Assembly (NCBI GenBank): GCA_950295325.1
Contig: OX485806.1
Location: 48,417,169-48,481,168, forward strand
Source of the DNA: Polytrichum commune
Lineage: Eukaryota > Streptophyta > Polytrichopsida > Polytrichales > Polytrichaceae
Reading direction: 5' to 3'
Length of the DNA: 64,000 nucleotides
Shown here: positions 1-64,000 of the stretch, in pieces
Numbering within the stretch: position 1 is the stretch's first letter
Layout: each line of letters begins with the position of its first letter
Notes under the pieces: model-generated
What the model was told of the DNA's origin: nothing
What the model saw: the letters and a program-made list of their open reading frames with translations, nothing else
Database searches by the model: none
Position numbers and translations under genes: made by a program

Positions 1-608
1 GGCATTATAGAGCCCAAAAGGCATGACCACCCAGAGGAACGTGCCCCAGGGAGTCGTGAAGGCAGTTTTATGAATATCTGCCAAGGATATCGCGATTTGG
101 TTGTAGCCGGCATACCCATCCATAAAGCTATAACGAGCGTGGCCACCTACCTCCTCCTCCAACAAAGTAATGAACGGCAAGGGAAAGTGGTATTTCTGTG
201 TATTGGCATTTAACTTCCGGTAATCTACGCATACTCTGAGTTTGCCATCCTTTTTTTTACCAACGCCATAAGTGACACCCAGTCTATAATCTCTACCGAC
301 TTTATAAATCCAACTTGTAACAACCTCTCCAGTTTGGCCTTTACCAACTGCTGCAACTGTGGATTCGTTCATCTCTCCTTCTGCCTAACCGGTCTAGCAC
401 CTGGAATCAACGGAATACGATGCTCTACCATCTCACGAGGTATTCCCTTAAGCTCATCATACGACCACGCAAATGTATCATTGAACTCGTCCACTAAAGC
501 GATGTACTCCTTCACCTCACTCTTTTCTAACCTGGAGCCCATCTTCATTTGCATGACCTTCCTGTTTTTGGTCCTCATCTCTACATATCTCCAATTAGTG
601 TCGGACAC
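1..608 (-). pseudogene. Ty3/gypsy reverse transcriptase fragment (element TY3-1), runs off left edge
   Basis: Read on the minus strand, the last 300 bases give the N-terminal half of a Ty3/gypsy reverse transcriptase, including YRKLN, the FMDGYAGYNQI block that carries the first catalytic Asp, and FTTPWGTFLWVVMPFGL. The YxDD box would lie beyond position 1. Upstream, 608-369 encodes the usual protease-RT connector ending in IPGARPVRQKER. There a TGA or frameshift near 370 separates it from the RT frame, so this copy cannot make a full polyprotein. It is the pol part of the same minus-strand element whose protease, gag and LTR follow at higher coordinates. The RT is very close to the second RT fragment at 23.8-24.4 kb, so the two are one family. 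The family assignment is confident; the inactivity is directly visible. Confidence 0.85.
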
Positions 609-614
609 ATGGGA

Positions 615-974
615 CTATTCCGTGGTATTCCGATACCAATCCGGAGGGACATTCGGATAATCCTTGACATCTTCGCCTACCATTATCCCAGTCGAAGTGG
701 TTTTGAAGTGAAGAGGTGCTTCTAACAATGCAATGTCCCCCAATACCTCCATGTCTTGGGTCCCATCTACATGTACCAAGCCCACGTCACATTCTTCTAC
801 TACATCTACCCATGGAGTCAATCCTCCTCGTAACCAATCCTCTTCCATGAATACCTCACATGGTTCCAACAAGGCGTACTCCTCCCTCTTTGAGCTAACA
901 TTGGCATCCCTCGAGTAGTCGTGGTGGGAAATTACCATCACATCGCACACCGAATCTGATATTTCTTCAGCCAC
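615..974 (-). pseudogene. Ty3/gypsy protease-RT linker region of TY3-1
   Basis: An open stretch of 119 codons lies between the protease and the RT of the same element. It has no recognisable catalytic motif; it is acidic and contains PNVPPDWYRN close to its end, which passes into the RT connector after a stop. Its position and frame relation show it belongs to the pol polyprotein. From 975 to 1122 the frame is broken and holds only remnants of the same region. I infer linker sequence and no separate gene. Confidence 0.55.
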
Positions 975-1122
975 TTGGCATACTCTCCGCGATCACTTCA
1001 CTAGTAGAATTTAGGACCTAGACTGATTAACTCGGCGTCGGATGGCACCTCATTCCTACCCGAATGGACCACCCCTACCAATGTCCTTTGTTTTTTTATC
1101 CCCCTCATACTCTTCTTCCTCC

Positions 1123-1680
1123 TCATCCGAAGAGGGAGTGATTTCTTTCTTTATCCAGCGACCTAATGGCATACGCCATTCTCAACCAAGGCCTTCCTAA
1201 CAAAATGGAAAATGCATCCTTGTCTGAATGCATCTTAATGATATGAAAGGTGACAATGTACTCTTCTCCCCCTGTCTTGATCCTACAATCTTTAATCATT
1301 CCCAAAGGCATCGAGGGACTTTGGTTGGCCATATTGATGACAAAGGATGGTGGACATGTCAAACTGAGGCCAAGTTTTTTCATTGTGTGCTCCGGGAAAA
1401 TGTTTAACCCACTTCCCCCATCAACCATTACATTGGGTACCACCTTGTCCACCACTATGACCTCTATCTCAACTGCCTTCACGTCACGACCTTTGCCCGA
1501 CAATTGCACTGTAGTTGCCAACCTGGCCTTCGTCTTCCTAGTTCTCCTGTTTACCGGCATCCCCTCCTTGAGAGTTTTACGAGCCATGGGTGATATTTCC
1601 AATAATTGTCCAAAAGTGATATCGGCCTTGAGCGAACTAAGGTCGGTCCACAAATCATATCCCTCTTGTTTCTCCGACCT
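1123..1680 (-). pseudogene. Ty3/gypsy retropepsin-type aspartic protease fragment (TY3-1)
   Basis: The minus-strand frame reads through a retroviral-type aspartic protease. Its active-site loop is VMVDGGSGLNI, with Asp in the position of D-S/T-G, followed by the hydrophobic flap region and the C-terminal ILLGRPWLR signature typical of plant Ty3/gypsy elements. The enzyme would cleave the gag-pol polyprotein. The reading frame starts inside an alpha-family LTR (the first fifteen codons, 1719-1681, are LTR sequence), so the natural join to gag has been destroyed by that insertion or deletion. The catalytic motif has Gly where Ser or Thr is usual, a variant common in plant elements. Classification is confident; this copy is not functional. 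Confidence 0.8.
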
Positions 1681-2323
1681 TGTCGCATCCCTTGCTAGCC
1701 CCCTTAGCAATCTTCCCAATTTTCCTTTTTAGCAAAGGTTACGAGCGCTAACCCTTCGCATTCCGCCATGCTAATGGTTAGCTCCTCCTACCCCAAACCA
1801 TATAGTTCGTAGGAGGGGAACCAACCCTCCTACTTTGCTTTCAGGACTCACCCCTTAATTGGTAACCAATTCCCAAATGTGGACTTCCATCTATGGAAGT
1901 CCAATCCTATGTTGATCATCGCGTTGCCGGAGCAACACTACAACCACCCGAAGCATACTAGGCAACTATGGCCTCACAATGGGCCAATGCCCATGGAGGC
2001 CTAGCCGTTCGGCCTCGGGTGGGTGAGGCCACACCACCTCACCCATATAAGCCTCTAGGACTCTACGCGGGCCCCTACCCCACCGTCAACCAACCTCTTG
2101 TCTCTCTACCAAGAGTTGGGGCCAAGTGGACATTTTCCTTTAGCTGTTGGGCCTAGAACCCCCCTAGCAGCTTCAGACCATCATAACTTCCTTGTATGAT
2201 GTCTGATCATAACAACCAACCACTTCCTCTTCATCTACGCTTCACGTAGATGCCGATGGACTCCTCACTTGCCCCATTCGGGCAAGTCTTGAGGAAGTTA
2301 TGCCTGTTTGAACCTTGGTAGTC
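1681..2323 (-). mobile_element. Truncated alpha-family LTR between protease and gag
   Basis: Starts at TGTCGC and follows, in reverse orientation, the same sequence as the complete solo LTRs at 10467-11420 and 25261-26221: CTTGCTAGCCCC, then TTCGCATTCCGCCATGCTAAT, then the GTTGATCATCGCGTTGCCGG block, down to GGTAGTCCCG at about 2323. There it changes abruptly into gag zinc-knuckle sequence. About the last third of the LTR is missing, so it is a truncated copy. Protease sequence lies on one side and gag on the other. Confidence 0.8.
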
Positions 2324-2470
2324 CCGATTCTGCCCCACTCTACAAAACTGCTTAGTGTGGCCAGGTTGGCCACACTGGACACACCACAACCCCAAAGCGT
2401 GTCTTCCCGACTCTACCGGAGGTGGACGACCAGGCTGCTAACTTGTAATTATCAAGGACATCTAATCCGT
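2324..2470 (-). pseudogene. Gag zinc-knuckle remnant (TY3-1)
   Basis: The minus strand contains a CCHC zinc-knuckle coding stretch (CGQPGHTKHFC-like, here slightly mutated), nearly identical in DNA to the one at 17590-17660. Zinc knuckles bind genomic RNA in the nucleocapsid part of Gag. The stretch is cut off from the protease by the alpha LTR at 1681-2323. Between 2471 and 2702 lies degraded gag linker. Confidence 0.65.
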
Positions 2471-2702
2471 TCAGCTTTGCATTTGCTTCATCATGGTCTC
2501 CTGAAATCCTAGTTGACTAGCTTCCAACATTTTTTTCCACATCTTCGAGTTGACTGTCCGCCCGAGGAGCTGGAAAAGCTAGTAGTGGCACCGACTCTCT
2601 AACTGCTAATGGCCTAGGTCCCGAGTCGGTAAGTGTTTGGGAAACTTGCCCTACATTTCTCCCTGACTCTCTCTCCAATGGTCTAGGGTGGATGGGTATG
2701 AA

Positions 2703-3621
2703 CTAAGGGATTGATTCATCTTCCTTCCGCCATAGTCTCTCGTAATCCCTGTTCATATGCTCCATTTCCCTAGCCTCTGTCTTATTTGCTGCTAACGTTT
2801 GGGGGTTCTCTCCAACACTCCTCGTATAATACCCGCTTTGAAAAAACCTTGAATAAAGAATTGTTTTAAGCATTGTATCAACAAAACGGGTCCACACTAA
2901 ATCGAACCTCCTAATGTAAGCAGAGATCTCCTCATCACTCTCCTTCTTTATAGAGGCTAATGCTCTCAAGGCGGCACTCTGCCCTACCTCCCGCCTAAAC
3001 TCAATCAAGAAGTCTTTCTGCATTTGTTCCCAATTTCTAAAGTGACCCTCGGGATGGTCCATGTACCACTCGTAGGCTTTGTCTTCCAAAGTGATCGGGA
3101 ACCATACTAACCAGTATCCAAGGTCGGTGATTAGGGAACTAGCTAACATCTTAATGTACCGCTCCATATGCCTCGAGGGATCCTTCGTTCCCCAAAACTT
3201 AAGGAGGTTGGAGGGCATATCTACAGCTGCCAAGTTCCGCGGGACCATGATTGGTAGACCTTTCGGTCTCACCAAAGGGTCAATGGGTGGATTAGGGTGT
3301 GGAGGCCCTTTTTCCCCTTCATGAGCCTTTGTGACTACCGGTGTATCCACTCCCACCTTGCTACCAGTCTCTAGCACCGTCCCTTCTCCGTTCGTCTCAG
3401 TCTCTAATGATAACCCGCCTATCACTGGTAAGGAGCGCCTCCTTCTACGGTTGAGCCTCTACTTCTAACAACTCGCGCACACCTCCTACTTGTCTACCAC
3501 CTTCTTCCCTCTCCTCTGCTTCGTCTATTACCTCTACAATTTTTGGTAGTCTCTTCCGTCGTGTAGCTTGTTCTAATCCTAATGTTAATTCCGGCTTTTG
3601 CGATCGAGTCCTAACATGCAT
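2703..3621 (-). pseudogene. Ty3/gypsy Gag capsid region (TY3-1)
   Basis: The open frame 3425-2703 encodes a retrotransposon Gag domain (PF03732 type), with LPKFWGTKD-like, YEWYMDHPEGHFRNWEQM and LASIKKESDEEISAYIRRFDLVW blocks. Capsid assembly and RNA packaging are the expected role. The likely true start is the ATG at 3621-3619: from it the frame reads HVRTRSQKPELTLGLEQA, parallel to the start of the second gag copy at 18880, followed by a basic patch RRKRLPKI. A stop or frameshift near 3440-3460 separates the N-terminal part from the capsid part. It is homologous along its length to the gag at 18.9-17.8 kb. Non-functional as it stands. Confidence 0.8.
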
Positions 3622-5315
3622 CCACTAGAGAATCGATCGACCCTCACTTGACCAAACTTACCCCTCACTACCTTCTCTCCAATTATATTCCCGGTTGTCT
3701 TGATGTTGTTTAAAACATTGTAGGAGGTGAGAAAAGACAATTCAACAAGCCAACTTAGGTGAACAATCCCAACCAGGGAATGGGCATGCTCATATCATCC
3801 TTCAGTCGAGTTGGAGAATCACCTCCAAACCTTTCTTCCAGATGGCACTTGCCACAATACCACGAGCGAAGGGCGGACCTTTGTTGTGCACTATGCCGAA
3901 GACTGAGGCTTCACCCTCTTGTCTTCAACACGATGCTACAACTAGGGAACTACCCTCTACACTGGATAACGACAATAACGATTACAAAAATCATTCTTTA
4001 ATTATTTAGCATTTTCACTTTGTAGAAAAAAGACTTACCTCGAGCAATATTCCTCGCCATCTATAAGTTAGCATTCACCCTCATGCGCCACTCCTAAGTG
4101 TCGTTCCTCGCTACTACTAATCCCTTGCCTAACTTCCTCTTAGCCTGCCTTCCCAAATCCTGGGCGATAACTTTTAGTTGTCTTGGTAAATAAAGAATTT
4201 TTTTACTTCCAGGTAAAACTCAATAATTTCACCCGGGATAAAAACCTACCATTTTTATCCGAAGGAAAAACATTCAATTAATTACCTGAAGGTAAAAACT
4301 TAGGAATTTACCCTAAGGTAAAACCCTACATTAATTACCAAGAGGTAATTCCCTAAAAATTCACCCTAGGATAAATCCTAAATTACTTCGGCCTAAAAAT
4401 CTATTACCCCCCAGTAGAGTTTACTATTCTAATCGGTCTTCCTATTAGTGTAATCTTAATTATGCCATCCCGAGAAGGTAGAAAGACTTACCTCAAGCCG
4501 TGCTCCTTTCGCTCGACCCCTTCATGCCTTCGTGTCAATTTCACTTGCAAGAATTGCGAAAAACAAAAAATAAAAGAAAATAATTCACCGTTCTTACCTT
4601 AATGGTCAATCAAACTTGGGGGGGAAGGAGAGAACGCCTTTGTCCCATACCCGGGCACATGTTCTCTCCCCTTTGGCTTAAAGGCTCACTGGATGCTCGT
4701 AGAGCAACTGTGGGACGGCCTCCACCTTTTACCTCTAAGCCCCCGTGCTTGACCCTAGCACAAGAGGTAGGAGGGATCCTCCCAACATTTTGTGCGAGTG
4801 TTGGGAGATCGGAGTAAACTCACATTTCCCCCTAACTCCCCACCCGAGTGCGGCTAACAATTACACTCTAATTATAAAGCAGAAAAGGAAGGAAAAGAAA
4901 ATAAATTTGTGCGTTGTTGCCTAGTAAAAATTAAATTTTACTGCAATAAAAACAAAAAGTTACTGTGAAGTAACTTATTTGGTAACTTTCCGCGGCCGCG
5001 GTCAAAAGGTGGCGGTAAAACCTTAAGGTAATTCAATTAATTAGAAGTAATTCTGAATTAATCTTATTTAATTAAGTGATTAATTAAGTGACTAATTAAT
5101 TCACTACTTAACTCGCTAATTAACTACTTAAATAACTAACCAATGACCTAGTTACTTATCTAATCAATTAAGTAATTAATTAATTGCAATTCGTGATTAC
5201 TCCTACTTGGATACAATCAAATCAGCAATGTGCAAGTTAGAGTTGAGGTTGTTTACCTCACTCGAAGTCCTCTTCCACCATCGCATCCACTTCCAACAAT
5301 TTGGACCTCCTCGCT
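3622..5315 (-). other. Untranslated leader of TY3-1
   Basis: About 1.7 kb separate the gag start from the primer-binding site, with no ORF of interest. It holds an array of short palindromes at about 4190-4400 (listed separately), a low-complexity TTAATTAA-rich tract at about 5030-5190, and two similar blocks around 4020-4090 and 4480-4510 that both read AGACTTACCTC. Long leaders are usual for this retroelement type. Confidence 0.5.
4190..4400. repeat. Array of short inverted repeats (TTACC...GGTAA)
   Basis: Successive short palindromic units are visible: TTACCTGAAGGTAA, TTACCCTAAGGTAA, TTACCAAGAGGTAA and a degenerate CACCCTAGGATAAA. They are spaced roughly 30-45 bases apart within the leader of TY3-1. 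Each unit could form a small hairpin. Confidence 0.6.
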
Positions 5316-5335
5316 CCCGGCGGACACACCAATTA
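5316..5335 (-). promoter_or_regulatory. Putative primer-binding site of TY3-1
   Basis: Directly inside the LTR end at 5336 the minus strand reads TAATTGGTGTGTCCGCC. TGG a few bases inside the LTR is what a primer-binding site complementary to a tRNA CCA end looks like. Its location between the LTR and the leader fits. The tRNA species is not identified. Confidence 0.5.
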
Positions 5336-7904
5336 TGTGAGCCCCAATCACCCCCACCCTTCAATTGCGTCCTAGTCCGGGTGGGGGATCATGTGCCACA
5401 TTCAAACATACCATTCACACATGCAAACATGATCAAGCAAATGGGAGAACTGGTGTACATAACACATTTTCTTTGTATTGTCTAGTGTGCAAGCATTTAC
5501 AAATGCTTGAGTTACTCACAAGAGGCTCAAGCCACTAGCTATGTTGTACTAACGCCATGCCTTAATACAATTCCATATCACTTGATGGCACAACTCTTCC
5601 CTGTCCCCTAGCAGTAACACTTCCCATTAACTAGTGTCCTCAAGTCTGGTACTACCAGCAAGTCCTCCCCTAACTTAAGCCCTCCCAGCTCTACCCGCAG
5701 CGCTTGGTTTACCCTACAGGCCACGTATTTCTTGATTACTCTTCCAGCCACGGCACGGCACTCCCTCCTTCCTCCTCAACACCCTACCAGCCGCGCTCCC
5801 GACCAAGATGATCAACCATGAATCTGCAGACTTCCCCGCGCATCTCCCCCATTGTCAGATTGGTAGGAGGAAGCAACCCTGTCCAGCAGCGGCGTCCCAG
5901 GTCTCACGCTGCCCGGTTCAACATCCATCTGCTCCCACCCTGCACAGGAAAAATACAACCATAGCAAGAGAGAAGCATGTAGCCTTGCAACCATTTAGCC
6001 TCAACCCAGCCGCCTGCCCACCTTGCAGGGGTGGATACATCGAATTAAACTTTCACCAGACTAGGCACCCTCGGCAAGGTGACTGCAGTTCCTCGCAGCA
6101 ATTGTTTCTATTAGGTGATCAATAATTCTTTCTTTTTTCGGCTGCAGTGCCATTCATCATGATGTGCAAAGCGCTACAATAAAATAACAAAAAGTGAAAC
6201 CACCCTTGGTGAGGGACAAGGGCAATCCTCGGCGCAATACCACTCACCCACGTACACCCCTCTCATGGAATGCACCGCTCTCTGCCTTTCTACTTGACGA
6301 ACAATGAATGACCAGGTGGACACCCTTTTCCCAACTCAATGTGCCACTGCGTGGGCAACAAAAGTGAATGTAGTGGCTTTACAGGGTGCCCTGCCTCAAA
6401 CCAGTGAAGTTATCAATCGAGCGTCGCCGACCCCTTCTCCTGGTGCAATCTGCTGCTACTAGAACGGAGATCCTTGGACTGAGATTGCTTTTGAACGACC
6501 ATGTACTTCCCCGGTTCATCCCTCTACATGGCAGGGTGAGAATTACACATGTTCCACTGCCTAGCCCTTCCCTGAGGACTATAGACCGCAACAGCAATAG
6601 TCACCTACTTCTCTCATTGGACCAACTCTTTCATTCCTCTCCCAAAGACCACCCACAGTTTGGAGGAAACCACCAAGCACTTCGAATCCCCTCGGCTACC
6701 TAGTCAGGGCTTTGCCTACTGAACGCTCCGTGGGATGCAAGCCCCTGCTAAGATTATGCACATTCACCCAAGGACCACAACCACTGAGGACCTACCTTCA
6801 GTGCACCGGAGTCGTCAAGCAAGGAGCGGCCCGTCCTCCCTTCATTGCGAACATTCCCACGACCGTCCCTACCCATCACCGAACCACAATACATTTGTAC
6901 CCTACCACCTACTCAACTGGAAATTGGGGTTTAAAGAAGGTCTTAACTTGTAGGCATGAAACAACCGCATCGAACATGAATTGGCTTGTCCTCGGAGGAA
7001 GGGAATCCCAAGAGCATGTCGCCTTTGTTGCCTCAAATTCTCTAGCCGCCACTCCTTCTGTTGTAGTGTTAATCCCACGCTCCCAAATTCCTTTTCTTGA
7101 TCTGATGGCCTCCTTATGATGCCTCTCCCGTAGCCTTCTTCCCCGTGGATCCCCCCTACAACCTCAACCAACGGTTTCCCGCATATCCCGCCCCGCTTGC
7201 CTCCAGCGTCTAATGTAGGCTACACCAAAACCGATTCCCTCCCACAGAGGAATTCTGACCCAATCTCATTGGCGAGCCAATAATTCTTTCCCTCAATCTC
7301 TCTTTCCGTTCCTCCTCGATCTTCACTACATCCCCGTGCATCAAAATCTCCTGACCCACACTCTAGCAGCTGATTCTTGTACAACATGAGGCCGAGCTTC
7401 TTTTCTTCGCACAACAGGGTCCTTCCTGCCTTCGACTCTCTCTCCCTTCCTTAGTCTCCAACCCAACAGGGTTTTGCCTTCTCTCTCCCTCTCTCCTTCT
7501 ACCTTTGCATAATGAGGCTCCTCTCCCTTGCCTCTCGAGACCCCTCCAAGCTTCTCTTTTTTTCCCGGGTTGCCTGGCATCTTTCAGGCCGCCCGAGAAG
7601 AAAAACGGGTGAAGGCTTCTTCCCTTGGCCCTTACCCTTTCAAACTCCAGTTTCCCACTCCCCTAGTTGACTTTTCCTCCCCCTAGACTCACACTTAACT
7701 ACTTAACTTTACCCACCATTGATTCTCCTAGGCATCTTGCCTCGCCTAATTCCTAACTCACCACTTGACTTAATGAAATCTAGACTTTAACTCCTTACCT
7801 TTTTTCTTATCTTTATGACTACTCCCGAAAACACAATATTAAGGTTTTAATAAATTTTTATGGTTAAGTCTTCATGTGGGCACAATCTTGGGCTCACAGT
7901 GGGT
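5336..7904 (-). mobile_element. Beta-family LTR, 5' LTR of TY3-1 (2.57 kb)
   Basis: Bounded by TGTGAGCCC at 5336 and GGGCTCACA at 7904, which are perfect inverted termini. The edge sequences match the other beta copies: the CGTCCTAGTCCGGGTG block near the low end is shared with 22146 and 46285, and the GGGCAC...GGGCTCACA end is shared with 20468, 23574 and 47828. All beta copies are on the minus strand. It adjoins a primer-binding site, leader and gag in the same orientation, so it is the 5' LTR of TY3-1. No target duplication is found at 7905 because the partner end lies outside the window. At 2.57 kb it is about 1 kb longer than the two complete solo copies, so it may hold an insertion. Short ORFs inside show no family resemblance. 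Confidence 0.75.
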
Positions 7905-8059
7905 GTGCGTAGAATCTTCTCAAGTATTTTTGATATTTTAGAAACATGTTATTATTTACCCACGTGAAATAATCAAACCGCTCGCGGTTGGGTTAAGATT
8001 TGTGGTCTAAGTAGAAAGAAGGTCAGTTAATAGAAATTAGATTTAGGTTAATTAGTAAG
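7905..8059. other. Flanking DNA, nothing recognised
   Basis: AT-rich flank beyond the beta LTR. No ORF, RNA gene or repeat recognised. Confidence 0.4.
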
Positions 8060-8345
8060 TATGAAGAAATGTAGACAATGGATGAAGGACAGCGAAAGAC
8101 AACGTCGAAGGAATGAATGACAGAGGAAGACGACACCAAATAGGTGAATGACAGCGTAGGACGACATGGAATGGATGAAGGACAACGTAAGACGACGTCG
8201 AATAGATAAATGACAATGTGGGACGACATTGAATGGATGAAAGACAACGTAGGAGGACCCCGAAGGGATTAATGGCAACGTAAGACGACGTCGAATGACG
8301 AAATGACAGCAAATGACAACGTTGGACATAGGACAACAACGAACA
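8060..8345. repeat. Minisatellite, about 31-bp unit
   Basis: Roughly nine degenerate tandem units of the form GAATGGATGAAGGACAACG followed by TAAGACGACGTC. The unit GACGACGTCGAATG recurs through the block. The three overlapping minus-strand ORFs over this stretch, rich in Ser, His and Pro, are repeat translations and not genes. Confidence 0.7.
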
Positions 8346-8944
8346 AATGATGATATTAAACGGATGAGATAGCGAACGGATGAAGGTGTAAACGTCGGAT
8401 GGCAACAAACAGAGGATGATGTCAACGGATGAGATGGCGAGCGGATGAAGTCCGTTGGATCAACCGGATGGGAAATCAAGACCGTTGGATCTAGGGGTTT
8501 AGATAATGGTGGCTAGGGTTGTGACGGCCGTAAAGGCCAACCGTTAGATATAGGTATGACCTAATCTACGACCAATAAGACTTGGTGGTTGGAAGGGGTA
8601 GTCCCCCGAAGGGAGCGCGGGATCTCATTCTCATTCACTCATTCTAGTGGTTAGGACTAGACTTCTCTCTCTCACACACACACTCTTGTGGTTAGCACGA
8701 TTCGTCTCTTGCCCCCTCTCCATGTAGGTAGATGCAATTAGTTGTTGAAATATAAGAATAGGAATGATGGACAAAGGGGTTTATGAACCCCATGAATGTT
8801 GAATAACATGGTTTTAGAACTTTATTGAAGAGATGTGTTATTGTCTAGTTGCATTAGCTTGATATCCTAAGTTATTGGATGTTACTTAATGGTTACTTAA
8901 TCTTCCTTTCAGTAAACTTAACTAGTGTAACATCTAAGATCTTG
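8346..8944. other. Gene-free DNA
   Basis: No coding or RNA feature recognised. It contains a pyrimidine-rich tract (CTCTCTCTCACACACACAC) around 8661-8683. Confidence 0.4.
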
Positions 8945-9400
8945 CCTTAGTCTATACACTAGTTTATGTGTTAGCTTTTACATTATTGTTAGATCAACCC
9001 TCTGTATCTTAGTCTCATGTATTACGTTTTGCATTGGAATCTGCATTAGTCTCCTGCATCAATCTCTTATATTAAACTTATGTATTACGTTCTACATCAG
9101 TCCGCTGCATTAACCCTCTATATTAATCCCCTGCAGTAGATTTTACATTAGACCCTGCATTAGTTTCTTCCATCAACTTCTACATTACTCTCATGCATTA
9201 TATTCGGTATTATTCCTCTGCATTAGCTTTTGTGTTAGGCTTGCGCTACTGTTTTGTATTGGCCTTCTATATCAATATTCTGCATTCGTGCTCTGTGATC
9301 ATGTGTTGCATGTCATGCAGTAATGTCATGCGTGTCATGCAGTATTGTTTGGAATTAATCCTCTGTATCAACCCCTATATTGGTCTCCTACATCATGGGA
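8945..9400. repeat. Degenerate 13-14 bp tandem repeat (CTGCATTAATCCT-like)
   Basis: About 30 head-to-tail variants of a core reading CTGCATTAGTCTC, CTGCATCAATCTC, CTATATTAATCCC and so on, with a period of 13-14 bases. TGCATTA is the most conserved core. The short ORF at 9193-9405 lies in this repeat and is not a gene. Confidence 0.65.
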
Positions 9401-9409
9401 ATTAGAAGG

Positions 9410-10461
9410 TCATTGCTTGGAGGCACTAGAATAGTACACCCATCCGACCAATCTTGTGGGTTGTTACTTCGCTTGGAATGACAATTGTCACCACACCGAG
9501 ATCAAAATGATATGGTTGAAGTCAATTTCCTAAAATCCATGTTGGTTATTGCAACAAAATTTGGTATAAATTGCATAATAACATTTATGTAATGAAATAT
9601 TGTCATAGACAATTGAAGTTTAATAGAAAAATCACTTAGTAATTGGTAGTAAGTGCAATATTATAAGTCTACAAATTTTCTTAGATTATAAAAATTAATG
9701 TTGAATTAATACTTAGTGTTGGTCATACAACACCGAAATGTATAATTAGTATTGATAAAGATAATTAAAATTTTCTATTAGTATTTTAACAAAACATCTT
9801 CTAAAATAGCATTTCATCCTTGGAACACTCCTTTGGCTAATAATACCTTAAAATGTTTTTTAATGCCAATGTTATGTTATGAGCCCTACCAATTAACTCT
9901 CATTTTTGGCCCAAATTGATAGATTCTTGAAGATATTTCCATAAACCGAGCTTGGAATCAGTGTTTCTAACACTCTACCAACCTACCATAGAGGTTTGGG
10001 ATCATTTTCATATTACTAACCAACTAATGTGTTTGATTAGGTTGGCCAACATCTAGAGGTGGTTTTCATAGCTTGACAAAACATTGTAACTAGATGTGTT
10101 GACATGTTTTCCCTTTTGTCCAATTCATGACCAATTGGCATATAAGGTCATAGAAATTGTCAGCTTCTAAAATATTCACAATGTTGTTTTAATGATCTAG
10201 GACCTACAAGTAATAACCCAGTCAGTATATTACTAGGGCCACACATGTACCACTAGTAGCATAATGTTTAATTCTATAGTAATTAAAACACAACTAATGA
10301 AAACTCTAACATCTAGATGTACCAAAGGCAAATTTGATGTCAACCACTCAAATGCCATTTTTGGCCATTTCCACTTAGTTTATTTTTTACAGTTGGTTTA
10401 CCAAGGTCATGTTATTTAAATACATTGCTCAACTCTACCTTAATATAATGATGTTAATGGT
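9410..10461. other. AT-rich gene-free DNA
   Basis: No ORF of note, no tRNA-like or repeat structure recognised. Confidence 0.4.
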
Positions 10462-10466
10462 GAGGT

Positions 10467-11420
10467 TTTTGTGCACCTCTTCATGACAAGTTTCTGGAAC
10501 ACCATGGGCACAAGGGGACCCCGGAGTGACACCCGGGACTTGTGGCGCCGTTGGTGACAGGGCCTCGGGCGTTGGGAACGCCTCCCACCAATGGAGACTA
10601 AGAGTCACAAAGGTAAGTCCATAAGCTATGCATAGCTTATGCCGTGCAAAATCTCGAATGCTAAAAAATACCTTAATCAAAGATGTGATATAGAAACTAG
10701 GGCAATTTGAGTGGGACGTTGTCTTGGGACAACGCCCTGGGATAGCAGTGGCGTGGGTGTGGCTCCCAGGATTGCCAATGCTTGAACATGCATAACTTTC
10801 TTAGTACTAGCTCTAATGGAGCAATCGAGGAATCCATCGGCATTTTTGTGAAACTTAGATGACAATGGAGTGGTTGCATGTGAGCATCAGAGATCATACA
10901 AGGAAATTATGGTGTTATGAAGTTTTTGTGAACCTCCAGTTCTAGTGGCTAAGAGAATATGTATATTTGGCCCCAAATTTTGGTAGAGAAACAAAAGGTT
11001 TCATGGCGGTGGGGTAGAGGCCCTGCTAAAAATCCTTAAGGCTTAGATGGATAAGGCAACGTGGTTGGTTGAACCCACTCGAGGTTGAATGGCACGGCCT
11101 CCAAAGGCATTGGCCCAACATGGGGGCACCATTGCCTAATATGGTTCAAGTTGTTGTAGTGTTTCTCCAACAACGCGATGATCAACTTAAGATTGGACTT
11201 CCATGGATGGAAATCCACATCTTACCATTGGTTACCGATTAAAGGGTGAGTCCTGAATGCAAGTGTAGGAGGGTTGGTCCCCCTCTTGTGAATTCAATGA
11301 TCCGCGGTACTGGGAATTAACCATTAGCATGGCGGAATGCAAAGGGTTAGCGCTTGTGATCCTTGCTAGAATTGAAAAACGACCAAGTTAGTTAAAGGGA
11401 GCTAGCAAGGGGTTGTGACA
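10467..11420 (+). mobile_element. Solo LTR, alpha family, with perfect target duplication GAGGT
   Basis: A 954-bp sequence homologous to the other alpha LTRs. It begins with a mutated TGTCGCGCACCTC (here TTTTGTGCACCTC) and ends GGTTGTGACA. It is flanked by identical 5-bp copies GAGGT at 10462-10466 and 11421-11425. No internal retroelement sequence is present, so it is a solo LTR formed by LTR-LTR recombination after an old insertion. Confidence 0.88.
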
Positions 11421-11425
11421 GAGGT

Positions 11426-14400
11426 TGACAACATAATGAAGAATTCTAGAAAATCACGATGAATTTTTAAAAAATCTTGGATTTTTGACTCACGGATGTT
11501 TGGACTTACATGTGGAGTGCCACATGTGAGGAATATCAAAATGTGGAGGTTAACATATGTTTCATGGATTTTAGAGTAAATCATATTTATACATTGTAAA
11601 TCAACAAAGACGGGAGTTTTTTCAAAAAAATTCGTTTTTGTAATAGAATAACAAATAACACTTATTAATTAAAAATTGAAATACTTATGGCATTGTAATA
11701 CTTAAAGATGTAACATTTGAAGAAGGTAGACTGTTCACTCCACTAGCTTTTGCGTTCGTTGACTTGCCGCTAAAAATTTGTATTGCAAATGAATCTATAG
11801 TTTTAATCGACTACATGTGGGAAGGTATGGCGTACAAAAAAACCATTCTATGGTGTTCAATGACTTGAATTTCATACCATTTGATACACTCATGGAATAT
11901 GAGTACAAACCATAATATGTTAGATTTCTTGTTTCCAATGCTAAGTTACAAAGAGTTTTTTAATTTTACCCATAGTAAAATTGATCATTCTTACCAAACC
12001 ATCAATCGGTTCATTTGGTATTATTTTGTCTTTCCACTATTGGGGTTATATCTTGTCCAATTATTTATTTACTCTTATTTGTATTCTATCAATACCAGAT
12101 TTCATCTCTACAATATAACCCTCTTAATATTGACATTCTACATGTAATATCAATACTATCCCATTATTGGTATCATATCTTTAATGGGTACCCATTTTCT
12201 TATTGGATTTTTTATTTATTGAATCCCACCATATTTATATAGATTTACACTACTATTTTATCTTTCTCATAGATTCGTCACCATCTTTTGATCAAGCTAC
12301 CTTGCGTTTGGTATTACTAATATATTTCCTACATTTTATTGTTAAAATTCTTTATATTAATATTCTTTCTACCAATATCATAAAGTAAATGGCATATTCA
12401 AAAGACTATGTGATTCTCCTAGATTTTATTTCATGACATTCTGATGTAATATTATGATTTATTCCTTAGGACTCGTGAATCATGTGCCATGGTAATTCTA
12501 ACAATATGCTAATTGGTATAGCATATTTTTGCACTACTTAACTCAATAAACAACAACAATCTCATTGAATTTGATGAATATTTTCCACTGTAAACTTTTT
12601 TATTCCATATCAACTATTCCAATTCTAGCCTCAATTTTTAGATATGGTAGACCTATTTTTTATCCTTCATTAGATTCTCCCACATATGAGGTATCATTGG
12701 ACCCTTAGAGAAAAAATATGTCCTTTATACATCTTACAATCAATGTTCATGCATTTACATACTTAGCAAGGCATGTCCGTGTTTCACCAAAATTAGCAAG
12801 AGGTTAACCCTTGTCAACTTGCTTAATCCAAATGGTCACAATCACCTTATCTATACAATCATGAACTAATGGTTTTTCTGGAACGAAGTTTTCCTCTAAT
12901 TTTAAACTTTGAGGTATTTTCTTTTGATCGGATTATTGACTCAAGTAACCATATGATGAGCCATGTTTGACCCGACATGAATATGTGGTGGGAAATAAAG
13001 GATAAGATAATATTATAGGTGTAATAGGTTGAGAGCTAAGCACTCACCCACTTTAAGAACCATGTTAAGAGTATTTGAGAGTATTCATGACAAAAATGAA
13101 ACAATAAAAAAAATCAATTGGAATGATATAATATTGTGCAAATGGTTGTAATACTCGTGCCCATAGCAATGGAAAAGATTTTGTATGTTTAAACCATCCA
13201 TTTTTGCTACAATGGTTTTAATACCTCGTTTTATAACTTGTGTTTAGGGATATGCCACCTAGAGACGAAAAACCCAAGCAAATCGGGTCAAACTCCTATC
13301 CCCACCTTGATAATTGGAGGTTTAATACTCACCTACCACTTATCACACATCCACAACATCATATGTTATAATCGCATTGATATAATATGGGTTCATAAAT
13401 TACTATATATATTTTTATTCTCATTATTATAATTACTCTAACACATAATCATTTCATTATTTTTGTAATTTAGATTTGTTGTGATTAATAGTCCTTATGG
13501 TGGATAAGTAATTGTAATATAGCTTAGATACATGAGTAATTAAATATGTTTGTGATTTATGATGATAAATAATAATGCTCAATAAAATTATATGTGCTCA
13601 AACACCAAACACCATTTTTCCTTGCATATGTTATCTTTCAGGAATACTATGCCTCCACCTTTCATAATTATTCTCTCAATTTATTTTTTGGGATTGTATT
13701 ATTCTTTGTGTGCTTCTACATACCAAGGTAATTCTCTCACAAAATCTAAGTCCTTCCAGTCCAACTAATGAGAACTCAGACACGTGGAATTCTATAGGTA
13801 TGTAGAAACTTTCAAATGTTGGATTTCATTATTTTCAACTCTGTTATTGATTCATTCATAGATGTGAATTATCTTCAACTCATGTAATTATTTTCACCTC
13901 ATGTGAGTTCTATATAAAACACTTATCAAGCATTAGAAAATATTTCTTGCATAATTTCTCAACTTGACAATTTCTATGCTTTAAATAACTTTGCCTCGGC
14001 CTTAAATAACTATGGAGATAGTTTGAGTTTGAAGTTTTTTGCATTCATAATTGTAAAATACAAAAGACTTAGCTATGATAGCTTATATCTCATGAACAAG
14101 ATACTTAAAATCTTATCTCAACTCTATATGTAGTAGGATGTGCCTCTTAACATGTGCCTCCCTCCTAGGTTGCCACGTTTTTTTCAAAGACAATGAAGAT
14201 TTCTTCTCTAAAATCCTAAAAAAAATGCCAATTTAATCAATTTTTTCCTTCAAAATGTGATAGATTTTATTACAAAATCTATTTATGCATTATTGAGGTA
14301 TGGGGGAATTAATGCAATGATCACAATTGTATTTTTTGAGGATTTTATTTTTTCCACCTTTACCTTCTTTTAGATGGCCTATGGATTGCCTAAATGCCAC

Positions 14401-16414
14401 TAGGTCATTTACCATGAATTGAACACGGGAATCGTTTTATAATTTTGGAAGTAAACTATTAATTTCATGTGGCTTATTAATTTCAATTGGACCAGTAATT
14501 GTAGATGTGGCTTACAAAAGGTATATATGAGCCATTGCTTACTACATAAAGATCTAAAGTAAGAGTTCATTCATCTTATTACACAAGAAATAGGCTACAA
14601 AATTGTATTTTTTTACATTTACTATTTTGAATGCAATGTGCCCAAATCATTAAAAATTCCTTAACTATTCAAGGTCATTTTAAAGTAATATGAGGGTATA
14701 GAATTATCTTATGTTTAATGAATGCTATGTTTAGAACTTACATGAGGTGAGAATATATGAACGAGTGGAAAATAATTGATTTCTAATAAAATATTGATTA
14801 TAGTGTTGCAAAGCCAATACAAGATATTTGATATTTGAGAATTTTTGACCTATTTAAGGAATGCCACATGTGTCATTTGTTACCAATGAATTTACCTAAA
14901 ATTTGTGTGAGATTGTTTATCGATATGACAGTTAATATTTATATAAAGAAGAGACATGCAAAGAGAGATGTTGTTCGAGCACACATAGTTTTATTCAACT
15001 AAAGGAAATATTAGTGTTGTAAATAAAGATATATGTATATACAAAAATAATACAATTTTGAATGATTATTTGTGTACCTAAGCTATCTTACAATAATTCA
15101 TCATAGGAATAAATGATCATACCAAATCTATGCTATAACAATACTTGATTGATTATGTATTGGAGAAACTAAAGAACATTTGAACACATAGACCAAATTA
15201 TGACGAGACAATTATTATATTAATTTGGGCATAATATATAATGTTGTAGATATATAAATGGATGGTGATTTATATATAATTGATTAAGTTGTTTATTTTT
15301 TAAAAATATTCCTTTATTAACCATATCATATTGCATGTTTATGATGAAAAGGTTAAAAATTTGATAGAAAATGTTAAGAGTGATGCGAAGATGCTTCCTC
15401 AAGAGTTATTTTTATAGATGTGAAGATTAAATCTATTCTACTTGGTAAAATGATGTCCAACAACAATTTGGTGGTCATTAAATCAATTTCTAATTACATT
15501 TGGTTGAAAAATGACAAAGCTCAACATCGCAAAAAAATCTATGAAGGAGAGGGTTTGGTTTTAGAAAATAGATTTAAAAATATAAGATTTTAATTAAAAG
15601 GTAGAATCATTTTAAAATAAGAATCTTGTATTTGTTCAAGATACCTATTGTCTATCAATAAATTGCACAAATGACATTTTGATTATATGTATCTTGAGAT
15701 ATTATACCATTTGTTTTGGACTTTGTTTTCTTATTAATCATATAGAGGTTGAAATCTTACATGTGATTGTGTAACAAATTTTGTGATTATGGTTGCTACC
15801 TCCATCGTTTAGGGCTCATGTTCCCCATGTCAATAGGTAGTGGTTCTTGCATGGTAAACCATAGTGGAGGTTGGTTGCCCTTTGCATGTGTGTTCAAAAC
15901 TTTTGGAAATGATTTGGCAATATTTAATTGTTACCTTCTTCATTGTTGAAGGTTATACTAATTTATGGGGCAAACACATATTCAACCTATTTAGATTGAA
16001 AATGCATAAATTTCCTTCTCCCTCTTCCATTATTTTTGCATTTTAATCGTTACTTGGTCCAATTTGAATTTTTGTGGCAATGGAATATCATATGAACACA
16101 AGATGTTGATGTTTTTCTCCTTCCAATTCTCCTATCTTCCATTTGACTTCTCTTGTCAAACTTGTAGAAGATTATAAATCTTTTTTTTGAGATGTCAACG
16201 TGATGAGAATAATTTTCCAATCATCACCCTTGCAATCTTCTCCTCTAGCATCCCGTGTGGATTGTCCAAATTTACATTGTGTCACCAATATGTATCCATT
16301 TCTTGTTGTCTTCTTTGAGGTTCATTTGTTTTTATTTGTGATATTCAATCTACATTAATTTCCAATATTGATGCTAGGCATTGCGCCAACCTTTGAATCA
16401 TAACTACCATAACT
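11426..16414. other. 5-kb AT-rich gene-free stretch
   Basis: Only short, low-complexity ORFs (for example 11881-12388, rich in Phe, Ile and Tyr) that look like chance translations of AT-rich DNA. No transposon protein, tRNA or tandem repeat recognised. Confidence 0.5.
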
Positions 16415-16480
16415 ATTTTGTGTGTATGTATGTGTGTGTTTGTTTGTTTTTGTGTTTTTGTGTTTGTTTTTTGTGCTTAA
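16415..16480. repeat. TG / TTTGT simple repeat
   Basis: GTGTGTATGTATGTGTGTG followed by repeated GTTTGTTT and TTTTTGTG units. The minus-strand ORF across it is a translation of the simple repeat. Confidence 0.8.
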
Positions 16481-16934
16481 TACACCCCTACTTTGGGGAG
16501 AGTTGAACGATGTTATCCTTGCTAGGCATGCTTTTTGCATTCCCATGTCACTACATCACATAAACATTTGACAATATCTTTCAACAAAATTAGGGTTGCA
16601 TTTAATTTAAGCACACATTTTTTTATGGTTGGTAATCATTTTGACATCACCAAAACAAAGTATGACTTGAAACTTCCATTATTAATTCTATAAACCATCC
16701 ATTGCATGGTAACCCTTTTATCCCTAGTAATCAAAATATCCTTACCATTTAGATTTTTACTATTGGTTAGGGCATGATGGTAAGATTACTATGTTAATAG
16801 ACCCACCCACATTGTAACCACTAATATCTATGTTCATATGCTTACCGATTAAGGTCTTTAGATTACTTGCTACTAGTCTAGTTATACCATCAACATTTTA
16901 AATTATTTTTTAATACACTATGGATATCATATAA
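16481..16934. other. Gene-free DNA
   Basis: AT-rich; nothing recognised up to the edge of the gag fragment. Confidence 0.35.
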
Positions 16935-18880
16935 CTTGTTGTCACGCACAACCTCTTAACTCATAAGTAATCACATTAGCATTTGGAAGCCATTGGTCTT
17001 GTTCATCTCCAGGTGCTAATTGGAGGAGCAAGGATTCATCCATATGGTAATCTAGAGGCACATCCATGAACCTAACATCCTAAGAATTTGACGGCCCGAG
17101 TCATTAGGTGGGACTTGCCTCCTATTGTCGTGAGGTTGTGGACCCACTGGTTTATTTTGAATGGAAATGTATCCATTCGCCGTCTGTAAGCCAGCAGGCG
17201 GATGGAATGTCTGCCTAGCATTCCCATGATCGTAATAGAGATTTGGTGGTCTGAGCTCATTAGGAGGTCCACCCTGTGGCCTAGCACCTCTCAAATTGTC
17301 TCTCGCCTATTGGTATGGATTGGCCATGGGGTGAGGCATCCTAATGACCTTGTCAGGCTGACGACACTCGTCGGAAGGATGGTTCCCCCCACAATTACTA
17401 CAACCATAGCCCTGACCTTTCGACCAACACTGACCAGGGGAGTGCCACCTTCCACAGAACGGATGGAACTTCTTTCTCTCCGCATTCTGTCCACCTTGCC
17501 CTCTAGGAGGTCCCCTATAATTACCTTGACCCTGCTGATTCTATCCTTGAAATCTTTGGTTTTGTAGAGGTGGGCCGTCGATCATCATTTGATCACAGTT
17601 CTGCCCCACTCTACAAAAATGCTTAGTGTGTCCCGGTTGGCCACATTGGACACATTACAATCCTAATGCATGTCTCCCCGACTCTACGAGAGGAGGGGAA
17701 CCACGCTGCTGACTCCTAATCATCAATGACATCTGATCGGTAAGGCTCTACATCTGTTTCATTATGGCCTCCTAAAATCCCAACTGACTAGCACCTAACC
17801 TTCTCTCGACATCTTCGAGGTGAGGATCGACTCGAGGAGCTGGCAATGCTAACAATGGTGTTGATTCTCTCACTGCTAAAGGCCGTACATATGGAGCTTG
17901 ACTCCCATGCCTACCTGGTTCTCCCTCTGTTATCCTAGGACGGATGGGAATGAATTGAGGGATTGATTCATCCTCCTTCCTCCATAACCTCTCATAGTCC
18001 TTGTCTATGTGCTCCATTCTAAGGTCTGAGGGTTCCTCTCTAACACACCTCTTATCATTCCAGCCTTAAAGAATCATTGAATGAAGAATTGCTTTAGTGT
18101 GTCATCATTGAGCATTGTGCCAACAAAATGCGTACACACCAAATCAAATCTCCTAAGGTAAGCCAAAATCTCCTCATCTCTTCCCTGCTTTAATGACGCC
18201 AATGCTCTCAAAGCGGTACTTTGCCCTACCTCGGGTCTAAATTCATTCAAGAATTCCCTCTGCATTTGATCCCATCCTCTAAAATGACCCCCCGGGTGGT
18301 CTCTATTCCACTCATAGGCTTCTCCATCTAGAATGACAGGAAACCACACCAAGCGGTAACCCGGATCCGTAATGAGAGAACTAACTAACCTCTGAATATA
18401 TCTCTCCATGTGCCTCGAGTGGTCCTCATCTTTGGTCCCCCAAAACTTAGGGAGGTTGGATGGCATATCCACTGCCGCCAAGTTCTGTAGAACCAAAATT
18501 GGGAGACCTCTTGGCCTCACCAATGGATCGATGGGTGGGATGGGAGGAGGGCCTCCTCTCTCCCCATCCTGAGCCATGGTGACTGGTGTGTCTACTCTTA
18601 TTCCACTATCAATCTCTATGGGAGTGTCCCCTCTACCTACCTCAGTCTCTGATAATGTCTCGCCAATCAACTTGGAAGGAGTTGCATCTTTTTCAAGTTG
18701 AATTTCTACCTCTAAATTTTCTAAGAAATGACTACTTGTTGTTTCCACATTAACACAACTCTCTATTCTAGCTTCCACCTCTTCTACTATTTCACTAATC
18801 TTTGATAGTCTTTTTCTATGTATAATCTTGCTTAGTCCTAACTCCAAATCCGGCTTGTAAAATCGAGTCTTACCTTGCAT
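16935..18880 (-). pseudogene. Ty3/gypsy Gag with zinc knuckles (second copy, TY3-2)
   Basis: The ATG at 18880 opens a 268-codon frame (to 18074). It holds the same Gag capsid blocks as the copy at 2.7-3.6 kb: LPKFWGTKD, YEWNRDHPGGHFRGWDQMQ, LASLKQGRDEEILAYLRRFDLV. After a frameshift the chain continues at 18017-17772 and then through a CCHC knuckle CVQCGQPGHTKHFC at about 17590-17660. Two more Cys/His clusters follow in the basic, Gln/Pro-rich tail (one reads CSNCGGNHPSDEC, about 17390-17430). The open frame can be followed to about 16935. Gag packages the retrotransposon RNA. Stops and frameshifts make this copy defective, and no protease or RT follows it. Confidence 0.8.
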
Positions 18881-19046
18881 TTACTGAGCAATCAATCAAC
18901 CCTCGCTTGACCACACATACCCCTTACTACCTTCATTCCTTTAGCATTTTCACTTGTCCAGGTGTTGACTAAAAATTATTGAGGTGAGGAAAAAAAACCT
19001 GCCAAGCCACTTAGGTTGAGAAATCCCAAAGAGGGGATAGGCATGC
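18881..19046 (-). other. Leader remnant upstream of the TY3-2 gag
   Basis: Similar to 3622-3790 of TY3-1: both contain a GGGGATAGGCATGC / GGGAATGGGCATGC block just upstream of gag. It is cut at 19047 by an alpha LTR. Confidence 0.5.
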
Positions 19047-19290
19047 TGTCGCAACCCTTGCTAGCCCCCCTTGACAATCTTGCCAATTTTCAATTCTAGC
19101 GAAGGTTACGAGCGCTAACCATTCGCATTCCGCCATGCTAATAGTTAGCTCCTCCTACCCTGGACCTTATAGTTCATAGGAGGGAACCAACCCTCCTACT
19201 TTGCTTTCGAGACTCACCCTTAATCGGTAACCCATTCCTAGATGTGGACTTCCGTCCATGGAAATCCAATCCCATGTTGATCATCGCGTT
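19047..19290 (-). mobile_element. Truncated alpha-family LTR
   Basis: Begins with TGTCGCAACCCTTGCTAGCC, a good match to the reverse complement of the solo LTR at 25261-26221, and follows it through GATCATCGCGTTG to about 19290. There the similarity stops and beta-family LTR sequence begins. Only about a quarter of the LTR is present. Confidence 0.75.
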
Positions 19291-20468
19291 GGCCGCCAAG
19301 CTTCTGGAGTTGCTCTTCACGTGCGGCATTGCTCTACCATAACCCGGTCACTTCCTCCTCCAATTCAACAATCCTCTACCTTAGAGCCTTCATTATGTTG
19401 TCAACTCCGTCAACTTTCTTCCCAACATCGTCACACTCGAGCACAGCTCTTCAGCTTGCAGCTTAAATCAACAAACGGACACCCTGCCGCTTCGGATTGT
19501 CAACCTTGGCCAAAAACTCCGATTTCTTGTTTCACAACTCAGTTGCGGCCCTTGCTCCTGCAGCTACCTCCGCAACATCCAATTTCATTGCTAGTTATCC
19601 TCAAATTTTGCCTTTGTTTGGCGGTGTCCACTACTGGGACGAAATCCAACTCCCTATCCTCAGGCTTCTCGTACTACTATGTTGCTTCTGCAGCCTTGTC
19701 ATTTGACATAACTTCCTTATATTCGGCCTTCAAGAATGTTTGCACACGCATAGCAATCGCCAACCTCGGCTTGCCAAAAAGAAGAATTTAACCCCTGGAA
19801 TCGGCGAGCCTACTGGCAATCAGCCTGCAACACTGAGAGTTCTCACCGCGGCTGATTTCCGGAACTTTCTGTGAGCAGCCCTTGCTCTTTTTTCCTATAC
19901 ACTATCCTTTGACAGAGACCCCCACCTGCAGAGACAGGGATCAAACATCCCCCCAACCATCCGCCTTCAGCTTCCTTATTTTCCCAAACATTTATTGCTG
20001 GTTAGTCGCCTCACGGCATTGTTGTTCGCAGCTGACCTCAAAACAAACCAACCCAGTAGCCATTTCCATTTCGGGGTGAAAATCTCCCTTGTTTCACCAG
20101 TTCTTCTTGCAACCTCGTCCATCCTCTGCAGGGCTCTTCCCCATTTCCCGATTCCGAACTCCCTAGAGCTCGAGAGGTCTCAGGGCCTCTCTTGGCCTCC
20201 AAAATTCAGAGTTATCCACTTGGCACGGCCCCTCCCAAAACAAACAATTAACCCTTGGCACAAGGGCCACCTAAACTTATATAAACTAATTACTTGTTTT
20301 TGGTAATTTTCCTTAATTGCACACAATCACACCCCTTAAATTCTAATCTAACTAAGCTTTTGATTCTTCAATCCTTCCTAACTTCTAACCCAGTCAACAA
20401 TTGCCAATCCTAACATTTTGTACTTTTTTAGGTTTAAATTAATTTGTGGGCACGAATTCGGGCTCACA
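19291..20468 (-). mobile_element. Partial beta-family LTR downstream of integrase
   Basis: Ends at 20468 with GAATTCGGGCTCACA, matching the other beta LTRs. On the minus strand this is the LTR start (TGTGAGCCC), immediately after the integrase C-terminus, so it is the 3' LTR of the pol fragment at 20.5-24.4 kb. The distal end is missing, replaced by the alpha fragment. Small ORFs inside (19258-19791 and others) show no known domain. Confidence 0.65.
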
Positions 20469-20549
20469 TAATTGGCGACCATCAGGGGATGGATCTAGGA
20501 TCTCTTGTTTGCAGACAAATGTCACCTTATGCCTTGTACTCTTTGCATC

Positions 20550-21400
20550 GACTACCAAATGTGCGAGTTGGGAAGCTTTCCCCGTTCAATGTCTCCAATT
20601 GCAATGAGTTATTTGGGAATGGCTCATAAATGAGGTATGGGCCGAACCACATTGCATCAAACTTACTTAGCAATTCAAGCTTCCTAGCATCTTATAGTAA
20701 CACCATCATACATGTCTTCAATGTCCTTGTCTTGTGCCGCTTATCGAAGGTGATTTTTCTCCGTCTTTGGATGGCCTCGATGTGTTGAGCACTCATCCTT
20801 CATCTCTAGTCAAGTTCTTCAAGGGTCGTCAATCCATTCCTTAGTGACTAATTGTCCGTGAGGCGAGAATCGACTGCCACTCGTAATGATTCCACCTCGA
20901 ACTCAATGAGAAGAGTGGCTTCCAAACCGTATACCAATGAGAATATGATGGCTTGAGTGGTCACTTTGAAAGTCGTTTGATAAGCCCATAATGTCGCTGT
21001 TAACTTGACATCCCAACCCTTCTTAGAGTCGTGAATTGTCTTGCAAAGGATACTCACCAATGTCCCGTTAACACGCTCCGTTTGACCATTGGTCTGCGGA
21101 TTATAAGGAGTTGTTTTTCTATGATTTATTTGGAACCTATCTGTCATCTCTTGAATTAAAAAATTCAGGAAATGAATTTCCCTATCACTAACTAGAATTC
21201 AAACCTTGAGATGATATTCTCATACATGAATATAGCAGCATTGGCGGCCGTTTTTGTTTTTACCGCCTTGGCTTCCACCCACTTAGTAAAATATTCCGTA
21301 GCCACTACAATGTATGCCATACCTTTTAAGGAATGGGGTAAACCTCTCCAACATAATTGATTCCTCATTTCTCAAAAGGAACTAGAGGTAAGGACACATG
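20550..21400 (-). pseudogene. Ty3/gypsy integrase core and C-terminal domain fragment
   Basis: The minus strand encodes the end of the integrase core (RKTTPYNPQTNGQTERVNGT, including the catalytic Glu), then WAYQTTFKVTT and a C-terminal GPY/F-type region reading KFDAMWFGPYLIY around 20640-20700. It stops before the beta LTR at 20468. The first two catalytic Asp residues would fall at about 21180-21400, where the frame is broken. The enzyme would insert the element's cDNA into the genome. Frameshifts rule out function. Confidence 0.75.
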
Positions 21401-21439
21401 AAGTGGTATCTCCATGTGGAGGTCATTCCTCGCATACCT

Positions 21440-21700
21440 CTAATAGGCATCACACTTCTTAACATAATCCCTAGCATTTTTAAACAAATTGGTCCAAAAA
21501 TAACCTGCCCTGAGTATCTGTTGTTCTGTGAGTTGTCTCGAAAAATGTCCACCACATGCATTGTCGTGGCATGCGGCCAAAATGGAAGGCACTTCTATCT
21601 TAGACACACAACGCCTCAATAACCCGTGAATCCCTCTCCTGAACAATATGTGTCCTATCACTGCGTAATGCCTACTATTGACCCTCACCTTCCTTCTAGC
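21440..21700 (-). pseudogene. Integrase H2C2 zinc-binding N-terminal fragment
   Basis: The frame shows ACHDNACGGHFSRQLTEQQ, then YVKKCDAY: the H-x(n)-H-x(n)-C-x2-C zinc-binding region that precedes the integrase core, with the last Cys lost at the frame break. It lies in order between RNase H and the integrase core of the same element. Confidence 0.75.
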
Positions 21701-21709
21701 CTCCTTCGT

Positions 21710-22140
21710 TCAGTCCCCTGTTAGCTGTTGAGTGGTCAGAAATTCAACACCGCCTGAGTACCAATTAGCTTTAGCGGTTATCAAAAAGAGATTGTCATCC
21801 CTCAAGCTATCATCAATGGGGTTGGATCCAACCGCATCCGACAATTTGGATAAGTGGTCCGCTTGCAAATGCATCCAACCTGGCTTGTACTCCACGGTGT
21901 AATCGAATTCCTCCAACAGTAAAACCCACCTCGCCAATCTTTCACTCAACTCTGCCTTGTTGACTAGGGATTTAATCGCCATATGGTCCATAAAGAAAAC
22001 CACTGGGTTGCACATGAGGTAGTGGCGGAATTTCTTGACAGAGAATACTATGGCTAAACACTCTTTTTTGGTGGTTGAAGAATTTATCTCCGCTGTTTAA
22101 CTGTCGGCTTGCATAAGCCACGGATTGGTATTTTCCTTTG
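21710..22140 (-). pseudogene. Ty3/gypsy RNase H, C-terminal half
   Basis: Carries VAYASRQLNSGDKFF (22125-22080 region), the HMAIKSLVNKAELSERLARWVLLLEEFDYTVEYKPG block and HLQADHLSKL, which hold the later RNase H motifs. RNase H removes the RNA strand during reverse transcription. The frame is interrupted between 21972 and 22015 and, more dramatically, by the beta solo LTR at 22146. Its other half continues at 23579. Confidence 0.8.
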
Positions 22141-22145
22141 TCCCC

Positions 22146-23574
22146 TGTGAGGCCAAACCACCCACCTTTAAGCGTCGTAGTCCGGGTGAGGGAGTGGGGA
22201 TCACATTCACGTTTACATATCTCCTTCTTCCCAACTTCGTAAACATCCATCACATTTCCCATCAATCATTGCACACCAATCCATTCTACGATAATATTAC
22301 AAGCGTTGACAAATGCTTTTCTCTATTATCACAATCATAACACCCCCTATTTGCGACCCCAATATCATTCACACCCCAAACTCAACCATTAATCCTACCA
22401 TCCAATAATTCTTGTCCTCCTAGCTTACTAATGAACTAATTATTTAAACTAATATTAACTGACAACCTAATCACTATCTATCATCTAGTCTAATGTGGCA
22501 CCACGGGCTCCCCCCTTTATGTCACCTTGTCCCCCTTTTAGTCCTCTAACTAAATCCCTCAAGGTCTTCGAATCTGCTGCCTATGGCCGTCCTTGGCAGC
22601 TGCTGCCCAACAGTTTAATCTTCAACTCTGCCCTTAGGCCATTCTCAGCAGCTGCTGCCCAACCAGTTTGATCTTCAACTCTGCCCTTAGGCCATTCTCG
22701 GCAGCTACTGCCCAACAGGTTAATTCTTGACTCTGCTCCTTAGGCCAATCTCGGCAGTTGCTGCCCAACCAGTTTAATCCTCAACTCTGCCCTTAGGCCA
22801 TTCTTGGCAGCTGCTGCCCAACAGTTTAATCTTTGACTATGCCCTTAGGCCATTCTCGGCAGCTGCTGCCCAACAGGTTAATCTTCAAATATACCTCTAG
22901 GCCATTCTCGGCAGTTGCTACCCAACCAGTTTGATCTTCAACTCTGCCCTTAGGCCATTTTCGGCAGCTGCTGCCCCCATTTTTCATACTAAGCCCCTAC
23001 CTGATCTCAATAATCTCTTCAAGATCTTCTTACTAACCTCCCCACCTAATTATACTAACTCCCCTAATACCCTCTTACTAATCTTCCTACCTAATTACAC
23101 TAACTCCCCTAATACCCTCTTACTAATTTACACACTTTCTTTCTAACTCTAAGAGCTCAAAATCCTAGAGAGGAGGGGGAGAAAGAAAGAAGAGGAGAAG
23201 AGAGGAAGAAGAAAAAAAATAAGGAGGAGAAGAGGGCACCCAAGACCACAACCCCTTAACCTTCTCCTACTTAGTAGGACCTTATCCTATCCGCTAAATC
23301 CTCACCCTCTAAACCAACAAGACCATGTTCTAATTCAAACATTTAAATCCAAGGCCCTTTCTCTTGCTTCATCAAACACTACTCACTTAACCAAAACACT
23401 CCCTAATGTCACTAAGTTTCTATTTAACCACACAAAATAGGCTTAAGGCCTAAAACATAAATTACACCAAGCCTCACTCTTTTTATACTTTTGATTGTTT
23501 TAATAACACTACAAATGCAATTCTAAATAAATTCTAAACATAAAACAAATATGAGCAATCATTTTGGGCTCATA
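22146..23574 (-). mobile_element. Solo LTR, beta family, inserted in an RNase H gene; target duplication TCCCC
   Basis: 1429 bp from TGTGAGGCC to GGGCTCATA. It is flanked by identical TCCCC at 22141-22145 and 23575-23579. Removing it would join the RNase H reading frame exactly at a Gly-Asp within LCQSTGDKGK, which proves it as an insertion. Inside, an approximately 65-bp motif (GGCCATTCTCGGCAGCTGC with variants, CCCAACAGTTTAATCTTCAA) is repeated about seven times at 22570-22975, and a shorter CCCCTAATACCCTCTTACTAA duplication lies at 23050-23120. Confidence 0.92.
22570..22975. repeat. About 65-bp tandem repeat inside the beta LTR
   Basis: Seven units share GCCCTTAGGCCATTCTCGGC, AGCTGCTGCCCAAC and a CAGTTTAATCTTCAACTC tail. 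Units differ by a few bases. It is a useful family marker because it lies within an LTR. Confidence 0.8.
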
Positions 23575-23578
23575 TCCC

Positions 23579-24370
23579 CCGTTGATTGACACAACGCACT
23601 ACCTACAGCCATCGCACTAGCATCACAAAACACACGAAATGGTTTTCCCCAATCTGGTGGTCTAAACACCGGGTAGGTGGTAAGCTTGGACCTCAACTCC
23701 TCGAATGCATGTTGGCATGCGTCTGACCACTCAAACTTACAATCATTTCTAAGCAATTGTGTGATAAATACTGCAATCTTTACATAATTCGGGATCAATT
23801 ATCTATACTACCCTACATGTCCCAACAACTTGGCTATCCCCCTAGCATTGGTCGGTGTAGCCAACTCATCTATCATTGCTATATTTTCTGGATCCAACTC
23901 TCTTCCTTTCTCACTTACCACATATCCTAACAAAACTCCTCTTTGCACTCCTAAGAAGGTCTTGTCCAGGTTCAAAGCCAACTGCATCTTCCTGCATCTA
24001 ATCAAAGCCTCTCTCACACACTCTAAAAATTGACTAGCACTAGACTGAGTGCTAAAATCATCTACAAACACTGTCATGGATTTGAAAAACAAGTTGGTGA
24101 AGATATACATGACCAATCTCTGAAGCGTGGCGGGGGCATTATACAATCCAAATGGCATGACCACCCACACGAACGTGCCCCAAGGAGTGGTGAAAGGCAT
24201 ATCTTGTAAAGCTATGGAAATCTGGTTATAACCCGCATAACCATCCATGAAAGTGTAACGAGCATGCCCACCTACCTCCTCTAAAAGTAAGGTGATGAAT
24301 GGTAAGGGGAAATGGTCTTTCTGTGTGCAAACATTCAACTTCCTATAATCTTCACACATCCTCAACTACA
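23579..24370 (-). pseudogene. Ty3/gypsy reverse transcriptase and start of RNase H
   Basis: The frame 24365-23808 runs from CEDYRKLN through FMDGYAGYNQI, TPWGTFVWVVMPFGL and the catalytic VFVDDFS box (a YxDD variant), then LLGYVVSEKGRELDP. After a small break the chain continues at 23798-23559 with LLRNDCKFEWSDACQHAFEELRSKL and FCDASAMAVGSALCQSTG, where RNase H starts. It polymerises retrotransposon cDNA. The upstream end at about 24370-24410 changes abruptly to sequence of a different Ty3/gypsy element, so this copy is truncated within RT. The RT is nearly the same family as TY3-1. Confidence 0.85.
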
Positions 24371-24410
24371 CACTGCCAATAGTACCTCCATGACACTACC
24401 ACTATGGTTG

Positions 24411-24690
24411 TTTTTTTATTGTTTATAGCCAGCAAATGACTATCATATTTTTCCTTCAAAACCAATGGCCTCAACTTGCCTTTTTGTACATACACCTAAC
24501 TTTGCGTATACTTGAGCAATCTGTCCACCAACTTGACGTCTTTGGGCGCCTTGCCCTTGTGAAGCTCATCTAGAAGCCTTTTTGTTTTGGGGTAAATAAT
24601 GTACGCCTCACTTATCTTGCGTCCCAAATTATTTTCATTGTTAAACATTACCCACAAGGTTTTGGTCGTACTTATTTTTTTTTTAAATTA
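24411..24690 (-). pseudogene. Fragment of a third Ty3/gypsy element (TY3-3), region between RNase H and integrase or elsewhere in pol
   Basis: The minus strand reads SEAYIIYPKTKRLLDELHKGKAPKDVK-like sequence, then LLKYTQS-stop-VYVQKGKLRPLVLKEKYDSHL, which resembles the stretch joining RNase H to the integrase zinc-binding region in gypsy elements. It directly follows the degraded RNase H of TY3-3. The assignment rests on order and general resemblance. Confidence 0.45.
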
Positions 24691-25260
24691 TCGTTTATTT
24701 TGCACCTCCTGCACACCATTGTCACGGCCTGGTTTGTGGATCAAATTCACATTCATAAGCGCCAATGTACTATGCTAGCACATTGGCTTGGCGCTCATCT
24801 GCGCTTGTGTCCCAAAATGCATTGTCCGTGTAGACCTTGGCTTTGTGCGACCCCAAATAATGTCGCCACGTTTTCAAACCATACATTACGACAAAGAATT
24901 ATTTCTCATGAGTTGGCCATCTCTTCTAATAACCATCAAACTTCTTGCGATCATATGCAATGACTATCCATCTTGCATCAACATTCCGCCAATGGCAGTA
25001 ACACTTGTCCCCGTATGTATTTCAAAAGGTATGTCAGACTCCGCAAACTCGAGCAACGCGGAAAAGACAACTTGTTGTTGAGCTCCCCAAAGGCTTGATG
25101 ACAAGGTTCATTCCCCTCTTAGGATATTTTTTCCTTAAACAAGTTCAACAAGGTTTTAGCAACCTTAGAAAAATCTTGAATGAAGCGGCGGTAGTAGTTG
25201 GCTAGGCCAAAAAAATCATTTTTGGATCAAGGACCACTTCCACTCTTGGATTGCCTTGAC
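24691..25260 (-). pseudogene. TY3-3 RT thumb / RNase H remnant
   Basis: Near 25205 the minus strand reads FFGLANYYRRFIQDFSKVAKTL, the highly conserved RT-RNase H junction of Ty3/gypsy elements. Further on, the RNase H part is full of stops. The frame continues upstream across the solo LTR at 25261-26221 into 26222-26448. Confidence 0.7.
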
Positions 25261-26221
25261 AGTCGCGCACCTCTCCATGAGCACAATGGGCATAAGGGGG
25301 ACCCCGGAGTGACACCCGGGACTTGTGGCGCCATTGGTGAGAGGGCCCAAGTGATCCTAGTGTGGGTGAGGGCCTCGGGCGTTGGAAACGCCTCCCACCC
25401 ACGGAGACTAGGAGGCACAAGGGTAAGGCCATAAGCTATGCGTAGCTCATGGCGCGGTGATTCTAGAATGCTCAAGAACACCTCAATCGGAGGTGTGAGC
25501 TAGGAGTTATGGCCATTTGAGTGGGGCGCTGTCCCGGGACAGCGCCCTGGTACAGCAGTGCCCTGGGAGTGATTCCCGGGACTGCCAAGGTTCAAATAGG
25601 CATAACTTCCTCAAGACTTGCCCGAATGGGGCAAGTGAGGAGTCCATCGGCATCTACGTGAAGCGTTGATGAAGATGGAGCGGTTGGTTGTTATGATCAG
25701 ACATCATACAAGGAAGTTATGATGGTCTGAAGCTGCTGGGGGGTTCTAGGCCCAGCAGCTAAAGGAAAATGTCCACTTGGCCCCAACTCTTGGTAGAGAG
25801 ACAAGAGGTTGGTTGACGGTGGGGTAGGGGCCCCGCGTAAAGTCCTAGAGGCTTATATGGGTGAGGTGGTGTGGCCTCACCCACCCGAGGCCGAACGGCA
25901 CGGCCTCCATGGGCATTGGCCCATTGTGAAGCCATAGTTGCCTAGTATGGTTCGGGTTGTTGTAGTGTTGCTCCGGCAACGCGATGATCAACATGGGATT
26001 GGACTTCCATGGATGGAAGTCCACATCTAGGAATGGGTTACCAATTAAGGGGTGAGTCCCGAAAGCAAAGTAGGAGGGTTGGTTCCTTCCTATGAACTAT
26101 AGGTCCGGGGTAGGAGGAGCTAACTATTAGCATGGCGGAATGCGAATGGTTAGCGCTCGTTACCTTCGCTAGAATTGAAAATTGGCAAGATTGTCAAGAG
26201 GGGCTAGCAAGGGTTGCGACA
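25261..26221 (+). mobile_element. Solo LTR, alpha family, target duplication TTGAC
   Basis: 961 bp, from AGTCGCGCACCTC (first base of TGTCGC mutated) to GGGTTGCGACA. Identical TTGAC copies flank it at 25256-25260 and 26222-26226. It interrupts the RT of TY3-3. It is the best preserved alpha copy and served as reference for the others. Confidence 0.9.
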
Positions 26222-26448
26222 TTGACCTTCCTCATGTTTGGCTCAATTCCATCATTTGTCACCACAAGGTCCAAGAACGCAATCTTTTGTCAAACAAAGT
26301 TGTTTTTCTCTTCTTGGAAATAGCTTTTGGGATTCATTAATGAATACATCCTTGTACCTCATCAACACCCACGAATATTCTTTGAAAGATACACATTTTT
26401 CCTAGCTTCCCCACGAGTTCCTTGGAGTTGCTCCAATCGAGCCACAAC
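26222..26448 (-). pseudogene. TY3-3 reverse transcriptase fragment between two solo LTRs
   Basis: The minus strand reads KIAFLDLVVTNDGIEPNMRKV, the end of the RT palm where LGHVVS/LGLVVT motifs sit, preceded by a piece with RYKDVFINE-like sequence. A stop is present in the frame. It is sandwiched between alpha LTRs at 25261-26221 and 26449-27425. Confidence 0.7.
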
Positions 26449-27425
26449 TGTCGCGCACCTCTTCATGAGGAGTGGCCAAAACACCATGGGAACATGGGGA
26501 CCTTGGAGTGACACCCAAGACTTGTGGCACCGTTGGTAAGAGGGCCCAAGTGATCCTAGTATGGGTGCAGGCCCCGTGCTCTTAGAACGCCTCCCACCAA
26601 CAAAGACTAGGATTTACCAGGGTAATGCCATGATTTATGCATAGCTTATGTCGTGAAAATCTTAGATTGCTCAATAACACCTCAACCAAAGGTGAGTGCT
26701 AAGAGATATGCCAATGTGAGTGGGCCGTTGTCCCGGGATAGCGCCATGGTACAGCAGTGGCATGGGAGTCACTCCCGGGACTGCTAAGGTTTGAACATGC
26801 ATAAATTCCTCAATACTTGCTCAAATGGAACCATAGAAAAATCCATCAGCATCTACGTGAAACGCACATAACCATGGAGTGGTTGCATGTGAGCATCAAA
26901 GATCATACAAAAAGATTATGTTGTTTTGAAGCTGTTGGGGGCTTCTAGCCTAGCGGATAAGGGAAAATGTGTACTCAACCCCAACTCTTGGTAGAGAGGA
27001 AAAAGGTTTCTTGACGATGGGATAGGGGCCCTGCCAAAAAACCTAAAATCTTATATGGGTGAGACGGTGTGGCCGGCCAAACCCAGTTTTGGTTGAACGG
27101 CACGGCCTCCACAACCATTGGCCCAACATGGGGGCATAGTTGCCTAGTATGGTTTGGGTTGTTGTAGTGTTGATCCGGCAACATGATGATCAACTAAAGA
27201 TTCGATCTTCATGGATGGATGTCCATATCTTACCATTGGTTACCAATTAAATGGTGAGTCTTAAATGTAAGTGGAGGTGGGTTGGTCTCTCTCCTATAAA
27301 TTAAGAAGTTCGCGGTATGGAAAGCTAATCCATGCATGGCGGAATGCGAAGGGTGAACACTTGTGACCTTTAATAGAAATGAAAATGGTCTAGATTGTTA
27401 AGGGGCGCTAGTAAAGGTTGAGACA
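26449..27425 (+). mobile_element. Solo LTR, alpha family, more diverged
   Basis: Begins TGTCGCGCACCTC and ends GGTTGAGACA, 977 bp. The flanks are ACAAC at 26444-26448 and AAAAC at 27426-27430, which match at four of five positions, as expected for an older target duplication. It is more diverged from the 25261 copy than that copy is from the 10467 copy in the conserved blocks. It is inserted in the same TY3-3 pol region. Confidence 0.8.
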
Positions 27426-27910
27426 AAAACCACTATTCGTTCATTATTTATTTGGTCCAATGAGACCAAATTCAAATTGGCTCCTTCTACCATAGGAGCC
27501 ATTGTGAATTTCAAACTCACCTCTACGCCATCATGGCACACCACAAATGCATCAACTTAGGCTTCACATCTACCGTGTGAATTTTTAAAGAAGGTGTCCC
27601 CCAAAACAAGGTCCACATCATTCATTTGACAAAGTTTAAAACTCCACGAATTCCATAGTTTCAAATTATAAGGTCACACGCATTGCCACCTCCTTTGTCC
27701 CATACGGCTTGCTCTTTGCAAACCGCACATTGATGGACTTGCCCACTCTACGCATTGGCAAAGCCCAACTCCGCTTTGGGCTCATGAAAGATTGCATTGT
27801 CTCTTTGGCAACCAAACATAAGATATTTCTTTCATTCATTTTAGCTTCCAAACTTGGCCACGACTTCAGGCTATTCACCTTGGCCACAAAGCCATTGTCT
27901 AACATTCGGT
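27426..27910 (-). pseudogene. TY3-3 protease/linker region, degraded
   Basis: Lies between gag (28.3-28.7 kb) and RT of the same element. The 79-codon frame 27905-27666 is open but has no D-S/T-G. Position is the main argument for calling it the protease region. Confidence 0.4.
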
Positions 27911-28090
27911 CTACGACAACAACATGTTTTGCCTAGGTATTACAAAGCCACCTTCTAACATTCGGTTTGCGGTACAAACATGATTTCTTTTGGTATCACA
28001 AATCCAATTTATAATATTTTGTCCGCAACACAAACACGATTTGTTTGGGTATTACAAAACTACTTTCTTCGTTTCCAACATTCGGTGATT
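27900..28090. repeat. Three imperfect tandem units of about 57 bp
   Basis: Each unit has an AACATTCGGT-like start, a CAAACATGATTT-like middle and GGTATTACAAA near the end. It lies between the protease region and gag of TY3-3. Confidence 0.6.
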
Positions 28091-28281
28091 TATTTCTTTG
28101 GGTGCCATCTTTGTTGGGAGTTATACCTTCGGCTTGTTGTTTGTGTTGGTATTTTGGCTCAACCATCTTAAGCTCTTTGATTCAGGACATATTTCGGCTC
28201 AAGCCACTTTGTTGTGAGGTGCCGCCTGACTTATTTTTGGGGCCATCGGTTCCAATCCTTTGGCATTCTTGATGACCCTTG

Positions 28282-28741
28282 TCATGTCTTCAAAAGCTTT
28301 GGGAATTTGAACAAGACATCCGACACCCATTTTTGCAACCCACCTAAGATAATGCATTTCCTAGAAAATTCATCCATCTTAGGCGTATGATTCATTTGGG
28401 CGTTAAAATTGTGCACATAGGCCTTCAAAGACCCGGTGTGCCTCAAATGCACTAGATTTATTCCAATCATGCAATTTTTGATACTTTGGCATGAATTTCT
28501 TAACAAAAAACTCCATGAAGCCAACCCAAGTCAAACTTGCCACAACCTCGGGCCCTTGCATTTTCTTGCTAGTCCATAACTTAAGCACAAGATCTTTAAA
28601 AAATATCACCGCTATGAATATCTTAGAATTCTCCTTGGGCCTTTGAACATCATAGTAATTATCCATTTTGAACAAAAATTCTTTCACATTTCTTGCGTTG
28701 CCAAGCCCTGAGATGATACTTAACATGTTTACCTTGGCCAA
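28282..28741 (-). pseudogene. TY3-3 Gag capsid fragment
   Basis: Two overlapping minus frames (28741-28403 and 28524-28282) together encode a Gag-like chain: VKEFLFKMDNYYDVQ, then LWTSKKM, FMEFFVKKFMPKY and a SLKAYVHNFNAQM block, followed by CIILGGLQKWV. These are hallmarks of the retrotransposon Gag domain of chromovirus-like gypsy elements. A single frameshift near 28450-28500 separates the halves. 28091-28281 and 28742-28949 hold flanking gag and leader sequence without further motifs. Confidence 0.75.
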
Positions 28742-28949
28742 TTTTTTTGTTAAAGAAGAGAGCTTAGTAGCTTATATCATGAGGAACTCGATCATTTTAT
28801 CTTTTTGGGTCCTCTCTTGATGGCTACATTTAAGTTCTTGATTTATGAAATCCATAAGTTCAAGCATTTGAAATTTGGAATTTCATTCCAACATCACCAC
28901 TTTCCAAGCTCTCGATGCATTCAATGATGTAGCCACGTATTGCAGCCTT

Positions 28950-29832
28950 TGTTAGCACCCTTAACTATCTTGACCATTTCTCAATTCTAGCGCTAACCCT
29001 TCGCATTCCACCTATACCGCAGACCTCTTAGCTCATAAATGGGTGTCCAACCCTCCTATATTTGCATTTGGGACTCTCTTCATATCCAATAGCCAATGGT
29101 TACATGTGCATTTTGGTCCCTAGAAGTCCAATCTTAAGTTGATCATCGCATTGCCGGAGCAACATTATAACAACGTGAACCATATTACGCAACTATGCTC
29201 CTCCGTTTGGCCTTGAGTACATTCAATTGGCGACGCCGCCTCATCCATATAAGCCCTGCCGCACTGTCAAGAAACATTTTGTTTCTTTCTTAAGAGTTGG
29301 GGCCAAATATATATTTTCCTTTAGTTACTCGAGCTAGAAGCCTTAGAAACTTTAGACCACCATAATATCTTTATATGATCTATGATGCTATCAAACAACC
29401 ATTCTATCCACATTTAATCTTTGAGTAGATGCTGATGGACCCTTCATTGTCTCCCTTGAAGCAAGCATTTAGGAATTTATGGTTGTTCAAATCTAGGCAA
29501 TTCCATGCGCCATTCCCATGTCATTGTTGTTTTGGGACATTGTCCCTATACAATGTCCCACTTAAATTGCCATATCTCCTAGCTCACACCTCCGATTGAG
29601 GTGTTCTTAAGCATTTTGAAATCCGGACACCATTAGCTATTCATAGTATGTGACCTTATCTTTGTGACTTCTAGTTCTGTTGGTGGGAGGCGTTCCCAAC
29701 GTCTGGGTTGCTTACCCATATTAAGATCACTTGGGCTCTCTCACCAAAGGCGCCATAAGTTCTAGGTGTCACTCTAGGGTTCCCCTTGGGCCCATGGTGT
29801 TGCGGATTTTCCTTATGGAGAGGTGTGCAACA
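28950..29832 (-). mobile_element. Alpha-family LTR, reverse orientation
   Basis: Starts TGTTAGCACCC, passes through CTAACCCTTCGCATTCC, GTTGATCATCGCATTGCCGG and CGTTCCCAACG blocks, and ends GGAGAGGTGTGCAACA. It is nearly full length (883 bp). No clear target duplication is seen, so it may be an old insertion or a rearranged one. Confidence 0.8.
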
Positions 29833-30060
29833 GAGTGAATGTGAATGCAAATGTGTGTATGAATGTAAATGAAAATGTGTACGTGAGTGTAATTGCAAAT
29901 ATGTGTGTGAGTATGAATATGTGAATAGTAGTATGGATATGAGAGACAAGTAAAAAATGAGGATATTAGAGTGTGCAACCAATGTGTTTACCAAATCCAA
30001 TGAGAAATGTATGTATGTATGTATGTGTGTGTGTGTGAATAAGAATATGAGTGTGAAGTA
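29833..30060. repeat. TG-rich simple repeats
   Basis: GTGAATGTAAATG-like degenerate units at 29835-29930, then ATGTATGTATGTATGTGTGT at about 30010-30035. The two minus-strand His/Thr/Tyr-rich ORFs here are repeat translations. Confidence 0.75.
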
Positions 30061-32699
30061 TGAGAAAATGTGTATGTAATAATCAAAGTATTAATGTGAG
30101 TATAAAAAATAAGCCAAAAGTGAGGAACTTGGTTTGTATGAAAAATAATTACATGATTGCATTCTTAATTCTTATTTTTTTCATTACCATTATAATGATT
30201 GAATCTTAATATTTTGTCATTATTAATTTGCAAAACTTTATAGATTCAAGATAGGAATACTAATGATCATGATGATAATGATGCAAATATTGAATCATTG
30301 GGGGATGTACAGAATCTTGTCAATGATATACAAAAATATGATAAAATGGATTTCAATCATGTGATTAGCAGCTTACGCATTAAACCACTAGGAAAATCCA
30401 AATTTTTTATTCCTATATGCCAGTTGGTATTCATGGTTGTGATTTGATCTGTGCGTGAGGTTGATGTGCAATTTTTAAGAGAATAAATTTATCAATGATT
30501 ATAGACAAAACAACATGGTTCTTTATATATCAATTTGAACTTAATGTTAAAATGAAAGCAACTCAAAATGTTCATTGGTGTCAACTAATGTTTTCTTTAA
30601 GGAAAACTTATGACTTATGATGACTATGCCAATTTGCAAAAAACAATTTTGGGAAGAAAATCACCAGATAATTGCATGGGGACGACATATAAAGCAATTT
30701 TATGCAGATAATTTTAAATGGTGATATGCAATTGAGTGCATATGTTTGGATGCATATGAAATTATTGAAATACTATTTGAATAGATGCATCATATGAACA
30801 TGTATAGATTTCATATTTATTTTTTGCAAATTATTTTGTTTGATTTTTATCATTTTGATTAAATATGATCATATTAGGATCAATCTTGCCCACAAACTTT
30901 GTTAATTTTTTCCATTTTAGTGTTTTACCTTTTGAGAATTACAAATCATTAAGATTTTTTTATGATTACAAAAAAATGAAAAAAAAATTAGCTCGACTTG
31001 GTATGCTTTAACAATTGATGTTTTTACATGATTTTTATTTAAGGTCCAATCTCCAACCTTTGTTTGGTTTTTGTTTGTTTGAATTCATATTTATATTCAA
31101 AATTAAAATATCATTATATGTTCATGACTTCAACGTGAAGTTGTTGCAGCTTTAGAGAAAGCATGTAGAATTTGTAACCATATCATATCTTCTATAGAGA
31201 ATTAAAAAAATAAATTGGGGGAGTCAATATCAGAGGCACATATTAAAAATCATCCAAAGTAGCTTTATGTCCAATGTAGAGAATTTGAGAAATTGCTCGA
31301 TATTGCAAATATGTAAATCCGGAAAATGTGGTAAGATATTTAGAGCAAATGAATTTTATTTTTCATTTGTTGATTCTTTCATTATGACTCATATTTTAAA
31401 ATTTCTGCATACTTGATGTTTTACATATCTAAATTAGGTTGAATTCTTGCAAACTTAACTATTCGTTTTCATATTTTGAGATTCTACCATACTCAGTTTT
31501 TGTATAGTGAGGTCTTGCATTTGCATGTTTGATTTCATATATACTTCAATTCTTGTAAAGTCGATTTCTTATAAGCTTAAATTATTGTATATTTGATTAT
31601 TTGATTATTGAATAATAGAATTCATATGTCTTAAATTTTTGTACAATTTAATAATTTATTTTTACATTATTTCATTATTTCATATTTTAATGTTATATAT
31701 TTGCCCATGTAAATACGCAGTGAAGTTCCAATTCAAAACCAAATTTTTTGTCTTCACCTACTTTCTGGAATTTGGTGTGAACCCCTAGAGTGGTCCACCA
31801 CTCCGCAGGATAACTTTTAGTTAGGATGCTAGCATTAAAATTTAGAATTGATAGGAAATTTAGGGAAAATTAGTTCATTTAGCATTTAGCCTAGAAGAAG
31901 GAAGGTGAATTACTGAGGACTTCAGGCCTTCAACCGAAAGAAACAAAAATCTAGTGAAGGGTAAAGTTTGCCAAAATGAAAACTAAGTAGTGTTAGAAAA
32001 TAACGAAGTAGAAAAAACATGCTAGCTTATAAAAACAATTAGCTAAGATTTAAGTTAGTAGATGCTAGCTAAGAAAATATTAGTTTATTAGTTAATTTGG
32101 GCCACACAAGACAATTGGAGGTGTTTGGTGTAACAAGGTAAAATCGGTATGAAGATTTTTTAAGGGAAAAAAAATGGAAAAAAGCAAGGGGATTGCTTGC
32201 CTACTTGTCCCCTTGCCAACTCGATGGCCAAAATTTAGAAATATTTTTAAGATCCCACGTCAAAGTCACCTCGGTGAGAGACTAACAACTTCAACCGGAA
32301 AAATCCTTGAGCTTAAATTTTGGAAAAAATTCGAAGAATGAAGCCGGTGGTAGAGGGCTTCAACTTTTTTTTGATGATTTTAAAACCCCCTCTTTCCATT
32401 TTGTACAAACTCTCTTCTTTTAAATGCTTAGGCTATTTCTATGTAGTTAGGAAAAAACTTCTATCTTGCCTTCTCAATGGCCTAATAAAATGGCTTGAAA
32501 AAATCTTCTACTATCTTTCCTAGTTAGAATGTCTGTTTGTTAATACACACAAAATTCTTCATTTCTTTTCTAGAGGTAGGTTAGATTGTATGATTGCAAA
32601 TGAAGGCATTGTAGACCTCAGCCGCCAATGACCTAAACACTTAGTTTATAATCTAGAACAACAATTTTCTTAATAAAGATTTTTTATAGCATTTTGTAG
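30061..32699. other. AT-rich gene-free DNA
   Basis: No transposon protein or long ORF. One modest open stretch at 30244-30450 (+), preceded by an acceptor-like TTTATAG, could be an exon relic (sequence includes DHDDNDANIESLGDVQNLVN) but matches nothing I recognise. The remainder is AT-rich without visible structure. Confidence 0.4.
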
Positions 32700-33240
32700 C
32701 CGTTTTACATTTATGATTTGGTTAAGATAGCAATTGATTATGAATTTTCAAAGATGTAATAGAAAAACATGGTGTTCCTTTGGGTAGCGGCTGCTGGATC
32801 AAACCTCCTAGTCCAATAAAAGTTTTAATCTTAAATTTTTATATTGTTTCCAAGTAGATATTTTGTCTAGCTTTCCAAGGTTGTTTAGAATGTTTGATTT
32901 GAATAAGAGATGAATTAGATACGAATTTCTAAAGACGGGATACGTAGTTGAAGATATCCTGGTTGACAGCTGTATTACAAGGAGTGTGTTGGATTCATCT
33001 TAGCTTAACTTACTAATAGCATATTTTTTTCAAAAATATCGTTTTAATATCTTTCCACGGTTATTTTGAACGTTTTATTTGAATAAGACATGAATTAGAT
33101 ACAAAGTTTTGAAGGTGGGATACGTAGTTTGAGACTTCCTGGTTGACTGCTGCATTACAAAGTATGTCTTGGATTCATTTTGGCTTAACTTACTGATAAC
33201 ATATTTTTCTCAAATAGAGTTTTTTTAAAGCTTTCCAATG
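32700..33240. repeat. Tandem duplication, about 178-bp unit
   Basis: Two clear units at about 32868-33045 and 33046-33225 share TTTGAATAAGA, ATGAATTAGATAC, GGGATACGTAGTT, CCTGGTTGAC, TTGGATTCAT and GCTTAACTTACT in the same order. A more diverged unit precedes them (32700-32867), and the start of another follows (CTTTCCAATGG). Confidence 0.75.
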
Positions 33241-34387
33241 GTGTATAAAAAAATCTAATTCCAAGTAATAATGAATTTACCATGAATTTTTGAAATTGGA
33301 AGTTGGATAGTTATAAGGAAGAAGACGAGGTCAACGTCCGGGAAGTGGAACAACGAAAGAGGTAGCGGCTCGGCCTATATCCATCCCAATCAACCAAAGA
33401 GAATTGAGGTAAACTAACTAACCCTAGCCTTTCATTTAGGGTTGCAAGGAGCGCAGCCAATGTATGCATTCCTAAACCCACTCGCCTATTTCGTAAGGTC
33501 AAGTGGCTTAACCAATTGATTGCCAAGGGGGCACCCAACTCCATTGTTCTCGGGCCCCTTGGTATGTTTTTTGAAAGTAGCTTTATTTATTAGCAAATTT
33601 CATATGTGGTAAGTTGGATTAATCATCGACACGACCACTCTGAATGTTGTTGGTGGAAAAAGATAATAAATGACCTGTATACTCTTGAATTGGGAGTAAT
33701 GGCCCCAATTTATGAAGATTGTACAACAGGTTGAACCTACAGGTTGCATGTTACCCTAGTCCCATTTAGTTGCATTTTGTGATTTATCTAGTGTAAACAC
33801 ATTTAATAATTAAAAACATACAAAACAAATCGTAAATCCTTGTTGGCAAGAGAGCCGAATCGGAAACTTAACTCGGTAGGGTGACACCACCCTTCGGACC
33901 GTTAAAGTCTGAATGGTTTGAGATGTCACTTGACCTTCAAAGAACCTGCTCGAAGCCTTAAAAGATTTTGAGCTAAGAGATGCATTAACCAGATAAGGGG
34001 TGATGCCTAATATATGAATGTAATAAGGTAGGATGTGTAAACAAAATTAAGTAAATAAAAAATAATTTGTATAAGGGTGGGACTTAGGCCAAGTCCCCTC
34101 GCTTGGGAAATTAAATATAACTAAGTAAATAAATAAGAAAGACTTGAATGGTCCATCAAATCATCGTTATTCCGTTTACTGAGCTAGGGGTGGTATGAGT
34201 CACACCCGCTTTGTGTGTATCATAGCCATATCAATTCACAAGTTATGATTGTCTTGATTCCAAGGCTGGTGCGTCTGCATTTAGAATAGGTTGTAGGTTT
34301 AGGTTAGAACTAGATATGAAATTAATTAATGGAGTTTAGAGCCACAATAGTAAAAAAGTAATGTCCAACCTCCGGAGGTACTACAAC
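33241..34387. other. Gene-free DNA left of the methyltransferase retroelement
   Basis: No coding feature recognised. The ORF at 33544-33311 (-) has no known domain and no supporting context. Confidence 0.4.
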
Positions 34388-34391
34388 GCAT

Positions 34392-34934
34392 TGTCGTGTA
34401 AATAGCGATCATGTGTCACTGCAGCTCGAGTACCAACCACCACTAACAAACACTAAAACATAGCATAGTAACACATAAACAACACACCTCGACAGAGAAT
34501 GAAGAGAGTAGAATACTCACAATAGCTCTAAATCTCTCTTCAAATGCATACAAGTAGTCAAGCTATCTCTCATTCCACCAAGGGAGAATCCAAGAGTGTA
34601 AGTAGAGGGAGAAGAGCTCAAGATTTATTGCAAAATCATGCAATCTACACCTCACACAAGCTCTCTCCACACACTAACTCACAAGACTTGACTTGGCAAG
34701 AATGCCAAGCCAAGGAGGAGGCTCCTCACTTAGGAGCCTTCCTCTCCACATCTAGATTCATCCATCTAAATCTAGATGGATGAAATCCAACGGATAAGGT
34801 GCGGCCGTCGACGCCGCACCGTGACAGCTGTCGTATAAATAGCGATCGTGTGTCACTGCAGCTCGAATACCAACCACCACTAACAAACAACACTAAAACA
34901 TAGCAAAGTAACACATAAACAACACACCTCGACA
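34392..34934 (-). repeat. 3' LTR region with duplicated end segment (A-B-A')
   Basis: Segment A (34392-34494) and A' (34829-34934) are about 103-bp near-identical repeats, each running from TGTCGT(G/A)TAAATAGCG to CACACCTCGACA. They flank segment B (34495-34826), the block shared with the right end of the element. On the minus strand A' begins TGTCGAGG directly after a polypurine tract, as an LTR should. A and A' contain a TATA-like TTTATA (minus strand). B contains a perfect GC hairpin GGTGCGGC...GCCGCACC (34799-34821). The 79-codon plus ORF in B is not considered a gene. Confidence 0.7.
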
Positions 34935-34936
34935 TA

Positions 34937-34945
34937 CCCCCCCTC
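34937..34945 (-). promoter_or_regulatory. Polypurine tract before the 3' LTR
   Basis: The minus strand reads GAGGGGGGG then TA and TGTCGAGG. A purine run ending two bases before a TG is the normal primer site for plus-strand DNA synthesis. Confidence 0.7.
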
Positions 34946-35218
34946 AGCTGACTATGGAGTCCCGCCAAGCAGCTAGGACCAACGCCAATCTAAAAGGCAT
35001 AGATAATGAAAGAATGCTCCGCAACTAACTAGTGTGGTAAACGTTATTCCAAGGGATTGTAGGCTGGGTGCAAGGTGAGCCCCATCCTTAATCGCCTCTG
35101 ATGTTTGGCCATCAGATCCCAAAGAATTAAATCCACCGCCTCATGTTGATTGCGTCTCTAAGCCATAATTCCTCATTTTCCATTTGGGCAGGCACAAGAT
35201 GATGAAAACCACACAGGA
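34946..35218 (-). other. 3' untranslated stretch between pol and the polypurine tract
   Basis: About 270 bases without an ORF, between the TGA that ends the PHD-containing frame and the polypurine tract. Confidence 0.5.
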
Positions 35219-35692
35219 TCATTGAGTACGATTAGTGGAAGCACCAAGTACCAAAAATCCTCGACAGCGAGGACAACTCCACTGTCCAGATGGTAGAGAA
35301 GTCAAGGGTGGCCTCAAGCATGCCATGTGCCAACCGCGTTGACACTGATCACACAAGAGCATAGTAGCCGCTCCTTTCTTCTCTCCACACACAAAACATG
35401 GAAGACCGTCTGGCACGACGGCCAGTTCAGGATGAACTGTACCCTCAATAGGTAGATGATATGGGGCACAGTTTTTGGAATGCTCGCGACATTCCCTGCC
35501 ATCCTTGCCTTCCAACAACAACAAACCACTCGGCAACACCTCCTTCACCCGAAGGATAGTGCGCCCCGCCCTGACATCCAATGTCGTAGGCGCCTCACGT
35601 TGGAGATAGACATAATCCCCCTGCCGGAATCTCCGCAACTGAGGTCGGTAAGCACCACTGCGAATGTGTGCATAACGCAATGTGTCACGGTG
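35219..35692 (-). CDS. Integrase C-terminal extension with PHD finger
   Basis: This frame continues the integrase polyprotein in phase after one UAG at 35693-35695. It reads an SH3-like/GPY-type region (RFRQGDYVYLQREAP, then ILRVKEVLPSGLLLLEG) and then a complete PHD finger at 35398-35264. Numbered from the ATG at 35680, the ligands are C95, C98, C110, C113, H118, C121, C136 and C139, spacing C-x2-C-x11-C-x2-C-x4-H-x2-C-x14-C-x2-C, with Trp immediately before the His. PHD fingers read histone H3 tails, so the inference is that it targets integration or tethers the methyltransferase to particular chromatin. The frame ends with TGA. It could be reached by readthrough of UAG or the UAG may be a mutated CAG (Gln). 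Confidence 0.85.
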   Translation of the reverse strand, partial: HRDTLRYAHIRSGAYRPQLRRFRQGDYVYLQREAPTTLDVRAGRTILRVKEVLPSGLLLLEGKDGRECREHSKNCAPYHLPIEGTVHPELAVVPDGLPCFVCGEKKGAATMLLCDQCQRGWHMACLRPPLTSLPSGQWSCPRCRGFLVLGASTNRTQ

Positions 35693-36290
35693 CTAAGCAA
35701 TGGACAAATTCTCCATGGCCATAGGCATGGCTCTCTGGAAGAATTGAGCCCGCTCCTGCAAACACTCTGCCCAAAGGTCTGGATCATCCAAGTTCACAAC
35801 AAGAGCTAGTTTTTCCCAAATAGAACTCGGGAGTATAGGCTCACGTCCATACAACAACTGATACGGGCTGTAGGACGCCAAAGAGGCATGCCTACTAAAT
35901 CGATAGCCCATAGCAATCCAAGGCAACATAAGGTCCCAATTCCGGTGGCTTCCCCGAAGTAATCCATACTTCCTCAAGCCACGCTTGGTTGTCTGAACAA
36001 CCCGTTCAGCCAAGCCATCTATCTCCGGATGATCCCGAGAGGTGGTGCGGTGATCTATGAGCGCCTTAGTGCACAACCCCTCAGAAACACCATGGAACTC
36101 CCTCCCTTGGTCCATCAGCACCTCAGCCGGTGCTCCAAAACGTGCCAACACACAATCCAAAAAGGCGGCTGCGGCCAACTCTGCAGAGTTTTGGGGTAAA
36201 GCAACAAGCTCAATCCACTTGCTAAAATGCTCCACCATCACCAACACGTACTTTGCTCCACGTGGCGTGACAACCAAACGGTCCCGCAAA
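35693..36290 (-). CDS. Integrase catalytic core (DDE)
   Basis: The frame carries VVTPRGAKYVLVMVEHFSKWIELVALP, then APAEVLMDQGREF with the second catalytic Asp (residue 60 of this frame) and GLAERVVQTTKRGLRKY with the catalytic Glu (residue 95). The Asp-Glu spacing of 34 residues is one shorter than the usual 35. The first Asp lies in SLDFAGPF at the end of the preceding frame, and one base of frameshift near 36290 separates them. It ends at UAG (35693-35695) before HRDTLRYAHIRSG, the normal integrase continuation. The protein would insert the cDNA into host DNA. All three acidic residues are present, so a related copy without the frameshift should be active. Confidence 0.88.
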
Positions 36291-38366
36291 GTCTAGCGAC
36301 CAACGGTAGCCCAATCCCATGATAGGTAAGGGCTGTAACTGAGGTGACAAGGTATTAAAGCTAAACCTGACCTGGTCACAAACTTCACACCTCCCGACAT
36401 AAGCAGCCACCTGCTGATACATGCCAGTCCACCAATATTGGCCACGCAACATCGAATGTGTCCTGCGTATGCCAAAATGGCCAAGTTCCTCGTGCACTTG
36501 TCGCACCAAGGAGGCCCTTTGATCCGGCCTAGGGACAAGACGCCTTGTCCCATCCGGCCACAATCGAAATAACAAACCGTTCTCCCAACGGAACCTTGTT
36601 ATTCGATGTCCAATCCTATCCCTTTCCATTGCCGAAATAGACAAAGGAAAGGTACCCTGTTGAAGCTTATGCAATACGGGATGATCCTCCCATATATCCG
36701 CAATAGCTTGAGGCCGATCAGTCTCATCATCCGAGCCCTGTATCGGAATCTCAACACATGCACCAGAAAATAAAGTGAGGTAGGCAGCCGTGTGCCAACC
36801 TGGAACCGCCTCTCGATCACAATCTCCATGCCACCTGGCCCCAGTCAAGTCCTCATCCGAAGGACTTGGATTGCGTGAGAGTCCATCTGCATCCATGTTG
36901 GTAATCCCAGCACGGTGTACCACCTCAAAGTCATACTCCTGGAGCAACAAAGCCCACCTGGCAAGCTTGCCAGTAAGCTTATCCGACTCCATGAGCCACC
37001 GTAATGGCTGATGGTCAGTCACTAAAGTAAAGTGCTGACCATAAAGATACGGCCGAAAATGGGCAATAGCCCATACTGCCGCCAATGCTTCTCCCTCGTA
37101 GGATGAATAATTAGCCTCCGCCGTGTTATTGCTTCGCGAAGCGTAAGCAACAACATACTTCCAGCCAAAATCATCTTTCTGAGTGAGAACTGCTCCCAAA
37201 CCCAATGAACTCCAATCTGTATGCAACTGGAAAGATTTGGAGACCTCTAGACGTCGAAGCACTGGAGCCGTACCTAGTTTCTGCTTCAATGTCTCAAACG
37301 CCTGTTGTTGCTCACGAGCCCAAGTCCACGGTTGGTCCTTGCTCGTGAGAATAGTGAGAGGCTTGGCAATCAAGCTAAAGTTCTTGACGAATCGCCAATA
37401 GTAATTCGCCAAGCCCAAGAAAGCACGAAGTCTCGGCACATCAACCGGTGCCGGAATCTTCTGCAAGGCGTCCACCTTAGCTTGTTGTACCCCAAGACCT
37501 CCTGGAACAATCATATGCCCTAGATATGCCAACCGGTCATGGAAAAACTTGCACTTGCCGTGGTGCAAGCGCAATCCCCACCGTTGCAACCGCTCAAAAA
37601 CGGCTTGAAGATGCCTTACGTGCTCCTGTGGTGTTATACTGAAAATGATAACGTCATCAATGTAACACCGAGTAAAGGGTAAGCCAGAGAGAACTTGGTC
37701 CATCACTCTCTGAAACTCCGCAGGTGCATTCTTCAGGCCAAACGGAAGAAACCTCCAATGGTAAAGTTGATCCTTCCCATCTTGATCAACTCCCCAGAAT
37801 GCGGTTTTCACTCGGTCTCCCACAAGTAATGGGAGTTGGTGATAGCCGGATCTCAAGTCCAACGTGCTAAAGACTCGAGCAAATCCGAGGGCATCGAACA
37901 ACTCCTCCGGGATTGGCATGGGATATCGATCCGACTTGGTCTTCCGATTAACTGGACGGTAATCCCCGCACATCCGCTTCTCCGTCCAATTGCCAAAGAT
38001 ATCCTTTTTCGATGGCATAACCGTAGCACAAGCATACTCCCCGTTGGAAAGTTCGATTAGCCTTGCTGCCAAAAACTCTCGGCAACGAACGTGAACGCCA
38101 CTCCGCTCGGAAACACTGAGCCTATAAGGTCTCCGAAAAATGGGATGGTCGTCCTCCAACTGAATGTGGATGGGCTTTACTTTATAACCTTCAAGATCTT
38201 GAAGGCTAAAAGCAAAACACCTACGGTACGAGCAAATAAATGCTCGTACTTTCCGTGCCTCAACACCAGTGAGATGAGGGCCCAATTCCAATGGCCAATC
38301 ATCAAACTCTGTGGTCTCCCTCTCTACTAGAAGAAAGCCACCTGGTGCTGGCACGGACTCTAACTG
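36291..38366 (-). CDS. Reverse transcriptase, RNase H and integrase zinc-binding domain
   Basis: A 710-codon open frame with no convincing start codon of its own; the annotated first codon at 38354 is GTG. Domains in order, numbered from that codon: connector with PIFRRPYRLS; RT palm with CGDYRPVNRKT, STLDLRSGYHQLPL (catalytic Asp about 166), FLPFGLKNAPAEFQR and the YIDD box at 231-234; FLGLANYYWRFV junction; RNase H with LHTDWSSLGLGAVL, YEGEALAAVWAI and VTDHQPLRWL (D-E-D); then the integrase HHCC zinc-binding region HEELGHFGIRRTH...CEVC. It synthesises and processes retroelement cDNA. It follows the methyltransferase frame in the same phase after one UAG. The frame proper stays coherent to about 36290; the ORF itself runs on in the wrong frame to 36222. 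Confidence 0.92.
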
Positions 38367-38369
38367 CTA
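38361..38369 (-). promoter_or_regulatory. UAG stop in TMV-type readthrough context (UAG CAG UUA)
   Basis: On the minus strand CAT-TAG-CAG-TTA ends the protease-methyltransferase frame and is followed in the same phase by the RT frame. CAR-YYA directly 3' of UAG is the well-known leaky-stop context first described in tobacco mosaic virus. Alternatively the UAG is a recent CAG-to-TAG mutation. Confidence 0.6.
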
Positions 38370-40790
38370 ATGGGAGGAGGGGGCATTAACCATGCCCCCA
38401 ACCTCCGTGCTAGCAATAGAGTCCATCCCCTCTTCATCACCAACAATATGTGATGATGAAGCCACCACCGGAGGTGAAGAAGCCAAAGCAGTATAAACTC
38501 GTTGAGCTTGGAGCTCCTCCATCACCTGCTGCTCGAATCGACAGATTCGTTCGGCTTCTCCAACCATGACCTCAATTTCTTCCTCCATGGATGTGGACCA
38601 TTGTTCCCCTTGACCAGAATCCTCTGCCCCCAGAGAGAACAACTGGTCACCATGATGTTGTTGCAATGCAAGGCATAAACCAACAGTCCACACCATGGTA
38701 TGAAGATTCATAGCTTGACCCAACACGAAGCGTCGTTGGCCCTCAGAAAGGTTAGGAGTTCCGGTGGTGCCAGTTCGGAATCCCATGGCCCGCTCTCGTT
38801 CGTCAGCCAACGGTTCGGTGTGGATTTTGGTGTTAGCATCCCACACCATACCCGGCCCCCGATCGCGAAAGGCGAATGACTGTGGAAACGTCATAAAGGT
38901 GGGAAAGGCCTTCCGTGGTGCCCCCACTTTGTTGACCAATGCCAACGGGGGTAAATCATCTCGAACAACCGGCAAAGAGGTCCGGTTTGGATCCAAGATG
39001 TCATCCACCTTCTGATCCAAAGGTGGAGACACTGCAGAAAATGTTGTAGCTAAAGTAGATGACGGTGCGAGGTTGGTCCAAATCCACCGAGGCCGGTGGG
39101 CATAAGAACCAATGCTCGCAGCATCCACAAAAATGGGATCTCCAAGGTGTTGACGGACATAATGACTGCCTTCCAACACCTTGTCCCGAGAGTCTCCCAA
39201 CAAAGGTACATTCTTGAAGATATACCTTGGAGGGGAAGGCTGGTGGGTAAACCACCACTGCATAAGCCGGATGAGGTCCCAGAAAAGGCTAGACCTAGGA
39301 TCCTCTAAACCTCGGCCTGCTCCAGCACGTGAGTGGCCTTGGCATGGCCATCCCGCAATCACCATATCCACCGGGCCCAAGTGTCGTAAGTCGGCCTCAT
39401 TGATGAGTGTAACATCACGAGGGAGACGTGAAAAACACCCACGAATGGCAGTTGGAGGTAACTGCTGGGGGTACAATACCATCAACTGGTGAAGATGGTG
39501 ACGAGCCACACGGGTGGACACTTGAGAGTTGTCCACATAAACATACCGTCTAACCGTGAGGCCAGCCTCCAATACGGCCGCTAAGCCTATGCAGATGCCC
39601 CCAAACAGTTCCACCAAAATAATACCCGCGTCTGGCGGTTGCCATAAAATGGGATGTGCCAATGCCGAGAGGACACCCGGTATGATCGGTGTCCTAGGAG
39701 TGAGAGAGTGGACAATATCCTCGCATCTCCGAAATAGCTCGGCGGAATCACGCCAAGGAGGAAGGGGATCCTTGGGATGGCGCACCAATGCATTTTTAGG
39801 TGCCATATCTCGTTGATCGTTTATACTCCCCATGAATGCCAATGACTCCTCCAACAATGCGGAACCATAAGGCAATGTGTCCACCATAGCACCACATCCA
39901 AAAACCATAGATAATGGTGCTATGGTCGCGGCCGCCGCGAAAGCCACGGGAATAAGTTCCCTGCGGCCATCCCCAGCCGACCAACCTGGTTGGATCCACG
40001 CCTCCTCAGTCCAGTTGTCCAAACCAAAACCAAGAGGGTAAAGTGCTTGCTGACCAACTAAAATGTCATAGTTGGTCGCATTTGTCACCGCACACCTAAG
40101 AAGAAGAGGTGCGGGTGAATCTCCAGGCTTCACTCGGAAGCTAAGCTGTAATGGCTCTCGAGTATAACCCATGGCTCGCTCCACGTAACCAATGGATGTG
40201 ACAATGGTGAATGGACAGGGAGCCAAATCCTCGGCCGTCAACCTCAACTCTTGGGCAAGCCTCTTGCCGATCATAACTGGCTGTGCCCCTGAATCCATCA
40301 TCACACAACGGGGAGCAACCCGAGTAGCATTGCTCCCAGTGCGACTGACCACCAAAATTCCGGTATTATTCACCATATGCACAACGCCGGGTCGAATGCC
40401 GCGGCGCTCGCGGACAGGTCTAGCAGCGACATAAGACAAATAGGCTGCACCCGCGGATACTGGTGAGTCATAAGACGTGGTCGGTGCCTTGTCATCTGAG
40501 GCGTGTGCTTCAAAAGACGCAATGGTCTCTGCCGCAAGTCTCGCTCGCCGTTTGGCCACATCCTCAGGATCTTCAGAAGCAAGGATGTCCGTAGTGGCTT
40601 GAGCCACGGTCAGAGAAGGTAAGGATGTCTTCCCTTCCAAAATCCTACCTGCTAAGTGAAAAACCTTAGCAGGTTGGAACTCTGGCGATGACCACTCCAT
40701 GGCCGTGAATAAAGGTGTGTGTAACACCTTGGATGCCAACGTGTGCGCCACATCAGTCGCTGAATGTGAAACCTCATCGTTCGGATGACG
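38367..40790 (-). CDS. Aspartic protease fused to a C5-cytosine DNA methyltransferase
   Basis: 794 codons from the first ATG (40751); the frame is open a little upstream and is entered from gag by a -1 shift near 40790. Residues 145-245 form a retropepsin: CVMMDSGAQPV (active Asp 153) and ILVGQQALYPLGFG. Residues 378-690 form a complete C5-MTase: motif I LVELFGGICIGLAAVLEAG (379-397); motif IV GWPCQGHSRAG with the catalytic Cys 470 and GLEDPRSSLFWDLIRL; motif VI FKNVP (512-516), where the catalytic Glu is Lys; motif VIII AHRPRWIWTNL (551-561); motif IX ERERAMGF; motif X QRRFVLGQAMNLHTM. The AHRPRWIWTNL and RYVYVD segments resemble DNMT3/DRM enzymes more than DNMT1/CMT. It would add methyl groups to cytosine in DNA. 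Only the E-to-K change is obviously disabling. Confidence 0.92.
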   Translation of the reverse strand, partial: RHPNDEVSHSATDVAHTLASKVLHTPLFTAMEWSSPEFQPAKVFHLAGRILEGKTSLPSLTVAQATTDILASEDPEDVAKRRARLAAETIASFEAHASDDKAPTTSYDSPVSAGAAYLSYVAARPVRERRGIRPGVVHMVNNTGILVVSRTGSNATRVAPRCVMMDSGAQPVMIGKRLAQELRLTAEDLAPCPFTIVTSIGYVERAMGYTREPLQLSFRVKPGDSPAPLLLRCAVTNATNYDILVGQQALYPLGFGLDNWTEEAWIQPGWSAGDGRRELIPVAFAAAATIAPLSMVFGCGAMVDTLPYGSALLEESLAFMGSINDQRDMAPKNALVRHPKDPLPPWRDSAELFRRCEDIVHSLTPRTPIIPGVLSALAHPILWQPPDAGIILVELFGGICIGLAAVLEAGLTVRRYVYVDNSQVSTRVARHHLHQLMVLYPQQLPPTAIRGCFSRLPRDVTLINEADLRHLGPVDMVIAGWPCQGHSRAGAGRGLEDPRSSLFWDLIRLMQWWFTHQPSPPRYIFKNVPLLGDSRDKVLEGSHYVRQHLGDPIFVDAASIGSYAHRPRWIWTNLAPSSTLATTFSAVSPPLDQKVDDILDPNRTSLPVVRDDLPPLALVNKVGAPRKAFPTFMTFPQSFAFRDRGPGMVWDANTKIHTEPLADERERAMGFRTGTTGTPNLSEGQRRFVLGQAMNLHTMVWTVGLCLALQQHHGDQLFSLGAEDSGQGEQWSTSMEEEIEVMVGEAERICRFEQQVMEELQAQRVYTALASSPPVVASSSHIVGDEEGMDSIASTEVGGMVNAPSSH

Positions 40791-41008
40791 ACCACTGACA
40801 GATGATCGGCCAATCCAAAAGATAATGGTAGTCGTGCCTGACCAATTTGGTCCGCGGGCGCATTGTCCCGAGCTCGCGAGCTTGCCACATATTCATTTGT
40901 AGTCGAAGGTATGGATTGTGACACGGCTTGAGCACGTGTCACGGCGGCGGAACTCACCACCTCGCCCGAGGCTCCGAACATATAGTAATCCGGAGTGGAA
41001 GAACTAGC
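40652..41008 (-). CDS. Gag-pol junction, open in the gag frame after the gag UAG
   Basis: After the UAG at 41009-41011 the gag frame stays open for 119 codons to 40652 (ASSSTPDYYMFGASGEV onward, rich in Ala, Ser and Arg). Around 40790 the sensible protein sequence passes from the gag frame into the pol frame (LSFGLADHLSV to SGRHPNDEVSHSATD), which is a -1 change. No classical X-XXY-YYZ slippery heptamer is evident. It may be a mutation in this copy. Confidence 0.55.
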   Translation of the reverse strand, partial: ASSSTPDYYMFGASGEVVSSAAVTRAQAVSQSIPSTTNEYVASSRARDNAPADQIGQARLPLSFGLADHLSVVVIRTMRFHIQRLMWRTRWHPRCYTHLYSRPWSGHRQSSNLLRFFT

Positions 41009-42445
41009 CTAAGCTCCGGAGGAAGACGGTGAGGCCAAGATTTGGCCGGATGACGCCAAGCTTTTGAACCTCTCCTCCATGGCTCCAATCTTCGCCTCCA
41101 ACGTCTTCTCCCGGTCGGAAAAAAAACGTTTCTCAGGATGGAGAGCAAAGCAGTTCTCTACCGCGTGATTGTTCCGCCCACAATGGGAACACTTCAACTG
41201 CTTGGGTAACTGATTACCCGTCGTCCCCTTCGTCGAGCCCTTAGCGGAAACAAATGGCTTCCGCTTCGGAGTAGTGACGGTCTGGGCTTGCCTTTGCTTC
41301 GAAGGACAGTCCTTCTTAGCGTGGCCGGCCTGCCCACAAGACCAACAATACATGGTCTTGTCTACCTCGGCGTCCGCCAATCCCGCAGCCGCAACTGGAA
41401 CTCTTCGGGATTTGCTAGAATCCACTAGCAAGGACACCAAATCAGTGGCATCGTGCTGACATAATGCACGATCACACTGCTCCACCACGGCGAATGCCTC
41501 TGCGAGTGTCGCTCGACCACCAAACTCCATGATGATCCTGGGTAGCTCCAAGTCAAGGAGACGTTTGTCAATCTTTGACAAAAACACCTTCACCAACTGA
41601 CTTTCCGCGAACACACCTCCAGATTCTCTGGCAAACCTCGCCAACCTCGTATACATGGTACGAGGTGTATCGTCCTTCTCCCGTCTAAAATCTTGTATCC
41701 GCTGCATCTGGTCACGACGGAAGCCTCCGTACTCCCCCTGTAGATGCAGCTCAAATGCCCGCAATGGCTCAAAATCTGGCGGAGCCCCTAAAGAGGCTAA
41801 AGCCGCTTGGGTGGCCATGGCATAACGCGAGAGTGGAAGAACTGGGCTCGACGTACTCGCCGCAGTGGGAGCAGGACCCGTAGCCCTCGGCTCACCAGGA
41901 GGAGCTCCCTCGACATCCACCACATAACCTCCCTCCGGTACCTCCGTCTTGACATCCGGAACGGCCATTAAACTGGAAGCTGCGCCTTCTTTCAATGCGA
42001 ATACCAACTCAACCCGAGTCTCCCAGTACCGCTCCACCTGGCGCAGCTCCATCCAATGAGCCTCCGTCCACTGCTCATAAGTTTGGAGAGCTTCATGCTC
42101 TAAATGCTGAGGCAGAAGCTTAAACGCATACCAATCGTTAAAATTGGTATTGCGTTGGCGTTTCTCTCGCATCCACGTACGAAACCGGATTTTCCAGTCT
42201 TGCAGAGAAATGGTCCCTGCTCGACCGGAAAACTGGTCATGTATCCCTCCCTTAGTCTCCTCCTCCATATCGTCAAAGGTTCCCACCCACAAGACGTGAG
42301 ACCGAGTGATAGTCCCCCACGCCGAAGTAGGCTGAAAAGCCTCGTTGGGTGCTACCACTAGTTCAACGTCCGAGAGGTCCGAGGGATGACCTTCCGATGC
42401 TCCTAGGGACGGAGAACGATAGTGTTGAGTACGAGTTGTAACCAT
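41009..42445 (-). CDS. Gag polyprotein with two CCHC zinc knuckles
   Basis: 478 codons from ATG 42445 to UAG 41011-41009, uninterrupted. The N-terminal third (ISLQDWKIRFRTWMREKR, FNDWYAFKLLPQHLEHEALQTYEQW) and the middle (LRAFELHLQGEYGGFRRDQMQRIQDFRREKDDTPRTMYTRLARFARESGG) have a Gag-type helical composition that differs from the Gag families elsewhere in the window. Two knuckles follow, CWSCGQAGHAKKDC and CSHCGRNNHAVENC, both C-x2-C-x4-H-x4-C. The tail ends EAKIGAMEERFKSLASSGQ, a possible short coiled coil. Gag would form the particle and package RNA. The long intact frame shows that this element is young. Confidence 0.9.
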   Translation of the reverse strand: MVTTRTQHYRSPSLGASEGHPSDLSDVELVVAPNEAFQPTSAWGTITRSHVLWVGTFDDMEEETKGGIHDQFSGRAGTISLQDWKIRFRTWMREKRQRNTNFNDWYAFKLLPQHLEHEALQTYEQWTEAHWMELRQVERYWETRVELVFALKEGAASSLMAVPDVKTEVPEGGYVVDVEGAPPGEPRATGPAPTAASTSSPVLPLSRYAMATQAALASLGAPPDFEPLRAFELHLQGEYGGFRRDQMQRIQDFRREKDDTPRTMYTRLARFARESGGVFAESQLVKVFLSKIDKRLLDLELPRIIMEFGGRATLAEAFAVVEQCDRALCQHDATDLVSLLVDSSKSRRVPVAAAGLADAEVDKTMYCWSCGQAGHAKKDCPSKQRQAQTVTTPKRKPFVSAKGSTKGTTGNQLPKQLKCSHCGRNNHAVENCFALHPEKRFFSDREKTLEAKIGAMEERFKSLASSGQILASPSSSGA

Positions 42446-44388
42446 AAACCCACAATGGGATGGTCACCGAATCAACAACCCAAATGAATTAGTATCCAGG
42501 TACAAAGAGAAAAAAGATCAAAGGCAACCTGCACCTGCAACCACCACCAAAACTTATGGTCTGCTGGTCATTAACCCAGCCTCACCACAAGTGAAAACAA
42601 GCACCGCCCACTTGGTGCACAAACAAAGGTCCCGTCGGTCATTAATCCGACCTCACCTCCACAGTACCCTATCACAATCTAGGACTACACAAAATGGGGC
42701 AGTGCTAGAACACTCCAGCACTACAGCCCGCCACAGGGGAAGGTACCAAAACAAAATACAACGAACAATGCAAGAACAACACTAGATCCTCTTCCCCAAA
42801 ACAACATTCAAGCAGAAATTGAAAACGACCGCAACCAACTAGCACCCGCCTGCAGTTGGTGGTCAAAATAAAGAGTTCCTGTTGCTTAAGAAAAGGAAAT
42901 GCTAACTATGCACATCTCTCATCTAGTACTATAATATAAAATCCTCTCCTTCCTAAAGTCCTTGGAATTTGTGTTGCTTAACACAATTCGTGCTTAACAA
43001 ATTATCTTGTTAAGTCGAATGGTAATTCCATATCCAATTCGCTCCATCCCTAGGCAATCCCTAAACAATTTATAAACTTATACCAAAATAAAATCTACAA
43101 CAACAATCAACCTATCCCCAAATAAATCCTACACCTATCCCCAAATAAATCTCAATGCCCTTATTTTCCTTCTAAACAAAGAAATGGAAAATCCCTGCTT
43201 ATGCCAAGTACCTCTATCAAGTCATTGCGGGAGAAAATGAAGCTAACCGCAAATTCGCCGTGTTCCCACGCCCTCCGCGTGTTGCCGGATGCTACCGCGA
43301 ACATCTCCCACAATGTTCCACCCCTCCCAACAAAATGATTGTGTACCAAATGTATACACAACCCACAATTGCCAAGAAACTCGAAAAGGTGCCCTCAACC
43401 TTGGCGCCGAAGTGGGTTATTCATAAGTCCAAGAATTTCATTTTGTTATTTCTTGACCTCTCGAGACCTTAGTTCATTGTATTTTTTTTGTTGTTGTATT
43501 GAAAAATACAATGACAAATAGAATCAACTAATTCTTTTTTTTAAATAAAATATTTTTTTTAAATAAAACTAATAATATAAAAAAAAGGCTGCAGCAGACT
43601 GCCGAGAGGGAATGGGGAGGGGGAGGCTAACCTAGGAGGTAACCGGCCAGGGGGGTGGGGCCAGGGAATGGAACCGGCCGGGGGGGTGCCTATGGGCTAG
43701 GGGGAGGGGTTGTAGGCTAGGGGGGAGGGCTGGTAGGCCTAACTTAAGGGGGTTAGGGGTAGCTTAGGGAGGGAGGTGGGGTGGGGCCTAACGGCTAGGG
43801 GGGAGGGGCTGGTAGCTTAGCTTAGGGGGGGGATTTAGGGGTAGCTTAGGGGGGGGGAGGGAAAAAGGGAAGGCAGGGGGGAGTTGGAGAGGAGGAAGGG
43901 GGGAGGAAGAAGGGGGAGGGGAGGGGAGGGGAGGGGAGGGGAGGGCGGCGGGGAGGGGCCCGGCCCAGCTTGCCGCCGGCCGCCGCCGAGCTGCCGCCGC
44001 AGCCCGGAGTCCAGAGAGCTCCGGCTCTCGGCACCGCTCTACCTCTTATTCTCTCCTTTGTTTAATTTTTTTTATTATAAATTTTTTGAATGAACTTGAA
44101 CTCAAATTGGAATGAAGAGTGCTCTACACAAGCTCAATGATACGAATTCAAGCTTGCAAGCCGAAAAATGACAAGGAATTTCGTAGACAATTCAATAATT
44201 CATCACCACAATTCACCTTGATGTGGCCTTCATAAAAACAAACATTCTTCATATTGTTGCGCCGCAAATCCGCGGTGTTCTCTCTCCAGAACTTCGTAAC
44301 TTCATCACTCCTTGTCCTCACGCCTTTCCTTGTGTGTTATATATCAAGAATGTAGAGAGAACAACAAAAATGAAGCATTCTTGCCAAG
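42446..44388 (-). other. Long 5' leader of the methyltransferase retroelement
   Basis: 1.9 kb without a convincing ORF between the right-hand LTR and gag. It contains a GC-rich island (43590-44040, listed separately) and a perfect 12-bp inverted repeat CATTGTATTTTT / AAAAATACAATG at 43475-43486 and 43502-43513. No clear primer-binding site is seen; TTGGCAAGAATGC directly inside the LTR (minus strand, about 44387-44375) is only a candidate. Confidence 0.55.
43590..44040. repeat. GC-rich island with dense G-runs
   Basis: The plus strand holds dozens of runs of four to nine G, with recurrent GGCTAGGGGGGAGGG, TAGCTTAGGGGG and (GGGGA)n units at about 43905-43945, and ends in CCGCCGCCG-type sequence. 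The surrounding DNA is strongly AT-rich. On the element's coding strand it is C-rich, and the Pro-rich ORF over it is a translation artefact. Confidence 0.8.
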
Positions 44389-44723
44389 TGAGAATGAAGA
44401 GAGTAGAACACTCACAATAGCTCTAAATCTCTCTTCAAATGCATACAAGTAGTCAAGCTATCTCTCATTCCACCAAGGGAGAATCCAAGAGTGTAAGTAG
44501 AGGGAGAAGAACTCAAGATTTATTGCAAAATCATGCAATCTACACCTCACACAAGCTCTCTCCACACACTAACTCACAAGACTTGACTTGGCAAGAATGC
44601 CAAACCAAGGAGGAGGCTCCTCACTTAGGAGCCTTCCTCTCCACATCTAGATTCATCCATCCAAATCTAGATGGATGAAATCCAACGGATAAGGTGCGGC
44701 CGTCGACGCCGCATACCGTGACA
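44389..44723 (-). repeat. 5' LTR (B segment only) of the methyltransferase retroelement
   Basis: Nearly identical to 34495-34826, starting TGAGAATGAAGAG and ending GCATACCGTGACA; the GC hairpin carries a two-base insertion (GCATACC for GCACC). The A segments found at the left end are absent. Read on the minus strand it begins TGTCACGG, a good LTR start. Confidence 0.75.
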
Positions 44724-44727
44724 GCAT

Positions 44728-45806
44728 ATTTAATTCCCTTCCAAAAATCTAAGTACTCACGTTATACCCCTATCATCCGGGTTGAGCTTGGGCACCTGCA
44801 AGTGCAGGACACCTTCACCGAAGGGCTTGTGTGATATTTTTAGGCTCCCACATAAGGGGGTGGCCAAAAACTCCACATTTGGGTTGACAAAATTTGAAAA
44901 GTTTCATTTACATTACCGCACAATTGAAACTTTAGGATTTCAATGTTCTCAAATAATTTTTTGGTTTTTATATTGTTCTGTTGTATCCATCTGAGGAGGA
45001 AACACTTTAAGATATAATTGAAATCAACAAGGATGGTCCCCAATCCTTACATGAAGACGTGGCCACATAAACCAGAAAACAAAAAAAATAAAAAAAATTG
45101 ATAGTCCACCTACACCTCTAAATATAACTACCAATAATACAACATGTAGATCTACTCCTATGGACGTTGAAAATTTGTTTTTCTTACAATAAGTTTTGAT
45201 TGTGGTTCAACAACCTACAGGGCCTTCTTCATCGTTGGTTCAAGTGTTGTTGGAAAACATCATTGTTTTTGGGTGGATATCAACTCTGTCACATCCTCTA
45301 TTATTGAAGACTTACGACTTTGTAAAACAAATGAGCATCTACATATTTACTTTGATGATTCAATAATTGTATCTAGTTGTTAGTTTCTAATCCTCATATG
45401 AAATTGCTATCATTTTTTCTAATGTTGTGTTGGTGTTTGCAAGTGCAATTTAATGATGTGCGTACAACACAATTTTCAATTGATACTTGTTTGCACAAAG
45501 GATTTGACTTGGTGATTGCATATTTGCCTAAAAAACTTCCCGTGCCTCTTATATCAAAATGGAACAAATACAATAGTGATAAGATAGACGTAATTTTTTG
45601 AATTCTCATTCCACTTTCTTCACGATGATACATACATTCTTTTATTCATGCCAAAATCCAAGAATGTTCAACTTGATGTTCGAATATTTGCTCAAACTTA
45701 CGCATTTTTTTCTTTAGAGATTTGTAGGGTAATAACTTCATGCATCTATGCTCAGGTGTGGATACATATGCAAAGGTATGTGTAGCTAATAATTTCTTCA
45801 AATAAC
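44728..45806. other. Flanking DNA, nothing firmly recognised
   Basis: Only short ORFs. The plus ORF 45377-45601 and minus ORFs here lack known motifs. It may include degraded copia pol upstream of the RNase H remnant. Confidence 0.35.
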
Positions 45807-46153
45807 TTATATGATAGCATCAATGTGGGCGTGAGAAACGCTCATAAACTTATGTCCACAATGTTGTTGGAAGATGTGGGATACGCGCAAGAAGGACCGG
45901 CATCCATCATGTGTGACAATCAAAGATGCATTGCACTTGCAAAGAATCCCACATACCATTTTCGCTCCAGACATGTCGATGTACAACATCACTTTATTAG
46001 AGAGAAATTAAAAAACCAAAAGATAATTTTGAAATATTGTCCAATGTAGGATATGATAGTGGACGTGCTAACCAAACCACTTGCAAAGAATAAGCATTAA
46101 GCATTAACAAAAGAAATGGGTTTAAAAGCCTTTGACTACTCGCAAAGTGGGAG
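45807..46153 (+). pseudogene. Ty1/copia RNase H C-terminal remnant
   Basis: The plus strand reads IMCDNQRCIALAKNPTYH, HVDVQHHFIREKL, ILKYCPM and, after a stop, IVDVLTKPLAKNKH and MGLKAFDYSQSGSVE. These are the last motifs of copia RNase H (CDNxSA region, KHIDVxxHFIRE, DxLTKxL). At least two in-frame stops show it is dead. It ends directly at a copia LTR starting TGTAGAAAG (46154), so it is the 3' end of a plus-strand copia element. Confidence 0.88.
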
Positions 46154-46284
46154 TGTAGAAAGTAGAGCATTAGATTGTTTGTAGTCAATGGAAATGTAAT
46201 GGAAGAGGCATGAAAAAAATAAGGTTAGTATAAGGCCACTACGTTGGTCCGAGAGGGATAAAAGAACCAATCCCATGTTGTTTG
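46154..46284 (+). mobile_element. Copia LTR, first part (interrupted)
   Basis: Begins TGTAGAAAGTAGAGCATTAG directly after copia RNase H, with ATTAGATTGTTTG and AAGGTTAGTATAAGGCC. It continues at 47829 beyond an inserted beta LTR. It is homologous to the copy at 48962-49222. Confidence 0.8.
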
Positions 46285-47828
46285 TGTCAGCCCTAAACCC
46301 ACACCCTTATGCGTCTGTGTCCGGGTGAGAGCTCATGGCTCACATGTATTCCACTCTTCTCTCCAGCACTTGTTATTAGCTTCCCATGCTCACAATGTAG
46401 ATATCCAAACTCAAATCTTTATTCAAATCACATGAAATCAAAGTATTTAGAAATACTCTTTGTTCTTCATGTCTTAATTAAGTCCCAATCCCTACTTAAG
46501 GTCTAAGTATCACATCCTAGGCAACTGTTCTCTCCTACGTCCTATTCCAATAATATTAGCTGCACTCTATCCTTCTGCCCACAGCCTAAGTTATCAGGTT
46601 TTCTCAGTTGCATTGAACTGCTGGAATCAAAGCTCTGCTGTTGTGGCCACTCGCTGAGGCCCGTCACCCACCCGTCACAACTCCCCTGTCACCACTAGAG
46701 CTGCTGTCGAGTTGGTTGCCCTCGGACAATCAAACTCTGAGTGTCGAGGCATCTGTAATTCCCTTGCGCAGACAAACAGATTTAAACCCATCGTAGAGGC
46801 CTCAGCTTCGCTTTGCCGCTCCTCTGACCAACCCACTGCTCCGACTAACTTAGGGATGCAACCTCCTCATTAATCCCAGCCCCTAAGCTTACCCAATTAT
46901 GCTGAGCAGTTTGAACTTTGTTGAGACAACCCTTCTTTCTCCTCATGATTCCTTGCCAGTGCAAGCTGAATCGAAGCACTTCGAAGTTGCGGCCTAGTAA
47001 GATTTCTCCTCAGTAAGAGCTCGCCACAACCACATCCACAGGAAGCTCTCTCCCTGAGTTGACTCCTGACAATCTTTTCTCCACCCAACTCTCCAAGCTT
47101 ATATCGAATCTAATGTGTGTTGGTGTAAGCTACTGCTTGAAGTTGAGGGATCCTCTTCCTGGACCTCTGTCTTCAACTATGAGGTTAATGTGTGAAAATG
47201 TAGTTTCAGCAACCGCACTTCCCGTTCCGTAAATCCAGAATTGATCAGCTCTCGTCCCCAGAATCATTCTCCTATTCCTCCCTCTGTTTCCTATTTCCGC
47301 CGTGATTGCCTTCGGTGCCAAATCTTTCCCTCTTTACATACTGACTCCCGCCCAAGCTAAATTGCCCTTGGGCGGCCCCCTGCACTCTAACCAACTAGCC
47401 AAAAATCACCACCTGTGGTGGCCGCAACCGGCCTCCCGCTCCATTCTCCCACACTAGTTGTTGAAGAAATATAGTTTTTTCTCCTGCTGCAGCTCATTCC
47501 AACCGCCACTTCCTACTTCCCGGAATTCTCTAGGGTGAAGAGCACCCTAACCCCCTAAATGAACAGTCACACTGCCAAACTAAACCAAATAAAACCCAGC
47601 TCTCGTTGGCCTAAGAACGAAGCCTAAGAAAACCCTTAACTAACTTCCAATTTAATCACTATACTTTTCAAGCACTAAATACTACCGTACAAGTCTAAAG
47701 TTTAAATTGCAATCCAACTCAAAGTCCCACTCTTTTTATGTTTTTGAATGCTTGACTAAAAATCCAAACCTAAGTTTTAATAAATAAAAAGGGTTAAGAA
47801 CACATGCGAGCACTGTATTGGGCTCACA
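46285..47828 (-). mobile_element. Solo LTR, beta family, inserted in a copia LTR; target duplication GTTTG
   Basis: 1544 bp from TGTCAGCCC (a one-base variant of TGTGAGCCC) to GGGCTCACA. Perfect GTTTG copies flank it at 46280-46284 and 47829-47833. The GTCCGGGTGAGAGCTC block and the AATAAAAAGGGTTAAG...GCGAGCAC...GGGCTCACA end match the other beta copies. The tandem repeat of the 22-kb copy is not obvious here. Small ORFs inside are not genes. Confidence 0.9.
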
Positions 47829-47978
47829 GTTTGTATGAGGCAAGGATATAAAGAAAATTAATAAAATGCAAAGCAAGGAGAGAATGAGATCATCTCACTC
47901 CGTCCATTGTTCATATGCCTTTGTGTATGAGTATACGCTTGTGTAATCTCATCTCTAGTCCTATTGAGTTACAATACA
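47829..47978 (+). mobile_element. Copia LTR, second part
   Basis: Continues the LTR after the beta insertion: GCAAAGCAAGGAGAGAATGAG, CATTGTTCATATGCCTTTGTG, then CTATTGAGTTACAATACA. It matches the 3' half of the copy at 48962-49222. Confidence 0.75.
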
Positions 47979-48961
47979 CTACACCACTCACGAATACTAT
48001 ATTGCACACTAGCTTAAGGGTGGCCAATGCAATATTACATTAGCTTTAGACAATTATATTGCACTAAAAGAATAGTGGATTAAAGCAAGATAGACCTGCA
48101 TCTATAGCATATCCACCAGCACATGGATGCCTTCCACAGACTGCATATTACCATTTTTCAAATGACAATCAGTTTCAGTTCGGCAAAAAACCAATGGCCT
48201 GCCAACTCTGCTGCTTGGAGAATCTTATTTGTTGTAATCACCTACACACATGTGAAGCCTAGTCATTCTTCCATTAGTTGATATGGATTTCAAAGTTTGA
48301 AACATCCATTGCCCCCTCCGTTTTTACATCACACTGGAATTGAATCTGCTTCAAACTGTGTCTGATTTCTCTCAATTTGCTAATCTTCTTTGCAAGAAAT
48401 GAATTTAGGTGATCACCAGCACTATATGGGGATAATAAACATGTCACAGGTTCACCACCATCCTACAATAATAACACCAAACACACTTAGATTGCCGGAA
48501 ACCTCTACATCCTAAATTCTTGATCAACTTAGACTCCACCGTCTGATTATATATTCTTGTCCATTCTCACGGTAAGTGCTCATCAATCTTCTAAATCGCA
48601 GGTGCTGAAATTAGAAACAAATGTCAGTTTTGAAGAGGAAAGTGACGAAGCTGAGGAGCTCAATTAGGATCTTGCTCTGTAACCTGTGCACTCACCTGAC
48701 ACTTCGAAAATGCAGTTTGAGGAGCAAAGGGCACACATCCTAAAGCTTTGGGACATGTGGCATATTTCTGTAATCCATAGAATACAATTCTACCTATTTT
48801 TAAAGGGAGACCTTGCTAATGCAATCTACATGGACATAGAGCTGAGGCGCTTTACATGGCTTCAGAGAATTCGAGCCCATAGTCTCAATACAACCAATAT
48901 AAGGTCAACACACTAAAGGAACACTTATTACCTATCAATCTTCTCTCAAACAAGTGAGTTC
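47979..48961. other. DNA between copia LTRs, nothing recognised
   Basis: No copia protein sequence and no convincing ORF (48686-48916 has no known motif). Confidence 0.35.
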
Positions 48962-49222
48962 CTATAGAAGGTGGAACATTAGATTGTTTGTACTCATAAA
49001 AATGCAATACTAGAAGGAATAAGGTTGTAATATGCCTACGAGGTTGGTCTGTAGTGGGAAGAGAGTTATCCCATAGTATTTGTACGAACCAAGTTGAAAA
49101 TGAGCAATAAAAGGCAAGGCAAAGGGTGGAAGAGACCATCTCACTCCAAGCATTGTTCGTATGCCTTTGTGTATGTATAAGTGCTTGTGTAATCTGATCT
49201 GTAGTCATATTGACTTTCAATA
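48962..49222 (+). mobile_element. Copia LTR, second copy
   Basis: Homologous along its length to 46154-46284 plus 47829-47978: ACATTAGATTGTTTGTA, GAATAAGGTTGTAATATGCC, GGCAAAGGGTGGAAGAGACC, CATTGTTCGTATGCCTTTGTG and ATTGACTTTCAATAG. No adjoining pol sequence, so it is solo or a fragment. Confidence 0.7.
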
Positions 49223-49419
49223 GCTTATGGGCCCACTTATGCAAGTGGAGAGGCTAGATATTTAATTGCTTTGAGGTAGCGGAATGGTTTTTGAGGGGTT
49301 GGCGCTTTGGAGCGTTGGAGGTGTCCAATGATGCATTTGGTTGTTGTAAGTGGTGCTCTATTCTTTGCTCTTGTTTGAATGCATGTTTGATACAAAGAGT
49401 GTTGACTTGAATGGTTTGA

Positions 49420-50600
49420 GAGCATTTGCATCTATTTGAAAGCATTGGAGGTGTTTAAGGTTGAAGAGCATCTGACTTTAGTGTTTTGAAGGTTGAGAGG
49501 TTTGCTTAAAAATATTGAAGATGTTTAGACTTCAAGGGCATTTGACTTGAATAACTTGAATGTTTAAGGACTTATTTAAGAGCATTGAAGGTGTTTAGAC
49601 TCCAAGAGCATTTGACCTGTAAACCTTGAGTGTTGAAAGATTTTTTTGATAGATTTGGTGTTTAGACTTCAAGAATATCTAACTTGAATGTTTTAAGTAT
49701 TTAAAAGCTTATATAGGAGGCTTGAGTATTAAGAGGCATATTTGAAAGGATTGGAGGTGTTTAGATTTTAAAAGCATCTTCGTTGATTCTCTTCAGTGGT
49801 TTAAGACTTATTTGTGAAGCTTAAGTATTGTAAGGTTTGCTTGAAACCATTCAAGGTGTTTTGAGTTCAAAGAAATGTTGTTTGTATATCTTGAATGTAA
49901 TTTGATATCAAAACCATCTTAATTGAGTGATTGGAAAGCGCAAAGGGTACATTTGAAAGAAAATTCATTCATTTGAATAAAACAAAATCTAATTTAAGTG
50001 ATTAAAAAATCCTAACATACATTTGAGAACAACTGGACGCAATTAAGGCATGAAAGATCTGACTTAAGTGCTTAGAATGTCTTTAGGCACTTTGGAGAAG
50101 AATTGGACCCATTTGAAGTCAAGGATATCCAACTTGGGCGATTTGATAATTCTAGGGCATATTTGAGAGCAAAAACACGTATTTGTGAGGAAATAGATTT
50201 GATTTGAATGATATGAAAGTCCAAAAATCCATTTGACACCACAAGAATATTTTTGAATCGGAATGGACCTTATTGGAGTGGATTCCAGTGAAAGCACAAA
50301 ATTTGAAAGGAAAATGATTACTTGGACATTAAAAAGATGTTATTTAAACACATAGAGTTGCAATGATACATTAAAAGAGCAAGGAGATTTATTCGAATAT
50401 GTCATGAATATTTGAAGGCTTCTTTGAGGGCATTGAACGTATTTGGAGTTTGAAATGACATGACTCTAGTCATTTGAATGTTGAAAAGTTTACTTGAGAG
50501 ATAGGCTAGCTATTTGATTTCAAAAGAAACACACTTGAGTGCTTTGACTCATTTGAATGTTGGAAAAAAAATTTGAATGATAAGCTATCCATTTGAGTTC
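49420..50600. repeat. Degenerate minisatellite, about 70-bp unit
   Basis: Repeated units of the type GCATTGGAGGTGTTTAGACTT, CAAGAGCATTTGACTTGAATG, then TTGAATGTTGAAAGGTTTGCTT. About fifteen units are traceable, the early ones (49440-49760) best and later ones increasingly diverged. Confidence 0.65.
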
Positions 50601-50614
50601 AAAAAGAGCATACT

Positions 50615-51252
50615 TGTCACAAACCTTGCTAGTTTTCCTTAACTAATCTTGATTGGTGCCCAACTCTAGCAAGTGCCACGTGTGCTAACCTGCACATCCC
50701 ACACACATGCTTAGTTAGCTCCCCATACTGCAAACCTCCAAGCTCATGACTTGGTCACCAAACCATCCTACACATGCATTCATGATTCTTTCCTTAATAA
50801 ATAGCCAATGATTAGATGTGGACTTCCATTCAAGGAAGTTCACTCTTGAATTGATCATCGTGTTGCCAAAACAACATTGTAACAACCCAAAGCATAGTTC
50901 CCAAGTATGCTCTAGGTGGGGTCGGTTGGCAAAGCCGCCTCACCTATATAAACCTCTAGGACTTTGGGTAGGGCCCCTACCCCACCGTCCGGTATCCTTT
51001 TATCTTTCTATGAAGGTTGGGGCCATGTAGATATTGTCCCTTATTCGTTGGGGCTAGAAGCCCCGAGTAGCTTTAGCCCACCATAACTTCTTCTAATGAT
51101 CTCTGATGTATCAAGCAACCACTCTATCGGCATCTTCTCTTTGCGTAGATGTTGATGGATCCCTCACTTGCTCCATTCAGGCAAGTATTGAGGAAGTTAT
51201 TGTTGTTCAAACCTAGGCAGTCCCGGGCGCCACTCTCAGGTAACTGCTGGAG
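50615..51252 (-). mobile_element. Truncated alpha-family LTR at the left edge of the MULE locus
   Basis: Starts TGTCACAAACCTTGCTAG and follows the alpha LTR in reverse through GAATTGATCATCGTGTTGCC, CACCTATATAAACCTCTAGGAC and GGCAGTCCCGGG, up to about 51252. There it changes to GCGAGCGATGGGCGGAGAGC. The last third is missing, which suggests the neighbouring element was inserted into it or that both were rearranged. Confidence 0.75.
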
Positions 51253-51485
51253 CGTGACTTGTATGCGAGCGATGGGCGGAGAGCGGAGAACGGAGAGTGG
51301 AGAATTGGAGAGCAGACAACGGAAAATGGATAACACAATCCAAATATAGAATATTTATGCTAAATTTAGTTTTCGAATTTTAGCTTTTTGGAATATTATG
51401 TGAATATTATGTGAATATTTCTTTTTTTGGCCAATTTTTGAGACCTCTAACCGTGGACCCAGGGGGTTTAAAAATTGATAAATTC

Positions 51486-54145
51486 CTATTTTTTTCCTAT
51501 TACCGTGCTATCACTTTCAAGAATGATGGGCATCTGCACAAGACGAGCCCTCACAACACGTCCTGAACCTCTTGGATGTGAGAAGTTTACCTTGTCAGGC
51601 TGATGAAACTCCTCTTCAGCTCCAAGAGGTAGATCTGCCTTTCGCTTCTTGGACCCGAATACCTCTTCTCCAGCCATGCGAGGAACACGGGTACAAAACT
51701 CTTCTGCTCCAGGCATGTCCAGCATGGGGTCTTCAAGCATTAAAGGATTACCTGTTTGCTTCGCCCTGCGCTCTACCATCCTTAGTTTGAGCTCTTTCTT
51801 TGTAGGGCCTGTTCCACCGACGTCACCTTTCAGGAACTGGTAGTAATTGACAACCTATAAGAAGCCTCGAACGAAGTCGTCTACTGTAACAACGTAGAGG
51901 TCACCGCCGCTGTTTCCAGACGCTTGAAGCCAGTTGTTGTGTATTGTTTTAGCTAGATTACATGAAGGCATTTCTGCTAGTTTTTCTTTTGAAAATTTAT
52001 GCAAGTACGTAGTGGAAGTAGTTAGAGATTAGTGAAGAGTTGTTTCATATTAGAGTACTGTGAAAAAAAGGAAAATAATATGAAATGTATTGGAAAAACA
52101 TACCCCGGTCATGAAGCCTCCCCATTGGCGATAACGGTAGTGCCAGAATGCAAGCCAGAGCTCTAGTTTGTTTAGGGCCTTCTCTATCATTGCCCCGGCG
52201 GATACCCACCATGCACGTAGCCCGTGGTACATACTCTCCGCTTCGTCCATGGTCCTCGCCGTCCTATACTGGTGGCACATCTTCTTGTGCTGCTCCCAGA
52301 GTTCTTCGGGAATGTACTTCTCGGTATACTTAACCATAGACTGGGTCTAGTGAAACTGACAGGTTCTTTCGCGGTCGTCCATGCGGTCCTCCTTCTTCCC
52401 GTTGCCATATATGACCCGAACTGCATTCCAGTTGGCCTGGGCGCTGTCGGCTATGAAACCCTTGAAGTTGGGCTTGACAATGCCATTTCTCTCCATGACA
52501 GCATTGAGATTTTCCAGAAAACGATCTGGGCATCAGAGTCCTCAGATTGCATGTCACAACTTGCAATGGTCATAACACGACAATATGTGGAGTCATACAC
52601 GTGGCATGCCATTGTGGTCCATTGTCTTACACGTTTGACATGGTCGAACATCATCCAGACATTCTCCAGATCTTTGCCGGGCTGCATATGCTTCACCAAG
52701 TCTACCCCACTACCAGGCCCGACTTTCGACATTTTGAAGACAAAAACCTTGTCAAGATCAGCCCCTTGACTTGGAAATTTGTTCTCCTGAATAAAGGCCC
52801 ATAAACTGATTCCACGGAGTTTGGTGATAGAGTCCATGACACCATATCTTCTGAGGAAACGGAAGCTCATGACCTTGTTGCGGATGTTTGGGGAAGCCAT
52901 GTCCTTGCATCGGTCAAATAGAGGAACAAGTTCCTCTAGACTAAGCTTCTTTGGTGGCGCATCATTGGGTTGAAGAAGATAGTTGCCAATTAAAACTTTG
53001 CTAGCCTCCAACACCACTGCACTCTTGGTAGCCTGGGGAGTCTTCTCGATCTGTTCTTCAATTAGGCCACTGATCTCAGCCTTAGTGTCTCTGTAGTCGC
53101 CCACCTTGACTGGGTGATCGTGAGTTCCTAGGTGGATACACGCTCTTGTATGGTTGATTTTGCCAGCCACATAATAAATCTTTGCTCCACATATAGCAAT
53201 ACATGCCGGGGGTTCTTTACATACCTTGCAAACAATAGTGGACTCAGTTGGGGGTGTTTGATCCACTACAAAGGCTTGCAGGGTACAACCTTCAAACTCT
53301 ATCTCGTTAATTTGGAAAATACGAGGACGGCGGATCAGATATTCGCAGTCCTTGTTGTTGCAACGCATGTATCCAACGCAGGCGGAAGAACGGAAGGACA
53401 AACCAAAGTCGTTTGTGATGTTGGTGGTGATGGTCTTCGTCCACACATGGCCGTCGTAACGCTTGTCCATTCCCTGCATAGACTTGGCCTGTGACCGTGC
53501 GGCCGTGTGACCAGCGGGTGGCAACTCAAATATGACGGCACTGGCATATTTTTTTCCCAGGCATTCCGGCGAGTTGTTTAAGTAATGGTAATATGCTAAC
53601 AGTATCTTGTGACAATTGATATACTTTAGGAGTGTTCCCACTAACTATGACCTTAGGCGGGGCCTTTGTGGGACTGCACTCTTCATCAGAAGAAAATGTT
53701 ATTACAGACTGAAATGTAACGTTTTCTATAATTGGCATATCGAGACCAGGCTCGAGGTTGACCTTCACATCACGTGGCAGAGGAGTTTGAATGGTGCAGG
53801 TAGAGGAAGAACGAGGAGTAAGGATCTCAGTAGATGCAGCCATCTGAGAATCAGTGAGGCCATACACTCAGTAACTACCTGGATGAAGATTCCAAAACAA
53901 GTTATTGTTCTCATGTCGCTGCGAAACCCGACCAAGGGTGTGTGTAAGCTCAGACGTGACAACGTCAAAAATATCCTCGTCAACAATAATAGTGTCTTCT
54001 CGGAAGCCGAACCGAAGACTCAAACGTTGTGACGTCACGTAAGCTAGTCCGTTCTCCTCCATCCGAAAGGTAAGTGGAACTCTAACTCCATCAGCATAGA
54101 AGACAACCATCCCCAACTCTCCGTTAGCAGGAAGATGAGCCATGA
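51486..54145 (-). pseudogene. Mutator-like (MULE) transposase, copy 1
   Basis: Probable start at the ATG near 54142 (MAHLPANGELG). N-terminal exon to about 53880; then a Ser/Pro-rich linker; then 53570-52510 with a Cys/His-rich region (YMRCNNKDCEYL, STIVCKVCKEPPACIAIC, RACIHLGTHDHPV); then the catalytic region: VYDSTYCRVMTIASCDMQSED, NFKGFIADSAQANWNAVR and RTCQFH-stop-TQS, where aligned acidic residues and the C..H pair fit the MULE DDE fold. The helical tail LELWLAFWHYRYRQWGGFM and an MPSCNLA..IHN region follow. The protein would cut and move the element. Frameshifts near 53560 and 52510, a UAG in HWTQS (about 52347) and loss of the C-terminal zinc finger make it a pseudogene. It is homologous over its length to copy 2. 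Confidence 0.75.
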
Positions 54146-54761
54146 TGAGGGGAATGAGGCCTTGCACTAAGAAGAAAATATGAAAGAGGATTCTGAACAT
54201 TGTGGGCCATCTATATATTACAAATGGGCTGCCAACGATAACGATATGATCCACATGATGGATGAACTCTGAACGAAAGGTTCACTAATATTTTCAATAT
54301 GGAAACAACCATCCTTGAATCTAAAAGTGATGGGTAACGCTGTCACGATATATATAAATATAGCGTGCAAGTCATGGTAGACATTCTACTCGACAAGCAA
54401 TTAAATATGATTATTTGGCGCCGACTTAAAGCATAATTTATAACTAGGTCTAGAGATAGACTTCACGTTTCAAGACAGGAATAGAACGAATAACAAAGAC
54501 CCAATTGGGCATTAAATATAGGATTGTCCCTTGTGCGAACACTTGTATAAGTTCTCGTGATACTCATATTCTTTGTTTTAGAATCATAAGTTATAGACTC
54601 TCAAGTGCCGTAAGATGTGTTCGGTTCAAGGGAGGGTTTTGGGAGTGTTGGAGTAAACATGCTCTAGAAGGGTGATACCTGACATGCAAAACCATATCAA
54701 GAGAAGGAAAAAGAGAGGGAGGTTGTATTTCAGTAGCACTAAGGCATTGAAGACGAGTAGA
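54146..54761. promoter_or_regulatory. Head-to-head intergenic region between transposase and methyltransferase-like gene
   Basis: About 0.6 kb separates the minus-strand transposase start from the plus-strand ATG at 54762. It includes a TATA-like tract TATATATAAATATAG at about 54348-54362. A shared bidirectional promoter is an inference from geometry only. Confidence 0.4.
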
Positions 54762-55228
54762 ATGGGGAGGAAGAAGGCACAACACAAAAGATACGAGACA
54801 AATGGAATTAACAAAGTTTTAGATTTTGAAGACAGAGGGGAGAACGCAACATTGTCGACGGTAGATGAATCTGAAGGTCCGTCAACATCCCGGGGCCGAG
54901 GATGTCAGTCTAGAGGAGCATCGAAAGAATTGGGGACGCAGTCCAATCCCGCATCGGAGGAGCACAGTGTGGAGGACGAGGTTGAAGAAACGAGCTCGAT
55001 GGAACCAGAAGGTGGGTTTCTAGAACCTATACTTGATTCTTGTGTTCACCTCAGATTAGGGGCCAGAGTGATTCAAAAGCATCGTGACAATGAACATTTG
55101 AGTAGGACAGACAAGATTTATGGACTGCGACGGAGGAGGTGCAGGCAAATGATATCAGGTTTGGGTTCTAGACGTTTAGGGTTTTGTTTTGGCGAGTCTA
55201 AGCACAAGTTTGAGGCTACAAGAGGCTA
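54762..55228 (+). CDS. Possible first exon of the methyltransferase-like gene
   Basis: ATG at 54762 opens MGRKKAQHKRYETNG, a basic N-terminus that could be a nuclear signal, followed by an acidic, Ser/Glu-rich disordered stretch (STSRGRGCQSRGAS, EEHSVEDEVEETSSMEPEGG) and LEPILDSCVHLRLGARVIQKH. The frame remains open to 55226, but its last part may be intron, since RRRR-GTGCAGG at 55135 could be a donor. It lies divergent to the MULE transposase and in the same direction as the gene at 57.1-60.0 kb, from which it is separated by the 180-bp repeat. Linking it to that gene is inference; no domain is recognised. Confidence 0.4.
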
Positions 55229-55399
55229 AGTGAGGCTCGTCAAAATCAAGATTTTAGTGGTTCCGGTTGGAAGTGAGGCTGCCTGCAGAGGGTTTTAGTT
55301 GATGCACATAGAATGTTGGTTTTGCTTTATAAGGGTGTAGAGGGTTGTTTTGTACAAGTCTAAGCACAAGTTTGAGGTTGCAAGGGCTAAGTGACGCTC

Positions 55400-56800
55400 T
55401 CCATAGAGATATGGATCTCTTTGTTTGGGCTTGGCATGTAGAAGTTATGGCCAGTAGAATGGAAGGTGGTCACCTGGGAGGGTATGCCGTTGACGGCAAT
55501 ACTTTCTCAAGCCTTATTTTCTACTCATTACTTTGGTTTGCTTTGATATTTTTAGAAATTTGAGATGCTAATGTACACTTTTCATAGAGATAAAGAATTC
55601 TTCATTTGAACTTGGCATGTAGAAGTTATGGCCTTTAGAATGGAGGGTGGTCACCTGGGAGGGTATGCCGTTGACGGCAATGCTTTCTTAAGCAATATAT
55701 TCTAGCTATTGCTTTTGTTTGCTTTGATATTTTCACACAATTGAGATGCTGATGTTAGCTTTTCATAGAGATAAAGACTCCTTCATTTGGACTTGGCATG
55801 TAGAAGTTATGGCCTTTAGAATGGAGGGTGCTCACCTAGGAGGGTCTGCGGTTGACGGTAATGCATTCGTAAGCCATATTTTCTAGCCATAGCTTTTGTT
55901 TGCTTTGATATTTTTAGATATTGCAGATGCTGATGTTGGCTTCCCAAAGAGGTTACAATCATTTCATTTGGACTTGGCATATGGAAGTTATGGCCTTTAG
56001 AATGGAGGGTGGTCACATGGGAGTGTATGCCGTTGACGGCAATGCCTTTGAAATCATATTTTCTAGCCATTTGTTTGCTTTGCTTTGATATCATTAGAGC
56101 TTGCAGATGCTGATGTTGGCTTTCCAAAGAGGTCATGATCATTTCATTTGGACTTGGCATATAGAAGTTATGGCCTTTAGAATGGAGGGTGGTCATGTGG
56201 GAGTGTATGCCGTTGACGGCAATGCCTTTGAAATCATATTTTCTAGCCATTAGTTTGCTTTGCTTTGATATTTCTAGAGCTTGCAGATTCCAATGTTGGC
56301 TTTTCAAAAAGGTGAAGATCTCTTCATTTGGACTTGGCATGTGAAAGTAATGGCCTTTGGATTGGAGGGTGGTCACTTGGGAGTGTATGCCGTTGACAGC
56401 AATGCATTTGAAGTCATATTTTCTAGCCATTAGTTTGCTTTGTTTTGATATTTCTTGAGCTTGCATATGCTGATGGTAGTTTTCCAAAGCGGTAAAGATC
56501 TCTTCATTTGGACTTGGCATGTGAAAGTCAAGACCTTTGGATTAGAGGATGGTCACCTGAGAGTGTATACCGTTGACGGCAATGCCTTTGAAGTCATATT
56601 TTCTAGCCATTAGTTTTGTTTGTGTTGATATTTCTAGAGTTTGCACATGCTGATGTTGTCTTTTCAAAGAGGTGAAGATCTCTTCATTTGGACTTGGCAT
56701 ATGAAAGTCATGGCCTTTGGAATGGAGGGTGGTCACCTGAGAGTGTATACCGTTCACGGCAATGCCTTTGAAGTCATATTTTCTAGCCATTAGTTTGCGG
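55400..56800. repeat. 180-bp tandem repeat, eight units, 60-codon periodic reading frame on the minus strand
   Basis: The anchor GCCGTTGACGGCAAT recurs at about 55485, 55666, 55850, 56029, 56209, 56389, 56570 and 56750, a period of 180 to 184 bases. On the minus strand most units are open in one frame and encode a 60-residue unit containing ARKYDFKGIAVNGIHSHVTT, HSKGHNFHMPSPNE and SLESQHQHLQALEISKQSK. Two open runs are 56790-56542 and 56520-55816, separated by one stop; units at 55400-55815 are more diverged and closed. The plus strand carries stops in all units. Whether it is translated is unknown; it may be an intronic satellite in the plus-strand gene. Confidence 0.8.
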
Positions 56801-57136
56801 CACCCTGCTCAAAAGAGCCCCCGTGCTTGAAGACCCCATGCTGGACCATGAGTTGTATTTATACGGCTTCCAGAATCCAGAATCTTGCATCCAGAATTTC
56901 GCATCCAGAATCTTGCCCCACACCCACTGTCGTACTTTGAGGGTTTGGTATCTCCAACTGTTTTGGAGGCTGCAAGGAAGAAGCAGTCTGGAAAAATTCG
57001 CACATGGTTTACCCTCACCATTGAAGGTTTCAATGCGGTTCTTTACCATGTAATGTCAATCTCAAATGTTATCGTGTCATTTAAATTATGGATAAGGCAT
57101 TCATGTAACTGATTGAATTAATTATTTGAACTATAG
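56801..57136. other. Presumed intron upstream of exon 2
   Basis: Between the repeat and the acceptor CTATAG at 57136. It includes a triple ATCCAGAAT microrepeat at about 56875-56911 (CCAGAATC, CCAGAATT, CCAGAATC). No coding motif recognised. Confidence 0.4.
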
Positions 57137-59993
57137 CAAGAGATTGCAGAAGCTGCACATACTGCTGAAGACAAATACAAGATGAAGAACCCAGATTCTA
57201 GCAATTGGACGGATCGTAATGCAGAGGAATGGGTTAGGAAAGCTGTGAAGAAGGTCGAGGATAAGCTTGTCGCGGAGCTCAAGAAGCATTTGCCTCTTGC
57301 GGATCCCAAACTAACTCCTCTTTTTCTAGAGGAAGTAAAGGCTCACTATGAGAAGTTCGATGAACCTGAGATGCTCCAGGAGAAGCTGTACATGCTTGCC
57401 ACTTCAGCGATGCCACCAAGGATGATGGTTAAGTGGCTCCAGAGGTGGAATTCCTCTGCGGCAATTTGGGATACGCATCGCTTTCCCAAGGTTAGTTTCG
57501 CCGACTCCAAGTTTCCGGAATGGCTGAATCGGGCAACATGGTGGGCGCAGGTTAGTATTCATCTTGAATTTCATGTTGTCATTTGACTGTCGCCTAATGA
57601 GCTATGGCAAGGATGACAACTTGTAAGACAACATCTAATTTTTTTTAAATGTTTCGTGTGCATGGCCTCAAATAGCAGTGGAGGCTGACGAGCTCTTCTC
57701 GGGTGTTCTCACAGACCTTGGGGAAATTGTTGACTATAATCCCGATGGCGAAGATCTTATTTTGACTATCTTCGATTACGTGGAAGCCATGAGGTGTCAG
57801 CTTTGGGATATTGCCTTCTTCATTGAGTTGGGTGGAGATAACGGCGCTCACAAGAACAACCCCCCGGACAAGCAACATTTCTTCGTTCAAGCTGTCCGCA
57901 GAGTCTTTTACAGGTATTTTCGATACGTTCTCCTGCCCAAGAAGGCCATCTCTAAGGTACCCGCTTCCTTCCCTAACTACCTGGACTTCGAAAGTCCTGA
58001 TTCCATGTTCATTCCTGCAATTATAAAAACATGGGATCCAATTCACTTTCAACAGTGCGACTGTCCGTTCAAGAAGCATCCTCCCTTTGACATCGCGCGC
58101 AGGGACTCCATCCAACCTCTCCTACCTTCTCCCGCTGCATCAGTTCCAGGCTCAGAGTCTTCCACACCCCCCAAGGGTGGCTCCTCCAGAAGCAAGACCG
58201 CTACTAAAGAGAGTAGACCTCGGGGATCCAAGCGGAAGGCTGCTGAGTTGGTTGAGGAGCCAATGGACGAAGATATTCGTGTAACAGGTGGTGATTTCGG
58301 TGTTCCACCTGCTGAACTTGCAAACCTTATCAACTCCCATCCTCCACATGCACCTGGTCCTAAGCGTATTCACCTGGGAGCTGCTAGTCAAGCCAAACCC
58401 ATCACATTCGTCCCACCTGCGGTTAAGTCAATGTCGTCATCCCAGGCATGCACCTCCTCCTCTGCTTCTCCTCGGGTTCTCATACTCAATAACTCATTCC
58501 ACATGATGTTGGATTATAAGGCGAAACACAACAAATTCCCTTCAACTTACGATGACATGGTTGCTTTTCTAAGTGAGGTACATATCCAGCTTAATTCCCA
58601 TTCAATTCAGCTAGCATGCCCCTATTCACCAATTCATTCTCTACTAAACACTCTAGTTTTTTTGAAACAAAGGTTGGAGCATCCAGGGAATTCTTCTTCT
58701 CAAGCAAGGTGTTGCAGAAGGCTGCAGTGGACCTCATTATTGCAGAGTATCCCGATGGTTTGCCTGTCCTAGGAGTTTCCGAATTTCCAGGGCAAGTTCC
58801 AAATTGGAATAAGTAGGTTCAAAACTTTATCAAGTTCACAATTGGCTTTTGTCAAGGGTATCTTCACGACGACGGGGTTCTCCTCCTATTCTATCCTGAC
58901 AGCGTGCAAATCAAGAAGGAGGTTTTGAGCTTTCTCTACAACAACAATTTGGAGGTCAAGGAGGAATGGACCATCGTGAATTCTCTCCACCTCACTCACC
59001 CTATGCATAACTCCAAGCGGGTCAGTAATTCTAGTCATTTTCCGCTCTTTAAGTTCTCACTCCTTCATGACTTGAATCACATTGCTAACAATTTGGGGCC
59101 TATTGTTGATGTCCAAACTCTGAAATTAAAAGCCATCGTGTTGGTTCGGTCTTTCTCCACACCTTTGGTTAGGCAACCGAAGGAGTTCGTCATTTTGTCT
59201 AGTGACGAATTTGAAGATGTTGACCTTGCAAGTGATGACATCCTTTTCAACATTGTCACCGCTGATACTGCACTCAAACGCAATGACGGTGACAAGTTTT
59301 GGAGGGGCCCTAAGGAGAAGGCAGTGTCCCTGCTCCAGCTTCTAATCAGTGGCCTTAGCCCTCCCGGGGGCATTATATGTGACCTCACTGCTGGAACTGG
59401 TATAAGTAATTTGTTCAACATTCCCATCTCTCTAGACTTAGGCAATTCAATCACATGCGACTAATTCATTTGTTTCGGTCTTTGTAGGTGCCTCGGTTCT
59501 TGCATCACAATCTTCTAATAGGGCAATTGTGGCACTTGAGGGAGACAAAGAATTGTACGAAGAACTCCTGCAGCCACTTCAGGTGGCAGCGTCGGAGTGT
59601 CGCGGGGTCGATCCAACCCACTTTGTAGACCTTGACGACGACGACGATACCCTCCCTCAACAGGGTGCAGTTAGTCTATGTGAGTAAGTCTTTTGTCATC
59701 TTAAACTTCTTTTTTGAATATGTTGCATTTAATTCGAATGATTCTAACAATCGTAATTTGTCCTTTGTTGTTGCAGTCTGATGGTTGAAGGCCGTCGCTC
59801 CGTAGACTACGGCTCACCTTGTAGTTCTAACATGCGACTTCCCTGTTATGCAGAGGATATGGCAGTAGCTTATGCCAAAAACTCCTCTCCTAGTTGTAGT
59901 GCCTCTTCTAGTCCACGTCATAGATACGATCCAAGAGTACTCAGATTCATAGATCAAAGTGCTTCGGAGAGTGAGGATGAGTTTATTCCTTGA
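57137..59993 (+). pseudogene. Beta-class N6-adenine/N4-cytosine methyltransferase-like gene with introns
   Basis: Exons inferred: 57137-57550 (after TATAG, before GTTAGT), about 57678-58577 (ends before GTACAT), 58673-59399, 59488-59683 and 59777-59993; phases join cleanly at 58577/58673, 59399/59488 and 59683/59777. Exon 2 holds a helical domain (WVRKAVKKVEDKLVAEL, PPRMMVKWLQRW). Exon 3 ends in a Ser/Pro/Lys-rich linker with RPRGSKRKAAEL, a likely nuclear signal. Exons 4-5 carry VDLIIAEYPDG, DDGVLLLFYPD, EWTIVNS, FVILSSDEF, GPKEKAVSLLQLLISGLSPP, then CDLTAGTGASVLASQSSNRAIVALEGD: the order of a beta-class amino-MTase, ending in the SAM-binding D-x-x-x-G-x-G motif. The DPPY box is replaced by EYPD, and TAG at 58814-58816 stands where Trp is likely. 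Probably inactive; host gene or transposon cargo is open. Confidence 0.65.
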
Positions 59994-60782
59994 ACTCCAT
60001 TTTGTATTGGATTGTATTATTTCTGTCTTTTTGATTTCCGGCGCAAGTCTCATACTTGCTCTTCTTTATTTCATACTCATAATGTCAACCCGCATTGCAT
60101 TCTTCATTTATTACTGTTAATCATTTTAGTTTGTGGATTAGCCTTTAAGTATAGTTCAAGTGTCCCTAAACAATATGGCTCTCACAATCTTAATCGCTAG
60201 TCACAAAACAATGTAGCATCCACCCATTCCAATAAAAAGTTGGTGCCTCACACACCTCCTCCTTGTTTCATTAAATCATAAGTATTCAATAATACTTAAG
60301 TTGCACACCACACAACACACTCCAATTCATACGGACGAAGCTATTTTGCGAGCGTAGAGTAGTGAGCGGTGAGTAGTGAGCGGTAAATTCCAAGATATTT
60401 TGATTAAAATGTAACTTTAAGCAGTAAGTTTAGGGTATTTTGAACTAAATGTATTTTTTGTAATTTTTTTCTAAACTTAATAAATATTGGGACTTATGAC
60501 CGTGTACAATTAAAGGCTCTAATACAGTGAAAAATCTGGTAAATGTGGTAAATTGAACATTTGGAACCAATATCAGTAATAAATAACTTATTGTCTCAAG
60601 TCAAAGACATATTGTTTCAATATAATGAGAATTAGTGGTACTCTAAAAGGGTCATGCAATTTTGGAACAGAGAAATACATGTGGTGCGTCAAATGTCTTG
60701 TAGTGGCCCTTTTAGTCTCATTACATCATGATTATAACAAATCTTGCATACATATGTTTCTTTAAAGAAACAGAAAACTCTA
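59994..60782. other. AT-rich spacer between the methyltransferase-like gene and transposase copy 2
   Basis: No ORF of note. At about 60347-60395 a GCGAGCGTAGAGTAGTGAGC block with repeated GTGAGCGGT resembles the GCGAGCG...GGAGAGC block at about 51256-51300, both just beyond the 3' end of a MULE transposase. Confidence 0.4.
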
Positions 60783-63700
60783 AGAGTCAAGGTACTTCAG
60801 TAAACCACCCTCCAAAACTCGCTTCACTTTGTTGAAGCTAAAACTAGCTGCATGAATGAACGTGTCTGATACTGAGTCCAAACCACACACTACAGTAAAC
60901 AAATAATACAAATGCTTACAGTTGGCCCATTGACCCCGTTTTCCAATTGCTTTAGTTGCCATTTCCTTGAAGTTGGCATGCTGGCATGCTGGCAGCTGCG
61001 AAATCGTCAAGTAGTATTGCTGAACCTTTGGGGGCGTGCCGGAATCCAATGAGACAATGCATCCTAAGGCAGGGGCTGGAAGCATGCACAATTTGTCCAC
61101 TTTGCCTTGCAGTGATAGGGCTGAGGCACAATTATTGGCGTGCTTTGTTGACGGGGCCTTCTTGTTGCGCCGAATCAACTTCCCTGAACGCCGAGTGGGA
61201 AACTCATCAGGATATGCAGGAGTCGTGTAGCTTGCTAAGTCCACAAGTAACGGGTTGTCCTAAAAAAATCTGGAAGGTGTCATCTCTTTCCGCTGGGGCA
61301 GTCTAAAGCCTGCGTTTTCTAAAGAGAGGATCTCTTTGCAGGTTAAGTTGGTCCCCAACTTAACCGACCATACCTCTAGAACGTTCAGGACTGAGACCAC
61401 CCAATTCTTTTTTGTGCCCTTAACGCATCTCTCAATGTCGTCACTACAGAAAAAAAGTCTCAAGGGTCCAATCTCTTCTTCCGATAGTTCTCCATGAGGC
61501 CCGAGTAGGTAGGTGCAGCGGTGTTTTTCCCGTTTTGTACAATCCGAGCGACGCACTTCTTCTTGGTGATTGCTTGTAGAGCAAAGCAAGCCTTCGCAAA
61601 TGTCTTAGGCAGCCGTGCGATGTGCCACTAGGCAGGGTTGCATACTGTCTCCTCAATCGCAGTGACGTGGTACCGATCCACCTGCTGCGGAGCGTTGTGT
61701 GTTGGAAGTTGCGGCTGCTTGTCATCTGTAGTTGTGGGAGAATCATGAGTTATCACAGGAGGTAGAGAGTCCTTCAGTCGGGCAGATATGGTTTGGACGC
61801 GTGGTCGGGATATACTAATCTAGTTTGGCCTGTGAGATTCACGTTCGTCACCGAAAGCAGTATCTGGTTTACGCTTCAAAGAAACAAATACCTCTTCCCC
61901 TTCGAGGTGGGGAGTCCTGGTGCACCATTCGACACTGCCAGACATCTTCAAGATGGCCTCATGAAGCGGTTTCGAGTTTCATGTTTTTGCGGCTGACCTC
62001 TGAGCACGCCTCAGCTTCAATTCCTCATATGGCGGTCCAGTTCCAGGGTTCTCTCCCTTCAGGATTTGGTAATATGCTGGGCACTGCATGAAAGCACGCA
62101 CGAAGTCATCGATTTTTGCCACATATAGGTCGTTGCTTCGATCGCCAGATTGTTGCTTCCACTTGTTATGAATAGATTCAGCAAGGTTACAGGATGGCAT
62201 TTCCGCTAGTTCGTCTTCACTTAGATCCTGCAATGTGAATACAATCCGAAATTAGAAGAATGGTGGAATTAATGTAGTTGTACTATACAGAATGAACTAT
62301 AGAGGAAATATAGAGGGAAGTATAGACTTACCAATTCCATAAATCCACCCCATTAGCGGTAACAGAAATGCCAGAACGCCAGCCAGAGCTCCAATCGAGG
62401 TGGCGCTTGTTCAATTGTTGCACCGGATGACATCCACCATGCCCGAATTGCCAGATACTTCGTCTCGGCCTCCGCCATCGATTTTGCATTTTTGTATTGC
62501 TGGCATAGGCTTCGATGCTGAGATTGCAGGTTTTGATGGATATTGGCCTTGGTATGCTTCTCCAAGGACTGCGTCCAATGGAAAAGACAAGTCCTCTCTT
62601 TGTCCACCATCTTCTCGGACGCATCTCCACTTCCGTATATGATTCGAACCGCATTCCAATTGGCTTGGGCACTGTCGGCCATGAAACCTTTAAAATTGAC
62701 ATTGTCCACTCCATGTTGAGCCATGAGAGCGTTGAGGTTCTCCCATACGACTGACTGGGCTGCAACATCTTTAGACTGCATGTCGCATACTGGAATGGTC
62801 ATGACACGGCAATATGTGGAATCGTACACATGGCTTGACCCGTTTGACATGGTCAAACATTATCCAGGAATTCTCCAGGTCACCACTGGATTGCATTCGT
62901 TTGACCGGGTCGACTCCGCTGCCCGGTCCAACTTCAAACATCTTGAAGACAAAGACCTTGTCCATGTCCGTTCCTTGCCCTGGAAACATATTCTGATGCA
63001 CGAACTTCCAATTGCTAGTACCGCGTAACTTGGTAATACTGTCCATGACTCCAAAGCGACGGATAGTCCTGAACGTGGTGATTGCGTTACAAATGTTGGG
63101 CGAGGTGAGGTGCTTACATCAATCGAAAACAAGTTGCAGCTCGTCCAGCTCCAAGATCTTCAGTACTTCACCTTCTTTAGCAAGGAGAAGTGTGCCCAGT
63201 ACTTCCTTGCAGTTTCAAACACAATAGCCGAGCGAGTGGCAGATGGGGTGCGTTCGACTTGCTCCCCAATCAAGCTGTCTGTTAATTCGATGAAGTCTCG
63301 ATGATCACCTGACTTGACGGGATGGTCGTGAGATCCCAAGTGCACACAAGCCCTCGTCATGTGAGGTGTTGCAGTAACATAGTAGATCTTGGCAGGGCAG
63401 ACAGCAACACAAGTGGGAGGGACATTACAGGATTTGCAAACAATGGTTGAACCAGTGGGAGGCTTGGACCCCACTTCAAACCCTTTCTCAGATAATCCTT
63501 CCCACTGTGATTCATTCACTTTGGAAGTCATGTGGTCTCGCTGAAGATACTCATAGTCATGATTGTCGCAACGGAGGTGGCCCAAACAAGAAGATGTACG
63601 AAACAAAAAATTAAGATCATTCTGAATATTGGATGTAATTGTGCGAGACCAAGCATGGACATCGTACCTTCTATCCATTCCACGAAGCTGCTTGGCCTTT

Positions 63701-63990
63701 GTATTCTGGCCATGGTCACCTAAAGGTGGAAATTCGAAGATAACGTCCCCATCGTAACGAGGGGGAAGGTAATCAACCTGCTGGAGTTTGATTGCATCAA
63801 TGTTAATTCGAGATAACACACTTTTGGACTGTTTACGAGCTCCAAGGCGCATCAATGAATGAATGATACTGACAATAGGACTTGATACAACCTTGGACTG
63901 ACAAGGATTACGAGACGGATTAATAGGAGGAGTTGTTTCCTTGCGAACTACTTCTGGAGACAGCGAAACTTGGACTTTACTCTATGATCT
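60783..63990 (-). pseudogene. Mutator-like (MULE) transposase, copy 2, more complete at its 3' end
   Basis: Parallel to copy 1: 63855-63160 carries the Cys/His region (STIVCKSCNVPPTCVAVC, RACVHLGSHDHPV); 63046-62770 VMDSITKLRG and KVFVFKMFEVGPGSGVDPVK; 62856-62353 the catalytic region VYDSTYCRVMTIPVCDMQSK, NFKGFMADSAQANWNAVR, RTCLFHWTQSL (Trp present where copy 1 has a stop) and LELWLAFWHF. 62233-61979 continues with MPSCNLAESIHNKWKQQSG. The C-terminal frame 61244-60783 ends in a SWIM-like zinc finger, CQH...ANCKH (C-x-H-x(n)-C-x-H rather than C-x-C). SWIM fingers are usual at MULE transposase C-termini. Frameshifts near 63160, 62800 and 61990 and stops at 61260-61750 mark it as degraded. The N-terminus may extend past 64000. 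Confidence 0.75.
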
Positions 63991-64000
63991 TAGAACTTCA

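Follow-up and report, generated by a model that had tools for sequence, protein, structure and literature searches.

Does a retrotransposon in the genome of Polytrichum commune encode its own C5-cytosine DNA methyltransferase (MTase), and what would such an enzyme do for the element that carries it? A first-pass annotation of the window (the whole 64,000-nucleotide stretch of contig OX485806.1 analysed here) had described an LTR retrotransposon of the Ty3/gypsy kind, in which a retropepsin and a full MTase share one frame that leads directly into reverse transcriptase (RT). Our data make it probable that the copy in the window is a dead member of a Ty3/gypsy family that was recently active and carries a DNMT3-like MTase, a family that would combine readthrough of a TAG codon, self-priming, a circular integration precursor and methylation of its own DNA.

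Layout of the element and its domains

The retroelement occupies window positions 34392-44723 on the minus strand (10.3 kb, Ty3/gypsy-type). Read 5' to 3', it runs from repeat A1 through a putative primer binding site (PBS), a leader of ~1.9 kb, gag, a linker, the protease-methyltransferase (PR-MTase) frame and a TAG codon into RT, followed by RNase H, the integrase zinc-binding domain and core, a PHD finger, a G-run, and the repeats B1, A2 and B2. Frame 1 of the plus strand of 38367..40790 contains many stops; the coding strand is the minus strand. Pfam matches in the window frames and in one sibling copy include Gypsy-type RT, RNase H and integrase with an rve core, bearing out the Ty3/gypsy assignment; the terminal repeats are split (A...B-A-B) and are not the plain LTRs of the first description.

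44724..44727, minus strand: target-site duplication ATGC, left copy (matches 34388-34391)
44390..44723, minus strand: repeat A1, left terminus TGTCACGG (against A2, 4 mismatches and one gap over 331 aligned positions)
44586..44600, minus strand: 15-nt PBS complement inside A1, putative RNA 5' end and self-primer (pattern matches and RNA fold)
44375..44389, minus strand: putative PBS ACTTGGCAAGAATGC, adjoining A1
41009..42463, minus strand: gag frame with a CCHC zinc knuckle (E 0.0011, just below the cut-off), ending in TAG
40652..41008, minus strand: gag-PR linker in a second frame, with a frameshifting deletion near 40803
38367..40892, minus strand: PR-MTase frame, stop-to-stop, 841 aa (open reading frame list and Pfam)
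40284..40295, minus strand: DSGA protease motif
38664..39632, minus strand: DNMT3-like C5-MTase domain, residues 421-743 (Pfam and solved-structure search)
39339..39347, minus strand: motif IV, PCQ, intact
39207..39215, minus strand: motif VI, KNV in the window copy
38361..38369, minus strand: conserved in-frame TAG CAG TTA, TMV-type readthrough context
36222..38366, minus strand: frame of RT, RNase H and integrase H2C2 domain, ending early through a 1-nt insertion near 36278
35693..36292, minus strand: integrase core (rve) in a shifted frame, ending in TAG where a sibling stays open
35219..35692, minus strand: integrase C-terminal part with PHD finger (35264-35398)
34935..34945, minus strand: tract of polypurine type, GAGGGGGGGTA, ahead of B1 (six or seven G in a row in 9/9 elements listed)
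34829..34934, minus strand: repeat B1 (repeat comparison)
34827..34828, minus strand: 2-bp spacer GC in the palindrome GACA-GC-TGTC between B1 and A2
34495..34826, minus strand: repeat A2 (repeat comparison)
34392..34494, minus strand: repeat B2, right terminus ACGACA (repeat comparison)
34388..34391, minus strand: target-site duplication ATGC, right copy

The claim that the polyprotein includes a C5-MTase was upheld by a match of the PR-MTase frame to PF00145 well above the cut-off (E 2.7e-10; 40.6 bits, cut-off 22) and by a best solved structure of DNMT3A (E 1.9e-9), with DNMT3A and DNMT3B ranking ahead of HhaI and DRM. Motifs I, IV (PCQ), VI, VIII, IX and X follow one another in the usual unpermuted order, as had been described, which rules out a permuted enzyme of the DRM type. 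The motifs are not all intact, though: motif VI reads KNV in the window copy, and motif I carries two further changes relative to most siblings. Mammalian DNMT3A/B, the best-matching solved catalytic domain, is likewise unpermuted; unlike those enzymes, the Polytrichum MTase is joined to protease and Gag, and no PWWP or ADD domain was matched by Pfam in the PR-MTase frame.

The DSGA motif of the retropepsin precedes the MTase within a single stop-to-stop frame (40892-38367, minus strand, 841 aa), as annotated. The family PF00077, in which the protease had been expected, was not among the matches, and PF13650 came up instead below its cut-off, both in the window (E 0.073) and in a sibling (E 0.0015); PF13650 also appears in the precomputed annotation of four homologues (P0013, P0015, P0017 and P0019). 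Pfam alone makes a weak case, and the putative protease is called from the DSGA motif together with the family alignments. The PHD finger is closest to those of CHD4, PHF12, Lid (KDM5 kin) and DPF3. Several PHD fingers of this kind read the unmodified H3 tail, and the one encoded here may steer integration.

A broken copy of a recently active family

Counting that of the window, at least 54 places in the genome (407.8 Mb) have a match to the PR-MTase frame (54 were scored from 950 first-look candidates, with two of 55 rows representing one copy), and the other places share 80-93% protein identity with it. DNA was compared for 44 of the 54, namely the window and 43 others, referred to here as siblings. 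All copies were found through similarity to the PR-MTase frame, so that counts favour copies that keep the MTase and leave MTase-less copies uncounted; within this sample the MTase lies at the same place in 43/43 siblings, ruling out the possibility, raised with the first-pass annotation, of a passenger gene inserted into a single copy. Copies with an intact motif VI proved common, with ENV in 40 siblings, KNV in two and DNV in one, and motif IV reads PCQ in 41/43.

Fifteen of the 43 siblings have neither a stop nor a frameshift in the stretch examined, although these include one with KNV and two whose protease motif is altered, and several siblings show one open frame of 1360-1372 aa across gag-PR-MTase where the window gag ends in TAG. 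The window copy carries KNV in motif VI, two frameshifts (the deletion near 40803, seen against 5 of the 8 siblings covering the site, and the one-base insertion near 36278, seen against 3/3) and two stops, one in gag and the other downstream of the integrase core. Judged by these lesions, it is dead. The family as a whole appears to have been active recently, with sister copies that look intact: in three young copies A1 and A2 differ at 0/334, 0/333 and 1/333 positions and B1 and B2 at 0/106, while four other elements, the window's included, are older (A1 and A2 differ by 1 to 6%).

Ratios of dN/dS among 15 copies (98 pairs; means here and below exclude pairs with dS < 0.02) were 0.25 for the MTase, 0.39 for the protease and 0.22 for the part before the protease, and 0.61 and 0.72 for the linker and tail. 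Among 13 copies in which the RT frame is long and open (67 pairs), five of which have stops in PR-MTase that were skipped in the calculation, the ratio was 0.24 for the MTase versus 0.12 for RT, indicating that the MTase is under purifying selection, though weaker than that on RT.

Priming, split repeats and integration

The 15 nt that follow A1 are identical in 8/8 elements. A stretch complementary to them is located within A, ~210 nt further upstream, and spans the full 15 nt in five of the eight and 13, 11 and 9 nt in the other three (the 13-nt case is the young copy L063, and the 11-nt case is cut short there). In the window, the PBS-complement pattern gave three matches against 0.12 expected, and an RNA fold pairs the PBS with the stretch in A1 (z -3.6). 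The triplet 'TGG' stands 3 nt into the PBS; since the whole 15-nt PBS has a complement in A, we prefer self-priming to tRNA priming. The element looks self-primed, with a putative PBS and a putative RNA 5' end: the RNA would start inside A, and its 5' end would fold onto the PBS adjoining A1 to prime itself. A survey of plant LTR elements reports self-priming for Tf1/Sushi and predicts it for Tcn1 (PMC6317226). The self-priming predicted for our element would resemble theirs; its PHD finger and split repeats set it apart from these members of the chromovirus clade.

The same full LTR does not stand at both ends of the element; instead, A lies at the 5' end and B-A-B at the 3' end. Among 14 three-prime stretches, A or B was found in nine and neither in five; eight of the nine have B-A-B (one with the last B interrupted) and the ninth has B alone. 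The termini are TGTC...GACA, and a 4-bp target duplication lies directly outside them in six of the seven elements with both ends (ATGC in the window, and GATG, GAGA, GGTT, ACTC and ACCC). The exception is L066, in which both ends are comparable and no duplication was found; L067 is without its left end, and A1 of L059 was not found in its stretch. The B1|A2 joint reads GACA-GC-TGTC in 7/9 elements (L066 and L067 differ), equivalent to the two termini abutting across a 2-bp spacer. At the A2|B2 joint, the end of A that borders the PBS is fused to the start of B that borders the G-run; the joint is complete in 8/9 elements, and four of its bases are missing in L072.

Because the PBS follows A1 and the G-run precedes B1, we read the A...B-A-B order as a B-A...B-A molecule that was circularised and reopened at B|A. 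Plus-strand synthesis would start at the G-run before B1, and ordinary reverse transcription would give a linear cDNA, (B-A)...(B-A), whose ends would be joined into a circle, the joint being retained as the A2|B2 junction. Integrase would then cut the palindrome GACA-GC-TGTC at the B|A boundary, rather than the cDNA ends, and A...B-A-B would be inserted with a 4-bp target duplication. Such a cut, made where two future ends abut, would be analogous to that of bacterial minicircle transposons.

Two other routes to this repeat order must be weighed. An unusual strand transfer during reverse transcription could in principle regenerate the split repeats and deliver a linear molecule running from A to B with no circle, and linear DNA is the usual substrate of retroviral and Ty3 integrases. 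However, with the putative PBS after A1 and the putative plus-strand start before B1 the standard route gives B-A...B-A, and the A2|B2 joint equals the right cDNA end fused to the left; we consider the linear route unlikely, while keeping it in serious view. The other candidate is an element of the DIRS/PAT type with repeats placed by a tyrosine recombinase, prompted by the A1-B1-A2-B2 split direct repeats of the tyrosine-recombinase (YR) retrotransposons PAT, Toc and Kangaroo, which the A...B-A-B repeats resemble (PMC4157794). Those elements use a tyrosine recombinase, whereas the Polytrichum element has a DDE integrase (rve core and H2C2 domain) together with TGTC...GACA ends and 4-bp target duplications, and no tyrosine recombinase was among the Pfam matches of the scanned frames. 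With the recombinase unmatched and target duplications present, we rejected a DIRS/YR identity and give it almost no weight, retaining the circular precursor as the preferred reading.

Relatives and age of the association

Three protein searches, each scoring the ~8000 best candidates, returned at least 27, at least 35 and at least 83 matches, which overlap. Hosts named among the matches listed are Marchantia polymorpha, Closterium sp. and, weakly, Haematococcus lacustris; Klebsormidium is absent among the species named there. In viral contigs, 28 loci match at 29-60% identity over short MTase stretches. Many of the relatives also carry RT, rve and PHD, and the MTase precedes RT in some and lies between RNase H and integrase in others. 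Among rows of known order, the position shifts a single time on the MTase tree (87 rows, some of them fragments of unknown order; six short rows, P0110, domain-less rows and 13 near-copies were excluded) and a single time on the RT tree, built from 59 rows in which the RT and MTase stretches are both long. The two trees are quick, midpoint rooted and include some long branches; their distances correlate across the 59 rows (r 0.89; 0/2000 shuffles as high) and inside the larger group of 41 rows (r 0.70). Since the trees agree and the position changes once on each, the data favour one old MTase-retroelement association with one move over repeated capture, as judged from trees that hold no row named Klebsormidium.

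A comparison of 105 relatives, some of them fragments, shows the catalytic Cys in 99 of the 101 that have a residue at this position, and the motif VI Glu in 103/104. The Pro of PCQ is often Glu, and the Cys is lost in some relatives (P0026, ESQ; P0051, PYQ).

Expression and role of the methyltransferase

The frame had been thought to lead directly into RT. Instead, it is closed by a TAG in the window and in 43/43 siblings, and RT resumes right after this codon in the same frame. The TAG is followed by CAA TTA in 35/43 siblings, by CAG TTA in 6/43 (and in the window) and by other sequence in 2/43, so that 41/43 siblings and the window share the TMV-type context TAG-CAR-YYA; in TMV, readthrough of UAG is described as requiring the CAR YYA that follows it (PMC2754532). 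Past the TAG, 1048 in-frame codons are open in 3 of the 14 copies with a long 3' flank (one of the 14 is incomplete); in the remaining copies the frame is interrupted by stops or the sequence stretch ends, with the other 29 loci reaching ~500 codons past the TAG. One open sibling has RT, RNase H, integrase and PHD all above Pfam cut-offs. The Gag-starting homologues P0002-P0009 and P0013-P0016, which are protein sequences only, end near the MTase/RT boundary.

Because a conserved TAG in a leaky-type context separates the MTase from RT, we place the MTase on the Gag side. Ribosomes would mostly stop at the TAG, so that the MTase would be made at the level of Gag and packed in the particle, while some would read through to give a polyprotein with RT and integrase. 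Within this arrangement, the MTase would most likely methylate DNA of its own element, and the target may be the cDNA, the circle or the fresh insertion. CpG decay is a mark that self-methylation might leave, and the absence of an excess of CG mutations counts against it: among sibling copies (L064 and L069 excluded), singleton transitions per site were 0.252 in CG, 0.218 in CHG and 0.245 in CHH contexts, with no CpG-specific decay, and we dropped such decay as a sign of self-methylation. The observed/expected CpG ratio was 0.63-0.78 in the MTase frame versus 0.30-0.74 in 4-kb pieces of the window.

Both the placement and the function can be read differently. The TAG could be an old chance stop, with RT expressed from its own start, and P0038, P0040, P0041, P0049 and P0052 do carry MTase and RT in one frame (P0040, P0041 and P0052 are more distant relatives). 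Yet the same codon recurs in all 43 siblings while other stops are scattered, and the readthrough context accompanies it in 41, making a chance stop improbable. The MTase itself could be a passenger or a structural part, retained because it serves folding or the assembly of particles and not because it methylates; its constraint weaker than that on RT, the lack of CpG-specific decay and the retention of the domain in two relatives from Closterium whose motifs read ESQ/ECQ and EHL would all fit. Against this stand the near-universal catalytic Cys and motif VI Glu among the relatives (99/101 and 103/104) and, within the Polytrichum genome, PCQ in 41/43 and ENV in 40/43 siblings, and we regard a non-catalytic role as unlikely, if less so than a chance stop. 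Readthrough at the TAG and a Gag-side enzyme that methylates its own element are the readings we carry forward.

Comparison with known elements

This kind of element is already known from Klebsormidium nitens, in which de Mendoza et al. 2018 (PMC5890265) described KnitGypsy-Dnmt3, DNMT3-Gypsy elements with DIRS-like repeats. Like the Polytrichum element, KnitGypsy-Dnmt3 combines Gypsy domains with an unpermuted Dnmt3-type MTase in the polyprotein under purifying selection (Ka/Ks below 0.2, compared to about 0.25 for the Polytrichum MTase), and the repeat order is DIRS-like in both, a comparison made with the Fig. 4 legend (PMC5890265). The likeness is one of description and layout. The two differ in that the DNMT of KnitGypsy-Dnmt3 is placed in the Pol polyprotein ORF, while the Polytrichum MTase lies upstream of the TAG with Gag (PMC5890265); the Polytrichum element would thus be a variant layout of the same kind, with the MTase Gag-side and not in the Pol ORF. 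Retroelement-borne C5-MTases are also described from Symbiodinium (SymbioDIRS-Dnmt3, with two domain orders, and SymbioLINE-Dnmt), but these rely on DIRS (tyrosine recombinase) and LINE machinery in dinoflagellate hosts (PMC5890265).

In literature searches that reached few subscription journals or preprints, de Mendoza et al. 2018 was the sole paper on DNMT-encoding retrotransposons among the matches listed, and a 2025 paper (PMC12344493) restates it. The main text of PMC5890265 makes no mention of PHD, readthrough, primer binding, self-priming or target sites, and that of the plant LTR survey PMC6317226 contains no match for methyltransferase, PHD or Marchantia. As far as these searches show, three features are new: the Gag-side MTase with a readthrough-type stop, the split repeats with integrase-type ends, which point to a circular precursor, and the wide spread of the MTase-bearing clade.

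An independent acquisition was stated for Klebsormidium by de Mendoza et al. 2018 (PMC5890265). We hold only tentatively a broader scenario, in which a Ty3-type element that integrates from a circle (a step proposed by analogy) and whose Gag-linked particle MTase methylates that DNA would have been joined to its enzyme once, early in green plants and algae, with Klebsormidium as one branch.

Implications

Our data move DNMT capture from isolated cases towards what looks like an old, widespread retroelement clade. Young insertions with identical repeats exist in the Polytrichum commune genome; a Gag-side enzyme would be abundant in particles, and, given the combination of split repeats and integrase-type ends, the proposed circular precursor of integration lends itself to a direct test. 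Should the enzyme be active, these elements raise the question of why a parasite would write the very mark that hosts use to silence it.

Other features of the window

Outside the methyltransferase-bearing element, Pfam scanning and repeat analysis delineated the following features:

1123-3458, 18074-18880 and 23808-24365 (-), retroelement remains distinct from the main element
22595-22976, tandem array, 53-bp unit, 7.3 copies
52451-53644 and 62353-63981 (-), two long frames
55414-56797, tandem array, 180-bp unit, 7.7 copies
57639-59464 (+), two consecutive frames

The retroelement remains matched Retrotrans_gag, a protease (weakly) and RVT_1 in the Pfam scan of the window, and the 180-bp-unit array partly overlaps an open frame. 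Neither the two long minus-strand frames, which look similar to each other by eye and are possibly transposase-like, nor the plus-strand pair had any Pfam match; by eye, a DLTAGTG stretch in the second plus-strand frame resembles a SAM-binding loop.

Methyltransferase position and motifs in relatives

Homologous proteins P0044, P0046-P0048 and about 40 more share a sister architecture (RT-RNase H, then methyltransferase, then integrase), often with a PHD finger, and 14 of 43 such relatives carry ECQ instead of PCQ. Catalytic motifs are changed in the Closterium relatives P0026, P0027, P0081 and P0083 (ESQ or ECQ, with EHL in two), whose methyltransferase domain may be used non-catalytically.
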